Positions 1-53,874 of a stretch of 53,874 bases of DNA are shown here, in pieces. Where the stretch lies: contig JAJFFW010000022.1 of the NCBI GenBank assembly GCA_021776435.1, forward strand, positions 1 to 53,874, given 5' to 3'. Below the pieces are notes generated by a model. It did not search any database. It worked only from the letters and a program-made list of their open reading frames with translations, and was not told where the DNA came from. This DNA is from Parvularculaceae bacterium. GTDB lineage: Bacteria; Pseudomonadota; Alphaproteobacteria; Caulobacterales; Parvularculaceae. Position 1 is the stretch's first letter, and every line of letters starts with the position of its first letter. The translations under genes and the position numbers were made by a program.

Positions 1-138
1 GCCGACGACAACGCTGACGCGCCCGTCGAGATAATGACCCATCGAGTATTTCTCGCTGGTCGCCTCGCCGTGGAAATCAACGATGATGGCGTCGGCTTCG
101 CGCCCTAACGCGGTGTGCGAGAGTTCGAGGTTCGCCAT
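1..138 (-). pseudogene. YmdB/TIGR00282-type metallophosphoesterase remnant
   Basis: Reading leftward, this strand encodes [19 protein letters not shown] followed by [16 protein letters not shown] and runs off the window edge. This is the conserved VDFHxEATSEK block of the YmdB-like phosphoesterase family, which hydrolyses cyclic nucleotides. Family members have about 150 residues before this block. Here the recognisable match begins near position 111; beyond it the frame encodes unrelated residues, with an ATG at 138 and a stop shortly upstream. I therefore read it as a copy that has lost its N-terminus, its C-terminal part lying outside the window. The family assignment of the block is firm; the inactive status is inferred. 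Confidence 0.6.
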
Positions 139-197
139 CGCGCTCGTCGTTATGGAGGCGACGGCCAAATATCATCGCCTCGCCGGAGAGCAAGCTG

Positions 198-608
198 TTG
201 ACTTGCACGGCGAAAGTGATCGCCGCCTCAGCGAATGGCGCAGCGCCGACCGGCATGGTCAGCTTTGTCAGCGGCGATAAGACCTTGGCGATGATCCCGC
301 TCAAGAAAGACGGCATGGCGAGCCTCGCCATGCCGTCGCAGCCGAGTGTGCATGGAATCCTGGCTGTCTATGGTGGCGACAGAACCTTCCGCGCCGGCGC
401 ATCGAAGCTGTTCAATTTAACAAGCGAGGGCGCCGTCGAGCAGGCTACGGCGCGACAGTCATCGACTGTCAACAACGACAATACGACAACGAAGCGGCCC
501 GGTGAGGTTATTATCTATCGGCCGGGCGAACCGGCGCCCACCGACAATGAGGCGAACACGCTCAATCGCAACCAAGCCATTCGCGGCTTTGGAGAGGATG
601 GTGAGTGA
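198..608 (+). CDS. Fragment with a bacterial Ig-like repeat (possibly a pseudogene)
   Basis: A TTG-initiated frame of 136 residues. Its first 75 residues resemble one bacterial Ig-like repeat of the Big_3_5 type: TAKVIAASANGAAPTG, then VSFVSGDKTLAMIPL, then ILAVYGGDRTF. The similarity continues upstream of the TTG to about position 171 without a better start. Such repeats normally occur in tandem in very large surface proteins, so a single repeat ending in a polar tail looks like the broken end of one. There is no signal peptide and no clear ribosome binding site. It lies head to head with the phosphoesterase remnant, which suggests that a rearrangement joined unrelated pieces. Confidence 0.4.
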   Translation: MTCTAKVIAASANGAAPTGMVSFVSGDKTLAMIPLKKDGMASLAMPSQPSVHGILAVYGGDRTFRAGASKLFNLTSEGAVEQATARQSSTVNNDNTTTKRPGEVIIYRPGEPAPTDNEANTLNRNQAIRGFGEDGE

Positions 609-749
609 ATTCCAACGAGGCGTCGTGCGTCACGGCAGATGAAGTAGGCCGGCTTCGCCGCGTGGCTGCTTGTGATCGGTCGGACACTTCGTACAGGAAT
701 GGGGCGAACCAATTGCGCGCCGCGCTTGAGAAGTTTGGGATTTAACGCT

Positions 750-1871
750 TTACTCATTAGCCCCACGTTCCGCTTCTTTTTTTTCGATCTGCTCGTATAA
801 AATCGGAACAAGCGCGCGCGTATAACGCTCCGCTTCGCGGGGCGCCAAATGCGACCATTCAGGCAAGTAGTATCCTTGCAATTCGCGATAATCGTGCCAC
901 GTGACGCTGGCGCTGTCCGTTTCCGCCACCAACCGGTCCCAGAACCGCTCGCGCGGAAAACCCTGATCCTCCGCTGCGGTGTAGACGCCCTCATAAGGCA
1001 TGCGAACAAACGCAACATCGCCGCCGCGAGCGCGGATCTTATTGATGCTGGCTTTCATATTGAGGATTACGGCGTTGATCGCTTCGTCCGGCATCGGCGG
1101 CGGCGGCTCACCGTTTGGCCCCGGCGGCGGCGCTTGCCGCCGCAGAAACTCAGCCCAGACATACTTCGCAAGATCCCTGTAAGCCTCGTCTTCCATCAAT
1201 CGCGACCAGATTTCGGTGTTTCTATCTGCTTTGAGCACTTCAAGTTTGCGCACATCAACACGTTGTTCCATCCCTTTGCGTAATGGCAACGCTGTCAGAA
1301 ACCACATTCGTTTTGGGCGCGTCTGCTCATCAAGAAATGCGAAGACTTTTTCCAACTGCATGGAGAGGACGTTGTCGATGCGTTGCGAGGGCGATTCCGT
1401 TCCAACGTATTTGAGGACATCGTCGCGATAGACATACCCCGTGAATAGTAAAGGCACGGCGACGCCGACGATCACCGTTCCGCGGAAACCCTCGTCGGCG
1501 GCAAGATTGGCAAGGAACGGTTCGGGACTGGTGCCTTCGAGCGCGAGTTGGATCGGGCGCACGCCAATCGCTTCCTCCCAGACATCGAGATCGGTATCGA
1601 AAAAGATGCGCGATGAACCGATCAGGACTGTCGCATCGCCCTCCACTTTGCGACGCTCCTGCGCCCACAGAGCCGGTGTATTTTTAAAATCGCCCGGAAT
1701 ATGGTCATGCGCGCGCCAGTAAAGCTCCCACCCGAAGGTCAGCACAATCGTCGCCGCGAGCGCCGTTAAGGCAAGCCCTTTCCATGGTCGCGTAGGTACG
1801 GGGCGTCGCACAATCTCATCGTCAAACGGTCGCGCCAGCGACGGCTTAGAATTGGAAGTAGATGAAGGCAC
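750..1871 (-). CDS. SGNH-like membrane-anchored protein, partner of the MBOAT acyltransferase
   Basis: A 373-residue protein starting at GTG, with AAGGA eight bases upstream, and overlapping the end of the MBOAT gene by 26 bases. One N-terminal membrane segment lies near residues 33-51 (ALTALAATIVLTFGWEL). The rest should be periplasmic. A GSSRIFF motif near residue 87 fits the nucleophile block of SGNH/GDSL enzymes, and EWSHLAP near residue 340 could hold the C-terminal catalytic histidine. In AlgI/AlgJ and PatA/PatB type systems the MBOAT protein passes acetyl groups across the membrane and the SGNH partner transfers them to a polysaccharide. Overlap and order support the same role here. 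The substrate is unknown. Confidence 0.6.
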   Translation of the reverse strand: MPSSTSNSKPSLARPFDDEIVRRPVPTRPWKGLALTALAATIVLTFGWELYWRAHDHIPGDFKNTPALWAQERRKVEGDATVLIGSSRIFFDTDLDVWEEAIGVRPIQLALEGTSPEPFLANLAADEGFRGTVIVGVAVPLLFTGYVYRDDVLKYVGTESPSQRIDNVLSMQLEKVFAFLDEQTRPKRMWFLTALPLRKGMEQRVDVRKLEVLKADRNTEIWSRLMEDEAYRDLAKYVWAEFLRRQAPPPGPNGEPPPPMPDEAINAVILNMKASINKIRARGGDVAFVRMPYEGVYTAAEDQGFPRERFWDRLVAETDSASVTWHDYRELQGYYLPEWSHLAPREAERYTRALVPILYEQIEKKEAERGANE

Positions 1872-3285
1872 TGTCCGATCCTTGCGTTATAACCAGCGAG
1901 AACAACATTATCGCCCAGATGACGCCAATCAGCCATTTTGGCGTTACGGCGATAACGTCTTCCATCGACCGCAGCCGTAACAGCCAATGGGTGGTCACCA
2001 TGGCGCCGATGACAATCACCGTCGGTATGATTTCATTGAGGTAAATCACCTTTTGCGGTTCGGGCGCCAGCCCGAACATGGATCCAAGCATCGTCTTCGC
2101 TTGATCGAAACTCTGAGAACGGAAAAATACCCATGTGATGTTGACCAGAAAATAGGTAACAAGCCCCATTGCAATTTTAAACCATAGAGATTTGAACCAC
2201 TCTTGCGCTGGAACATTTTCGCGAAGGAGACGTTCAGCCCCGAGATAAAGTCCGTGCAAGCCGCCCCAAACCACGAATGTCCAACTGGCGCCATGCCACA
2301 ATCCGCCAAGCAGCATGGTAATCATCAGATTGACATAGGTGCGCGCCGAGCCCTTCTTATTGCCGCCGATCGGGATGTAGAGATAATCGCGCAACCAGGT
2401 GGAGAGCGAGATGTGCCAGCGCCGCCAGAAATCTGAAAATCCGATCGCCGCGTAGGGGTATAGAAAGTTGTTCGGCAGCGCGAAACCAAGACAGAGCGCC
2501 GTACCGATAGCGATCGTCGAATAACCCGAGAAATCGAAGAATATCTGACCGGAAAATGCCAGCACGCCGGTCCATGCGTCAAGCGCCGCCAGGCTGCCGT
2601 TGGCGCCAAACACGGCGTCCGCAGCTGGCGCCAGTAAGGAGTCCGCAAGCACAATTTTTTCAAAAAGTCCGATAGTTATCAAACCGAGACCCCAATAAAA
2701 TTGTGGCGCTGTCGCGGTTTTAGGTTCGGCGAATTGGGGAATCAGCTGTGTCGGGCGCACGATCGGTCCCGCCACTAATTGCGGGAAAAACGTCACAAAC
2801 AACGAAAAGTCGAGCAGTGATTTTGTCGGCTCCGACCGCTTTAGATAAACATCAAGCGAATAAGCCATCGTCTGGAATGTATAAAATGATATTCCGATCG
2901 GTAGAATGATATTCCATTCCGGCGCTTGATACGTAATACCGATTGATTCCATCAATGTACTGAAATTTTGTAACAAAAATTCGCCATATTTGAAATACCC
3001 AAGGATGCCGAGATTGGTCGCCATAGAGAGGATCAGGAAAAACCGCCGTCTGCCAGCGTCAGTAGAGCGATGAATCCAGCGCGCGACCTGCCAATCAACC
3101 GCCGTCGAAATCCACAACAGGATGACAAAAGGCGGATTCCATGCGGCGTAAAAAAGATAACTCGCGATAAGAAGGTTGAATTTCTTGACGCGCCAGGGCA
3201 GCGGCGCGCTGTGCAATGCAACAACGATTGCGAAAAAGACCACAAAGGTCAGTGAATTGAAAAGCACTCTACGCGATTCCCCCAT
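1846..3285 (-). CDS. MBOAT family O-acyltransferase (AlgI/DltB-like)
   Basis: A 479-residue polytopic membrane protein with the hallmarks of the MBOAT family: WRRWHISLSTWLRDYLYIP in the middle and GGLWHGASWTFVVWGGLHG containing the conserved active-site histidine. Length is typical of AlgI. The family moves acyl, usually acetyl, groups from a cytoplasmic donor across the membrane to extracellular polysaccharide or teichoic acid. The ATG at 3285 has no clear ribosome binding site. A GTG six codons in (position 3267) has a GGGGGA stretch before it and would give a family-like LFNSLTF start, so it may be the true start. It forms a two-gene unit with the SGNH-like partner; no polysaccharide synthesis genes are visible. 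Confidence 0.85.
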   Translation of the reverse strand: MGESRRVLFNSLTFVVFFAIVVALHSAPLPWRVKKFNLLIASYLFYAAWNPPFVILLWISTAVDWQVARWIHRSTDAGRRRFFLILSMATNLGILGYFKYGEFLLQNFSTLMESIGITYQAPEWNIILPIGISFYTFQTMAYSLDVYLKRSEPTKSLLDFSLFVTFFPQLVAGPIVRPTQLIPQFAEPKTATAPQFYWGLGLITIGLFEKIVLADSLLAPAADAVFGANGSLAALDAWTGVLAFSGQIFFDFSGYSTIAIGTALCLGFALPNNFLYPYAAIGFSDFWRRWHISLSTWLRDYLYIPIGGNKKGSARTYVNLMITMLLGGLWHGASWTFVVWGGLHGLYLGAERLLRENVPAQEWFKSLWFKIAMGLVTYFLVNITWVFFRSQSFDQAKTMLGSMFGLAPEPQKVIYLNEIIPTVIVIGAMVTTHWLLRLRSMEDVIAVTPKWLIGVIWAIMLFSLVITQGSDSAFIYFQF

Positions 3286-3963
3286 GGCGCAAGACGGCTT
3301 GTATACTTTTCCTTACTTGCGTTCAAGGCTAATCATTAGCATACCGTTTAACCCACACTTTTCCGTATGCGTTAAACTTACGAGTATACTCAATACCCAC
3401 TTACACCGAACGGTTCGGATGACTAACGCTTCTTAGCGTCAATCAACGCCGGGAATGTCTGAAAGCGCCTACTGCGGCGTCAGGCGTGATGACCAGTTTG
3501 CCGCCGCATTGGGGAGCGGATCAAGGTTGTGAAGCGCTACCCACCCGGCTGGAGGATTTCCGGGGTTCAGTTTTACGGCGGATGATTGTGCACCGCGTTC
3601 TACGCAGCGATACAAGTCGACCGGTGATGATCAAGCCTTAAAGCTTTCGACGCAGAACATTCTAGAACGGGCATTGGCCAACCCTCTTGGTCATGCCTAT
3701 CCAGAGGGCAAACGCGTTTCGACATTGAAGCCCTGAAAAACAGTGCGCCGCAGCTTGGCATGCCAATGAGTGATGTTCTTGCCAATGTAAATCGCCTCGA
3801 AAGCAAGACCAAGAATGAAGGAATCACAATCATTCCACCCTACACAACTCAAAAGAAAGATGACCTCTACGGTGAAAGAAACATTTATCACCGCCTCTGC
3901 TCTTGATAGGGATGACTCGCGCAAGTCGTGTTAATGAGCGTTCGCTGAGAACCCTACCTGCTT
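3286..3963. other. Intergenic region with gene debris
   Basis: About 680 bases without an intact gene. From 3420 to 3600 the minus strand carries a stop-terminated stretch reading VALHNLDPLPNAAANWSSRL. It looks protein-like but has no visible start and I cannot assign it. From 3600 to 3906 the plus strand carries a frameshifted remnant, listed separately. No terminator or promoter is obvious. Together with the rearranged left edge, this suggests a site of past insertion and decay between the MBOAT pair and the nar operon. Confidence 0.4.
3600..3906 (+). pseudogene. Frameshifted gene remnant of unknown function
   Basis: Two plus-strand frames join into one protein-like text. The first reads YKSTGDDQALKLSTQNILER and then ALANPLGHAYPEGKR up to about 3715. 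The second, shifted by one base, starts DIEALKNSAPQLGMPMSDVL and runs to a TGA at 3904. Neither has a credible start codon with a ribosome binding site. The C-terminal part includes GITIIPPYTTQKKDDLYGER, loosely reminiscent of the C-terminal part of IS5-type transposases, but I would not assign it on that. It most likely represents the tail of a decayed gene. Confidence 0.35.
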
Positions 3964-4491
3964 CTAGAGTGCGCGCCGTCGACGCAAGTTTTTTGAAAGG
4001 TTGCGGAGATCGGCTTCTTCCAAACGCACTCTTGCGATTGGTAAAAGAACGCCATTTTCAAGCACCAGATGTTGTTTGATGTGATCCGCGAATTTGTGCA
4101 GGCGCTTTTGCGTTTCGTCATCAAGCTCGCCGCCCGACACCGCCTGGCTCAGGTCTTTCAAGACATGATCGTTCATCGATTCGTCGCCTTTGTGATCGCG
4201 TCCTAGTCTGTCCAAGAGTTTTTCGATATTGTCTTCTTGGGTGCATCGCTCGCGTAGAAGGGGAAAGAGGCCATGTTCTTCGTCAGCGATATGCAAGGCA
4301 AAATTATGTGAGAGATACTGGCGAAGGTTCTCAATTTCCTCCTGACTCCCGCGACCTTCCGCAACCTTATGCAGCAATTGAGCGACGACGCGTTGGCGGA
4401 GGTGATCTGCATAAATGAAATCTAAAGGCGAATCGAGCAGACGCGCCGGCAAATCATTTATATAACTCATCGTCTTATCAGAGGCGATCAT
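3964..4491 (-). CDS. Hemerythrin-like domain protein
   Basis: A 175-residue soluble, mostly helical protein. I chose the ATG at 4491 because a strong GGAGG lies five bases upstream; an in-frame ATG four codons earlier lacks one. Histidine and acidic residues follow the hemerythrin pattern for a di-iron site: H30, the HIADEEHGLFP segment around residues 67-77, H100, and HIKQHLVLEN near the C-terminus. Family members bind O2 or NO, or store and repair iron. It is the last gene of the nar-porin run on this strand, 85 bases after the porin, so a role in handling NO, O2 or iron damage during nitrate respiration is plausible. That role is inferred. Confidence 0.75.
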   Translation of the reverse strand: MIASDKTMSYINDLPARLLDSPLDFIYADHLRQRVVAQLLHKVAEGRGSQEEIENLRQYLSHNFALHIADEEHGLFPLLRERCTQEDNIEKLLDRLGRDHKGDESMNDHVLKDLSQAVSGGELDDETQKRLHKFADHIKQHLVLENGVLLPIARVRLEEADLRNLSKNLRRRRAL

Positions 4492-4501
4492 GATAACCTC
4501 C

Positions 4502-4532
4502 AACCCAAAAGAGCGGCACGGCGCCCTTGGGT
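4502..4532 (-). promoter_or_regulatory. Hairpin just upstream of the hemerythrin ribosome binding site
   Basis: An inverted repeat of six bases (ACCCAA at 4503-4508 and TTGGGT at 4527-4532) encloses a GC-rich loop with further short pairing, and lies only a few bases from the GGAGG of the hemerythrin gene. In the mRNA it could damp read-through from the porin gene or protect the downstream segment. There is no U-tract on the gene strand, so it is not a classical terminator. Low confidence as a functional element. Confidence 0.25.
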
Positions 4533-4576
4533 CTTTCGTCTAATAAATGCAAGCCGTTCAGTTCCATTTTCTGTCT

Positions 4577-5812
4577 TCAGTAACGATAACTCAGCGTCGC
4601 CCAAAATATGCTTCGATCCGCAGGTCCGCCATTGCCGCCATCGTAAAGAGCGCCTTTGAGTTCGGCGGAAATATGTTTTGCAATTTTTGCATTGAGAACG
4701 AGATCGACCTCGTTTCCAAAGTCTATATTGCCAGCCTGTGACTCGAAGTCATGATAAATCACGGTCGCTTTAACGGGTCCGTAAAAGGGGGTCTTCTTCC
4801 ATGTTGCGCTCGCGGCGGCATAGAAATCCTCAATACCAAGCGTCGGTGTTGTGAGGAATACATCCGCGAATCCTTGAAACTTATGTAATGTTGCGAGTGG
4901 AGTGGAGAACCCAACAGAACCATTGCCGCCAAGGCGTTCATAGCCAAGTTTCGCACTCACCTGCTTTAAACTGAGCACTGCCTCTCCGTGAAGGTAGGAC
5001 TCTTTATAATCGAACGGATTGTTCGCGCGGTCACGTTGTTGAGCAAATTCTGCGTCATAAGAAAGATTTACACCTCGGCTCTTGTCGATCTGATGTTGGT
5101 TAGAATATCGCACGCCCCAAGTGCTTGAGGAAGCTGCGGGGGCCTCGTCGAGCTCAAGAAGCAACCCATAAGCGGCGACCTTTCCGAGCACGCCCCCGTC
5201 ATATCCAACCTGGAAGGCGTGGCTGTCGCTGTCAAACTCGCCGACCGGATGGTCATCGCCGAAAATTCTATGGACGCGGCTGATGTAAAAGTAATCGAAA
5301 CTAACCTTGTCAATTACTCCGCTTGTCAGTCTCACAGAATCAAACGTTTGCTCGTTTTGACGAAAACCGACGGCGCCGACAAAACGTTGATTGTTGAGAT
5401 TGATGCGCTGGCGTCCGGCCGTGATCGCAGTTTTGTCGATGCCATTATAGGTTATTTGTGCACGATTGATTTCCGTCGCATCTGGATCGGCGACAACTGG
5501 AAATTGCGTTCGACCATTTGTTGTGCTGTTGAAACGATCATCACCAATATTAGTGACATTTTCCATCTCAACGAGAATTTTAAAATCGTAAAAAGACCCC
5601 GTTTCAAAACCAAGGCGTGTACGAAGAGTGCTGGCGACAGCGTTTTTGGTAAACCCGTCTTGATCTTTGACCTCCAGGCGATAGCGGGCGTCAATGATAG
5701 GTTTCCCATGGACAAATATTTTTTTAAGTACATCGTCAGCCGGCTCCGCTGATGCAGGTTGCAAAGCTAACGTCCCAAGAATACTCGCCAGGGCAAACGC
5801 ACGACGCTTCAT
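4577..5812 (-). CDS. Outer-membrane porin, alginate_export-like beta barrel
   Basis: A 411-residue protein beginning MKRRAFALASILGTLALQPA, a signal peptide with cleavage after ASA. The ATG at 5812 is preferred because GGAGAAG precedes it in the 13-base gap after narI; a longer frame opens upstream but would run into narI. Alternating hydrophobic strands, the segment AITAGRQRINLNNQRFVG typical of alginate_exp/OprD-like porins, and a C-terminal aromatic residue (LSYRY) point to an outer-membrane barrel. Such porins take up small anions or sugars. Its position directly after narI suggests passage of nitrate, nitrite or a carbon source for anaerobic growth, but specificity cannot be read from sequence. 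Confidence 0.75.
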   Translation of the reverse strand: MKRRAFALASILGTLALQPASAEPADDVLKKIFVHGKPIIDARYRLEVKDQDGFTKNAVASTLRTRLGFETGSFYDFKILVEMENVTNIGDDRFNSTTNGRTQFPVVADPDATEINRAQITYNGIDKTAITAGRQRINLNNQRFVGAVGFRQNEQTFDSVRLTSGVIDKVSFDYFYISRVHRIFGDDHPVGEFDSDSHAFQVGYDGGVLGKVAAYGLLLELDEAPAASSSTWGVRYSNQHQIDKSRGVNLSYDAEFAQQRDRANNPFDYKESYLHGEAVLSLKQVSAKLGYERLGGNGSVGFSTPLATLHKFQGFADVFLTTPTLGIEDFYAAASATWKKTPFYGPVKATVIYHDFESQAGNIDFGNEVDLVLNAKIAKHISAELKGALYDGGNGGPADRSIFWATLSYRY

Positions 5813-5825
5813 TTTCTTCTCCATA

Positions 5826-6578
5826 TTACTCGGCTGGTGTGGACAACCGGGCGGTTTGTGCAATTTCAGATTCAGGAATTGAACTTGTGGTCTGCTTTCG
5901 CGTTCGTACAAGCTGATAGCCGCGCCGCCCCAGATACCAAATTGGTGCACTCAAAATGTGAACGAGGCGTGTGAATGGGAAGACGAGAAAGATTGTCAAA
6001 CCCAGAAACAGATGGGCCTTGAATATTGGGTGGGCGTCAGCGATGAGTGACGCTGCTCCACCACGAAATGTCAGTATTCGTTGCGCCCACCCCATGAATT
6101 TAGTCATTTCGTGACCGTCAAGATGGTGCAGAGAAACGAAAATTGTCGAGAGGCCAAGCAATAGTTGTGCGAACAAGAGGAGTAAGATCGAGGTGTCGCC
6201 AAAGCTGGACGTAGCGCGCACGCGCGTGTCGAAAAGACGTCGATGAATAAGAAGTATCATTCCGGCAAAACACATCAGCCCAGCCAAACCGCCAGCTATG
6301 ATGGCGAGTAGCTGCTTGGCGCTGTGGGAAATGCCGAGCGAATCGAAAACCCATATAGGTGTCAGCAAACCTACGAAATGGCCCAAGAAGATGATCAGGA
6401 TGCCGACGTGAAATAAAATGCTGCCAAGAATAAGTTGTCTTCGCCGTAAGAGTTGGCTTGAGCCGCTGCGCCAAGAATATTGTCCGTGCTCGAAGCGCAG
6501 AACGTTGCCGATCGCAAAAACAGAGAGGCAGATATAGGGATAAAAGCCGAAAAAGAACTGATTGAAATAGCTGGCCAT
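5826..6578 (-). CDS. narI: Respiratory nitrate reductase, gamma subunit (cytochrome b)
   Basis: A 250-residue membrane protein, the usual NarI length, starting MASYFNQFFFGFYPYICLSV. Five membrane segments carry the paired histidines that bind two b-type hemes: HVGILIIFLGHFVG near residue 57 and the C-terminal HPIFKAHLFLG near residue 184. NarI takes electrons from quinol at the periplasmic side and passes them to NarH. It follows narJ by five bases and is followed by the porin gene after 13 bases, so all belong to one transcript. Confidence 0.95.
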   Translation of the reverse strand: MASYFNQFFFGFYPYICLSVFAIGNVLRFEHGQYSWRSGSSQLLRRRQLILGSILFHVGILIIFLGHFVGLLTPIWVFDSLGISHSAKQLLAIIAGGLAGLMCFAGMILLIHRRLFDTRVRATSSFGDTSILLLLFAQLLLGLSTIFVSLHHLDGHEMTKFMGWAQRILTFRGGAASLIADAHPIFKAHLFLGLTIFLVFPFTRLVHILSAPIWYLGRRGYQLVRTRKQTTSSIPESEIAQTARLSTPAE

Positions 6579-6583
6579 GTTTG

Positions 6584-7291
6584 TCAGCTCCTTGTCGTTT
6601 GAGTTTGAATGTTCAGCGCTTCTTCTGTATCCATGCGCTTCAACATATCCTCGATTTTCGGGCAGCCTTCTTCTCCCGGGCCAAAGATCACGGGCTGATC
6701 TTCCCAGGCGGCGTCTAGCGCTTCGAGATCATTCGGGTCGTCATCCGGCGCCTTGCGTAACTCTTCTAACTCAGTTGTCTTTGGCTCATGACCAGCCATT
6801 TCTTCGAGAATTCGAAGGACAGCTGCGTAGGGCGTTTTGCGCTTTGCTAGTCGCTCTTTGAGAGCGACGATAACGCTTAATGGTTCAGCGAGCAGTGCGC
6901 TCGCCTCATGAGCGGGCCGAGTGGAGAGGTATTCGAGAAACAGAGGCAGAAAATCAGGCAGTTCGCTAGCATCTACCGCAAGACCACCCTGCGCATAGAG
7001 CGTTTTAAGGTCCACCATTGCTTGACCGCGATCCCGCGACTCCCCATGAACATGCTCAAACAAGTGGAGCGAGAGCGACCGTGTCCGATCAAACAGAAAC
7101 ACATAACGTTCCTGCAACTCTAAAAGGTCAAGCGTGTTTAGCTCATTGATGAGAGGCGCAAGTTGGTCGAGTACCCTCTTCGGCGCTAGAGCTTCTTGGT
7201 TAAGGATTTCATTAATTTCGTTTGCCGCCATTTTTAAATCAGCAGTCGGATAAGAAAGTAGCGCACTCAAAGCTTTGTATGTGTTTGTCAT
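6584..7291 (-). CDS. narJ: Nitrate reductase molybdenum cofactor assembly chaperone
   Basis: A 235-residue protein starting MTNTYKALSALLSYPTADLK, a typical NarJ N-terminus, with LFEHVHGESRDRGQAMVDL in the centre, the conserved NarJ signature. NarJ binds apo-NarGH in the cytoplasm and permits insertion of the molybdenum cofactor and membrane assembly; it is not part of the final enzyme. The start at 7291 is chosen over a longer upstream frame because that frame overlaps narH and AAGGGA sits at a good distance before this ATG. The gene lies 13 bases after narH. Confidence 0.92.
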   Translation of the reverse strand: MTNTYKALSALLSYPTADLKMAANEINEILNQEALAPKRVLDQLAPLINELNTLDLLELQERYVFLFDRTRSLSLHLFEHVHGESRDRGQAMVDLKTLYAQGGLAVDASELPDFLPLFLEYLSTRPAHEASALLAEPLSVIVALKERLAKRKTPYAAVLRILEEMAGHEPKTTELEELRKAPDDDPNDLEALDAAWEDQPVIFGPGEEGCPKIEDMLKRMDTEEALNIQTQTTRS

Positions 7292-7304
7292 ATTGTGCAT
7301 TCCC

Positions 7305-8822
7305 TTATCCGTTTTGTTTGGTGGGGGTTTTGGCGAATAAACCGGTCCATTCGACGGCGCGTTTGGGTTCGCCACATCCATCTCCGAAGCTGAAGCCACA
7401 GTCACCGCGTAAGTCGTAAGCATTCTCCGCGTATTCCCGATGGGATGTGGGAATAACGAAACGGTCTTCGTAATTGGCGATAGCCATAAGGTGGTACATT
7501 TCGTCGATCTGATCTGTCGTCATGCCGACTTTGCCGGGAATGCTCTTGTCTTCCGCGCCTTCGTAGGATTTGGAACGCATATAAGCGCGCATGGCGATGA
7601 GTTTTTCGAGCGCTTTTGCAACCGGTTCTTCATCACCGGCGGTCAACATGTTGGCGAGATATTGCATCGGGATGCGCAAATCGCGAACGTCAGGCATGGA
7701 GCCCTTTTCGCCAAAGGCGCCCGCCTGGGCCATGGATTGAATGGGAGAGAGCGGTGGCACATACCATACCATAGGGAGTGTTCGATATTCCGGGTGCAAT
7801 GGAAAAGCGATTTTCCATTCCATCGCCATTTTCCATATCGGCGATTTTTTTGCCGCTTCTAACCAAGATTCGGGCACGCCGTCTGCTTTTGCCTGGCGTT
7901 GAATTTCTGGATCATTAGGGTCTAGAAAAATATCAAGATGGTTTTGATAAAGATCGGTTTCCTTTTCAGTGCTTGCTGCTTCTTCGATGCGATCGGCGTC
8001 ATACAAAACAACACCCAGGTAACGAATGCGCCCGACGCATGTTTCTGAGCATACCGTTGGCTGACCGGCTTCTAGCCTTGGGTAGCAGAGTGTGCATTTT
8101 TCAGATTTTCCAGTGTTCCAGTTATAATAAATCTTTTTGTATGGGCAGCCTGAGACGCACATACGCCAGCCACGACATTTATTTTGATCGATCAAAACAA
8201 CGCCATCTTCTTCACGTTTATAAATCGCGCCGGACGGGCAAACCGCAACGCAAGCCGGATTGAGACAATGCTCGCACAGTCGCGGGAGGTACATCATGAA
8301 GGTGTTTTCGAACTGTCCGTAAATCTCTTTTTCGACATTGTTGAAGTTGTAATCTTTTGAGCGTTTAGAGAACTCACCGCCGAGAATCTCTTCCCAGTTC
8401 GGTCCTTTATTGATTTTTTCCATCCGCTCTCCCGTGATAAGCGAACGGGGCCGCGCCGTAGGCGCCACTTTCGATTCTGGCGCCTTTTGTAAATGTTCAT
8501 AATCGAATGTGAATGGTTCGTAGTAATCGTCGATTTCCGGCAAGTCAGGGTTCGCGAAAATCTTCGCAAGGATGCTAAGCTTTCCCCCCATTTTCGGTTG
8601 AAGCTTACCGTTCTTTTTTCGCTCCCAACCCCCATTCCATTTTGCCTGGCTTTCCCAGTCGTCAGGGTATCCAATGCCGGGCTTGGTCTCCACATTGTTG
8701 AACCACGCATATTCAACGCCTTCACGGCTTGTCCAAACATTTTTACAGGTGACGGAACACGTGTGACACCCGATGCATTTATCGAGATTGAGCACCATGC
8801 TGATTTGAGCGCGGATTTTCAT
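7305..8822 (-). CDS. narH: Respiratory nitrate reductase, beta subunit (Fe-S)
   Basis: A 505-residue electron-transfer subunit. Four cysteine groups are visible: CIGCHTCSVTC at residues 16-26, CEHCLNPACVAVCPSGAIY, CRGWRMCVSGCPYK, and CTLC with CSETCVGRIRY. The tryptophan in CRGWRMC replaces a cysteine, as expected for the group that builds the 3Fe-4S cluster. These clusters carry electrons from the NarI hemes to NarG on the cytoplasmic face. The gene overlaps narG by four bases (ATGA), indicating translational coupling. Length is normal for the family. Confidence 0.96.
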   Translation of the reverse strand: MKIRAQISMVLNLDKCIGCHTCSVTCKNVWTSREGVEYAWFNNVETKPGIGYPDDWESQAKWNGGWERKKNGKLQPKMGGKLSILAKIFANPDLPEIDDYYEPFTFDYEHLQKAPESKVAPTARPRSLITGERMEKINKGPNWEEILGGEFSKRSKDYNFNNVEKEIYGQFENTFMMYLPRLCEHCLNPACVAVCPSGAIYKREEDGVVLIDQNKCRGWRMCVSGCPYKKIYYNWNTGKSEKCTLCYPRLEAGQPTVCSETCVGRIRYLGVVLYDADRIEEAASTEKETDLYQNHLDIFLDPNDPEIQRQAKADGVPESWLEAAKKSPIWKMAMEWKIAFPLHPEYRTLPMVWYVPPLSPIQSMAQAGAFGEKGSMPDVRDLRIPMQYLANMLTAGDEEPVAKALEKLIAMRAYMRSKSYEGAEDKSIPGKVGMTTDQIDEMYHLMAIANYEDRFVIPTSHREYAENAYDLRGDCGFSFGDGCGEPKRAVEWTGLFAKTPTKQNG

Positions 8823-11800
8823 TCTGCAGCCTCCGGAGTTTTCGATGGCGCATCCAGCCAGTCAACTTTATTCATCTTCCGAACAATGACGAACTCGTCT
8901 CGATTAGAGCCAACAGTCCCATAATAATTGAATCCATAAGCCTGGTGCGCATAACCCCCGATCATATGCGTCGGCTTCAAGACCGTGCGTGTCACCGAGT
9001 TGTGGATGCCGCCACGTTGTCCGGTGACCTCCGATCCCGGCACATTCACGATCTTTTCTTGAGCGTGGTACATCATCATCATGCCCGGCTTTACGCGTTG
9101 GGAAACCACGGCACGGGCGGTTAAAGCGCCATTCGTGTTATAAGCCTCGACCCAATCATTATCCTCAATGCCTACCTCTTTTGCATCATCTTCACTGAGC
9201 CAAACGATCGGGCCGCCACGTGAGAGCGTCAGCATCAAGAGGTTATCGGTGTAGGTTGAGTGGATGCCCCATTTTTGGTGCGGCGTGATGAAGTTCAAGA
9301 CAATCTGCTTATTGCCGTTGCCCTTCTCGTCAATAACTGGCGCGATAGTTTTTGTATCGACCGGCGGGCGATAAACGCACAGCGTCTCGCCGAAGGCGCG
9401 CATCCATAAATGATCCTGATAGAGTTGTTGGCGGCCGGTCAACGTTCGCCACGGGATCAATTCATGAACGTTTGTATAGCCAGCGTTGTAGCAAACCTTC
9501 TCCGACTCAATGCCAGACCATGTCGGCGAGGAGATGATTTTACGCGGTTGGGCGACGACGTCACGGAAGCGAATCTTCTCGTCTTCTTTAGGTTTGGCCA
9601 AGTGAGCATGCTCACGTCCGGTGATTGCCGAGAGTGCATCCCATGCTTTGACGGCAACTTCACCATTGGTTTCCGGCGCCAGCATAAGAATGACTTCGGC
9701 CGCATCAATATCACTATCGATTCGGGCCAACCCTTTGGTTGGTCCTTCTTCGGTGACGACACCATTGAGCGCTTTGAGATGTTCGATCTCATGCTCGGTA
9801 TTCCAGGAGATGCCTTTTCCGCCATTTCCAATTTTGGCCATTAACGGGCCAAGCGCGCTGAACCTTTTGTAGAGATTAGGATAATCGCGTTCGACGACAG
9901 CGACCGATGGCATTGTTTTACCGGGAATAGGTTCCGCCCCCCCCTTATGCCACTCATCGACGCCGAGTGGTTGTGCAAGTTCACCGGGCGTATCGTGCTG
10001 TATTGGCGTTAGTACGACATCTTGCTCAACACCGAGAACTTCCGGTGCGACTTCGGAAAACGATTTCGCAATTCCTTTGAAAATATCCCAATCGCTTTTG
10101 CATTCCCAAAGCGGATCAACTGCGCTTGTGAGCGGGTGAATAAAGGGATGCATGTCTGAAGTGTTGAGATCATGTTTCTCGTACCATGTGGCAGTGGGCA
10201 GGGCGATATCCGAATAAACGCATGTGGTTGACATGCGGAAATCGATCGTGACCAGAAGATCAAGTTTTCCTTCCGGCGCTTCGTCGCGCCAAGCAACTTC
10301 TTCAGGTTTTTGTCCGCCGATCTCTCCCAGATCTTTGCCTTGAACGCCATGGGCTGTTCCGAGTAGATGTTTGAGGAAATATTCGTGCCCCTTGCCGGAA
10401 GACCCCAGAAGATTTGACCGCCAAACGAACATGTTCCTCGGCCAATTTGCCGGATCGTCCGGATCCTCGCAGGACATTTTGAGCTCGCCGGATTTCAGCT
10501 CTCGCGCCACATAATCTTTCGCCTCCAGGCCTGCAGTGGCTGCATCCTTGGCGATATCTAGAGGGTTGCGCTGAAGTTGAGGCGCCGATGGCAACCAACC
10601 CATGCGCTCAGAGCGCACGTTGAAATCGATAAGGCTGCCGCTCCACGCCCCTTCAGGGGCGAGAGGGGACAGGATCTCATCAAGGCCGAGCGTCTCATAA
10701 CGCCATTGATCGGTGTGCGCATAGAAAAATGAAGTCGAATTCATCTGTCGTGGCGGCCGATTCCAGTCCAGGCCGAAAGCAAGCGGCAGCCATCCAGTTT
10801 GTGGGCGTAGCTTCTCCTGCCCCACATAATGTGACCAACCCCCACCGGATTGACCGACGCACCCGCACATCACCAACATGTTGATGATGCCGCGATAGTT
10901 CATATCCATGTGATACCAATGGTTCAATCCCGCCCCGAGAATGACCATGGACTTGCCACGCGTTTTTTCGGCGTTGTCTGCGAAGCCGCGAGCGACTGCG
11001 ATGACTTTGTCACGCGGCACACCGGTGATTTTTTCCTGCCAGGCTGGTGTGTAGGGGGTGTTTTCGTCGTATGACTTCGCGGCCCACTCGCCTCCGAGCC
11101 CGCGATCAAGTCCGTAATTAGCAACAAGCAGGTCAAAAACCGTCGCAACCAGCGTATCGCCATCATTTAATCGTAGCCGCTTGACCGGCACCCGACGTTC
11201 TAGAATATCTGGATGATCTGTACCCGTAAAATGATCGTGCTCACGGTTCCCGAAATAAGGAAAGGCCACATCAACGGCATCATCGCGATCATCAATGAAT
11301 GAAATTGAAAGTTCAGTTTCGGACCCATCCGCAGTCTTTTCTTCCAGATTCCATTTTCCGTGCTCTCCCCAACGAAACCCGATCGAGCCGCGTGGGGTGA
11401 CAACTTTCCCTGACTTTCGGTCAAAGGCGATCGTTTTCCATTCAGGATTGTTCTTCTCATGCAACGCGCCGTTGAAATCCGATGCGCGCAATAAGCGGCC
11501 AGGAACCAGTCGGCCATCTTTTTCGACCAGCCGTACAAGCATTGGCATGTCTGTGTACTGGCGGGCATATTCCTGAAAATACTCCACCTGCCGGTCGAGG
11601 TAAAACTCTTTAAGGATAACATGGCCAAACGCCATCGCGAGGGCTGCATCGGTGCCTTGTTTTGGCGATAGCCACATATCGCCAAATTTTGACGCCTCGC
11701 TGTAGTCGGGCGAGATCACAACGCTCTTTGCTCCTTTGTATCGAGCTTCCGTATAGAAATGAGCATCGGGTGTGCGCGTTTGTGGTACGTTCGATCCCCA

Positions 11801-12553
11801 GAGCATCAGGAATCCTGAATTATACCAGTCGGCGCTTTCGGGGACGTCAGTTTGTTCACCCCAAGTCATCGGACTTGCCGGCGGTAGGTCGCAATACCAG
11901 TCATAGAAACTCATACACGTTCCGCCGAGCAGTGAGAGGTAGCGTGATCCCGCCGCATAGGAGACCATTGACATCGCAGGAATCGGTGAAAACCCGATCA
12001 CTCGGTCCGGTCCATGCTTTTTGGCTGTGTAAGCGTTGGCGGAGGCGATGATCTCGTTCACTTCCGCCCAGTTTCCACGGACGAATCCACCATGACCGCG
12101 CAACTTAACATAGGATTCGCGGGTCGCAGGCGTTTCAACGATCGACGCCCATGCGGCGACTGGCGTTCTGGTGGCTCGCGCCTCACGCCAGGCTTTTAAC
12201 AACCGGCTACGGATGAGGGGGTGTTTGAGCCTGTTGCCGCTATAGAGATACCAACTATAGCTGGCGCCGCGCGAACAACCCCTCGGCTCGTGGTTGGGTA
12301 AGTCCGGTCGTGTCCGAGGATAATCCGTTTGCTGGGTTTCCCACGTGACAATGCCGCCTTTGACGTAGATCTTCCAACTGCAAGATCCTGTGCAATTCGC
12401 GCCATGTGTGGAGCGCACGATTTTATCGTGCTGCCAACGCTTGCGATAGGCATCCTCCCAAGTGCGATCTTCCTTGGTAAGCACCCCGTGTCCGTTCGAA
12501 AATTCGCTGACACGGTTTTTGAAATAAGTCAGCCGGTTTAGAAGATGACTCAT
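8819..12553 (-). CDS. narG: Respiratory nitrate reductase, alpha (catalytic) subunit
   Basis: A 1244-residue molybdopterin enzyme of normal NarG length. H50, C54, C58 and C93 (HGANCTGSCSW and EPRGCSRG) form the N-terminal Fe-S site with the His ligand typical of NarG. D222 in YDWYCDLPPASP aligns with the aspartate that coordinates molybdenum in Escherichia coli NarG. It has no Tat twin-arginine signal, consistent with the cytoplasmic nNar type rather than an archaeal-like outward-facing pNar. It reduces nitrate to nitrite. Four-base overlaps with both narK and narH show tight operon organisation. Confidence 0.97.
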   Translation of the reverse strand: MSHLLNRLTYFKNRVSEFSNGHGVLTKEDRTWEDAYRKRWQHDKIVRSTHGANCTGSCSWKIYVKGGIVTWETQQTDYPRTRPDLPNHEPRGCSRGASYSWYLYSGNRLKHPLIRSRLLKAWREARATRTPVAAWASIVETPATRESYVKLRGHGGFVRGNWAEVNEIIASANAYTAKKHGPDRVIGFSPIPAMSMVSYAAGSRYLSLLGGTCMSFYDWYCDLPPASPMTWGEQTDVPESADWYNSGFLMLWGSNVPQTRTPDAHFYTEARYKGAKSVVISPDYSEASKFGDMWLSPKQGTDAALAMAFGHVILKEFYLDRQVEYFQEYARQYTDMPMLVRLVEKDGRLVPGRLLRASDFNGALHEKNNPEWKTIAFDRKSGKVVTPRGSIGFRWGEHGKWNLEEKTADGSETELSISFIDDRDDAVDVAFPYFGNREHDHFTGTDHPDILERRVPVKRLRLNDGDTLVATVFDLLVANYGLDRGLGGEWAAKSYDENTPYTPAWQEKITGVPRDKVIAVARGFADNAEKTRGKSMVILGAGLNHWYHMDMNYRGIINMLVMCGCVGQSGGGWSHYVGQEKLRPQTGWLPLAFGLDWNRPPRQMNSTSFFYAHTDQWRYETLGLDEILSPLAPEGAWSGSLIDFNVRSERMGWLPSAPQLQRNPLDIAKDAATAGLEAKDYVARELKSGELKMSCEDPDDPANWPRNMFVWRSNLLGSSGKGHEYFLKHLLGTAHGVQGKDLGEIGGQKPEEVAWRDEAPEGKLDLLVTIDFRMSTTCVYSDIALPTATWYEKHDLNTSDMHPFIHPLTSAVDPLWECKSDWDIFKGIAKSFSEVAPEVLGVEQDVVLTPIQHDTPGELAQPLGVDEWHKGGAEPIPGKTMPSVAVVERDYPNLYKRFSALGPLMAKIGNGGKGISWNTEHEIEHLKALNGVVTEEGPTKGLARIDSDIDAAEVILMLAPETNGEVAVKAWDALSAITGREHAHLAKPKEDEKIRFRDVVAQPRKIISSPTWSGIESEKVCYNAGYTNVHELIPWRTLTGRQQLYQDHLWMRAFGETLCVYRPPVDTKTIAPVIDEKGNGNKQIVLNFITPHQKWGIHSTYTDNLLMLTLSRGGPIVWLSEDDAKEVGIEDNDWVEAYNTNGALTARAVVSQRVKPGMMMMYHAQEKIVNVPGSEVTGQRGGIHNSVTRTVLKPTHMIGGYAHQAYGFNYYGTVGSNRDEFVIVRKMNKVDWLDAPSKTPEAAE

Positions 12554-15312
12554 GCGGATTCTCCTTGCGGAAGGCTTGAAGGTTCAGCGGGCGCCGTTTT
12601 GAGACCACGTTCAATGTCATGAAGCGCGCCGCCTTTGCGTGAATAGACCAACCAGGTGATCGCTGCGCATGTGACGTAGAATATCAGGAACGCCCAGAGT
12701 GCGCCTTCTGGCCCACCAGTCATCGAAATCGATGTGCCGTAGGATTTCGGAATGAAGAAAGCGCCATATGCAGCAATCGCTGAAGTAAATCCGATGATCG
12801 CAGCTGACTCTTTTTCAGCGTGACGTAAACGCTCCGTTGGGTCCAGCGTGGGCATTAAGCGAATCATTTCATCGCGCATAATGATGGGGATCATTTGGAA
12901 GGTTGATGCATTGCCAACTCCTGTTGCGAAGAACAGGATCATGAACATTGCGAAGAAACCCCAGAACGCGCCCGGTTGATCTTTAATCCCGAGGAAATAA
13001 AGAACACCGCCGACCGCGATAATCATCGAGATAAAGACCCAAAAAGTGACGCGTGCGCCGCCCCATTTGTCGGACACCCAGCCAGTCATAGACCGTGAAA
13101 GGGCGCCGACCAACGGACCGAGAAACGCGAACTGCAATACGTTGACATCCGGGAATTGAGTTTTCATGAGAAGCGGGAAACCAGCCGCATAACCGATGAA
13201 TGACCCGAATGTGCCAGTGTAAAGCCAGCACATTATCCAGTTGTGACGACGTGTGAAGATAATCGACTGTTCAGCAAAAGACGCCTTGGCTGACGCGAGA
13301 TCGTTCATGCCGAACCAGGCCGCCACTGTAGCGATCAAAAGGAACGGCACCCAGACAAATCCAGCATTTTGCAGCCATAACATCTGGCCATCGCCGGTTG
13401 TTTGTGGTTCGCCGCCGAGAACGCCGAAGACGCTTGCGGTGATGGCGAATGGAACCAGGAACTGCATGACGCTGACGCCGAGATTGCCGAGGCCAGCGTT
13501 TAGCGCGAGCGCGTTACCCTTTTGAGATTTCGGGAAAAAGAAGCTGATATTGGCCATTGAGGAGGCGAAGTTGCCGCCGCCGAAGCCACAGAGCAACGCC
13601 AGGAAAAGGAAGATGAAATATGGTGTGTCTGGATTTTGAACGGCATATCCTATGCCGAACGCCGGGATCAGGAGCGACGCAGTTGTTAATGTCGTCCATA
13701 ACCGACCGCCGAAGATTGGCACCATGAAGGAATAAAAGATACGAAGTGTTGCGCCCGATAGTCCCGGTAACGCCGCTAACCAGAAAAGCTGGTCGGTCGA
13801 ATAGTCGAAACCAACGGCGGGAAGTTTGGCGACGACGACGCTCCACACCATCCAGACCGAGAAGGCGAGCAATAGCGCCGGGATAGAGATCCACAGATTG
13901 CGGTTGGCGATGCGACGGCCTTTCTCTTTCCAGAATTCGTCATCTTCAGGGCGCCAATCTTCAATGGTTGGACCCGTCGTTTCTCTATGTTTTTCTTCAT
14001 GAATTTCCTGCATTTCCGGAAATTGCGGTAAGGCGTCGAGTTCTGTGCTGAAGGCCTGACGCTCCATGCGCCGAATGGTGAAGTGCATCCAAGCCATCGC
14101 GACAACCACGATTGCAAAGAGCAACATGAAACAACTCGTCCAAATACCTGTCAGGTCATTCATAACCCCGAAACTGATCGGCAGCACGAAACCGCCTAGA
14201 CCTCCGACCATGCCGACAAGTCCTCCAACGGAACCAACATGGTCAGGGTAATAAACGGGGATGTGTTTGTAGACCGCGGCTTTGCCGAGTGACATAAAAA
14301 ATCCAAGTACAAAGATCGTAATGACGAAGGGCACAAGACCCATCTGCGTCGAAAATGTGATCGGCCCTTCTATGCCGTGAATGATGTAATCCGTATGCGG
14401 GTAAGCCAGCATGAACGTGCAAATCGCAGATACGCCGAACGTCCAGTACATCACCTGACGGGCGCCATACTTATCGGATAGGTGTCCGCCATAAGCCCGG
14501 AATATACTTGCCGGGACGGCGTAAGCTGCGGCAAGCATGCCTGCAGTTTTAATGTCGAGTCCGTACACGCCGATCAGGTAACGAGGCAGCCATAGAGCGA
14601 GGGCGACGAAGGCGCCGAATACGAAAAAATAGTAAAGTGAAAATCTCCAAACCTGGAGGCGCTTCAATGGGGTGAGCTGTGAAAATACATCATGTGGTTT
14701 TTCACCTTTTTGTTTTCGCGCTGCCGTTTGCGGGTCTTCTTTTGTGAATAGATAAAAGAGGATAGCCGTGATGAAGAGAACGATCGCGTAAATTTGGGCG
14801 GTCTGCACCCAGCCGAACGCGACGAGCAGGAATGGCGCCCCGAAGTTCGTAACAGCGGCTCCGACATTGCCCATGCCGAATATACCAAGAGCCGTACCTT
14901 GACGCTCTCTTTCGAACCATCTCGAGGTGTAGGCGATCCCGACCGCAAATGATCCGCCTGCCAAGCCAACACCGAGCGCGGCAACTAGGAACATCGGGTA
15001 GGTGCTGACTGTTGATAGCAACCATACGGCAATTGAGGTGATAAGCATCACCCCGGTAAAGACGCGGCGCCCACCAAATTGATCCGTCCAAATTCCAAGA
15101 AAGATTCGGCTGAGCGACCCGGTTAGGACCGGCGTCGCAACAAGTACCCCAAATTGCGTTTCTGATAACCCAAGATCTTGTTTGATCCTGATGCCAATGA
15201 TTGAGAAAATAGTCCATACGGCGAAGCAAACCGTGAATGCAAACGTGCTTGAGCCGAGCATTCTGTTTTGTTGCCCTGGTGTAACGCCAGCTAGATAGTT
15301 CATGATTGTCAT
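12550..15312 (-). CDS. narK: NarK1-NarK2 fusion nitrate/nitrite transporter
   Basis: A 920-residue membrane protein made of two complete major-facilitator units. The first spans about residues 20-410, with NarK-type GMGNVGAAVTNFGAPFLL and GGLGGFVLPISFG. A charged linker of about 60 residues (including TIEDWRPEDDEFWKEKGRR) leads to the second, about residues 470-895, with GNLGVSVMQFLVP. Each half should have 12 helices. This fused form is known from Paracoccus, where one half imports nitrate, probably with protons, and the other exchanges nitrate for nitrite. It is the first gene of the operon and overlaps narG by four bases, so uptake and reduction are co-expressed. Confidence 0.93.
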   Translation of the reverse strand: MTIMNYLAGVTPGQQNRMLGSSTFAFTVCFAVWTIFSIIGIRIKQDLGLSETQFGVLVATPVLTGSLSRIFLGIWTDQFGGRRVFTGVMLITSIAVWLLSTVSTYPMFLVAALGVGLAGGSFAVGIAYTSRWFERERQGTALGIFGMGNVGAAVTNFGAPFLLVAFGWVQTAQIYAIVLFITAILFYLFTKEDPQTAARKQKGEKPHDVFSQLTPLKRLQVWRFSLYYFFVFGAFVALALWLPRYLIGVYGLDIKTAGMLAAAYAVPASIFRAYGGHLSDKYGARQVMYWTFGVSAICTFMLAYPHTDYIIHGIEGPITFSTQMGLVPFVITIFVLGFFMSLGKAAVYKHIPVYYPDHVGSVGGLVGMVGGLGGFVLPISFGVMNDLTGIWTSCFMLLFAIVVVAMAWMHFTIRRMERQAFSTELDALPQFPEMQEIHEEKHRETTGPTIEDWRPEDDEFWKEKGRRIANRNLWISIPALLLAFSVWMVWSVVVAKLPAVGFDYSTDQLFWLAALPGLSGATLRIFYSFMVPIFGGRLWTTLTTASLLIPAFGIGYAVQNPDTPYFIFLFLALLCGFGGGNFASSMANISFFFPKSQKGNALALNAGLGNLGVSVMQFLVPFAITASVFGVLGGEPQTTGDGQMLWLQNAGFVWVPFLLIATVAAWFGMNDLASAKASFAEQSIIFTRRHNWIMCWLYTGTFGSFIGYAAGFPLLMKTQFPDVNVLQFAFLGPLVGALSRSMTGWVSDKWGGARVTFWVFISMIIAVGGVLYFLGIKDQPGAFWGFFAMFMILFFATGVGNASTFQMIPIIMRDEMIRLMPTLDPTERLRHAEKESAAIIGFTSAIAAYGAFFIPKSYGTSISMTGGPEGALWAFLIFYVTCAAITWLVYSRKGGALHDIERGLKTAPAEPSSLPQGESA

Positions 15313-15495
15313 CCCGCCAATTTTGTTGCGCCCGCATTGAAGGTTGCCCTGATGTCAAACAGAGTTTTGTTTGTGCGGCAATTGCGCAAATCGCGCAGTT
15401 TATTGGGTTTTCGAATAAACAAGAGTTGCGATGAAATTGTTTGATTTCAGGATTGATCGGTTTTGTTGCCAGGCTAACGCGCGTCAATTTGTAGC

Positions 15496-15509
15496 TTGAC
15501 ATTTATCAA
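15496..15509. promoter_or_regulatory. FNR/Dnr-type binding site in the narK - regulator intergenic region
   Basis: TTGACATTTATCAA matches the palindromic TTGAT-N4-ATCAA consensus in nine of ten defined positions. It lies 184 bases before narK and 54 bases before the divergent Crp/Fnr-type regulator gene. The adjacent regulator carries the ExxSR recognition-helix residues that read this consensus, so autoregulation together with control of narK is a natural reading. A -10-like TATATC at 15522-15527 lies close on the regulator side. Which promoter it serves cannot be settled from sequence. Confidence 0.7.
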
Positions 15510-15562
15510 GTGACTGAAGGATATATCTGGAAACAACCTTTTGAAGGCTCGCCAGAAACGCC

Positions 15563-16261
15563 ATGCGTAAGAGCGACATTCAGACTGTAAGGAAGCTTGC
15601 ACTCTTCTCGGACATGAGCGATGAGTGCTTTGAAACAATGCTGCAGGGGGCGTTCCTTCAGCGTTTTCCCTCAGCAGTCGTCCTTATTGGTGAAGGCGAG
15701 CCAGCGGACTTTCTCCATATTGTCGTCGATGGCTGTGTTGAGCTTTACGCAACGACGAACGGCCGAGAATCCACAATGGCGGTGGTGAGACCTGTCGCGA
15801 CGTTCATTCTGGCGGCCGTACTCGCTGACGCTCCTTATTTGATGGCGGCGCGCACGATCGAGTCTTCTCAGATTCTTATGATCCCAGCGGAAAATTTACG
15901 GGATGCAATGAAGAATGATGCAGAGTTGACGCGTGCTGTCGTTAACGAGCTTGCGAATAGTTATCGATCGGTTGTTAAAACTTTAAAAAACCACAAGTTG
16001 CGTTCCGGAGTAGAACGTCTCGCTAATTATCTCGTTAGCACCCATGAAAACCAAGGTGCGAATGGGAGGATATACCTGCCTGTAGAAAAGAAATTGCTCG
16101 CTTCGATGCTCGGCATGACGCCTGAAAACCTTTCCCGAGCTTTTGCGACTCTCAAACCTTATGGAGTAAGAGTGAAGGGAGCGGATATTGAAATCTCTTT
16201 GATTGACGATCTGCGTGTCCTCGCAAAACCCAACGAGTTAATTGATAATCCACGAAGCTAA
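15563..16261 (+). CDS. Crp/Fnr family regulator, NarR-like, without Fe-S cysteines
   Basis: A 232-residue regulator with an N-terminal cyclic-nucleotide-type sensor fold (residues 12-110), a long dimerisation helix, and a C-terminal helix-turn-helix. The recognition helix MTPENLSRAF holds E188, S191 and R192, the FNR-type combination that binds TTGAT half-sites. Only two cysteines (C22, C58) are present, so the 4Fe-4S oxygen sensor of FNR is missing. This resembles Dnr, NnrR and NarR; Paracoccus NarR lacks the cluster and sits beside narK, responding to nitrate or nitrite. Position next to the narK fusion supports a NarR-like role; the signal is inferred. Confidence 0.82.
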   Translation: MRKSDIQTVRKLALFSDMSDECFETMLQGAFLQRFPSAVVLIGEGEPADFLHIVVDGCVELYATTNGRESTMAVVRPVATFILAAVLADAPYLMAARTIESSQILMIPAENLRDAMKNDAELTRAVVNELANSYRSVVKTLKNHKLRSGVERLANYLVSTHENQGANGRIYLPVEKKLLASMLGMTPENLSRAFATLKPYGVRVKGADIEISLIDDLRVLAKPNELIDNPRS

Positions 16262-16278
16262 ACCGAAAAGATAATGTT

Positions 16279-16596
16279 ATGACAAGATTACTTCCATCCG
16301 CCGCCGGAAACGTCGCTCAATCATATCCTGAAATTTGGAAAGCCTATGCAGACTTGGGCAAATCGGTTTCGAGCGCTGGGCCGCTTACGCCGAAAATGCG
16401 ACGCCTTGTAAAACTCGGGCTCGCGATAGGTGTCGGGTCTGAAGGAGCCGTGCATTCCCATGTGCGCCGAGCGCTTGAAGAAGGTCTTTCGAAAGACGAG
16501 ATCAAGCATGCAACGTTGTTGGCGATCACGACGATTGGGTTTCCTAAAGCCATCGCAGCGTTGAGCTGGGTCGAAGATATTACTGATGCTTCCTAA
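16279..16596 (+). CDS. Carboxymuconolactone decarboxylase family protein (cysteine-free)
   Basis: A 105-residue helical protein with the CMD/AhpD fold: SEGAVHSHVRRALEEGLSK is the usual E..H..A..G motif, but the cysteines of the AhpD-type redox centre are absent, and the protein has no cysteine at all. A peroxiredoxin-reductase role is therefore unlikely. It starts 17 bases after the regulator gene and is probably co-transcribed with it; its last four bases overlap the convergent nnrS. Similar small CMD proteins occur near denitrification genes, but their function is not known to me. Confidence 0.7.
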   Translation: MTRLLPSAAGNVAQSYPEIWKAYADLGKSVSSAGPLTPKMRRLVKLGLAIGVGSEGAVHSHVRRALEEGLSKDEIKHATLLAITTIGFPKAIAALSWVEDITDAS

Positions 16597-17795
16597 TTCG
16601 AAAGGCGCGCAGGTATTCGGGGTCGCATAAGGGACGGCCCGTACGATGCAATGAACAACAAAAAAGCGGCGCTCCACGATAAGCTAGATAGCGCGACAAT
16701 CGCGCCGTAATCTATCGGCGCCCAGATTGCTGTGACCCGCAAGACGGCTCCAATGTTTATGAGGGCGTAAATGAAGAGTGTTGATCCATTCGCACTCAGT
16801 GGTCTTCCCGTATGACCGAGCGAAGCGCGAGTCATAACAGCAAGTGTCATGACTCCAATTGCACCAGCCGTAAGGGCATGAAGGGCGGCGGTCGCCGGAA
16901 AGGTTACAGGCGCCATTACGCTGGCTCCCATTAATAAGATCGCGGCGCAAAGCCACGCATATCCTATATGAAGAATGAACACTGTTGGTTCGGCAATCGT
17001 CCTCCATCCTTTCCATCTCAAGAGTCGAAGGATGTGAAGGGCGCTCGCAAACAAGAGAAGGTAGCCCGTTACGATATTTTGGGGTGCGAAAAACCATGAC
17101 GCCAAGCCGGCCGACAAAACTGCGATCGCGACCTTATCAAACCAACTGAAGATGGCCTCGATCGGTAGACGCTTGTTCTTTACAAGCCAGTTATGCGTGA
17201 AACTTGGCGTTATGCGACCTCCGATTAATGTGATCAGGACGGCTGCGACTGCGAGGCTCCACCGCACCCCAACAGACCCAGCACCGCCGTGCAACAGATC
17301 AACGTGCCAGAGGGTGTTTCCCAATGCGAAGAGAAAAATCAATATACAGATTGGTGCGTTGCGCCAGTTTTTTCCGGCAATTACTTCACGCCACATAAAG
17401 GCATTCAAAACAAACATGAAGGACGAATCTATGAGGGCGACTATCCACGGATCAATAACAGTTGAAACTGCGATAGATAGGCGACCCGCGAGCCATAACC
17501 CAAATAAAGCCGCAAGGGGCCACCCCAGCAAAGGCAAGCGACCGGTCCAATTTGGAATTGCAGTGAGCACAAACCCCGAAATAATCGCGGCGAGATAACC
17601 AAAAGTCATTTCGTGCCCATGCCATGAAAAAAGAGGGGAAGCCGTTTCGAAGACTGTTCCGCGATATAGTGCATTCGCTGTTAAGAGAGGCACTAGGGCA
17701 GCCATAACCGCACCCCCCATAAAGAAAGGGCGAAAACCGAAGCTAAAAATGGCTGGTCCTTTGTAGTCGCGAATGTGCTCTGCGGATTTCTTCAC
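16593..17795 (-). CDS. nnrS: NnrS family heme-copper membrane protein
   Basis: A 400-residue protein with about 12 membrane helices. The start carries the NnrS signature FSFGFRPFFMGG, then SWHGHEMTFGYLAA and GFVLTAIPNWTGRLPL, which include conserved histidines. It begins with GTG, with GGAG eight bases upstream. NnrS proteins are linked to denitrification regulons and protect against nitric oxide stress. Its presence beside nar, without a nitrite reductase in view, suggests that the cell meets NO from its own nitrite or from elsewhere. It converges with the CMD gene and is transcribed alone. Confidence 0.88.
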   Translation of the reverse strand: MKKSAEHIRDYKGPAIFSFGFRPFFMGGAVMAALVPLLTANALYRGTVFETASPLFSWHGHEMTFGYLAAIISGFVLTAIPNWTGRLPLLGWPLAALFGLWLAGRLSIAVSTVIDPWIVALIDSSFMFVLNAFMWREVIAGKNWRNAPICILIFLFALGNTLWHVDLLHGGAGSVGVRWSLAVAAVLITLIGGRITPSFTHNWLVKNKRLPIEAIFSWFDKVAIAVLSAGLASWFFAPQNIVTGYLLLFASALHILRLLRWKGWRTIAEPTVFILHIGYAWLCAAILLMGASVMAPVTFPATAALHALTAGAIGVMTLAVMTRASLGHTGRPLSANGSTLFIYALINIGAVLRVTAIWAPIDYGAIVALSSLSWSAAFLLFIASYGPSLMRPRIPARLSN

Positions 17796-17959
17796 TGCCG
17801 GTCTCCGTGATTGGTTGCCTCAGTCAACCGACATTAAAAAGATTGAAATGCAATAATAATACTTTCCTCTCTGAGCGGGAGGACCATGATACGGAAAAAC
17901 TCCTATCATTGGCGTCCTGATGGATTTTGAGCACCTGTCGAGCAAGAAGAAAATATATG

Positions 17960-18892
17960 TTAGAGGCCGCTAATAAAATCTTGATCGATTCTAGTGGTCA
18001 ACTTAATGGCTTTATTGTTTTGATATGAGCCAAGTCGTCCGTGAGCGAGATTTGTTGGGCCGGTATCTGTCATGACTGTCACTTCAAGAGATCGAAGCGC
18101 GTTGGGATGGAGGTCTATGATTTGACCAACCTGAAGGCGGGACAGCTCTCCAACGGTCGTCGAAATATAGTCAAGCACCGCCGTGAGAGGCAATTCGCTA
18201 TTTAATACATGTTGGCGAAATTTGTCTGACCAAGGCGTATTTTGATTCACTATTGCTTTCGGCGCCGTTTGTTGGTGTGCGAGGCCAATTTGTTCTATAA
18301 AACTTATCGGAAAATATAGGGTAATCGCCTTTGGCGCTTGAAATTCGTGAAATTGGAAATCAACTACCATTTTATTGATCGCCGATATATTCAAATCTCC
18401 GACGACTTCTTTTGGTGTTCGCACTCCACGTTGACCCATAAGTTCGATTCTTTTTTGACCCTCGCTCTGTTTCTGACAAATGATATTTAAAGCGGCCGTG
18501 ATCACTGTCACCAGAGATTCTGACATCTGAAAATCTAAATTTGTCGAGACTTGGTCCTGTGACGGCGCCACCAGGTCGCCACCAAGAAGTCGCTCTGTCG
18601 TTACTGCTGAGAAGCTGGGTGTGATATTGACCAGCATCGCCTCAGTGCCAGCATCATCCAGAACCCAATAATAGATACCATGGGCCGCACTATCTTGAAA
18701 TTCCCCTTTCAGGGAAGTCACACCGTTTGATGAGATAGTGGCTGTGACGGGGTGCTGAAGCAATGCTCCAACACCGCTTCCGAGGGCTTTCGAAATAGCG
18801 TCGCCGAATTCAGAAAGCCCCGGAAATGATTCGGCTCCTGAATTTGTTGAGGCGATCTTTTGCGCCAAAAGTGAGGGATTAACGGCCGACAT
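17960..18892 (-). CDS. fliM: Divergent flagellar motor switch protein FliM
   Basis: A 310-residue protein. The ATG at 18892 has GGAAGG about ten bases upstream and is preferred to a GTG at 18910. The middle part contains ERLLGGDLVAPSQDQ followed by a helical segment as in the CheC-like FliM core. The C-terminal 75 residues (LPLTAVLDYISTTVGELSRL, later TNLAHGRLGSYQNNKAIKL) form a SpoA/FliN-like domain. FliM builds the C-ring with FliG and FliN. The N-terminus lacks the EIDALL-type peptide that binds CheY-P. It is the outermost gene of the flagellar locus, transcribed away from motB. Confidence 0.75.
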   Translation of the reverse strand: MSAVNPSLLAQKIASTNSGAESFPGLSEFGDAISKALGSGVGALLQHPVTATISSNGVTSLKGEFQDSAAHGIYYWVLDDAGTEAMLVNITPSFSAVTTERLLGGDLVAPSQDQVSTNLDFQMSESLVTVITAALNIICQKQSEGQKRIELMGQRGVRTPKEVVGDLNISAINKMVVDFQFHEFQAPKAITLYFPISFIEQIGLAHQQTAPKAIVNQNTPWSDKFRQHVLNSELPLTAVLDYISTTVGELSRLQVGQIIDLHPNALRSLEVTVMTDTGPTNLAHGRLGSYQNNKAIKLTTRIDQDFISGL

Positions 18893-19282
18893 CCAATAGC
18901 GCCCTTCCACCGAGATCTATTGCAACAATTTATGAAATTTTTTGGTTTATATATTCCTAAGATAGCAATCGGTTAGAGCAAAACACGATAAATGCCTCAC
19001 CGGCAGATTGAATTTTTCCATGGGGAGGTACGTCGTTTAATGCGAAAACTTTCGCCCAACATTCGATCGGCTATGTAAAGTTGAGTTGTCAGGGTTGGGT
19101 GCGTAATAGGCGGTTTTTGCTACGGATGATGGATAGGGTCGTAATGTCCCATCTTGGGATTCTCATGCAATTTCCTGATATATCTGGCTATATAGAGACT
19201 ATTGATCTGATCCTCTTAATCGCAAATTTACAACGAAAACGTATCTCAATCTTTTGGCGTTGCGTCACTTGTCTCGGGTGCA
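18893..19282. other. Divergent intergenic region between fliM and motB
   Basis: About 390 bases, AT-rich near fliM, with no convincing gene. It must hold promoters for fliM and for the motB-flgEKLI block. The only specific signal I can point to is a CtrA-like element at 19216-19230, listed separately. A short TTG-initiated frame at 19081-19293 overlaps motB and has no family features; I do not regard it as a gene. Confidence 0.5.
19216..19230 (+). promoter_or_regulatory. Candidate CtrA-type element upstream of motB
   Basis: TTAA-N7-TTTA followed by C fits the alphaproteobacterial CtrA consensus TTAA-N7-TTAA(C) with one mismatch. It lies about 55 bases before motB. CtrA controls flagellar genes in many alphaproteobacteria, but the motif is short and AT-rich and could occur by chance. 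Confidence 0.25.
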
Positions 19283-20113
19283 TTGGTGAGTAAGACAGAT
19301 CAAATCATCATTAAGCGGGTGAAAAAAGTCACCGGCGGAGGGCACCATGGCGGGGCATGGAAGGTCGCGTATGCAGACTTTGTTACGGCTATGATGGCTT
19401 TTTTTCTCCTGATGTGGCTGTTGAATGCGACAACAGAAGAGCAAAGAAAAGGGATTGCGGATTATTTTAATCCGACGATTCCTATAAGCCAGATTTCGGG
19501 TGGCGGATCTGGCGTACTTAATGGATCTTCGGTTTTCAGTGACGACAGTTTGGCAAAAAACGGAACGGGTAGCACAAGCACTTTCTCGCCTCGTTCGTCT
19601 GAGCCGAAGGAAAAAAGTGACAATAAGTTAAATGCCGATGAGCAAAAGGCGCTCGAAGGCGTTAAGCAAAACTTGCTTCAGCGCGCTCTCGCGCAGGACG
19701 GCGATAGTCTGTCGCGACATATACAAACACGTATGACGCCCGAAGGCCTTGTCATCGAGCTGGTTGAGGTGGATGGAAGCCCGCTTTTTGAGGTGGGGTC
19801 TTCCAGGCCGTCGAAAACTATGCGTCGATTGCTCGAAGTTGTCGCAAACGCCATAAGCATTGTTGCGAATGATCTCGCTATCGTTGGGCATACGGATAGC
19901 CTCGCTTACGCGAACGACCGAGATTACTCGAACTGGGAACTCTCTACGGACAGAGCCAATATGGCCCGCCGCCTGATGGAGGCTGCCGGAATGGATCCAC
20001 GCCAAATTAATGAAGTTGCAGGAAAGGCGGATACTGAGCCTCTGACGCCAGATCCATTAGCGCCGCAAAATCGTCGGATTTCCATAACGCTTTTAAAAAC
20101 AGCGACTCGTTAA
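19283..20113 (+). CDS. motB: Flagellar motor stator protein MotB
   Basis: A 276-residue stator subunit. AWKVAYADFVTAMMAFFLLM (residues 25-44) is the single membrane helix with the proton-carrying D32. A plug/linker of low complexity follows, then an OmpA-type peptidoglycan-binding domain (about residues 145-274) with VGHTDSLAY and QNRRISITLLK. It starts at TTG 19283, or at GTG one codon later; neither has a strong ribosome binding site. Sequence features fit a proton-driven rather than sodium-driven motor. Its partner motA lies 12 kb away in another block. It leads the motB-flgE-flgK-flgL-flgI run. Confidence 0.93.
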   Translation: MVSKTDQIIIKRVKKVTGGGHHGGAWKVAYADFVTAMMAFFLLMWLLNATTEEQRKGIADYFNPTIPISQISGGGSGVLNGSSVFSDDSLAKNGTGSTSTFSPRSSEPKEKSDNKLNADEQKALEGVKQNLLQRALAQDGDSLSRHIQTRMTPEGLVIELVEVDGSPLFEVGSSRPSKTMRRLLEVVANAISIVANDLAIVGHTDSLAYANDRDYSNWELSTDRANMARRLMEAAGMDPRQINEVAGKADTEPLTPDPLAPQNRRISITLLKTATR

Positions 20114-20189
20114 CTCTAATTTTAATGCCGTGAGTCAATACTCCAGGTGTTGATTAAGGTTACCGAAACACTAACCATGGACAGAAGTT

Positions 20190-21494
20190 ATGGGACTCTC
20201 TTCTTCGCTGAATGCGGGCGTTACAGGTTTGGCCGTCAACGCCACGAAGCTTGCGACTATTTCGGATAATATCGCGAACTCAGAAACGTTCGGATACAAA
20301 CGGTCGACTACAGAATTTACCAATCTGGTTCTCGAACAGGGGACAGGCACTTATACTGCTGGGGGTGTGAGAGTTGCGACCTTCAAAAATGTTGCACAAC
20401 AGGGCGCGCTTATTTCCACCAACAACAGTACCGACCTATCGATAGCGGGTAGAGGGATGTTACCTGTTACACCTATTACCGGGTTGAACAGCACAGCGGG
20501 AGACAGACCGCTACAGTTGACAACGACAGGTTCGTTTTCGCCCGATGAGAATGGTTTTTTAAGAACACTCAGTGGCCTATTCCTCTTGGGGTGGCCGGCT
20601 AATGCTGATGGTAGTGTGACGGTTCCTGGACGTGATAGCCCTGCAGGACTTGAGCCTGTAAACATTACGCGTAACCGGTTCACGGCCGCCCCTACGTCCA
20701 AAATTGACCTAGGCGTCAATCTCCCTGCTTCTGAGACACTCGCGGGGGCGAGCGGAACAAGTTTTAATTTGCCGGTTGAGTATTTTGATACGTTAGGTCG
20801 TTCACAGACATTGACTATTGAATTCACGCCGCAAGTGCCAGCTACAGGGGCGAGCAATACTTGGACAGCCACCATATTTGATCATGCTGCCGATCCGACA
20901 GTGCCGATTGCGAGTTTTGATGTCACCTTTGATGATGCTGCGGTAACCGGCGGGTCCATTGCGACAGTCACGGCTGGGGCGGGCGCCAGTTATGATCCGG
21001 TAACCGGGTTAGTCGGTATTGCTGTAGCATCAGGACCGATTGATATTTCCATCGGCACTGCTGGTTCCGGTGGCCCATTGACTCAACTATCATCAAGCTT
21101 TTCACCCATCAGTGTTTTGAAGGATGGCGCTCCAATTGGTAGTTTGAGCGGCGTTGAAATTGACGAACAAGGGTTCTTGGAGGCCATCTTTGACAACGGT
21201 TTTAGACGTACGATTTATCAAATACCGGTCGCAGATGTCCCCAACCTCAATGGTCTGACATCTCAAAGCAATCAGACATTCGAAATTTCCCAAAGTAGTG
21301 GTGACGTATTCTTCTGGGATGCTGGTACTGGCCCCGTGGGAACTACTCTTGGATTCTCATTATCTGAGTCCACGACCGATATTGCTCAGGAACTAACGGA
21401 TTTGATCCAGACACAGCGAGCCTATTCATCTAACGCGAAGATTATTCAGACAGTGGACGAAATGCTGCAGGAAACAACTAATCTGAAACGTTAA
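20190..21494 (+). CDS. flgE: Flagellar hook protein
   Basis: A 434-residue hook subunit. The N-terminus SLNAGVTGLAVNATKLATIS with DNIANSETFGYKRS is the rod/hook-family D0 motif, and the C-terminus ELTDLIQTQRAYSSNAKIIQ is the matching coiled D0 segment. The centre (about residues 150-330) is the variable outer D1-D2 region. FlgE is exported by the flagellar type III system and polymerises with the help of FlgD. It follows motB by 76 bases, a gap containing an inverted repeat GGTTA-N9-TAACC (20158-20176) that may be regulatory. Confidence 0.95.
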   Translation: MGLSSSLNAGVTGLAVNATKLATISDNIANSETFGYKRSTTEFTNLVLEQGTGTYTAGGVRVATFKNVAQQGALISTNNSTDLSIAGRGMLPVTPITGLNSTAGDRPLQLTTTGSFSPDENGFLRTLSGLFLLGWPANADGSVTVPGRDSPAGLEPVNITRNRFTAAPTSKIDLGVNLPASETLAGASGTSFNLPVEYFDTLGRSQTLTIEFTPQVPATGASNTWTATIFDHAADPTVPIASFDVTFDDAAVTGGSIATVTAGAGASYDPVTGLVGIAVASGPIDISIGTAGSGGPLTQLSSSFSPISVLKDGAPIGSLSGVEIDEQGFLEAIFDNGFRRTIYQIPVADVPNLNGLTSQSNQTFEISQSSGDVFFWDAGTGPVGTTLGFSLSESTTDIAQELTDLIQTQRAYSSNAKIIQTVDEMLQETTNLKR

Positions 21495-21528
21495 TAGAAA
21501 GAGGCGCATAGAACGTGCGGCTTGAACC

Positions 21529-22992
21529 ATGAGTATTTCAAATGCTGTTGCGAATGCGAATTCAGGCCTGGCGGCTGCGCAACGCCGTGCAGGCCTGGTT
21601 TCGAACAATATCGCTAACGCCTTGACCCCTGGCTTTGCACGTCGAGAGATATCCGTAAGCGAACAGATCGTTAATGGAGGCGGATCAGGCGTTAAAATTG
21701 TTGGCGTGAACCGTGTAACAGACCCTGTCTTGACGGCTGAAAGGCGCACGGCAGATGGATTGACCGGGTTCGATCAAGCGCTTGCTTCCGCATATACTAG
21801 ATTTGAGGCAGCGCTTGGCGGTACTGATGATCCGTTTAGTCTATTCAACAAATACCAAAACCTGGAAACGACTTTACGGGACCTCTCACAGTCGCCAGAA
21901 TCGGCAACGTTGCAAAAGCAAACGTTGATCGTGGCTAAAGATCTAGCTGGTGCGTTAAACAATCTTTCGGATCTTGTCCAGGGAACGCGCCAAGACGCTG
22001 ATGCACAGATTGCCAAAGAAGTGGCTTTCGTAAATACAGCACTCAAGCAGGTTGACGCGCTGAATGCGCAAATCAGCAAAGCCAGCGTTAATGGGCGCGA
22101 TGCTACGGCGCTTGAAGATCAACGTAAAACGCTCATCGATCAAATTTCGTCCATCATTCCATCGCGAGAACTTCGACGTGAAAATGGCCAAGTTGATCTC
22201 ATGACATTGGAAGGCGTGTTCCTTTTGTCTGGGACGGTGAAGGAATTGACGTTTACGCCAACGGGTATAATTACACCCGACAGGCAGTTCAGCGGCGGTG
22301 CGGGTGTTCTTTCTGGCGTTCAAGTCGAAGGTATTGATATTACCCCGCAGGGGCCAGGTGCGCTTGCCATTCAGAAAGGTTCGCTTGCGGCGCACTTTGA
22401 CGTACGTGATGATGTATCTCCGGCATTCCAGAGGCAGATCGATTCCCTTTCTCGCAATCTGATCGAGCGATTCTCGAATATTGATGCAACATTACCACCC
22501 GGAGCGCCAGGGTTGTTTACTGACGCTGGGGCGGCAGTTGATCCGAGCAATGAATTAGGATTAGCAAACCGTATTGCCGTGAATAGCGCCGTGGACTCCG
22601 ATCAAGGTGGTTTCGTATGGCGCTTGCGTGATGGTCTAGGAGCCGTTGCTGAAGGTCCTGCTGGAGCCGCAGGTAATATCCTGACTTTATTGGACTCCTT
22701 TACAGCCTCTATTCCGTTATCTGCCGGCTCTGGTATTGGCGGTAAGCAAACAGCGGTGCAAGCAGTAGCGGCTGTTTCTTCAATAATCGGTAGCGCACGT
22801 GTGACGGCGCAAACGGCGCTGGCGGGTTCAACGGCGCGCTCTGATGCCCTTACGGATGCAGAATCTGCGATTACTGGCGTTGATACCGATCAAGAATTAC
22901 AGAAGCTCTTACTCATTGAGCAGGCATTCTCCGCGAATGCGCGGGTCATACAAACTGCTCAAGAACTGATGCAGATTTTAATGGAGCTGTAA
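21529..22992 (+). CDS. flgK: Flagellar hook-associated protein 1
   Basis: A 487-residue protein. It has the axial N-terminal motif RAGLVSNNIANALTPGFARR and the C-terminal LLLIEQAFSANARVIQTAQE. The length is typical of FlgK and longer than FlgE-type rod proteins. It forms the first junction ring between hook and filament. It lies 34 bases after flgE and is followed within two bases by flgL, so the two junction proteins are made together, chaperoned presumably by the FlgN-like protein encoded at 40686. Confidence 0.93.
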   Translation: MSISNAVANANSGLAAAQRRAGLVSNNIANALTPGFARREISVSEQIVNGGGSGVKIVGVNRVTDPVLTAERRTADGLTGFDQALASAYTRFEAALGGTDDPFSLFNKYQNLETTLRDLSQSPESATLQKQTLIVAKDLAGALNNLSDLVQGTRQDADAQIAKEVAFVNTALKQVDALNAQISKASVNGRDATALEDQRKTLIDQISSIIPSRELRRENGQVDLMTLEGVFLLSGTVKELTFTPTGIITPDRQFSGGAGVLSGVQVEGIDITPQGPGALAIQKGSLAAHFDVRDDVSPAFQRQIDSLSRNLIERFSNIDATLPPGAPGLFTDAGAAVDPSNELGLANRIAVNSAVDSDQGGFVWRLRDGLGAVAEGPAGAAGNILTLLDSFTASIPLSAGSGIGGKQTAVQAVAAVSSIIGSARVTAQTALAGSTARSDALTDAESAITGVDTDQELQKLLLIEQAFSANARVIQTAQELMQILMEL

Positions 22993-22993
22993 T

Positions 22994-24001
22994 ATGAACT
23001 CCTCCGGTATTCCAGATCTTCTTGCATTCTCACGGTTGTCTCGTGCGGTTACGAATATTAAATCACAAGCAGATACGGCGCGTACGGAAGCCGTTACGGG
23101 TAGAGTTGATGATATCACGACAGAGGTTAAAGGCGATATTGGCGGCGTGCACCTCCTCAAGAAAGCTGTAGAAGATGCTCAAGCCTACCAAGTAAGTCTC
23201 TCACTGGCGTCAAACCGCGCGGAAAGAACACAAACCATTTTAGGGCGGATGGCGACGGATAGCAGTCGAATCGCGACTGAGACGCTTGCCCAACTTGGGG
23301 TTGGCAATGTGTCCTCATTGAAGACAAGCGCAGCAGAGGCGCGTGCGTCTGTCGTTAGTATCTTTTCACTGCTTAATACCACCGAGGGCGGGCGGGCATT
23401 GTTTGGCGGGGATGTTGTCGATCAGCCTCCGCTAGTGAATGCCGAAGCGTTGTTAACTGACGTGCAAACGATCATTACCGGCGCACCAGATGCGGCGAGC
23501 GCGAATGTTGCGCTTGATTTCTATTTCAATGATCCCGCAGGTGGTTTTGCGACAAATATTTATGCGGGAGGCGCGGGAGATGCGCCTCCGGTTGAGATTT
23601 CTCCAGGTGTGCGGATTAACACTTCTGTGAAGGCAAACGCCCAACCAATAAAGGATCTGATTCGGGGACTTGCCGTTACGGCTAATTATTCTGAGGCCCC
23701 ATCGGGTAACTTCGATGAACGCGATAAGCTCGCGATCTCAGCGGTTGAATTAACGCTCAGTGCAGAAAATTCATTTTCTGAATTGCGCGCAGCTATTGGC
23801 GTAGTTGAAGCCCAGATCGATGCCAGCATAAATAGGCATGCCGCGGAAGAGACCGTTTTAACGAGCCTCTTCAATTCGAAAACACTTCGTGATCCCTTTG
23901 AGGCAGCATCGCAGTTGCAACTCCTAGAGAGCCAACTTGAGGCTTCTTATTTATTGACTGCGCGCATCAGTCGTCTTTCCCTGGCGAACTTTTTGAGATA
24001 G
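22994..24001 (+). CDS. flgL: Flagellar hook-filament junction protein FlgL
   Basis: A 335-residue flagellin-like protein starting MNSSGIPDLLAFSRLSRAVT and ending QLQLLESQLEASYLLTARIS, matching the coiled ends of FlgL. The centre is shorter and more variable than in flagellin. FlgL forms the second junction zone, between FlgK and the filament. It starts two bases after the flgK stop and ends five bases before flgI. The position after flgK distinguishes it from the true flagellin at 41267. Confidence 0.88.
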   Translation: MNSSGIPDLLAFSRLSRAVTNIKSQADTARTEAVTGRVDDITTEVKGDIGGVHLLKKAVEDAQAYQVSLSLASNRAERTQTILGRMATDSSRIATETLAQLGVGNVSSLKTSAAEARASVVSIFSLLNTTEGGRALFGGDVVDQPPLVNAEALLTDVQTIITGAPDAASANVALDFYFNDPAGGFATNIYAGGAGDAPPVEISPGVRINTSVKANAQPIKDLIRGLAVTANYSEAPSGNFDERDKLAISAVELTLSAENSFSELRAAIGVVEAQIDASINRHAAEETVLTSLFNSKTLRDPFEAASQLQLLESQLEASYLLTARISRLSLANFLR

Positions 24002-24006
24002 GCGCT

Positions 24007-25113
24007 ATGATCAAATTTATAATCCCCAGCTTTGTATTTATTTTGGCTTTCGTCATTACGCCTGTTCAGGCCGATGTGCGGTTGAAGGATCTCGTTGAGA
24101 TCGAAGGTGTTCGTGGAAACGACCTTGTTGGCTATGGCCTCGTGGTAGGGCTTGATGGGACAGGTGACGGTTTAAGAAACTCGCCCTATACGGAAGAAGC
24201 GTTATCCAGTTTGCTAGAACGTCTTGGTATAAATGTGCAAGGCGAGGAATTTAGACCAAAAAACGTAGCGGCTGTTCTCGCGACTGCGACCTTGCCGCCA
24301 TTTGCCCGTACAGGCATGCAGATTGACGTCACTGTATCCGCGATTGGGGACGCAAAAAGTTTGCGGGGCGGGACACTGATAATGACGCCTCTGAATGCCG
24401 CTGACGGGCAGATTTATTCGGTTGCTCAGGGTCCTATTCTTGTTAGCGGATTTTCCGCCGAAGGTGAGGGTTCATCTATAACGGAAGGCGTTCCAACCGC
24501 GGGAACGATTCCAAATGGAGGGCGAATTGAACGAGAGTTGCCATTTGATTTTGATGAACTTGAAAATGTTACATTAACGCTACGTTCCCCGGATTTCACG
24601 ACAGCATCTCGAATTGAGACAGCTGTAAACACCGCCGTTGGTAAGTCGATCGCGACGATGCTTGATGCTACGGCCGTTCGGTTGGAGCTGGATCCGCAAT
24701 TTCGTTCGCCCGCTCATATGATGAGCGCTGTTGAGAATATCGGTATAAATCCCGCGCAAAAGGCCAGAATAGTTGTCGATCAGCGCTCAGGTACGATCGT
24801 TTTGGGGTCTGATGTGCGCATCTCCAGTGTTGCTGTCGCTCAAGGAAATCTGTCAATTCGAATTGACGAAACCCCGCAAGCTGTTCAACCGAATCCCTTC
24901 TCGAAGGGCGGTGAAACCGTCGTACTGCCACGTACGGATATATCAATCGATGATCGGCCAGACAGACATATCGGCTTGATCAACGAGAATGTAACGCTTG
25001 CTGACTTAGTCTCTGGTCTCAATGCGCTCGGAGTCAGTCCTCGAGAAATGATCGATATATTAAAATCGATTAAGTCTGCAGGCGCATTACACGCAGAATT
25101 AGTCGTTCAATAA
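24007..25113 (+). CDS. flgI: Flagellar P-ring protein
   Basis: A 368-residue periplasmic protein with a signal peptide cleaved after VQA (about residue 22). Strong FlgI motifs follow: VRLKDLVEIEGVRGNDLVGY, GLVVGLDGTGDG, LRGGTLIMTPLNAADGQIY and the C-terminal LVSGLNALGVSPREMIDILK. FlgI polymerises around the distal rod in the peptidoglycan with the help of FlgA. It is the last gene of the motB-flgEKLI run and is followed by a likely terminator. Confidence 0.96.
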   Translation: MIKFIIPSFVFILAFVITPVQADVRLKDLVEIEGVRGNDLVGYGLVVGLDGTGDGLRNSPYTEEALSSLLERLGINVQGEEFRPKNVAAVLATATLPPFARTGMQIDVTVSAIGDAKSLRGGTLIMTPLNAADGQIYSVAQGPILVSGFSAEGEGSSITEGVPTAGTIPNGGRIERELPFDFDELENVTLTLRSPDFTTASRIETAVNTAVGKSIATMLDATAVRLELDPQFRSPAHMMSAVENIGINPAQKARIVVDQRSGTIVLGSDVRISSVAVAQGNLSIRIDETPQAVQPNPFSKGGETVVLPRTDISIDDRPDRHIGLINENVTLADLVSGLNALGVSPREMIDILKSIKSAGALHAELVVQ

Positions 25114-25152
25114 ACGAACATACCATCTTCGAAAGAAAGTTCGTATTTTTTA
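25114..25152 (+). terminator. Likely rho-independent terminator after flgI
   Basis: ACGAAC at 25114-25119 pairs with GTTCGT at 25139-25144. The loop contains a second small stem TCTT-CGA-AAGA, and a run of seven T (25146-25152) follows. It starts directly after the flgI stop, as expected for the end of the motB-flgI unit. The bipartite stem makes it weaker than the flagellin terminator. Confidence 0.55.
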
Positions 25153-25556
25153 AGCGCCTTGTCATGAAGGGCTGAGAAAGCTGAACGAAGTAAAGCTAAA
25201 AAACAGTCGTCGATACATATTAAAAGACCCCACACCATCGAATGGTCTGGTCGATCGATGCCAGGATTACCCCACTCTTACTCATTGACGATGGAGCGGT
25301 GACGATCCCTGCTTGATTGTTGGGTCGTTTATGAGTGAGTACAGAGTTGAGCATGCTTTAAAAGAAAACTGAATATAGAGATGATCCATTTTTATGAGGC
25401 CTAATCAGATGAAGTCATCTCATGTGTGACAACGCATTTCATTGTCTCTATCGCAACTAAACTATGGGCCGAGTTAAATGCGTCCCATAGATTTGTACGT
25501 GCGGGTGTCGGGCGCGTCGATTAATAAGAAAGCCGTTGTGTTCTTATCCCGGTGGC
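25153..25556. other. Convergent intergenic region between flgI and fliG
   Basis: About 400 bases without a gene. A second hairpin lies at 25226-25252 (GACC ... ACCAT-CGA-ATGGT ... GGTC) and a short palindrome AGATGA-AG-TCATCT lies near 25408. Convergent genes need termination from both sides, but the stretch is longer than required and could hide a small RNA. No U-tract follows the second hairpin, and I see no coding potential. Confidence 0.4.
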
Positions 25557-26657
25557 CTAAAGATAAACTTCAGTGTCTTCTTCTTCCGTGACAATCTTTA
25601 TAAGTTCAAACTCGCCTGAAGCGACCAATCGTCGGACAGTTGACATAATAACCGTTTGAGCAACTTCAGCTTCCGTGACTGAAACTTGTTTTAGCTGTTC
25701 GATTTGTTCTTCATATTGCTGAGCCATACGTTGCGAAACGTTTTTGAACAAATATTCAACAGTCTCAGGCGCGTTTTGACGCCCGTATTTTGCCGCTTTT
25801 AGGAGGGTGTCAACTTCAATTTCACGAACAATTATGGGAATTGCTTTGGGCGGAACACGTGTCGGAATATCTTCGAATGTCAGAATAAACTCTTTGACCG
25901 AATCATAAATCTCTGGTGTCTTTGTAGAGATAAATTCGAGCAAATTCTGACGCTTTTCTGAGGATAAATTGTTCATTAAGGCGCCAATCATTGCTCCTGG
26001 ATTTTTTGCCTTGGTTTTTTTTCGCATCGGCGCAAGGAGTTCGCTCTCGATCGTATCGGCCAAAACCCGCAAGGCTTCTCGTCGGATATTGATTGGTTTT
26101 GACAGTCGAATAACAACTTCCTGCGCCAAGACAGCGTCCAATTCCCCCAAAATTTGAGAGGCTTTTTCAGGATCCGTTCGAGACAGAATGACAGCAATCG
26201 TCTGAGGATGTTGTGCGGCGAGATACGCACTGACTACGTGCACATCCACGGCGCCCAATTTATCCCAAACGGTTCTACCGCCTGGAGCATCTACGTCATC
26301 CATGAGGCGATCGATCTCGTCTTCGCCCTTGAACTGACTGAGCAGTCGGCGTGTCATCTCATAGCCACCACCGACTTCAAGACCATCCTCTTGCAAATTC
26401 GAAACAAATTCCTCGACGACGGCCATGAGTTCATGGTGAGGGATCTTATGTAAATTGGCATAGGCCTCGGCGAAGGCGCGCAAATGTTTGTCGCTGATGC
26501 GTTCAATGATCGGCCCTGCGGCTTCCGGCCCCAGAGCGGCGATAACGAGAGCTGCCTTTTGCGGAGAAGACAGCATAATCCGTCGGGCATGCCCGCCCGG
26601 TTGCAAAGCGATTTGTGCGGGTGTGGCCAAGGGCGTCCGCACTGTCGTTGAGGTCAT
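25557..26657 (-). CDS. fliG: Flagellar motor switch protein FliG
   Basis: A 366-residue protein. The N-terminal domain QKAALVIAALGPEAAGPIIE resembles the FliF-binding part. The middle contains AQHPQTIAVILSRTDPEKAS, the armadillo repeat that interacts with FliM, and the C-terminal part has charged helices including TFEDIPTRVPPKA that face the stator. FliG transmits torque. It ends the fliF-fliH-fliN-fliP-fliG run and overlaps fliP by four bases (ATGA). Confidence 0.93.
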   Translation of the reverse strand: MTSTTVRTPLATPAQIALQPGGHARRIMLSSPQKAALVIAALGPEAAGPIIERISDKHLRAFAEAYANLHKIPHHELMAVVEEFVSNLQEDGLEVGGGYEMTRRLLSQFKGEDEIDRLMDDVDAPGGRTVWDKLGAVDVHVVSAYLAAQHPQTIAVILSRTDPEKASQILGELDAVLAQEVVIRLSKPINIRREALRVLADTIESELLAPMRKKTKAKNPGAMIGALMNNLSSEKRQNLLEFISTKTPEIYDSVKEFILTFEDIPTRVPPKAIPIIVREIEVDTLLKAAKYGRQNAPETVEYLFKNVSQRMAQQYEEQIEQLKQVSVTEAEVAQTVIMSTVRRLVASGEFELIKIVTEEEDTEVYL

Positions 26658-27397
26658 GTTCCGTATCCTTTGACCACGGCGCCTGCGATTTCAACCCAAC
26701 CGTTTGCCAATACAAAGAAAGCAAGCTTGAAGGGAAGGGAGACAATTGCAGGGGGCACCATCATCATACCCATTGCCATCAAAATTGAAGCGACAATTAA
26801 ATCTATAATCAAAAAAGGTAGAAAAATTACAAACCCGACCTCAAAAGCATGCTGAATTTCCGAGAGCATAAAAGCCGGTACAAGAACCGAAAATGGCGTA
26901 TTACCATCTTCATTCACCCTCGCCGGAGAAACCTCACTTAAAGTTTCAATGGCGACAGGGGACACGCGGGCGTTCATAAATACTTGAAATGGCGCCAAGG
27001 TGCGTTCGAACGCCTGCTTTTCGGTGATGCTGTCGTCGAGTAACGGCTGAATTCCGCTTTGCCAGGATTCGGTAAAAACGGGTTCCATTACAAAGTATGT
27101 TAAAAACAGAGCCAAACTCATGATAAGCATGTTCGGAGGGGCTTGTTGAAGACCTATGGCTTGTCGCAAGATTGAGAAAACAATCACCATGAATGGCAAG
27201 CAGGTAATCATCATCGCGATACCCGGCGCCATACTCAACACGGTCACCAGCCCGAAAAGCTGCACAACGCGCAAACTCAAGCCAGAACCTGTTACAGCAT
27301 CCAGAGTGCTGTCTTGAGCAACTGCCGGCCCGCCAATCAAAAATAGGATTACGACTACTGCGGATAATCCAACGGTAGCGCCAAGCTTGTGCTTCAT
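26654..27397 (-). CDS. fliP: Flagellar type III export gate protein FliP
   Basis: A 247-residue membrane protein with a cleavable signal peptide (MKHKLGATVGLSAVVV up to AVAQ) and the FliP core: MAPGIAMMITCLPFMVIVFS, LRQAIGLQQAPPNMLIMSLA, SEIQHAFEVGFVIFLPFLII and ASILMAMGMMMVPP. It forms the central export channel with FliQ and FliR. The start overlaps the fliN stop by one base (TGATG), so translation is probably coupled. fliO is not visible in this window. Confidence 0.96.
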   Translation of the reverse strand: MKHKLGATVGLSAVVVILFLIGGPAVAQDSTLDAVTGSGLSLRVVQLFGLVTVLSMAPGIAMMITCLPFMVIVFSILRQAIGLQQAPPNMLIMSLALFLTYFVMEPVFTESWQSGIQPLLDDSITEKQAFERTLAPFQVFMNARVSPVAIETLSEVSPARVNEDGNTPFSVLVPAFMLSEIQHAFEVGFVIFLPFLIIDLIVASILMAMGMMMVPPAIVSLPFKLAFFVLANGWVEIAGAVVKGYGT

Positions 27398-27783
27398 CAG
27401 ATAATATCCGACATATCGACGATCTCGGTGAGGCGTATTCCGAGGCGGCCTTGATCGTCTCCCGTTTGAGTGAGTTCGCCGCGGGCGATAACACGATCTT
27501 TAACGCGCAGCTCAACGGGGTCGTCCAAGCTCGTATCAAGCGGTAACAGATGATCCTTTTCCATACTGAGAAGCTCGCCGATCAACGGGCGAGCAGTGCC
27601 AACAGTTACAACGACCTCAATCGGAACACTGAAGATAGCACGTTTGAGCTGATTTTGAGCTGCACTTTCACGACGTTCATAAACGGGCGCTTCAGAATCG
27701 TCATCTTGCTTTTCCCCAGTGTCGAGAGGTGGAAGTTCGCTGCTTTTTGTCGTGTTCGTTTGTTTGGTTTCGTTTTCTGTCAT
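27397..27783 (-). CDS. fliN: Flagellar motor switch protein FliN
   Basis: A 128-residue protein with a polar, acidic N-terminal tail of about 55 residues and one SpoA domain: SVPIEVVVTVGTARPLIGEL, DDPVELRVKDRVIARGEL, GRLGIRLTEIVDM. FliN forms the lower C-ring with FliM and also binds FliH at the export apparatus. It overlaps fliH by four bases and fliP by one base. The usual glycine in the vnGk segment is replaced by RVKDR, a small deviation. Confidence 0.92.
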   Translation of the reverse strand: MTENETKQTNTTKSSELPPLDTGEKQDDDSEAPVYERRESAAQNQLKRAIFSVPIEVVVTVGTARPLIGELLSMEKDHLLPLDTSLDDPVELRVKDRVIARGELTQTGDDQGRLGIRLTEIVDMSDII

Positions 27784-28373
27784 GTTGCTGCTCTTATTTC
27801 TGCCGCCTCATAGGCGTTTTCTAACGCGGTTAAACAATCGGCGATGGCTTGGTCTAAATCGAATTCCATCCCACCACCTTGCCAGGTGGCGTTGGCCACA
27901 GCGCCTGTTAACGTCGGATCCGATGTGACATTTAAGTTTCCGGTTGTGTTCAAGTTCGCAATTGCCGCCTTCAAAGGCTCAACCTTCTCAGGGGGCACAG
28001 TAATTTCAATGGAATTGATGGACGACGTGATTTGAATATTATTGAACGCTTCGGCCGCTTCTATGGCAAACTTCGATTCTGCAAGAACGGGTAAAATCTT
28101 TCTAAGGACGACGGAAAATGCTTTTCCGGACTGTCGGCTCAATCTTATGGGAATTTCTGCGAGTTCGGTTTCTAGCACACTGCAGACTTCCGATAAAAAT
28201 TTTACCTGTTCGTCTGCTGTCGCCATAGCCGCTGCTTGTCCAGCGGCAAATCCTTCAGAATATGCCTCGGCTCTTGCGCGCTGGACGATGATATCCTCGC
28301 CGTTTAATCTGCTGGCGCTCGAGCGATCTTCGTGCGAATCGAACCGCTCTAATACAAGATTGAGAGCGCTCAT
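27780..28373 (-). CDS. fliH: FliH-like negative regulator/stator of the export ATPase
   Basis: A 197-residue protein starting MSALNLVLERFDSHEDRSSA. The ATG at 28373 overlaps the fliF stop by four bases, which is why it is preferred to a longer frame. The segment RARAEAYSEGFAAGQAAAMA shows the AxxxG-type spacing seen in FliH. The C-terminal half is an ATPase stator-like domain ending GGGMEFDLDQAIADCLTALE. The sequence is divergent; position between fliF and fliN carries much of the assignment. Confidence 0.78.
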   Translation of the reverse strand: MSALNLVLERFDSHEDRSSASRLNGEDIIVQRARAEAYSEGFAAGQAAAMATADEQVKFLSEVCSVLETELAEIPIRLSRQSGKAFSVVLRKILPVLAESKFAIEAAEAFNNIQITSSINSIEITVPPEKVEPLKAAIANLNTTGNLNVTSDPTLTGAVANATWQGGGMEFDLDQAIADCLTALENAYEAAEIRAAT

Positions 28374-29920
28374 GCTGCATCTTCCGCAGTTTCGAGCCAT
28401 GATTTGATTAGATTGGCGGTCTCGTCGGTTTTCGTGTTGGCGATCTCTTGCAGAGTTGTGATTGCATCGGGCGGAGCGGCCGGGGTGCTCGCCGCTGAAG
28501 TCAGTTGTGGATTGAGTGTTTCGGTATCAATAGCCGCAAATTGCGTCTGTTGGGGAACAGCCTTCGTTGAGAGCAATGGTTTGACGACGAATAATCCCAG
28601 CACAAGCGTAACAATTGAGAGAACAGCGATTTGAATGGTCTGCATCAAGTGACGTCCTATAAAGTCACCAACGAGATCAGCTTCGACCAACACACCATCA
28701 TTTAATATGGGTTTAAATGGTAGGGTTTGTATTGTGATGGTGTCTCCACGTTCTTCGTTATAACCCGCGGCATTGGCGACAAGCTCCCGAAGTGTTTCGA
28801 TTTCTTCTGAAGTTCTGAGAACGGGTTCGCCACCCTCTTCAATCGCTTCTTCTACTATCTGATTAACAAAAACGGCGACGCTTAATCTACGTGTTGCGCC
28901 AGGTAATTTTTCACGTTCACGCCTGATCTCTGACATATCAAAATCAATTTTTTCATTCGTTTCGGATCTCTCTGTTCTTGATTGTTCACCGGCGGGCGCT
29001 GCGTCACCTGATGGCAAATTGCTTGCCACCGTAATTGCGCCGCTGCTCCCACCAAATGAAGTCTCTGATGTCTCTCGTGTTTCTTTCCCAGCAATCACAC
29101 GTCCGTTAGGATCAAAAACGCGTTCTGTAATCGCTTCGCGCTCCATATCAATTTCGAGTGCAACTTGGACACGTGCGTTCCCAGCACCAACCCGTGCTTC
29201 GAGTAGATTAAGAATGTCGTTTTCAAGTTTTTGCTCACGATCAGCGGAGTCTGCTACTTCAGTTGCCATTGATTCATCTGAACCAGGACTGAGAATAACG
29301 CCCCCGATGGAATCTAAAACGGCAACCTGTTCGGGCGCTAAACTGGGGACTGCGGACGCCACCATGTAGCGGATTGCCTGAGCATTCGCCCCTTCTAGTC
29401 GGCCCTGACTCATAGTTACTGTGACCACGGCAGTCGGTTTCACGCGATTACGAGAGAATGCATTTGAACTTTGACTGGCTATATGGACCCGAGCAGCACG
29501 GATGCCTGGTGTGCTCAAAATTGTGCGGGCTAACTCCCCCTCTTTCGCTCGCCAATATGTTGCATCAAACATGTCTGATGTTGTCGCAAACCCATTCAGG
29601 GTATCCAGAAGCTCGTATCCGGCTTGCCCTTGTTGTGGAAGGCCTTCCCCTGCCAATGACATGCGGGCGGCGTCGCGTTTGGAAACCGGGACATAAATCG
29701 CTTCACCACGAATTTCGAATGGCACATCCATTCGTTCTAACGCACCAATGACATCGCTTGCCGTTCTTCCATCAAGTCCAGCGTAGAGCAAAGACATATT
29801 TGGTGTTGAGGCTGTTCTTGCGAGCATCGCAAAGGCAACAATAGTTGCGGCAACTGATGCGACCATCATCAATCGTTTCGCCGGCGTTAATATTCCCCAA
29901 ATTGAAACAAGTCCCTGCAT
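28370..29920 (-). CDS. fliF: Flagellar MS-ring protein FliF
   Basis: A 516-residue protein, slightly short for the family. N-terminal helix at about residues 15-31, then ring-building motifs (PNMSLLYAGLDGRTASDVIG, TILSTPGIRAARVHIA), a polar insertion near residues 285-330, a second helix (about residues 428-446) and a C-terminal cytoplasmic tail ending LIKSWLETAEDAA that binds FliG. FliF is the base on which rotor and export gate assemble. It is first in its run; the promoter should lie in the 146 bases shared with the divergent fliL. Confidence 0.95.
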   Translation of the reverse strand: MQGLVSIWGILTPAKRLMMVASVAATIVAFAMLARTASTPNMSLLYAGLDGRTASDVIGALERMDVPFEIRGEAIYVPVSKRDAARMSLAGEGLPQQGQAGYELLDTLNGFATTSDMFDATYWRAKEGELARTILSTPGIRAARVHIASQSSNAFSRNRVKPTAVVTVTMSQGRLEGANAQAIRYMVASAVPSLAPEQVAVLDSIGGVILSPGSDESMATEVADSADREQKLENDILNLLEARVGAGNARVQVALEIDMEREAITERVFDPNGRVIAGKETRETSETSFGGSSGAITVASNLPSGDAAPAGEQSRTERSETNEKIDFDMSEIRREREKLPGATRRLSVAVFVNQIVEEAIEEGGEPVLRTSEEIETLRELVANAAGYNEERGDTITIQTLPFKPILNDGVLVEADLVGDFIGRHLMQTIQIAVLSIVTLVLGLFVVKPLLSTKAVPQQTQFAAIDTETLNPQLTSAASTPAAPPDAITTLQEIANTKTDETANLIKSWLETAEDAA

Positions 29921-30066
29921 TTGTAATTCGCCCGTTAATACCTAGCGCTAACAAAATAATTCCAACGCTCTGAATTTCATTTACCATTTGATCATTAAGA
30001 GGAGGTTACACATACAAGCATCAAATGGGCGTGAGCGAAGTTTTTCACGTGAAGTGGAGCTCGAGA

Positions 30067-30585
30067 ATGAGCGATGAAGAAACAACGACGGAAGAAGATG
30101 CCGGCCAGGACGAGCTCGAAAAGAAGCCCTCGCCTGTAAAGTCAATTCTCTTCTCCGTATTGCTAGCGTTGGTCATGGGTGTTGTTGCGGCAGGCAGCGT
30201 GTATTTGTTTGCTCCAACGCAGGTCGCAAGTGACGCTTCGGCATCGAATGAGAAATCAAGCCATAAAAGTAGCCATAACAAACGCGATGTCACATACGTT
30301 AATCTGGAACCCCTTGTGGTGACGTTGGGCCCGGACGCCCAATCAAGTTATCTAAAGATTTCAGTCACGCTCGAGACGACTTCAAGTCATGAAAAAACAC
30401 TAATCGAGATGATGCCGCGATTTAGAGATGTATTGATTAGTTATCTGCGCGCAGTTGATGAAAATGATTTGATTCAACCTTCGGCAATGATCCGTCTGCG
30501 TGCGCAGATGTTGCGAAGGTTGCAACTTGTTGGTTCAGAGGAAGCAGTGAATGACGTCCTCATTACAGATTTTGTCTTAACTTAG
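30067..30585 (+). CDS. fliL: Flagellar basal-body-associated protein FliL
   Basis: A 172-residue protein starting MSDEETTTEEDAGQDELEKK. GGAG stands eight bases upstream of this ATG, so the longer frame from 30025 is less likely. One membrane helix (about residues 26-48) is followed by a linker and the FliL domain: YVNLEPLVVTLG, SYLKISVTLETTS, MPRFRDVLISYLRAVDENDL. FliL rings surround and strengthen the stator. It opens the fliL-DUF6468-motE-motA run. A second FliL-like gene lies at 37719. Confidence 0.9.
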   Translation: MSDEETTTEEDAGQDELEKKPSPVKSILFSVLLALVMGVVAAGSVYLFAPTQVASDASASNEKSSHKSSHNKRDVTYVNLEPLVVTLGPDAQSSYLKISVTLETTSSHEKTLIEMMPRFRDVLISYLRAVDENDLIQPSAMIRLRAQMLRRLQLVGSEEAVNDVLITDFVLT

Positions 30586-30595
30586 GAGGCCCGTT

Positions 30596-31078
30596 ATGGA
30601 ACTCGTTACGGATTTTCTGCTTCTCGCCGCCACCGGAACCGCATGTCTTTACTGTTGGATTCTCAGCAAGCGACTGAAGCGACTTACCAATGCAAAGAAT
30701 GGATTCGGCGCAGGGATCGCCGCTCTGTCACATTCAGCCGAAGAGATGAAGGCAGTGATGGAGAGTACGAAAGTATCGGGCGACGCTGTCGCACATCGCC
30801 TGGAGACTCTATTGATCAAATCGGAAAATAGGGTTTCGCATCTTCAAGATTTGCTTCAACAGGTCACTGACATGCGAGAATCCGCAATGGATGAAACAAG
30901 GCAAGTCACTTTGAAATACACGGAAACTCTTTCGCCATTGATCGAAGAGGCAAATGAGAGTGCAGATCGTTTGTTTAATGCGTTAGACGCAGCATCCGCC
31001 GCTGAGTTGGAGATGATGTGCAGGCCATTCGGACAAGATGCGGATAAACGCCCTCTCAAAGTTGCTGTAAATCTCTAA
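30596..31078 (+). CDS. DUF6468-like flagellar-operon membrane protein
   Basis: A 160-residue protein with one N-terminal membrane helix (residues 3-22) followed by a long, mostly helical cytoplasmic part: RLKRLTNAKNGFGAGIAALS, a heptad-like region about residues 65-120. The layout matches the small proteins annotated as DUF6468 between fliL and motE in alphaproteobacterial flagellar operons. I infer this from position and architecture, not from a search. It starts ten bases after fliL. Function is unknown; stator or export accessory would fit. Confidence 0.6.
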   Translation: MELVTDFLLLAATGTACLYCWILSKRLKRLTNAKNGFGAGIAALSHSAEEMKAVMESTKVSGDAVAHRLETLLIKSENRVSHLQDLLQQVTDMRESAMDETRQVTLKYTETLSPLIEEANESADRLFNALDAASAAELEMMCRPFGQDADKRPLKVAVNL

Positions 31079-31101
31079 ATAAAAAATTCAGGAGTGATGG
31101 T

Positions 31102-31788
31102 GTGAAACCGAACCCATTGATGGTCATTCTCTTCGTTCTTGCCGCGTCGTTTATGGGACGTTTTATCAATTTTGCGGGAGCTGCGGCAGAGAACATCAGT
31201 GACGCGGAGTTGAGTGCGGAAGCATCCGAAGCGGCTATGTCAAAGGAAACGGAAAACATCGCACCTCCTGCGGAGCCAGAACCCGTCATTTCCATGCTTT
31301 CGGCGCCATTGCAGGCAGATACAGCGCACCATGATTCCGGATTGAGTGAACCTTCAGATGTTTTGGAAGAGACAGATTCTGTTGATCGATCCGCGCTTCT
31401 TAAGGCGGTGCGCGTGCGCTCTACGACGCTTGCAAAGCATGAAGCGGACCTAGCGGACCGAGTGCGATTGTTAGAGGTCGTTGAGCGGCGAGTTGATGAA
31501 AAGATACTGGTCCTTAAATCTGTGAAAGAAGAGCTTGAATCACGACTGGTCTTTGCAGATAGCGCGGCAAAAGAAGACGTAACGTTACTCGCCCGAATGT
31601 ATGAGCAGATGAAGCCGCAAAAGGCCGGTGAAATCTTCAATGCGATGGACTCGTCATTTGCAGCAGGGTTTTTGACAGAGATGAATAGTGATAGCGCTGC
31701 GCAGATTTTGACGAACATGGAAACCAATAAAGCCTATGCTGTAAGCGTCATGATAGCCGGTCGAAATGCGAATCTCGATCGACCATGA
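31102..31788 (+). CDS. motE: MotE-like flagellar protein
   Basis: A 228-residue protein starting at GTG, with AGGAG seven bases upstream. It has an N-terminal helix or uncleaved signal (residues 5-22), an acidic linker, a coiled coil (about residues 100-150), and a C-terminal MgtE_N-like helical domain: LARMYEQMKPQKAGEIFNAM and MNSDSAAQILTNM. In rhizobia MotE is a periplasmic chaperone for the motility protein MotC. No MotC-like protein is obvious here, so its client may be the large TPR protein two genes downstream. That link is speculative. Confidence 0.75.
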   Translation: MKPNPLMVILFVLAASFMGRFINFAGAAAENISDAELSAEASEAAMSKETENIAPPAEPEPVISMLSAPLQADTAHHDSGLSEPSDVLEETDSVDRSALLKAVRVRSTTLAKHEADLADRVRLLEVVERRVDEKILVLKSVKEELESRLVFADSAAKEDVTLLARMYEQMKPQKAGEIFNAMDSSFAAGFLTEMNSDSAAQILTNMETNKAYAVSVMIAGRNANLDRP

Positions 31789-31875
31789 TGAAGGTCTATT
31801 TCATTATATATTAATTATAAAAATCTATAAAATTATCTCGTCCAAGTTTACTTCAGCTTAGAAAAAGCGATCGAT

Positions 31876-32742
31876 ATGGGCAGTATAATTGGTATAGTAA
31901 TTACTGTTGTTATGGTCTTCGGCGGTTATATGATCGCTGGCGGACATCTAGAGATTATCCTTCATTCCTTGCCCTATGAGATGATGATAATTGGTGGCGC
32001 CGCCACTGGCGCCTTTGTTGTCGGTAACGATCTTTCGGTCATCAAGCACACAGCAGCCGATCTTGTAAAGATTTTTACAGGTGCGCGCTGGAAGCGGCAA
32101 GATTATCAAGATCTTCTTTGTCTTTTATTTGATTTAGTGCGGATCGCAAAAGAAAGCCCCGTTGAAATTGAGAGGCATATAGAAAACCCATCCGAGTCGA
32201 CGGTCTTCGGTAAATACCCAAGAATTAACGCCGATAACGAAGCAATCGATATGATCTGCGATACGATCCGTTCTATGACAATGAATTTCGATAACCCACA
32301 CCAAGTCGAGGAATTACTCGAAAAACATCTTGAATCATTGCACGAAAATAGCATGCATGGCGCTCATGCCTTGCAGAAGATGGCGGATGGCCTGCCGGCT
32401 CTTGGGATTGTGGCAGCGGTTCTTGGCGTGATAAAAACCATGGCGTCTATTGATAAACCACCCGAAGTTCTCGGGCAGATGATCGGTGGCGCCCTAGTCG
32501 GGACGTTTCTCGGTGTTTTCCTCGCATACGGACTGGTTGGGCCATTTTCAGACAAAGTCATGGCAATTCGGGAGGAAGAAAGTCGCTTTTACGCTCTAAT
32601 TCGTGAAGCCCTTGTCGCCAGTCTGAATAAGCATACGCCTCAACTTTGTGTGGAGGTCGCGCGCCGGAATGCGCCGAAAAAATTTCGACCTAGTTTCAAC
32701 GACCTTGAAGATGCGATTCGTGCTTCGCAGAAGGCTGCATAA
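31876..32742 (+). CDS. motA: Flagellar motor stator protein MotA
   Basis: A 288-residue protein with four membrane helices: helices 1-2 near the N-terminus (MGSIIGIVITVVMVFGGYMI), a large cytoplasmic loop, then MADGLPALGIVAAVLGVIKT and GGALVGTFLGVFLAYGLVGP. Both prolines important for torque in characterised MotA proteins are visible in these last helices. It works with MotB as a proton channel. An 87-base AT-rich gap before it (TATATTAATTATAAAA near 31806) may contain its own promoter. It overlaps the next gene by one base (TAATG). Confidence 0.95.
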   Translation: MGSIIGIVITVVMVFGGYMIAGGHLEIILHSLPYEMMIIGGAATGAFVVGNDLSVIKHTAADLVKIFTGARWKRQDYQDLLCLLFDLVRIAKESPVEIERHIENPSESTVFGKYPRINADNEAIDMICDTIRSMTMNFDNPHQVEELLEKHLESLHENSMHGAHALQKMADGLPALGIVAAVLGVIKTMASIDKPPEVLGQMIGGALVGTFLGVFLAYGLVGPFSDKVMAIREEESRFYALIREALVASLNKHTPQLCVEVARRNAPKKFRPSFNDLEDAIRASQKAA

Positions 32743-34997
32743 TGATAACCCGCACGGCCATAACGCTTTTTTGCACTTTGTTTTTCGTTGGCGATGCCTT
32801 CGCGGAGGGAACCGTTGACTTCTCCGCAGGGGAGCATGCAGATCATTCGAGAATTGTGATCTCAGGCAGTGATACAGAATTAAATGTCACTCAATCGGGG
32901 AGAGATATAGAAATTCACTTCCGTAGCGTTATTGACAAATTTAATTTGGCAGATGTCAATATATTTAGAAAAGCGCACCGGGTTTTAAAAGCGGATGAGG
33001 CGTCCGTGGCTTCCGGGTCACTCGTTCGTTTGCAGCTTAACTGTGATTGTCAAGTCAAGACTATGCAGTTAGAGGATGGCGACTGGACTCTTGATATATT
33101 CGACTCTGTACAAAAACAAAAATTGGTTGAGAAAACCAAACCTGTACCTCAAAAGAAATCAGAGTCGACGCTGAAAGATAATAAACAAAAGCAACGTAAC
33201 GATGAGGATGTGGACACGCTATCTGTTGATCAGGCGCATACGAGGATGGTTGATCTTCTTCAACAAGCTGCAGATGAGGGGCTAATTGTCATCAAATCTA
33301 AGACTGAAGAAACAGCCGATCCGTCTACGGGAGATGATTCAAGAAGCGTGTTCGAGGAGATCGCCACCATCGCGATCGACAAAGATGAACACATCGAATC
33401 CGTTTCACAAGCACCTCCAAAAGTGTTGGCGCCTGGAGCTTGCTTACCAGATGATGATTTCGCCATTGATGGGGAGCGTTTTGAGAAGAATCCGTTAGTG
33501 GAAATAGCGGAGCTGCAATCGAATATTATCGATGCGTCTGCTGAACAACAAAGAGAAGTGATTGAGAAACTTGCAGGTGGATTTCTGGCAATTGGGTTTG
33601 GGGAAGAAGCATTAGCACTGTTAACGGATAGCGGATTGGAAGGCATATTGCTGGCGGATATGGCGCGCACAGTGGCGGAAAAACCAATCCAGGCATCAGG
33701 AATATTGCTCAATGCCATTGAGTGCGGGGGCGCGCATGCCCTTTGGCAAGCAGCTGCAAGTGAACCAGCGGTGGCTACCGAAAAGTTTCATAGGTCAAGT
33801 GATGCTGTAACTTTGCTTCCGAAACGGTTGCGCGCATTGCTTGGGGCAAGAATAGCTCAGAAGATGATTGATGCAGGCGATTGGGCCACGGCTAATCGCC
33901 TTTATGAGATTGCGGCTTCGGCGTCTGAAATTCCGACACCAAAATTACAATTTGTTGCGGCGCGATTGCGCGAGCATGAGGGGGCCACGGAGGAATCACA
34001 GGATTTACTCCTCGATCTTGCCGGAAGCGGGAGTGATGCCGCTAAAGACGCGCTCTTAATGCTTGCTGAACAATATGCAGTTGGTCAGGGAGAACCGCAT
34101 GTTGGGTTTGTTGATGATCTCGGTGCGCTTGCGAAAGTGCAGCGAGGCTCTGACGATGGGGCGCAGGCAGCATTTATGGAAGCGCTCATTTGGTCTGAAG
34201 CCGGTAATGTCGAAGCAAGTATGTTGTTGTTGAGAAGTGCGGCGAATTCCAGCCCTGCGAAAGCGGAAAAGTCGCGTTTAAAAGCGCGTGAAATTCTTAC
34301 CAAGGCATTTTCGTCTCCAATCGAAGCTGAACGTATTTCAGCGCTCGCGGCATTCATGGATCATCGTGAATTTGTTGAGTCCATCGACCCATCCCCCACG
34401 TTTCAGCAAAATGTGGCCCGGTCAGCGCTGGACTTAGGGCTGCCAAACATTGCGTTCGATGTTTTGAAAGACCGTGCCCTCTCGTCGAAAAAAGAATTGA
34501 TGCAGCTTAAGGCGTTAGCCGCGCTGGAGGGGCACAACACTGAAGGTGCGCTCGCTATGGCGGCGCCGTATACGAACGACCCAGAATTTGCGGAGCTCGT
34601 TGTAAGGGCCAACATGCAACAGAGAAATTATTTTGCAGCGCTTGCGGTAGCTTCCACGCTTCCCAACTCGAGTAAAAAAGAAATCTTGACTTCACAATCG
34701 GCATGGCGAGCTGGCGATTGGGAGAGTGCTGAGAGGGCATTTCGTCGTATGGATCCCAGTTTGATGGGAGAAAATGTGGCCATTCAATATGCATTTGCCG
34801 CGTATATGTCTGGCGTCAGTGTAATTCCGCCTGCTGCAGAAGCGGTTTTAAGAAGAACGAATAGCAGTGCCCTTGCGGGAATTAAAAGCCTTTTTTCGAA
34901 TGCGCTTGAAGGATCCATTTTGGATCGCGCCCGAACGGCCACGATGGGCGCGACAGAGGAAATTGAGTTACTTGAGGAGGCGCTTAGTCATGGATAA
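32742..34997 (+). CDS. Periplasmic beta-domain plus helical-repeat (TPR-like) flagellar-cluster protein
   Basis: A 751-residue protein with a signal peptide cleaved after FAEG (about residue 23). Residues 25-120 look like a beta-rich, AMIN-like domain (RIVISGSDTELNVTQSGRDI). A basic linker follows (KPVPQKKSESTLKDNKQKQR), then an acidic stretch, and from about residue 250 to the end a solenoid of paired helices rich in A and L (NRLYEIAASASEIPTPKLQF, LKALAALEGHNTEGALAMAA). Its start overlaps motA and its end overlaps flgF by eight bases, so it is embedded in the operon. I do not recognise a characterised homologue; a periplasmic scaffold around stator or rings is a guess. Confidence 0.65.
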   Translation: MITRTAITLFCTLFFVGDAFAEGTVDFSAGEHADHSRIVISGSDTELNVTQSGRDIEIHFRSVIDKFNLADVNIFRKAHRVLKADEASVASGSLVRLQLNCDCQVKTMQLEDGDWTLDIFDSVQKQKLVEKTKPVPQKKSESTLKDNKQKQRNDEDVDTLSVDQAHTRMVDLLQQAADEGLIVIKSKTEETADPSTGDDSRSVFEEIATIAIDKDEHIESVSQAPPKVLAPGACLPDDDFAIDGERFEKNPLVEIAELQSNIIDASAEQQREVIEKLAGGFLAIGFGEEALALLTDSGLEGILLADMARTVAEKPIQASGILLNAIECGGAHALWQAAASEPAVATEKFHRSSDAVTLLPKRLRALLGARIAQKMIDAGDWATANRLYEIAASASEIPTPKLQFVAARLREHEGATEESQDLLLDLAGSGSDAAKDALLMLAEQYAVGQGEPHVGFVDDLGALAKVQRGSDDGAQAAFMEALIWSEAGNVEASMLLLRSAANSSPAKAEKSRLKAREILTKAFSSPIEAERISALAAFMDHREFVESIDPSPTFQQNVARSALDLGLPNIAFDVLKDRALSSKKELMQLKALAALEGHNTEGALAMAAPYTNDPEFAELVVRANMQQRNYFAALAVASTLPNSSKKEILTSQSAWRAGDWESAERAFRRMDPSLMGENVAIQYAFAAYMSGVSVIPPAAEAVLRRTNSSALAGIKSLFSNALEGSILDRARTATMGATEEIELLEEALSHG

Positions 34998-35709
34998 TGC
35001 AGGCTATGTAGGGCTGACCAGGCAAGCGGGGTTATTACGTGAGTTGAACGCGATTGCGAACAACATCGCTAACCTCAATACAACTGGTTATCGTCGTGAA
35101 GGGGTCGTCTTTTCAGAACACGTGAAGGCGCTTGGCAATGATGATCCTAGTCTTTCGATGGCAACAGCGAGCCACCGTTTTGTAGACCTCAATGTTGGTG
35201 AGATTAAAAGAACAGACAACTCGCTCGATTTCGCGATCGACGGTGATGCATTCTTCCTTATAGAAACGCCAGCTGGGCAACGCCTGACGAAGGCTGGAGC
35301 ATTCACGGTCAACGAGGTTGGTGAACTTACTACAGGTGGTGGTGCGCGCGTGCTCGATGAGGGCGGGGGGGCAATCGTTCTGCCCACTCAAGCACGCGTT
35401 ATCTCCGCAACACCCGATGGGTCACTGATGGCCGATGGTCAACCGGTAGGACGTTTAGGTTTGATGAAAGCGGACCCGGCTTTCCTCGTACGAGAGGGTG
35501 ACAATTTATTTCGTGCTGACCAGGGGTTTGAACCCGCAGATGATGTAAAAGTTCGTCAGAATGCACTTGAAGGATCCAATGTCAGTGCAGTGACGGAAAT
35601 TGCACGTCTGATTGAAGTACAGAGAACGTATGAGTCGGGGCAGAAACTTTTCCAAAATGAGGATGAGCGAATTAGGAAAACGGTCCGTGACCTGGGGCAA
35701 ATGCGATGA
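34990..35709 (+). CDS. flgF: Flagellar proximal rod protein FlgF
   Basis: A 239-residue rod protein starting MDNAGYVGLTRQAGLLRELN, with GAGGAGG nine bases upstream inside the end of the previous gene; a longer frame upstream has no such site. ANNIANLNTTGYRREGVVF is the rod N-terminal motif and SAVTEIARLIEVQRTYESGQ the C-terminal one. FlgF is an export substrate of the proximal rod. It is 34 bases before flgG; length and the shorter C-terminus distinguish the two. Confidence 0.92.
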   Translation: MDNAGYVGLTRQAGLLRELNAIANNIANLNTTGYRREGVVFSEHVKALGNDDPSLSMATASHRFVDLNVGEIKRTDNSLDFAIDGDAFFLIETPAGQRLTKAGAFTVNEVGELTTGGGARVLDEGGGAIVLPTQARVISATPDGSLMADGQPVGRLGLMKADPAFLVREGDNLFRADQGFEPADDVKVRQNALEGSNVSAVTEIARLIEVQRTYESGQKLFQNEDERIRKTVRDLGQMR

Positions 35710-35743
35710 AGATATTCGTCTGCATTAAGAAAGGGATAGAAAT

Positions 35744-36529
35744 ATGCGTGCATTAAGCATAGCGGCTACTGGCATGGATGCGCAACAAACGCGTGTCGAA
35801 GTCATTTCAAATAATCTCGCAAATATGAACACAACCGCCTATGCGGCGCGTCGTGCTGAATTTTCGGATCTTCATTACCAAATCGTTCGTGCGGCAGGCG
35901 CATCGTCGTCTTCCGATGGTACGGTCGTGCCAGAGGGGGTCCAGATGGGGCTGGGCGTTCGTACGTCATCGATTGCGATCGAGATGAGTCAAGGCACTCT
36001 CAAGGAGACATCGGGTGATCTTGATTTGGCTATCGATGGTAAGGGATTCTTTGAAGTGACAATCCCATCCGGTGACGCAGCCTATACCAGGGACGGAGCC
36101 TTTAAACGCACAGGCGAGGGGCTCATGGTGAACAGCGAAGGATTTCCTCTCGCTGGTGATATCACCATTCCGGAAGACGCTCGGCGTATTGCCATAAATC
36201 CAGAGGGTGAGGTTTTTGCGCATTTCGATGGTCAGCCGCAAGGGCAGCTAATTGGGCAAATTAATCTTGTCACATTCTCTAACGCCAACGGGTTAGAACC
36301 GATGGGGGGCAATCTCTACCGTGAAACAGCGGCTTCCGGGTCGCCGATCATTGGCGAACCAGGCCAGGATGGCGTCGGTATGATGAACCAAGGGTATCTT
36401 GAAGAATCCAGCGTAGATGTCGTTCAACAAATAGCCGAATTGATTGAAGCTCAACGGGGATACGAACTTAACTCAAAAGTTATTTCCGCAGCTGATCAGA
36501 TGCTCGGCGCAGCAAACCAGATTCGGTGA
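35744..36529 (+). CDS. flgG: Flagellar distal rod protein FlgG
   Basis: A 261-residue protein, typical FlgG length, starting MRALSIAATGMDAQQTRVEV and SNNLANMNTTAYAARRAEF. The C-terminus is SSVDVVQQIAELIEAQRGYE followed by LNSKVISAADQMLGAANQIR, a near-universal FlgG ending. FlgG forms the distal rod that passes through the P- and L-rings encoded in the same locus. It ends four bases before flgA. Confidence 0.96.
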   Translation: MRALSIAATGMDAQQTRVEVISNNLANMNTTAYAARRAEFSDLHYQIVRAAGASSSSDGTVVPEGVQMGLGVRTSSIAIEMSQGTLKETSGDLDLAIDGKGFFEVTIPSGDAAYTRDGAFKRTGEGLMVNSEGFPLAGDITIPEDARRIAINPEGEVFAHFDGQPQGQLIGQINLVTFSNANGLEPMGGNLYRETAASGSPIIGEPGQDGVGMMNQGYLEESSVDVVQQIAELIEAQRGYELNSKVISAADQMLGAANQIR

Positions 36530-36533
36530 TGTT

Positions 36534-36959
36534 ATGTTAAAATTTTCAGGATTAATCGCTGCCTCAATTCTCGCTTCTGGGTACGAACCGGCCGTTATTG
36601 AGGAATTAGTCGCTGCACGTAATGTTAGCGTTGGTCAGATCATCACCGCCAGTGATATTGTCACGCCTAAGGGCGAAATTGGACTTCGTCGTGCGGCGCA
36701 CCTCATTGGCCAAGAGACCCTGCACGCCCTTTACAAAGGGAAGGCGTTTTCGGAAGGAGACCTGCATGCACCTACGATCGTTAATCGAAATACCATCGTG
36801 AAAATGGAATTCGTAAAAGGCCCTATGACGATATCCGCTGAGGGACGCGCGTTAGACAATGGCGGCATGGGTGAACGAGTTCGGGTGATGAACCTTCTTT
36901 CGCGACGCGTTGTTACGGCTGTTGTTATTGCAGAAAATACTGTGAAGGCGAAACCATGA
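36534..36959 (+). CDS. flgA: Flagellar P-ring assembly chaperone FlgA
   Basis: A 141-residue protein starting MLKFSGLIAASILASGYEPA at the ATG four bases after flgG; an upstream in-frame start lies inside flgG and is rejected. The SAF-type domain shows ELVAARNVSVGQIITASDIV and later GPMTISAEGRALDNGGMGER and VRVMNLLSRRVVTAVV. The hydrophobic start suggests export. FlgA helps FlgI polymerise in the periplasm. It is shorter than many FlgA proteins, having only the C-terminal SAF part. It overlaps flgH by four bases. Confidence 0.88.
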   Translation: MLKFSGLIAASILASGYEPAVIEELVAARNVSVGQIITASDIVTPKGEIGLRRAAHLIGQETLHALYKGKAFSEGDLHAPTIVNRNTIVKMEFVKGPMTISAEGRALDNGGMGERVRVMNLLSRRVVTAVVIAENTVKAKP

Positions 36960-37711
36960 AGTTAAAGAAATATCTTCTCGCCTGCGCTTCGCTATGCTTG
37001 CTGACGCAAGGCTGTGTGAGTCGAATTGATCATTTCGGGAAAGCACCGTCAATGAGTGCGCCGGGTAGCCCGCGTCATGCATTACCACCAGTATCAGAAC
37101 AACGAATGGCACTTGCGAAGGCGCGAATTCCGTCGCCAGATGAAGAGGGGGCGACTGGATCTCTCTGGCGTTCGGGGCCAGCGTCGTTATTCGGTGACCG
37201 CAGAGCGCGCACTCTTGGCGACATTGTGACAGTAGTTGTCGAGATAGATGAAGAAGCGGAAATCCGTAATCGTACGAATCGTACGCGTGATGGGTCCGAA
37301 GAACTGGCGGTGCCGAATCTTTTCGGTTTACCGACCCTGGCGAAGCGCGTACTTCCAGGTGATGCTGACCTCGATCCCGCTATCGAAGCCAGTTCGTCAT
37401 CCTCTTCAAACGGGGACGGCACAATCCGCAGGCAAGAAAAGATCACGCTTCAAATCGCAGCGACGGTCGTCACCATACTACCAAATGGTCACATGGTGAT
37501 CTCTGGCAATCAGGAGGTGCGTGTCAATCATGAGCTTCGCGATCTGCAAGTCGCAGGAATCATTCGACCAGAAGATATCTCACGTAGAAATACGATTACT
37601 TATGAGAAAATAGCCGATGCTCGTGTTATATATGGAGGTCGCGGATCAATCACTGATCTCCAGGAGCCGCGCTATGGTCAACAGGTGCTCGACGCCATAA
37701 TGCCGTTTTGA
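36956..37711 (+). CDS. flgH: Flagellar L-ring lipoprotein
   Basis: A 251-residue lipoprotein. The signal peptide ends with the lipobox LTQGC (C20). The mature part contains SLWRSGPASLFGDRRARTLG, DIVTVVVEIDEEAEIRNRT, GHMVISGNQEVRVNHELRDL and the C-terminal GSITDLQEPRYGQQVLDAIM, all typical of FlgH. It forms the outer-membrane ring around the distal rod. It follows flgA with a four-base overlap. Confidence 0.96.
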   Translation: MKLKKYLLACASLCLLTQGCVSRIDHFGKAPSMSAPGSPRHALPPVSEQRMALAKARIPSPDEEGATGSLWRSGPASLFGDRRARTLGDIVTVVVEIDEEAEIRNRTNRTRDGSEELAVPNLFGLPTLAKRVLPGDADLDPAIEASSSSSSNGDGTIRRQEKITLQIAATVVTILPNGHMVISGNQEVRVNHELRDLQVAGIIRPEDISRRNTITYEKIADARVIYGGRGSITDLQEPRYGQQVLDAIMPF

Positions 37712-37718
37712 TAGTCCC

Positions 37719-38258
37719 ATGATGAAATTTCTCCCTGTAATCTTGCAAGTAATTTTTGTTTTCGGCGGCGTGATGGCTGGCCTTTGGCTGAAATTTACGC
37801 CAGATGCCGGCGCCGATCATGTTGAGATTGAAGCCGATGATCATGCTCTGGTCACACATGACAATACGAATGAAAACGCTGAGAAGAAAAAGAATAAATC
37901 GGGTGGAGGTCATGGTGCTGACAATATGAATTCCGATAATGGGTATATGAAATTCAGCCGTCAGTTTATCGTGCCGGTGTTGGATAAGGCTGGTGTTAAT
38001 TCACTTGTTATCCTGGAATTAAATATCGAAGTGCCATCAAACGCAACTGAAACCATATATGTTAAGGAACCCAAGTTAAGGGACGTATTATTGAGCCGTC
38101 TATTACAACTCTCCAATGGCGGAGCCTTTGACGATCAGATAACTGAGCAAAGAAAGCTGGACACGCTTCGCGTGGAATTACTTGAGGCGGCGCAGGGCGT
38201 TATCGGTGAGAGCGCGATAAATATTCTGATATTAAATATATCAAGACAAAACGTTTGA
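37719..38258 (+). CDS. Second FliL-like membrane protein
   Basis: A 179-residue protein (start at 37719 or the ATG one codon later). One N-terminal helix (residues 4-24), a polar, acidic then lysine- and glycine-rich linker to about residue 65, and a C-terminal domain with VILELNIEVPSN, EPKLRDVLLSRLLQLSNGGA and INILILNIS. The last part parallels FliL. Rhodobacter sphaeroides has a FliL-like extra motor protein, MotF, needed for rotation; this could be an analogue, but I cannot show orthology. It follows flgH by seven bases and its end overlaps the convergent flgD by 18 bases. Confidence 0.6.
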   Translation: MMKFLPVILQVIFVFGGVMAGLWLKFTPDAGADHVEIEADDHALVTHDNTNENAEKKKNKSGGGHGADNMNSDNGYMKFSRQFIVPVLDKAGVNSLVILELNIEVPSNATETIYVKEPKLRDVLLSRLLQLSNGGAFDDQITEQRKLDTLRVELLEAAQGVIGESAINILILNISRQNV

Positions 38259-38936
38259 TTTAATGGATTCCCGTACGGCGGTGATAGATCCGGGTTCCAC
38301 AACATTTCCGTTTTCTAGAATCAATTGCATCGCACCATTGACTAATCTCGCTTCGGTTACGCGTGCATTGATGCTCGGTAATGGTCTCCCGATAAGGGTA
38401 TCATCTCTGAAAGTGGGGACTGATATCGTATATTCCCCCTGAGGAACTACAAAACCGCCACTATCAACACCGTTCCATGTGAATGTGTTTTGACCGACGC
38501 GTACATCTTCTCGAAAAATAACAGAATTATTTCTGTCACGTATCACCACTTCGTTTGTCGTTCCAACCGCGCTTGGGGGGAGACGGAAATTTAAATCTTC
38601 GCCATTGAACCGGACAACGCCTGTTTCAGCTTCGACCTCTTTCCCGATCCACTGAGTGGCTTCCTCCAACCCGGCTGCAGCGCCTAACCCACCGGCAATT
38701 TCCTCTAGCAACTGGTTAGATTTCACTTGTTGCTCAACAGATGAGAAGCTCGCAAGTTGTTCGACAAATTGCGTTGAATCAAGAGGACTCAAAGGATCCT
38801 GATTTCTCAATTGTGCCGTGAGAAGTGAGAGAAAGCTTTTAAAATCTGATGCTGCTGATGCGGCGGCGCCAGCCGTCGAACTGGGGTCAGGTCGTGGTGT
38901 GACGCCAGTCGCATCTGAAATTGGTGGTATAATCAT
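38241..38936 (-). CDS. flgD: Flagellar hook cap/scaffold protein FlgD
   Basis: A 231-residue protein. The N-terminal DFKSFLSLLTAQLRNQDPLS followed by PLDSTQFVEQLASFSSVEQ is the export and capping motif of FlgD. The C-terminal half has a beta-rich FlgD-type Ig/Tudor region (FTWNGVDSGGFVVPQGEYTI). FlgD caps the growing hook and is later replaced by FlgK. It follows fliK by 30 bases on the same strand. The 3' end overlaps the convergent FliL-like gene. Confidence 0.94.
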   Translation of the reverse strand: MIIPPISDATGVTPRPDPSSTAGAAASAASDFKSFLSLLTAQLRNQDPLSPLDSTQFVEQLASFSSVEQQVKSNQLLEEIAGGLGAAAGLEEATQWIGKEVEAETGVVRFNGEDLNFRLPPSAVGTTNEVVIRDRNNSVIFREDVRVGQNTFTWNGVDSGGFVVPQGEYTISVPTFRDDTLIGRPLPSINARVTEARLVNGAMQLILENGNVVEPGSITAVRESIKSNVLS

Positions 38937-38966
38937 ATCAATCTATTCCGTTTCATAGTGAAGGGG

Positions 38967-40283
38967 CTAAACGAGCCGGTCCAATCGATTGTTGTCATCC
39001 ATTGACAGGTAAACGACTTTCCGTTCATTCCCATTTTCAAAAACCTCCACGTCAGCTGCTTCCTCAGAAGTAAAGACATGTTGGTTACTGGAAGAAAAAT
39101 CGAGTTGAACGTTTTCAAATCCTGCTTCCTCCAACGCTCTGACCAAATCATTTCCGTGGCGACGAAGCAGGTCGAGAGTCTCACCTCGCTCAGAAGAAAC
39201 GATGGCAGTCACCGCTTCGGTGGTTTCCATATTAAATTGGACTCGAACGCGACCGAGGTCTGGAGGGTCCAATCTCACATCAATTGTTTTACCACTGCGA
39301 TCGTTACTGATCGCGGCGATAACTTGGCGTGCAGCATCAACTGACGAAGTCGCATTGAATGACGTTGCTTGCACAGATTTTGTGATTGTCCGTTGCAGAT
39401 CAACTTCCGACAAAGCTCCATTTTCTATGGAACCCACCGTTATCAGCGGTGTATCCGATGTAAAGCTCGGAGGTGCATTGACGCTTGTGAAATTTGAAAT
39501 TGCTGCAGACGGCGCGGTCTCTACAGGTGAGTTTATGTTCGAGCGAATTGGATCTCTACGAAAATCCGAAGTAAGCGTCTCGGCGTCCAGCGGTGCAGTT
39601 TCGCGCCCTTCAAGACCAGATTGGGTAGGCGCATTGACTGTCTTCGATTTTTCCAGAAGCGGTGCTGGTGATACCGCTTCGATAACGGATTTCTGTTCGA
39701 GGTTGTTTTGAATGAATGGCTTTGATTCTGAGGTTCGCGGTTCGTCAATCTCAATGTCAGTCCGGTTTGGGAACTCGTTAGCGTCGATTTTAGATATAGA
39801 GGAACGGAATTCACTCAGAACAAAGTCGTTGGAGATCTCTACAGCTTGCACAGAGGGGTCGCTGTGTGAAGGCAATGTCGGGTCGGTGATTGACGCAAGC
39901 TCAGGTGGTATCGATTCTGTTACTATGTTTTCAACAAGAATTTTCTGACTGGGCGTTGTTCGAAAATCATTCAATTCTTCGCCGGGAAAAATCAGTGTGT
40001 TGTCTACAGTCGCTAAATCTTCGGAAAACTCGATGTTGAGTTCGGTTGGCGTCAATTCAGTGTCGCCCTCAAGGGAATTCACTAAGCTATGCTTTGTGAG
40101 TGGCGTTGATAAACGAGTTGTTTCAGGCTTTTCGCCGCCTGAAGGCGCGCCACTTTCTCCAAACTCAGCCTTGAAGGCGCGAGCATCCTTATCCACCTGA
40201 CCTTGATCGGTCGTGGCGCTCTCCTCATTGGTCCGGCCCTGCGAAACATTCTGCACGATCTTAATAGCTGTCAGTGGATCCAT
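38967..40283 (-). CDS. fliK: Flagellar hook-length control protein FliK
   Basis: A 438-residue protein. The first 320 residues are low-complexity, rich in S, T, P, E and N, as in the ruler part of FliK. The C-terminal flg_hook domain (about residues 325-415) reads IDVRLDPPDLGRVRVQFNME and LDLLRRHGNDLVRALEEAGF. FliK measures the hook and switches export specificity through FlhB. It leads a fliK-flgD pair, the two proteins that shape the hook. It diverges from flgJ over about 100 AT-rich bases. Confidence 0.88.
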   Translation of the reverse strand: MDPLTAIKIVQNVSQGRTNEESATTDQGQVDKDARAFKAEFGESGAPSGGEKPETTRLSTPLTKHSLVNSLEGDTELTPTELNIEFSEDLATVDNTLIFPGEELNDFRTTPSQKILVENIVTESIPPELASITDPTLPSHSDPSVQAVEISNDFVLSEFRSSISKIDANEFPNRTDIEIDEPRTSESKPFIQNNLEQKSVIEAVSPAPLLEKSKTVNAPTQSGLEGRETAPLDAETLTSDFRRDPIRSNINSPVETAPSAAISNFTSVNAPPSFTSDTPLITVGSIENGALSEVDLQRTITKSVQATSFNATSSVDAARQVIAAISNDRSGKTIDVRLDPPDLGRVRVQFNMETTEAVTAIVSSERGETLDLLRRHGNDLVRALEEAGFENVQLDFSSSNQHVFTSEEAADVEVFENGNERKVVYLSMDDNNRLDRLV

Positions 40284-40387
40284 CGAGAAATCCTCATTTT
40301 AAATTTTTATAAGCAATATTATGTACAAAAATGGTTACCAAGCCTTTGCACTCAGCATGATATGGGTGCAGCGAGGAGGAGGTAGAT

Positions 40388-40708
40388 ATGAAACCAGTAG
40401 ATACTTCGCCGCAGGTTCAGAATCTCAAAACTTTGAGAGAAGCGAAACCTGAGACCCGCAACAACGTTGAGTTGTTAAAAAAGGCGCGAGAGTTCGAGAC
40501 GGCGTTCGTGGCGCAAATGCTCTCTCACAGTGGGCTCGCGAAGGCGCTTAACGCCAATAGCGGATTTGGTGGAGAGGCGTTCTCATCATTACTGGTCGAA
40601 CAATATGCCGGTCAAATCGTAGACCGCGGTGGGTTCGGTCTTGCGGACAAGATTTATGAGCAGTTGCGCGATAAGGAAGTTCAAAATGTCGACAAAACCG
40701 TCGCTTAA
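40388..40708 (+). CDS. flgJ: Single-domain FlgJ rod-binding protein
   Basis: A 106-residue protein consisting only of the rod-binding domain: LLKKAREFETAFVAQMLSHS and GFGGEAFSSLLVEQYAGQIV. AGGAGGAGG stands before the ATG. In gamma-proteobacteria FlgJ has an added peptidoglycan hydrolase domain; here it is absent, as in Rhodobacter, and an SLT-type enzyme at 47037 takes that place. FlgJ is a cap for rod growth. It overlaps the following flgN-like gene by 23 bases. Confidence 0.9.
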   Translation: MKPVDTSPQVQNLKTLREAKPETRNNVELLKKAREFETAFVAQMLSHSGLAKALNANSGFGGEAFSSLLVEQYAGQIVDRGGFGLADKIYEQLRDKEVQNVDKTVA

Positions 40709-41072
40709 CGAGACTCTTGACCACCTATTGGAAGTCCTTGATAGAGAAAAAGCACTCTTGTTGGCGGGGCAGTATGATAAGCTCGCAGAGGTGGCGAAAG
40801 ACAAGGAACACAGTGTTGCAGATCTCGATCGACTCCTTGTTGATCAAAATAATGTGAAGCAGCTATCAGCTTATATGGCGCGCTTTTCAAAGGTTACTAA
40901 ATTCGCTCAAGAAAACGAACAATTGTTGAACGCCGCACGTGGCGGTGTCTCATCAGCGCAAGTTCGAATAAAGAATATATTGAATCGTAGCCGTAATGTT
41001 GGCGTATATTCTCTGGACGGAAATAAGCCATTGGTGCCAGACGCAGGCATAACACGCGGTAAAATGGCATAA
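40686..41072 (+). CDS. flgN: FlgN-like export chaperone
   Basis: A 128-residue, mainly helical protein starting MSTKPSLNETLDHLLEVLDR. AAGGAAG lies just upstream, inside the end of flgJ, and decides the start over a longer frame. It has the FlgN layout: an N-terminal helical hairpin (EKALLLAGQYDKLAEVAKDK), a central helix and a short polar C-terminus ending near NVGVYSLDGNK. FlgN family proteins bind FlgK and FlgL before export. Similarity is modest, so the call leans on size, fold and context. Confidence 0.72.
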   Translation: MSTKPSLNETLDHLLEVLDREKALLLAGQYDKLAEVAKDKEHSVADLDRLLVDQNNVKQLSAYMARFSKVTKFAQENEQLLNAARGGVSSAQVRIKNILNRSRNVGVYSLDGNKPLVPDAGITRGKMA

Positions 41073-41078
41073 ACCAAA

Positions 41079-41093
41079 TTAACCAAAATTTAT
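41079..41093 (+). promoter_or_regulatory. Candidate CtrA-type element upstream of flagellin
   Basis: TTAA-N7-TTAT, one mismatch from the TTAA-N7-TTAA CtrA consensus, starts seven bases after the flgN-like stop and 188 bases before the flagellin ATG. It is well placed for control of a separate flagellin transcript. The motif is short and the region AT-rich, so it needs binding data. Confidence 0.25.
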
Positions 41094-41131
41094 TCTGAAT
41101 ACAGTAGTTGCATATGTGACGGTCAAAATAA

Positions 41132-41241
41132 ACTGTCGTGGGACAGTATAGAATGCGTTCCACTTTCGTCAGAAAGACGTAAGCCCGGTGATAATGGCAA
41201 AGCCTTATCCGGATCATTCCAAGGCGCAGAAAAAATGCGCC
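41132..41241 (+). promoter_or_regulatory. Structured flagellin leader with four hairpins
   Basis: Four inverted repeats lie in the 194 bases before flagellin: ACTGTC/GACAGT (41132-41147); CTTTC/GAAAG (41163-41176); CCGG-GATAA-GGC pairing with GCC-TTATC-CGG, with two small bulges (41185-41212); and GGCGCA/TGCGCC around a loop of G and six A (41223-41241), ending 12 bases before the AGGAG. In Caulobacter, FlbT binds the flagellin leader mRNA and limits its stability. flbT lies just downstream, so these hairpins are natural candidates for its target. The transcription start is not known, so some may be outside the RNA. Confidence 0.5.
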
Positions 41242-41266
41242 CATTGAAATGTACAGGAGCGTACAC

Positions 41267-42451
41267 ATGTCTCTTCTCACAAACGAAAGCTCGATGGTTG
41301 CGTTGTCAACACTGCGCAACATCAATCAGAATCTGGCAACAGTCCAGGCAGAAATTTCTACAGGTAAATCAGTCTCCAACGCTCGTGACAACGCATCGAT
41401 CTTTGCTGTCACGACGGTTATGCAGTCTGATGTCGATAGCTTTAAGGCGATTTCAGGTTCGTTGAATCTCGGTTCTGCGACGGTTGCGGTTGCTCGTGGC
41501 GCTTCTGAGCAGATCACTGGCCTTCTCCAGGAAGTAAAAACCTTGGTTGTTGCTGCTCAAGAGGACAATGTTGACCGGACAAAAATCCAGACGGATGTTG
41601 CTCAGCTTCGAGATCAAATCAGTTCTATCGTCAATGCTGCACAGTTTAACGGTCTTAATCTTATAAAGGGTGGCGGTTCTGTTGACATTCTATCCTCGCT
41701 TGACCGTGCTTCTGACGGAACTGTTACTGCGGCAAGCATCTCAATCGGTAAGAACGATCTGAGCTCAACAGCGCAGGTATTTGGCGCCGGTGCTGGTAAT
41801 GTTACAAGTGCAGCGACTGGTACTGGAAACATCCTCGCTGCGGCAACTGAGACAGTTACATATACGGCTGCTGCAGTTACGGCGGGCGAAAGCTTCAGAG
41901 TGTCACTCGGTGGTACTGATTTTGATTATGTTGCACGTGAAGGCGATACACTGAATGATGTGGCTAGTCAGCTTTCAAGCAAGATCAACGGCGCCATTCC
42001 AGGTGTAACGGTCTCTGCTACGAATGTTGCTGATCCAGAAACCTCGAACACCGTCCTCTCGATTACTAATAATACAGCTGCGACTGTTACGTTCACGGAT
42101 ACAGTGAACAGTGGCGGCACTGCAGGTGGTGACCTGGCAGCTTTAGGCACGATTGACGTGTCAACTGCTGCTGGCGCGGCGACTGCACTGAATGATATAG
42201 AGGGACTCATTCAGGCTGGCATCAACGCTTCTGCGGAATTTGGTTCTTCGCAAAAGCGGATTGATATTCAAAATGAGTTTGTCACTAGCCTGACGGACGC
42301 ACTGAAAACCGGTATTGGCGCACTGACGGACGCCAATCTGGAAGAAGCTTCGGCTCGCTTGCAGTCACTGCAAGTGCAGCAGCAGCTTGGCATTCAGGCG
42401 CTTTCGATTGCCAACCAGCAGTCGCAGTCGCTTCTTAGCCTCTTCCGTTAA
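41267..42451 (+). CDS. Flagellin
   Basis: A 394-residue filament protein. The ATG at 41267 has AGGAG eight bases upstream; an earlier in-frame ATG at 41249 is less well placed. Conserved coiled ends are clear: ALSTLRNINQNLATVQAEIS, then STGKSVSNARDNASIF, and C-terminal RLQSLQVQQQLGIQALSIAN with QQSQSLLSLFR. The centre (about residues 180-290) is a threonine- and valine-rich outer domain. It is the only flagellin in the window and has its own terminator, flaF and flbT behind it. No cysteines are present. Confidence 0.95.
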   Translation: MSLLTNESSMVALSTLRNINQNLATVQAEISTGKSVSNARDNASIFAVTTVMQSDVDSFKAISGSLNLGSATVAVARGASEQITGLLQEVKTLVVAAQEDNVDRTKIQTDVAQLRDQISSIVNAAQFNGLNLIKGGGSVDILSSLDRASDGTVTAASISIGKNDLSSTAQVFGAGAGNVTSAATGTGNILAAATETVTYTAAAVTAGESFRVSLGGTDFDYVAREGDTLNDVASQLSSKINGAIPGVTVSATNVADPETSNTVLSITNNTAATVTFTDTVNSGGTAGGDLAALGTIDVSTAAGAATALNDIEGLIQAGINASAEFGSSQKRIDIQNEFVTSLTDALKTGIGALTDANLEEASARLQSLQVQQQLGIQALSIANQQSQSLLSLFR

Positions 42452-42459
42452 AAATAATG

Positions 42460-42492
42460 AAACTGGAACGGGTTCGCCCGTTCCAGTTTTTT
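42460..42492 (+). terminator. Rho-independent terminator after flagellin
   Basis: A perfect 13-base stem (AAACTGGAACGGG with its complement) around a TTCG tetraloop, followed by a T-tract. It begins eight bases after the flagellin stop. It would end most flagellin transcripts before flaF-flbT, so these regulators are made at a lower level than the filament protein or from read-through. Confidence 0.95.
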
Positions 42493-42530
42493 ATCTCCAA
42501 ATAGATAGCTAGAGAGAAAGGGAATAATAT

Positions 42531-42914
42531 ATGTACGGGGCGGCTTTAGCGAAGAATCCTTATGTTGACAACATAGAATCGACAGGTTCTGAGCGCGGCA
42601 TTGAATATCAAATATTTGCACGCGTGACCCGTCAACTTTCCCATGTCCAGACTGGCGTTACTGATCAACTTTCAAATATTGCTCAAGCTCTCCATGACAA
42701 CTTGAAGTTATGGACGATACTGGCTGCTGACGTTGCTGGTGAAAAAAATGAATTACCAGCAGAACTCCGATCAAAGCTTTTTTATCTTTATGAGTTTACA
42801 CGTGAACACAGCGCGAAAGTGCTCGATGGCAAGGCGGACTCGAAAGTTCTTATTGACATAAATATGTCTGTGATGCGCGGCCTTCGCGGTGAAGTCGATA
42901 TAACGGAGGAATAA
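42531..42914 (+). CDS. flaF: Flagellar biosynthesis regulator/chaperone FlaF
   Basis: A 127-residue helical protein with YGAALAKNPYVDNIESTGSE at the start and GIEYQIFARVTRQLSHVQTG, LWTILAADVAGEKNELPAEL following, all in line with FlaF of Rhodobacterales and Caulobacter. AAGGGAA precedes the ATG. FlaF binds flagellin and, with FlbT, sets flagellin translation and secretion. It lies directly after the flagellin terminator and three bases before flbT. Confidence 0.92.
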   Translation: MYGAALAKNPYVDNIESTGSERGIEYQIFARVTRQLSHVQTGVTDQLSNIAQALHDNLKLWTILAADVAGEKNELPAELRSKLFYLYEFTREHSAKVLDGKADSKVLIDINMSVMRGLRGEVDITEE

Positions 42915-42916
42915 TA

Positions 42917-43357
42917 ATGACAAGCGGATTGGTTCTTCGTCTTCGGCCAAACGAGAAATTTCTCGTGAATGGCGTTGTATTAGAAAATGGCGATCGCCGA
43001 ACGCGCCTTCGTGTTACCTCACAAAATGCGAAGATATTGCGTCTGCGGGATGCCTTGCACCCTAATGATGCGAACACGCCCACCAAACGTCTTTATTATA
43101 TTGCTCAACTTGCGGTCGCAGGTGAAGCGAGTGTTGAAGACATCAAAGAAGAACTCTTGTCCGGGTTGTTGAAACTGCGTGCAGCGTTCGGTGATGAAGA
43201 GGGTAGCAAAGATATAGATATGGCAATCGAAGCCGCCAAAGAGGAACGCTTTTACCACGTTATGCGCTCTTTGCACCGGGTAATCCCGCACGAAGTTCCG
43301 CTCTTGATGGCAGTTCGGCCTAAAGGCATTGAGATCGCGGAAATCAATACGCGCTAA
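42917..43357 (+). CDS. flbT: Flagellin mRNA-binding regulator FlbT
   Basis: A 146-residue protein with LVLRLRPNEKFLVNGVVLEN GDRR at the start, AKILRLRDALHP, and RRAL-type helices including RFYHVMRSLHRVIPHEVPLL near the C-terminus, typical of FlbT. In Caulobacter it binds the 5' leader of flagellin mRNA and shortens its life when assembly is incomplete. The hairpins at 41132-41241 are the likely target here. It follows flaF by two bases and overlaps the next gene by one base (TAATG). Confidence 0.93.
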   Translation: MTSGLVLRLRPNEKFLVNGVVLENGDRRTRLRVTSQNAKILRLRDALHPNDANTPTKRLYYIAQLAVAGEASVEDIKEELLSGLLKLRAAFGDEEGSKDIDMAIEAAKEERFYHVMRSLHRVIPHEVPLLMAVRPKGIEIAEINTR

Positions 43358-44199
43358 TGTTTTTTCAACCGGCAATCGGCGTTGGTGGATATGGTGGTTG
43401 GCGCATATTGCAGGCGACGGCGTCACGTCAGCAAGAGACTTTTGAGAAGTCGCCATCGCTTGGGCGTGATATCGAATATTTTCGTGAGAATATTACGAAA
43501 GCGACCACTGCGGAAGCGCTTGTCAAAGATCGCCGTTTATTAAGAGTGGCGCTTGGCGCGTTCGGTCTCAGCAGCGAGATTAATAAACAAGCCTTAGTAC
43601 AGAAAATACTGGCTGATGGAACGGAAGAGCCGACTGCATTCGCTAATCGATTAGGGGATGCGCGCTTTAAAAATCTCGCAGAAGCATTTGATTATGGTAA
43701 TATTACTGCTGGATCAAATATCTTATTAAAATCGTTCCGTGAAGATATTATTGCCCGATTTAAAACTCAGGAGTTCGAACGAGCTGTCGGAGAAACCGAC
43801 GGTGATATGCGCCTTGCGTTGAACTTTAAACGAGAAATCGGCGCCATCGCATCAAGCGAAAGCGTAGACAGAGTTGGTTGGTTTCAAGTTATGGGACAGA
43901 GACCTCTGCGAACGCTCATTTCAACGGCGCTTGGCTTGCCAGAGAGTGTTGCGCAGCTCGATCTCGATAAACAGCAAGAAATATTTCAGGACAAAGCGCG
44001 TGATTTATTCGGAGACTCGTCTGTTTCCGTTTTCACCGATCCAGAAAATGTTGAAACGGCGATCCGCCAATTTTTTCTTTTTCAGCAAATAAAAGACGGT
44101 TCAACGACGGTTACACCTGGTACAACGGCGCTTACCTTGCTTCAAAGCGCTAGCTTTGGCGGCGCCGGGGGCGCCAACCTGTTTCAATCGCAAGTCTAA
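43357..44199 (+). CDS. DUF1217 family flagellar protein
   Basis: A 280-residue protein starting MFFQPAIGVGGYGGWRILQA. It shows the repeated helical units of DUF1217: SLGRDIEYFRENITKATTAE, LLRVALGAFGLSSEINKQAL, and NRLGDARFKNLAEAFDYGN. The family occurs in alphaproteobacterial flagellar loci, often beside flaF-flbT, and is poorly characterised. Translation is probably coupled to flbT through the one-base overlap. No signal peptide or membrane helix is seen, so a cytoplasmic or exported-by-flagellum location is possible. Confidence 0.82.
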   Translation: MFFQPAIGVGGYGGWRILQATASRQQETFEKSPSLGRDIEYFRENITKATTAEALVKDRRLLRVALGAFGLSSEINKQALVQKILADGTEEPTAFANRLGDARFKNLAEAFDYGNITAGSNILLKSFREDIIARFKTQEFERAVGETDGDMRLALNFKREIGAIASSESVDRVGWFQVMGQRPLRTLISTALGLPESVAQLDLDKQQEIFQDKARDLFGDSSVSVFTDPENVETAIRQFFLFQQIKDGSTTVTPGTTALTLLQSASFGGAGGANLFQSQV

Positions 44200-44212
44200 G
44201 GATGTGAGAGAA

Positions 44213-45553
44213 TCAGTTTGCTACAATTGCCGGCAGGTTCTTGTTTGACGGGTTAGTAATATTGGAAAGATGCTGAAAACTATCAGTACAAGAGTTGAAT
44301 TTTTCACCCACAAATCGATCTAGTTGGGGCCATAATTCGATAGCGCGATCAATCGTAGGATCAGAACCTTTTGCATAAAGCCCCGTTTGAATCATAGTTG
44401 CGGCCTCTTCATAAGCCGCAATGAGTTCGCGACCTTTGGAGAGTAATTGGTTTTCGTCCTGAGACGCGGCGTGAGGTAGTGAACGTGACACACTCCGACG
44501 AATATTTATCGCAGGGAAGCGTCCGCGTTCTGCTATCGACCGATCCAAAACAACGTGCCCATCCAATATGCCGCGCACCATGTCAGCGACAGGTTCATCC
44601 ATGTCTGATCCGGCTACAAGCACGCTGAAAACGGCCGTGATATCACCGGCGGCGCCGATGCCTGGACCCGCTCGCTCGGCGAGAGCTGCTATCGTTCGCG
44701 TAGTGGAGGGGGGATAGGCTCGCAGTGATGGGGTCTCTCCCGCAGTTAACCCAATCTCGCGATGGGCATCAGCAAACCGTGTGATCGAGTCAAATAACAG
44801 GAGCACATGAAGACCTTGGTCGCGAAAATACTCAGCTGTCGTCATTGCCAGCAATGCAGCCCGACGTTTTGAGGGTGCAGGTTCATCACATGTAGAGACA
44901 ATAATAACGGAACGAGTGCGATGCTTTTCAGAGAGTGTCTGCTCCGCAAATTCTCGAATTTCGCGACTGCGTTCCCCGATCAGCGCGATAACCACAACAT
45001 CCGCTTCGACGCCTTTAGCGAGATCCGCGATCAATGTCGACTTGCCAACGCCGGACCCGGCGAAGAGGCCGATTCTTTGGCCACGACACAGGGGTAAGAA
45101 CGTATCAAAGGGAGCAAGGCCCGTATTGATGCGGGCCCCTAGACCACGTCGCTCACTCGCCGCTAACGGGACTGGGCATAGTGATAATACATGCGTGCCT
45201 TTCGGCACTGGCGTACCGTCAAATGCTTCACCAAATGCATTGAGCACTCTTCCTAACCATGCGTTATGTGGGCGCGCGCCATCATCATGATGAATATGAA
45301 CGCGTGCGCCTAAAGTAATTCCACTTAAGGAAGAGTTTGGCATTGCAGAGACGTGATCATCTTCTATTGAGATGACTTCTCCGGTCGCAATCCTTGGTCC
45401 TTCGATTTTAACTCTATCACCAATACACGCGACACCATGGAGGCCACTGATATGAACCACGCCGCTATCAATTGCGTCCACTTTCCCCCAGATGTTTGCA
45501 ACATCAACATCTGTAACCGCGCTTTGAACGGTTTCTAGAAGGTTGGTGATCAA
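44213..45553 (-). CDS. fliI: Flagellar type III export ATPase
   Basis: A 446-residue ATPase. I place the start at TTG 45553, which has GGAGA six bases upstream; a longer TTG frame from 45595 lacks one. Walker A is GLFAGSGVGKSTLI (K171), Walker B lies in GLHVLLLFDSITRFADAHRE, and AYPPSTTRTIAALAERAG is typical of FliI. It powers export of rod, hook and filament subunits with FliH and FliJ. It stands alone on the minus strand, divergent from flgB. Confidence 0.95.
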   Translation of the reverse strand: MITNLLETVQSAVTDVDVANIWGKVDAIDSGVVHISGLHGVACIGDRVKIEGPRIATGEVISIEDDHVSAMPNSSLSGITLGARVHIHHDDGARPHNAWLGRVLNAFGEAFDGTPVPKGTHVLSLCPVPLAASERRGLGARINTGLAPFDTFLPLCRGQRIGLFAGSGVGKSTLIADLAKGVEADVVVIALIGERSREIREFAEQTLSEKHRTRSVIIVSTCDEPAPSKRRAALLAMTTAEYFRDQGLHVLLLFDSITRFADAHREIGLTAGETPSLRAYPPSTTRTIAALAERAGPGIGAAGDITAVFSVLVAGSDMDEPVADMVRGILDGHVVLDRSIAERGRFPAINIRRSVSRSLPHAASQDENQLLSKGRELIAAYEEAATMIQTGLYAKGSDPTIDRAIELWPQLDRFVGEKFNSCTDSFQHLSNITNPSNKNLPAIVAN

Positions 45554-45635
45554 TGTGCTCTCCGTATTAATTAAGGTTATTTTCAACTTTCGCAAATATT
45601 TTAATAAAGCATAATCCTTAACAGGAAGTCGAAAA
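45554..45635. promoter_or_regulatory. Divergent promoter region between fliI and flgB
   Basis: An 82-base AT-rich gap that must drive both fliI and the nine-gene flgB block. It contains TTAA-N7-TTCA near 45570 and TTAA-N7-TAAT near 45601, both imperfect CtrA-like arrangements, and AGGAAG before the flgB ATG. I see no sigma-54 or sigma-28 consensus. Confidence 0.35.
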
Positions 45636-46022
45636 ATGTTGGGAGACCTTAAACTACTGAGTATAGCTTCCGCGTTGGCGCGTCACTCGGCGCAACGACA
45701 TCAGGTTGTCTCGGAGAATATTGCAAACGCAGATACGCCAGGGTTTAAAGCGAAAGACCTTGAGCCGTTTGCGGATGCGTTCACACGCGCCACATCTCAA
45801 ATACGAGCAGAGAATGGTGGCGCTTCCAACAATTTCAATTCCACCGTTTGGCGAAGCTTAGATGTTTCGTCACCGGGGCTGACTTCGCCGAACGGCAACA
45901 CAGTTTCTTTGGAAGACCAAATGGTGCGCTCCGTTCAAGCGCAGGGTGATCATGACGCAGCGGTTACAATCTACAAGAAGACAATTGACATCTTGCGATT
46001 GAGCCTCGGACGCAATGTCTAA
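45636..46022 (+). CDS. flgB: Flagellar proximal rod protein FlgB
   Basis: A 128-residue rod protein with the motif RHQVVSENIANADTPGFKAK near residue 20 and a C-terminal helix (DHDAAVTIYKKTIDILRLSL). FlgB is the rod subunit nearest the MS ring and export gate. The AGGAAG before the ATG is well spaced. It opens the flgB-flgC-fliE-fliQ-sltF-flhA-fliR-flhB-fliJ block, which unites the proximal rod and the export gate. Confidence 0.95.
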   Translation: MLGDLKLLSIASALARHSAQRHQVVSENIANADTPGFKAKDLEPFADAFTRATSQIRAENGGASNNFNSTVWRSLDVSSPGLTSPNGNTVSLEDQMVRSVQAQGDHDAAVTIYKKTIDILRLSLGRNV

Positions 46023-46034
46023 GGGAGATGAGAA

Positions 46035-46427
46035 ATGAATACATTCATGAAAGCGATGGGCGCGGCTGCGAGCGGAATGAATGCGCAGGGTTTTCGCATG
46101 CGTGTCGTCAGTGAAAACGTCGCGAATGCGGATACGCCCGGCTATCATCGTAAAGCCATCTCATTTGGTAATGTTTTTGATCAAAAAACGAACGCAAATC
46201 GTGTGAGCATTGATCATATATCGATCGATGGATCGACATTAGAAGAAAAGTACGACCCGGCAAACCCGCTTGCAAATGCAAGTGGCTATGTCGAATTGTC
46301 GAATGTCAATTTAATGACAGAAATGGCGGACAGCAGAGAGGCGGGTCGTTCTTACGAAGCCAATCTCGCAACATTTACCCAAGCGCGGCAAATGTATGCT
46401 GGTCTGCTGGATCTTCTCAAACGTTAA
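46035..46427 (+). CDS. flgC: Flagellar proximal rod protein FlgC
   Basis: A 130-residue protein with AAASGMNAQGFRMRVVSENV and ANADTPGYHRKAISF, plus YDPANPLANASGYVELSNVN and LMTEMADSREAGRSYEANL, the diagnostic FlgC segments. It assembles with FlgB and FlgF as proximal rod. It lies 12 bases after flgB with a GGGAGATGAG-type ribosome binding site. Confidence 0.95.
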   Translation: MNTFMKAMGAAASGMNAQGFRMRVVSENVANADTPGYHRKAISFGNVFDQKTNANRVSIDHISIDGSTLEEKYDPANPLANASGYVELSNVNLMTEMADSREAGRSYEANLATFTQARQMYAGLLDLLKR

Positions 46428-46436
46428 GGTGTACTC

Positions 46437-46745
46437 ATGAACGTCAACGCTTTTAACGCCGTTAAAGCATACGGTTCTGCTCAGCAGGCTTTACGACCGG
46501 AGCTAAAAAATCCAGTGACGGACTCCGGAACGGATAGTGGATTTCATCCGGAAAAGATGATCAAAGCTGTGACCGATACCATCGTGACAAGCGAAAGCAC
46601 TGCGTCCGCATTCATGGTTGGGAAGGCGGATCCGCATTCAGTTGTCGAAGCGTTGGCGGCAGCAGAACTCGCTGTTGAAACGGCGGTTACGTTGCGGAAC
46701 CGGGTGGTAGAAGCCTATCAGGAATTATTGCGCATGCCCGTTTAA
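46437..46745 (+). CDS. fliE: Flagellar hook-basal body complex protein FliE
   Basis: A 102-residue protein. The second half (DPHSVVEALAAAELAVETAV then TLRNRVVEAYQELLRMPV) is the conserved FliE ending, and the N-terminal half is variable, as usual. FliE joins the MS ring and export gate to the rod and is the first exported subunit. It starts nine bases after flgC. Confidence 0.93.
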   Translation: MNVNAFNAVKAYGSAQQALRPELKNPVTDSGTDSGFHPEKMIKAVTDTIVTSESTASAFMVGKADPHSVVEALAAAELAVETAVTLRNRVVEAYQELLRMPV

Positions 46746-46770
46746 CGGAGCATCATAAACGGTAGACAGA

Positions 46771-47037
46771 ATGTCAGATACTGAGATCTTAGCTATCCTT
46801 CGTGAATATTTGTGGGCAGGGGTATGGATTGCATCCCCGATGCTGATGACGGCGTTAATTGTTGGCGTGGTTATCGGGCTTCTCCAGGCGCTTACTTCCG
46901 TGCAGGAGTTGACGCTAACCTTCGTGCCAAAATTGATCGCGATGCTTCTTGCGTTTATTTTATGCGCAGGGTTCGCCTCACGCCTCATGGTTTCGCTATT
47001 TCATGATCAGACCTTGAGAATCATATCAGGGTCCTGA
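46771..47037 (+). CDS. fliQ: Flagellar type III export gate protein FliQ
   Basis: An 88-residue protein with two membrane helices (about residues 16-38 and 52-76) and the FliQ motif LLQALTSVQELTLTFVPKLI. Its length is standard. Together with FliP and FliR it forms the export channel. Its stop overlaps the next start by one base (TGATG). Confidence 0.95.
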   Translation: MSDTEILAILREYLWAGVWIASPMLMTALIVGVVIGLLQALTSVQELTLTFVPKLIAMLLAFILCAGFASRLMVSLFHDQTLRIISGS

Positions 47038-47771
47038 TGAGTATTATACGCACCATACTTCCCGTCATTTTTGTTGCGTCGGCGCCATCTATGGTCGCTG
47101 CTGCGGACACATCGGAGACATGCGAAAACGCAGCGCGGAACGCAGAGCATAAACACGTGTTGCCGAACGGGTTATTGCAGGCGATTACTCGAGTTGAAAC
47201 CAATCGTGGAACAGAAGAAAATCCAACGGCTTGGCCGTGGACGGTGAACACAGATGGAGAAGGACATTGGTTCAACTCACGTAACGAAGCGGAACAGTTT
47301 GTGAAAGAAAAGCAATTTTCCGGCAGCAATTCCATCGATATTGGTTGTTTTCAGATTAATACAAAATGGCACGGAGATAAGTTCGGCAGTGTTGATGCAA
47401 TGTTCGACCCTAAAGGAGCGGCGGAATACGCTGCGAAATTTCTTAATTCACTAAAGCTGGAGAAGGGTGATTGGAAAGCGGCTGTTGCGGCCTACCATTC
47501 ACGGTTACCGGAAAAATCCAAACGATATTCTCAGAAAGTAACCAAGGTATTCTCTGAGCTGAATGAAGAAAATCCAGATGAAGTGATTAAGGTCGTTGAG
47601 CGGAGTTTCGGAGCGACCAGCGCCACCCGGGAAGAATCTTTAAGGGGGGGCGTGTCGTTATTAATTTTTAATAAATCGACACCGCTTAACGGAAGCCCGT
47701 TGCCTGACCCTATCGTGAACATGAATGCGGTCGTTCCGCTTGTGGCGGGGAAGAGTAAAAACCGTGGGTAA
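47037..47771 (+). CDS. SLT lytic transglycosylase of the flagellar locus (SltF-like)
   Basis: A 244-residue periplasmic enzyme with a signal peptide ending VAAA (about residue 23). E54 in LLQAITRVETNRG is the expected catalytic glutamate, followed by IDIGCFQINTKWHG and KAAVAAYHSR, the SLT domain motifs. Such enzymes open peptidoglycan for the rod. In Rhodobacter sphaeroides the dedicated enzyme SltF does this and binds a FlgJ without enzymatic domain; the same split is seen here. It overlaps fliQ by one base and flhA by eight. Confidence 0.85.
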   Translation: MSIIRTILPVIFVASAPSMVAAADTSETCENAARNAEHKHVLPNGLLQAITRVETNRGTEENPTAWPWTVNTDGEGHWFNSRNEAEQFVKEKQFSGSNSIDIGCFQINTKWHGDKFGSVDAMFDPKGAAEYAAKFLNSLKLEKGDWKAAVAAYHSRLPEKSKRYSQKVTKVFSELNEENPDEVIKVVERSFGATSATREESLRGGVSLLIFNKSTPLNGSPLPDPIVNMNAVVPLVAGKSKNRG

Positions 47772-49839
47772 GTTTAAATCTTTCTACCACCCGACGGTGT
47801 TATTGGCAGTGGCTTTAATGGCTGTCATTGTCATGATGATATTGCCGACACCTTCATGGTTGTTAGATGTTGGGCTAACTATCTCATTTTCATTCGCGAT
47901 CCTGATATTCACGATCACACTTTTTATTGAACGCCCGTTGGATTTCTCATCATTCCCGACCATACTTCTCGCCTCGCTGTTATTGCGATTATCGCTGAAT
48001 GTTTCCTCAACGAAGTTGATTATCGGACAGGGCCATACAGGTCCGGATGCAGCTGGCGGGGTTATTCACGGCTTTGCCATGTTCGTTATGAATGGAAACG
48101 TTTTTCTCGGACTCGTCGTCTTTACCGTGTTGCTAATCGTCAATTTCATGGTGATCACGAAAGGCGCCGGTCGTATGGCGGAAGTCGGCGCCAGGTTTGC
48201 GTTGGACGCCATGCCCGGCAAACAACTTGCTATCGATTCTGACGTTGCTGCTGGCGCCATAAGTCATGAAGAAGCGAAAGCACGGCGTAAAACCGAGCAA
48301 GAGGAAACCACATTCTTTGGTTCGCTCGACGGCGCATCAAAATTTGTCAAAGGCGATGCAATCGCCGGCTTGTTGATCACGCTACTCAATCTCATCGTTG
48401 GTCTGGCTATTGGGATTGGTGTTTATGGTCTCACCTTCAGTGAGGCGATCGAGACCTATTCCATTCTCACGGTAGGTGATGGGTTGGTCTCACAGATTCC
48501 CGCAGTGATTATCTCTATTGCCGCTGCTCTCCTTTTGTCAAAAGGCGGCGTGATGGGGTCAACGGATAAGGCATTATTTGTTCAGCTTGGGGAGCACCCG
48601 GCGGCTTTAGGAACTGTAGCTGTTATGCTGGCTATTTTTGCGCTCTTCCCAGGCCTTCCGTTTCTTCCATTTATGGTGGCTGCACTCGTGCTTGGAGGGG
48701 CTTCCTTCTACAGTTATCGACGATCATCCGCCTTAAAAATTAAACAGGAAACTTCACCAAAAGAAGAAGAAACACCGGTCGATCAATCGCTGGGTGATAT
48801 TCTTGACCTGAATGAGATACATGTAGAATTTGCACCGGATTTGATTTCCATAGCGATGGAATCCGACTCAGGCCTGGACACTCGAATATCAAAAATTCGG
48901 AAACATGTCGCCGCAGAGTTTGGATTTATAGTGCCGGCTATTCGGTTGACTGATAATGCGACATTTAAGGACCATGAATACTTGATTCGAATTCATGGTG
49001 TCGAAGTGGCCCGAGGTGTTCTCGTTCCAGATGGCGTACTGGTTTTGATGCGCGAGGATACGCCGCTCCACATCAGCGGCACTGATGTGAAAGAGCCGGT
49101 ATATGGGGCGCCGGCAAAATGGATTCCGTCGAGTAGACAAGAAGAAGCCGCCATGCATGGTTTGCCAATCATTGAACCTGCTGAGGTCGCAGCCACGCAC
49201 CTCTTAGAAGTTATCAAGGCAAATTTCGGACGGCTCATGACGCGTCGCGCACTGCGGCGTATTCTTGATGAATTCACATCAACATCGGATGCGGGACGTG
49301 CGGATGCGAACCGAAAACTACTTGACGAATTTATAACGGATAAGGCGCCGATTGATTTAGTACAGGCAGTTTTTCGCTTACTTCTACAAGAACGAGTTTC
49401 CGTGCGAAATTTACCTGTTATTCTTGAAGCGATCGCTGAGGGACGCTCAGCCTTGAGTTCGCCGGAACAGATTTCCGAGTATGTGCGCCAACGGATTGGT
49501 TTTCAATTCGTATCGCAGCTACGCGACGACGATGGAAAATTACCCCTCATACAGCTCTCTCCAGAATGGGAAAATCTATTCCTCGAACATGAACAGACGG
49601 GTGAGAACGGCGTCACCGATGTTTCATTATCTCCAGCTGACTTCAATCGCCTTGCTCAGGTGATTAGGGAAAAGATTACTGCAGCTGTTTCACGAGGATC
49701 TTATCCTGCTGTCGTGACAAATACGAAACGCCGCCGATTTTTAAGTGCTGTTTTGAGCGCCAAAGGGATCAGAAATTCTGTTATTTCGTATGATGAAATA
49801 GACCCTACGGAAAGTCCGGCAATTCTCGGCGTAGCTTAG
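47764..49839 (+). CDS. flhA: Flagellar type III export gate protein FlhA
   Basis: A 691-residue protein, the normal FlhA size, from the GTG at 47764; a longer frame would overlap sltF further. The N-terminal half has eight membrane helices with the FHIPEP-type core: LLLRLSLNVSSTKLIIGQG, GAGRMAEVGARFALDAMPGK QLAID and SLDGASKFVKGDAIAG. The C-terminal half is the cytoplasmic ring that receives chaperone-substrate complexes (HLLEVIKANFGRLMTRRALR). It is followed by fliR after nine bases. Confidence 0.96.
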   Translation: MGKFKSFYHPTVLLAVALMAVIVMMILPTPSWLLDVGLTISFSFAILIFTITLFIERPLDFSSFPTILLASLLLRLSLNVSSTKLIIGQGHTGPDAAGGVIHGFAMFVMNGNVFLGLVVFTVLLIVNFMVITKGAGRMAEVGARFALDAMPGKQLAIDSDVAAGAISHEEAKARRKTEQEETTFFGSLDGASKFVKGDAIAGLLITLLNLIVGLAIGIGVYGLTFSEAIETYSILTVGDGLVSQIPAVIISIAAALLLSKGGVMGSTDKALFVQLGEHPAALGTVAVMLAIFALFPGLPFLPFMVAALVLGGASFYSYRRSSALKIKQETSPKEEETPVDQSLGDILDLNEIHVEFAPDLISIAMESDSGLDTRISKIRKHVAAEFGFIVPAIRLTDNATFKDHEYLIRIHGVEVARGVLVPDGVLVLMREDTPLHISGTDVKEPVYGAPAKWIPSSRQEEAAMHGLPIIEPAEVAATHLLEVIKANFGRLMTRRALRRILDEFTSTSDAGRADANRKLLDEFITDKAPIDLVQAVFRLLLQERVSVRNLPVILEAIAEGRSALSSPEQISEYVRQRIGFQFVSQLRDDDGKLPLIQLSPEWENLFLEHEQTGENGVTDVSLSPADFNRLAQVIREKITAAVSRGSYPAVVTNTKRRRFLSAVLSAKGIRNSVISYDEIDPTESPAILGVA

Positions 49840-49848
49840 GGGGCGAGA

Positions 49849-50637
49849 GTGGATCTTTTTCAGATCATATCACCTCTTGCCGAACGTAGTGTCGAGACAA
49901 CCGCGATCTTCGCAGGTGTTTTTTCGAGAATTTCAGCGTTTGTATTTTTTCTTCCAGGATTGGCGGAACAAACAGTTTCGGTTCGCGTGCGTCTTGCAAC
50001 GGCATTTGGGATCGGTTTTCTCCTTACGCCGATGGTGATCGCGACTGGGCCATCTGTTCCTCAAACGGTTGTTGATACATTGTTAGTTATTGCTGCTGAG
50101 GCAATCGCGGGCGCCCTCATTGGGTTCAGCATCAGAATTGCTGTGTTTGCCATCCAAACGGCGGGATCCATTGCAGCACAGAGCTTTTCTTTGTCGCAGT
50201 TGTTTGGTTCGGGACTCGGAAATCAACCGGAAGTGCCGATTTCTACTTTGTTTATGGTCACAGGCATTGCAATCGCTATATCAGCTGGCCTGCATTTTAA
50301 AGCTGTCAGTGCACTTGCGCTTTCTTATGAAATTATGCCGTTCGGCGTTTTCCCGGGGGCTTCTGAAGTTGGCGAATGGGCAGTGGCGCGCACGGCCTTT
50401 GCCTTTTCAGCGGCGCTATCGCTGGCCATGCCGTTTGTTGTTTTAGGGTTTATTTATTACCTCGCGATCGGCGCCGCCAACCGGGCGATGCCACAGTTAA
50501 TGGTCGCATTTGTCGGTGCGCCTGCAATAACTTTGGCGGGGCTTACATTGCTAGCAATTGCAACGCCAGCATTATTGGGCGTGTGGATGCAGATGGTTGA
50601 CGCAATCATTGCGACTCTATCCGGAGTGGCGTCATGA
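49849..50637 (+). CDS. fliR: Flagellar type III export gate protein FliR
   Basis: A 262-residue membrane protein starting at GTG with a G-rich site upstream. VFSRISAFVFFLPGLAEQTV and VRVRLATAFGIGFLLTPMVI are typical FliR openings; GSIAAQSFSLSQLFGSGLG and MPQLMVAFVGAPAITLAGL follow. Six helices are expected. It completes the FliPQR channel. Its end overlaps flhB by four bases (ATGA). Confidence 0.95.
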   Translation: MDLFQIISPLAERSVETTAIFAGVFSRISAFVFFLPGLAEQTVSVRVRLATAFGIGFLLTPMVIATGPSVPQTVVDTLLVIAAEAIAGALIGFSIRIAVFAIQTAGSIAAQSFSLSQLFGSGLGNQPEVPISTLFMVTGIAIAISAGLHFKAVSALALSYEIMPFGVFPGASEVGEWAVARTAFAFSAALSLAMPFVVLGFIYYLAIGAANRAMPQLMVAFVGAPAITLAGLTLLAIATPALLGVWMQMVDAIIATLSGVAS

Positions 50638-51737
50638 GCGATGGTCAATCCGATGATGGTGAAGATAAATCCCATGACCCAACTCCACAGAAACTAAAAA
50701 AATCGCGCGAAGAAGGTGAAGTTGTTCATTCGACTGAAGTTACGAGCGCGGCGACCTACGGCGCATTGTATCTCATTATTATTATAATGGGCGGTTGGAT
50801 CAGCACAAATATTGGCTCTCTGTTGAAGACCTTTCTTCAAAGGCCGGATGATGTAAGCGTCGCTTTGTTAAGATCTACAGGAGGTGGGTTTGCTCTAGAC
50901 TTAGTGCTCAAGTTAATCATTGGAATATCGCCAGTATTTTTAGGGTTAGCGCTCGCTACCATTTGCTCTCTCCTCGTTCAACGAGCCGTGGTTTTTGCCC
51001 CTTCTAAGTTAAAGCCAAAAATTTCAAGAATATCGGTCATTAGCAATGCTAAGCAAAAATATGGGTCCAATGGTCTTTTTGAATTCTTCAAGAGTTTTGT
51101 GAAGCTGTCTGCCATATTAAGTATATTATTCTTTTTTTTCAAAGACCGGTTTCTGGAGTTTCCAGCGCTTTCAGCTTTTCCGGCGAGTTCGTTCGCATCC
51201 GTCATTCATCGTGAAACCGTCTTTTTTACTGGGCTTATTACTATTGTGGCCGTCGGTATCGCAATGATCGATTATCCTTGGAAACGCGCTCAACACCATA
51301 AGAAACTCATGATGACGTTCCAAGAATTAAAAAAGGAGAACAAAGAATCTGAGGGAGATCCAGCGATGAAGAATGCACGCCGCGAACGCGCTCATGCATT
51401 GGCGACGAACCACATGATGGACGAAGTACCAAAGGCAAACGTAATTATTGTCAATCCAACACATTATGCTGTCGCATTGATGTGGGATCGTAAAAATGGC
51501 GGAGCGCCTGTCTGTGTTGCGAAAGGCGTTGATGAAGTCGCTGCGCGTATTCGAAAGGTCGGGACAGAAGCTGGAGTGCCAATTAAAAGAGATCCGCCGA
51601 TCGCTCGTTCGATATATGCCGTCGTTGAAATTGGCAAAGAGATCAAGCGCGAACATTACGCAGCGGTTGCTGCAGCCATCCATTATGCAGATGAGGTTCA
51701 GAAGAAATCAAAAGAGAGATTTGCGGATGAAGCTTGA
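50634..51737 (+). CDS. flhB: Flagellar export specificity switch protein FlhB
   Basis: A 367-residue protein. Four membrane helices in the first 220 residues are preceded by DPTPQKLKKSREEGEVVHST, the FlhB start motif. The cytoplasmic part contains the autocleavage site NPTH at residues 274-277 (VIIVNPTHYAVAL). Cleavage there lets FliK switch export from hook to filament. It overlaps the following coiled-coil gene by 11 bases. Confidence 0.96.
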   Translation: MSDGQSDDGEDKSHDPTPQKLKKSREEGEVVHSTEVTSAATYGALYLIIIIMGGWISTNIGSLLKTFLQRPDDVSVALLRSTGGGFALDLVLKLIIGISPVFLGLALATICSLLVQRAVVFAPSKLKPKISRISVISNAKQKYGSNGLFEFFKSFVKLSAILSILFFFFKDRFLEFPALSAFPASSFASVIHRETVFFTGLITIVAVGIAMIDYPWKRAQHHKKLMMTFQELKKENKESEGDPAMKNARRERAHALATNHMMDEVPKANVIIVNPTHYAVALMWDRKNGGAPVCVAKGVDEVAARIRKVGTEAGVPIKRDPPIARSIYAVVEIGKEIKREHYAAVAAAIHYADEVQKKSKERFADEA

Positions 51738-52137
51738 TCAATTAAGGAAACTTTTGAAGGCTGCAGAGGCTAAAAAGCAAGTTGAAAGAACCGAGCTAGC
51801 AAACCTCCGCACCGCACGGCGCGCCCTCGAACGGGAAGCGGAGTCTCTTCAGGAAAGGGCGACGCACAGTGCTTTGCCCATGGCAAATGATCTGACGGGG
51901 GGCGATTTGAAAACCTACAACCGTCATTGCGGTCATCTGCAGGAAAGGGCGCAACAAAAACGAGAATCTGCTGCAGATTATAACGCACCGATTGCTGCTC
52001 AAGAGGAGGCATTACGTGGCGCGCTACGCCAGGAAATTGCGTGGGAGAATCTCTTTCACAGGGCGAGAACAGAAAACCGTATCGAGAACGAAAAACGTGA
52101 TGAACAAACACGCGAAGAGGCCACTCTTAGAAAATAG
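51727..52137 (+). CDS. FliJ-like coiled-coil protein
   Basis: A 136-residue, highly charged, almost wholly helical protein starting MKLDQLRKLLKAAEAKKQVE, with two long coiled-coil arms (ELANLRTARRALEREAESLQ and the C-terminal RTENRIENEKRDEQTREEAT). Size and shape fit FliJ, the export ATPase stalk protein, and no other FliJ candidate exists in the locus. The start lies inside the flhB end. Sequence similarity alone is not decisive because coiled coils look alike. Confidence 0.6.
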   Translation: MKLDQLRKLLKAAEAKKQVERTELANLRTARRALEREAESLQERATHSALPMANDLTGGDLKTYNRHCGHLQERAQQKRESAADYNAPIAAQEEALRGALRQEIAWENLFHRARTENRIENEKRDEQTREEATLRK

Positions 52138-52224
52138 AATGTGGTGATATGCTACCATCTGAAACATGATCTCAGTGCAATGATAACGCCTATCACATCT
52201 TGATCATTTGACTTGGGGTTTCCG

Positions 52225-53211
52225 TCATCCAACGCTCTTCAATTCCGCAGTTAGCTTTCTGATGAGTTGATGAAAACAACCTTTGATAAGAAGAGAACGA
52301 ATCATAGGTCTACGCTCGTGAATTGCATCGATATAAAGTCGCATGGCGGTATGCAGTGACATCCAACGTGTTGGCAATAAGGGCACAGGCGCTTCGTCAA
52401 AATAACCCGACAAGAAAGCGTTTTTTATTTCATCTATTTGAAGATAGAATCCAAGTCCCAGTCTCTTGAATTTCAAAAGTTCAAAATTGACCAAAAAATA
52501 GGAAATGTCATAGATCGTTGAACTCAAGAACTTTCCAGAATATTCCAAACCATAAATAAGTTCATCAGATAAGAGTATATTTTCAGCTTTGAAATCACCG
52601 TGCAAAAACCCTCCTGGTGTAGAAATTTTAGCGACGGTGGATTTATTCTCACGGAGACAAGACAACCCATCGATAATAAACTTAGGGTACGTTCCTTCTT
52701 GGTAAGTTTTTGCGACCAGTTCGTTAAGCTCTAAATCCAGTCTCTCGGAATCTAGTTGTTGAGTTTCAGCTTCATCACTCGCAGTCGCACGACGAAGCCA
52801 TTGGCCGGTCCCTATCACCGCCCCAAGAATTTCGCTTTTTGTCGTTACCGCCGAAAGGACTAATTCCGAAAGTGTTTTACCTGGTATCCACTCCATAGTG
52901 AGAGCATTCAGTTTGTGGAAATGTTGAACGGGTCGCGGTGATCTAAATTTCGAGTTTGTGCCGAGACGGCGCGAAGCTTCAGTGAGCCCGTCATATTGCT
53001 CAGTTGAAGTAACCCCATCAGCTGTAATTATTTTCACCGCAAGTGGGAACGGCAGTTTTGTAGAGGAAACCAAATATACTTGTGAAAAAGGTGAATGGTA
53101 TTTTTTTTCAATAATGAGTTTTTCCGTGTGTAACAAATTGTATTGGCTATGCAGCTCTTTTTTAATGCTTACAAGCACACCGGTTTCTTCAAATATTTTG
53201 CTGTCAACCAT
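52225..53211 (-). CDS. APH-like phosphotransferase with substituted metal-binding residue
   Basis: A 328-residue protein of the aminoglycoside phosphotransferase/choline-kinase-like fold. The N-lobe has PLAVKII with a probable ATP-binding lysine, and the C-lobe has the catalytic loop HGDFKAENILL (D206, N211). Where the family normally has a DFE- or DLE-type metal-binding aspartate, this protein reads IYGLEYSG, with glycine at 221. The following YDISYFLVNFELL is conserved. Either the enzyme has lost activity or uses another residue. Base composition is clearly more AT-rich than the flagellar genes and no partner gene is near, suggesting acquisition. The substrate is unknown. Confidence 0.65.
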   Translation of the reverse strand: MVDSKIFEETGVLVSIKKELHSQYNLLHTEKLIIEKKYHSPFSQVYLVSSTKLPFPLAVKIITADGVTSTEQYDGLTEASRRLGTNSKFRSPRPVQHFHKLNALTMEWIPGKTLSELVLSAVTTKSEILGAVIGTGQWLRRATASDEAETQQLDSERLDLELNELVAKTYQEGTYPKFIIDGLSCLRENKSTVAKISTPGGFLHGDFKAENILLSDELIYGLEYSGKFLSSTIYDISYFLVNFELLKFKRLGLGFYLQIDEIKNAFLSGYFDEAPVPLLPTRWMSLHTAMRLYIDAIHERRPMIRSLLIKGCFHQLIRKLTAELKSVG

Positions 53212-53733
53212 TTTAGTCGCTGCCTTAAACGCGTTCTGTACGTATCATTGAAGCAGTTTTTACTCTAGGAGTCTGATCGAAATGTAGTTGAGGAATTTTG
53301 GCGGTTTGTGATTCTGATAGTTTGCGAAAGAACAGGAGGATCAGAGGCCTTGGACTGACTCCACTCGCCCGCACTATGAGCGTAGTTGCATGCGCTATGC
53401 AAGCGACATGGCCGATGGAATGGCGCCAATAGAACCTCACTTTTAACCACCTCAGAGGGTCAGCCGAGTGCACAAGATGAGACAGGGGGAATTCAATACA
53501 GAGATCATATATATCGGGGCGATCGGATGGTGCTGACGTTTCCTGCCGGAAGATTTTCCACCAATCACGACTGAGCTGGGCTATTTTTATCAGTGGTGCA
53601 ATGAGCGACTTATGGAGAAGATTAATCATCATCTTCTATCGTTGTGCATGGAGTAGACAAAACAGCACTAAAAATTGCCCGCTGCCATTATCGTGTAACC
53701 ATGCCCGAGATTGAGGTTAATATATACCTTGCC

Positions 53734-53809
53734 CTAGTGTCCCGAATCCGAAGTTCGTTACATTATGCAGCACGCTCAAGACGAACTTCGGATTCGATAA
53801 GGACACTAG
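53734..53809. repeat. Inverted-repeat element with CTAG at both ends
   Basis: The left arm at 53734-53758 begins CTAGTGTCC and ends CGAATCCGAAGTTCGT. The right arm at 53781-53809 is its reverse complement over all 25 positions, plus four extra bases (TTAT in the same orientation) after CTAGTGTCC. The arms are separated by 22 bases. The terminal CTAG could be a target-site duplication of an IS5- or IS4-like element, or contain the TA duplication of an IS630-like element. It may therefore be a miniature, non-autonomous element or a REP-like hairpin. Confidence 0.7.
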
Positions 53810-53822
53810 CAAGTTTATGATT

Positions 53823-53850
53823 CTAGTGTGGTTTTGGATTTGAAGTTCGT
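53823..53850. repeat. Third, degenerate copy of the CTAGTGT repeat arm
   Basis: CTAGTGTGGTTTTGGATT followed by TGAAGTTCGT resembles the left arm of the neighbouring inverted repeat in direct orientation, with several substitutions, 13 bases after its end. The copy suggests either a nested second element continuing past the window or a family of such repeats. Confidence 0.5.
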
Positions 53851-53874
53851 TGTGAGCAAGCTGCGAATTATGTA

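Follow-up and report, generated by a model that had tools for sequence, protein, structure and literature searches.

Organisation of the flagellar locus

The window, by which we mean the whole stretch of 53,874 nucleotides analysed here, carries a flagellar cluster of a Parvularculaceae bacterium in which an open reading frame of 751 codons is located between motA and flgF. The features relevant to this gene, all on the + strand, are as follows.

19283..20113, +: motB, presumed binding partner of MotK (MotB_plug and OmpA domains)
30025..30585, +: fliL (PF03748, 66.6 bits)
30596..31078, +: pflI homologue (alignment, and place in the fliL-pflI-motE-motA-motK operon of PMC10954123)
31102..31788, +: motE, homologue of the E-ring proteins MotE/FlgY/FlbB (MgtE_N 37.9 bits; weak FlbB match; alignment)
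31876..32742, +: motA, stator (TIGR03818, 368.7 bits)
32742..34997, +: motK, 751 aa (open reading frame; synteny and homology)
32742..32804, +: motK signal peptide, residues 1-21, cut likely after AFA (sequence inspection; model helix 2-15)
32811..33104, +: motK AMIN domain, residues 24-121 (structure; Foldseek matches to AmiC and PilQ; PilQ sequence match; alignment)
33105..33491, +: motK disordered linker, residues 122-250, with a single helix at 162-178 (pLDDT and DSSP)
33492..34988, +: motK helical solenoid, TPR-like, residues 251-749 (structure; Foldseek; Pfam TPR matches in homologues)
34990..35709, +: flgF (Pfam; start codon and homologue starts)

The initial annotation had described a 751-residue frame overlapping both of its neighbours, and the frame is indeed open throughout. 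It shares one base with motA, the last base of the motA stop codon (TAA) being the first of the motK ATG (32742), and eight bases with flgF, the true start of which (34990) lies inside motK, downstream of a GAGGAGG run resembling a ribosome-binding site. Single-sequence searches found a motK homologue in 20 of 61 related genomes, in every case between motA and flgF, and the motA-motK overlap is 1 or 4 bases at every junction measured among these relatives.

Elsewhere in the window, a second FliL-like gene (37719-38258) is located 3′ of flgH; its match of 18.6 bits is below the Pfam cut-off, and it is kept across the clusters of the family. A DUF1217 protein is encoded at the flagellar locus (43357-44199). 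The region adjoining the cluster (7305-17795) encodes the alpha and beta chains of a respiratory nitrate reductase, NnrS, and a 920-residue MFS protein which, having three MFS stretches, is perhaps a fused nitrate transporter.

Predicted structure of MotK

By inspection, MotK begins with a Sec signal peptide, as had been proposed (MITRTAITLFCTLFFVGDAFA followed by EG), and residues 2-15 form the corresponding helix in a full-length AlphaFold model built with 13 homologues (mean pLDDT 74.9). The model then has an eight-stranded β domain (residues 24-121), a low-confidence linker (residues 122-250) containing one helix (162-178), and approximately 30 helices across residues 251-749. The initial annotation had described a charged linker and a long helical solenoid and had staked its reading on the latter being found in structure models; the solenoid is present.

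When modelled alone from an alignment of 34 sequences, the β domain has a pLDDT of 93.7, and its first and second ranked fold matches in the PDB are the AMIN domain of AmiC (TM 0.75) and the B2 domain of PilQ (TM 0.70). Among PDB sequences, a profile of the domain matches PilQ alone (E 0.0036), and 13 of the 34 aligned members touch the Pfam AMIN-like family. Because of these fold, profile and Pfam matches we assign it as an AMIN domain, in agreement with the β-rich, AMIN-like domain previously suggested. In AmiC, AMIN is a peptidoglycan-binding domain. The alignment reveals invariant GEH..SR and CDC motifs in the AMIN domain of MotK. The CxC pair (C101 and C103; window positions 33042-33050) is invariant among AMIN-bearing forms, whose invariant C234 and C328 are shared by all aligned AMIN-less forms, which suggests that these cysteines form disulphides or a metal site.

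MotK homologues match Pfam TPR families; MotK itself, searched over its whole length, stays below the cut-off of every Pfam and NCBIfam family, and the family therefore escapes routine annotation. Searches of PDB sequences with the MotK sequence and profile gave no convincing match to a solved structure. In a Foldseek search of the full model against 350,542 PDB chains, the first-ranked chain was 9hmf_K (E 1.9e-8; 773 residues), from the periplasmic scaffold of the Campylobacter jejuni motor; 9hmf_L (683 residues) ranked 23rd. The whole-chain TM-scores for 9hmf_K are low (approximately 0.2), which is expected for flexible solenoids, yet is not decisive. Going by length, in view of the known sizes of the two proteins and of PMC12222027, we take 9hmf_K to be PflA (residues 16-788) and 9hmf_L to be PflB. 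The kinship with FimV raised at the outset is not borne out, as no LysM domain is found above the cut-off (LysM_OapA, 16.7 bits against 22.3) and the model most resembles, in structure, AmiC, PilQ and the C. jejuni chain that fits PflA.

Identification as MotK

Gene order, the arrangement of domains and a profile match along the full length identify the window protein as MotK, which was described in 2024 in Cereibacter sphaeroides, where it is encoded in the operon fliL2-pflI-motE-motA2-motK (PMC10954123). The C. sphaeroides protein, comprising an AMIN domain and a TPR-like part, is periplasmic and polar, is required for rotation, and binds MotE and MotB2; MotE is unstable without MotK, and the location of MotK depends on MotA2/MotB2 (PMC10954123). 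With this Fla2 MotK (RSWS8N_12065) the window protein shares the operon order, the Sec signal, the TPR-like helices and the lack of an annotated conserved domain (PMC10954123). The C. sphaeroides AMIN domain, at approximately residues 23-119, likewise has eight strands, with AmiC as best and PilQ as second fold match (PMC10954123). The two proteins differ in length (652 residues in C. sphaeroides, 751 in the window).

The order fliL-pflI-motE-motA-motK, read in the window from open reading frames and Pfam matches, is the same in Rhodobacteraceae loci, although the downstream gene is flgF in the window, whereas flhA is usually the next recognised gene in the Rhodobacteraceae loci seen. A scan of genome contigs with the single MotK protein found no relatives, and an alignment of Rhodobacteraceae MotK offered no sufficiently conserved stretch to scan with, so that loci in named genomes were gathered by MotA scan. 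This gave 80 loci, 78 of which, nearly all from Rhodobacteraceae, have enough sequence past motA. At each of the 78, the protein 3′ of motA is matched by the HMM of the window family with E<1e-5 (median 5.6e-44), and at 77 the AMIN part of the HMM is matched as well. Aligned by hhalign, the profile of the window relatives matches that of the Rhodobacteraceae MotK-position proteins with a probability of 100 (E 1.7e-54) over both AMIN and solenoid; pairwise identity between the two families is low. This comparison set is defined by position, the C. sphaeroides MotK sequence itself lying outside the retrieved loci. In family f23, which we take to include the Rhodobacteraceae, the MotK profile is matched in 136 of 200 genomes (135 of 199 genera), and each of the 50 loci inspected has a MotK-profile protein directly 3′ of motA.

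The feature first picked out from the sequence is real, and the window gene is an added member of an already known family. It is not uncharacterised, as had been stated: there is genetic and biochemical work on MotK, and genetic work on its probable relative FssB. With these results MotK is no longer confined to Rhodobacteraceae, nor is the 'E-ring plus spoke' architecture proposed for MotE and MotK, and the new profiles detect the family where annotation reads 'hypothetical protein'. The 137 kb plasmid pD4M1D of Paroceanicella profunda (L024) carries a flagellar cluster with motK, the latter annotated in just these words.

Relationship to other motor proteins

In Caulobacter crescentus, deletion of FssB (CC_2058) results in paralysed flagella, as does deletion of motB; fssA suppressors map to the MotB plug, and fssB acts via the stator (PMC7885107). 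Kinship between MotK and FssB was proposed by the MotK authors from structure only; by BLAST, they saw no similarity between MotK and its Caulobacter counterpart (PMC10954123). FssB resembles MotK in being a secreted TPR protein adjoining motE, with an N-terminal AMIN domain according to PMC10954123. Proteins in the FssB layout differ from MotK in their length of 977-1262 residues, in the extra AMIN-like copies that several of them carry (six loci), and in not being encoded beside motA. When 387 genomes of the class were searched with a profile, proteins of 1000-1400 residues were found that match the AMIN part, some of them twice; at six loci with such proteins, the protein is near motE in the layout of Caulobacter FssB. 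The solenoid profiles of MotK and of FssB-layout proteins align by hhalign at 99.5% (E 2.3e-22), a kind of match that the solenoids of unrelated TPR proteins may also give. The neighbourhood and the AMIN motif therefore carry weight for the kinship, and we consider FssB a probable relative of MotK. Four loci (L178-L181; genomes G021, G015, G164 and G005) belong to a second flagellar cluster with the Caulobacter layout, in which motE is followed by a gene for a 541-704 residue protein.

A review and a preprint list MotK, MotC and CC_2058 as PflA-like, and group MotE, FlgY and FlbB together in a single E-ring family, the coiled coils of which are directed outward to PflA-type spokes (PMC13023049, PMC11870540). 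PflA of C. jejuni (PDB 9HMF; PMC12222027), for which structure and mass photometry have been reported, has, like MotK, a signal peptide, a β-sandwich, an unstructured linker and a TPR superhelix, the long flexible linker after the β domain or AMIN being common to both. PflA also contacts an E-ring protein homologous to MotE (PMC12222027), and the 9HMF chain fitting PflA by length is the best PDB fold match of MotK. The likeness is structural only: PflA was not among the PDB sequences matched by the MotK profile. In PflA, the β-sandwich and linker dock on PflB, with the solenoid directed to the axis (PMC12222027). Apart from motK, no large TPR gene, and hence none like PflB, was seen among the flagellar reading frames of the window, so that MotK may not share the geometry of PflA. 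MotC of Sinorhizobium meliloti, compared by description, is likewise periplasmic, reported to be TPR-rich, and MotE-dependent, but no AMIN domain is reported for it and its gene is located 3′ of motB.

Proposed role in the motor

The operon, the homology to MotK and the C. jejuni scaffold as best fold match bear out the link to the flagellar motor made in the initial annotation. We propose, with a probability of roughly 0.75, that the window protein, as MotK, is a periplasmic strut linking the MotE E-ring and the MotA/MotB stators, with its AMIN domain most likely anchored to peptidoglycan. MotK would be exported through Sec, its TPR-like solenoid forming the strut. One end would contact the outward-pointing coiled coil of MotE, the heads of which would form the E-ring around the MS-ring, and the strut would position or activate the stators via the portion of MotB that lies in the periplasm. 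The flexibly linked AMIN domain would fix the far end, most likely at peptidoglycan, or else at another partner. Of this model, the homology, the domain order, the operon and the co-occurrence of MotE with MotK are shown here, and paralysis, polar location and binding to MotE and MotB2 are known from a homologue, whereas the spoke geometry, the contact with peptidoglycan and the validity for this species are inferred. Should the C. sphaeroides results carry over to the window species, loss of MotK would leave a flagellum that is assembled but does not rotate. The earlier suggestion of peptidoglycan attachment or a ring role stands in so far as a scaffold is likely, in agreement with the MotK and PflA papers; for MotK itself, attachment and ring are putative.

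Alternatively, MotK may be mainly a stator activator or a chaperone, for example for MotE or in opening of the MotB plug, rather than a structural spoke. Such a role would accommodate the instability of MotE without MotK and the dependence of MotK location on MotA2/MotB2 in C. sphaeroides (PMC10954123), the plug suppressors of fssA and the action of fssB through the stator in C. crescentus (PMC7885107), and the existence of several lineages without AMIN. It sits less easily with the length of the solenoid, with a motor-scaffold protein as the best fold match, and with the contact of homologous MotE/FlgY ring coils to PflA spokes in Campylobacterota (PMC13023049, PMC11870540), and we regard it as less likely, though by no means negligible. 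That MotK is an envelope or pilus-type protein (a FimV or secretin partner) merely sited in a flagellar operon is highly improbable: AMIN is typical of PilQ and amidases, but the gene is directly 3′ of motA, mostly with motE in the operon (Rhodobacteraceae loci and most window relatives), LysM stays below its cut-off, and MotK is absent from all eight genomes that have no FlgG match among the 200 of the window's order.

Erosion of MotK within the order

AMIN-bearing MotK (approximately 720-830 residues) adjoins fliL-pflI-motE in the window and in most relatives. Two further families and two genera encode, between motA and flgF, a protein without AMIN that mostly has 567-637 residues, with fliL-pflI-motE located elsewhere at the loci checked; in two genomes MotK is without AMIN yet motE is still beside motA. 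Three of four loci in genus g19 encode a protein of only approximately 420-450 residues, a candidate short MotK for which hhalign gives probabilities of 76 to the window family and 0.7 to the AMIN-less forms. In genus g3, flgF is directly 3′ of motA in five of six inspected loci (the sixth has no flgF call), and searching the genome with either profile brings up no MotK. Among MotK-position loci, AMIN is a variable module, MotE and motA being retained. Since many proteins in the same position lack AMIN, anchoring by this domain is not essential everywhere. A tie between loss of AMIN and loss of MotE and PflI was considered and rejected, as both are present in all 57 searched genomes with a MotK-profile match and are merely displaced in most AMIN-less lineages.

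The MotE head domain scores 22-37 bits, and the rest of the protein -4 to 8, at the four motK-less g3 loci, compared with 75-103 and 19-148 bits in MotK-bearing groups. This degradation is consistent with, but no proof of, a role of MotK in keeping MotE in shape, and the case is that of one genus and perhaps one event. We tentatively suggest, at somewhat less than even odds, that the conserved working part of MotK is the solenoid that meets MotE, with AMIN an optional addition that has been gained, multiplied or lost. MotK would then shrink stepwise, from AMIN with solenoid through the solenoid alone and a short solenoid to complete absence, while MotE stays, and its loss would free MotE, the conserved coil and head surfaces of which would largely serve to hold MotK. 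The AMIN-less, shortened and missing forms provide a natural comparison series on the roles of AMIN and the E-ring in the motor, and the value of the window gene lies in this series and in the extra family member. In the motK-less genus g3 (L185, L186 and L187), pflI encodes 280-451 residues, compared with approximately 160 in the window, a possible compensation for the absence of MotK.
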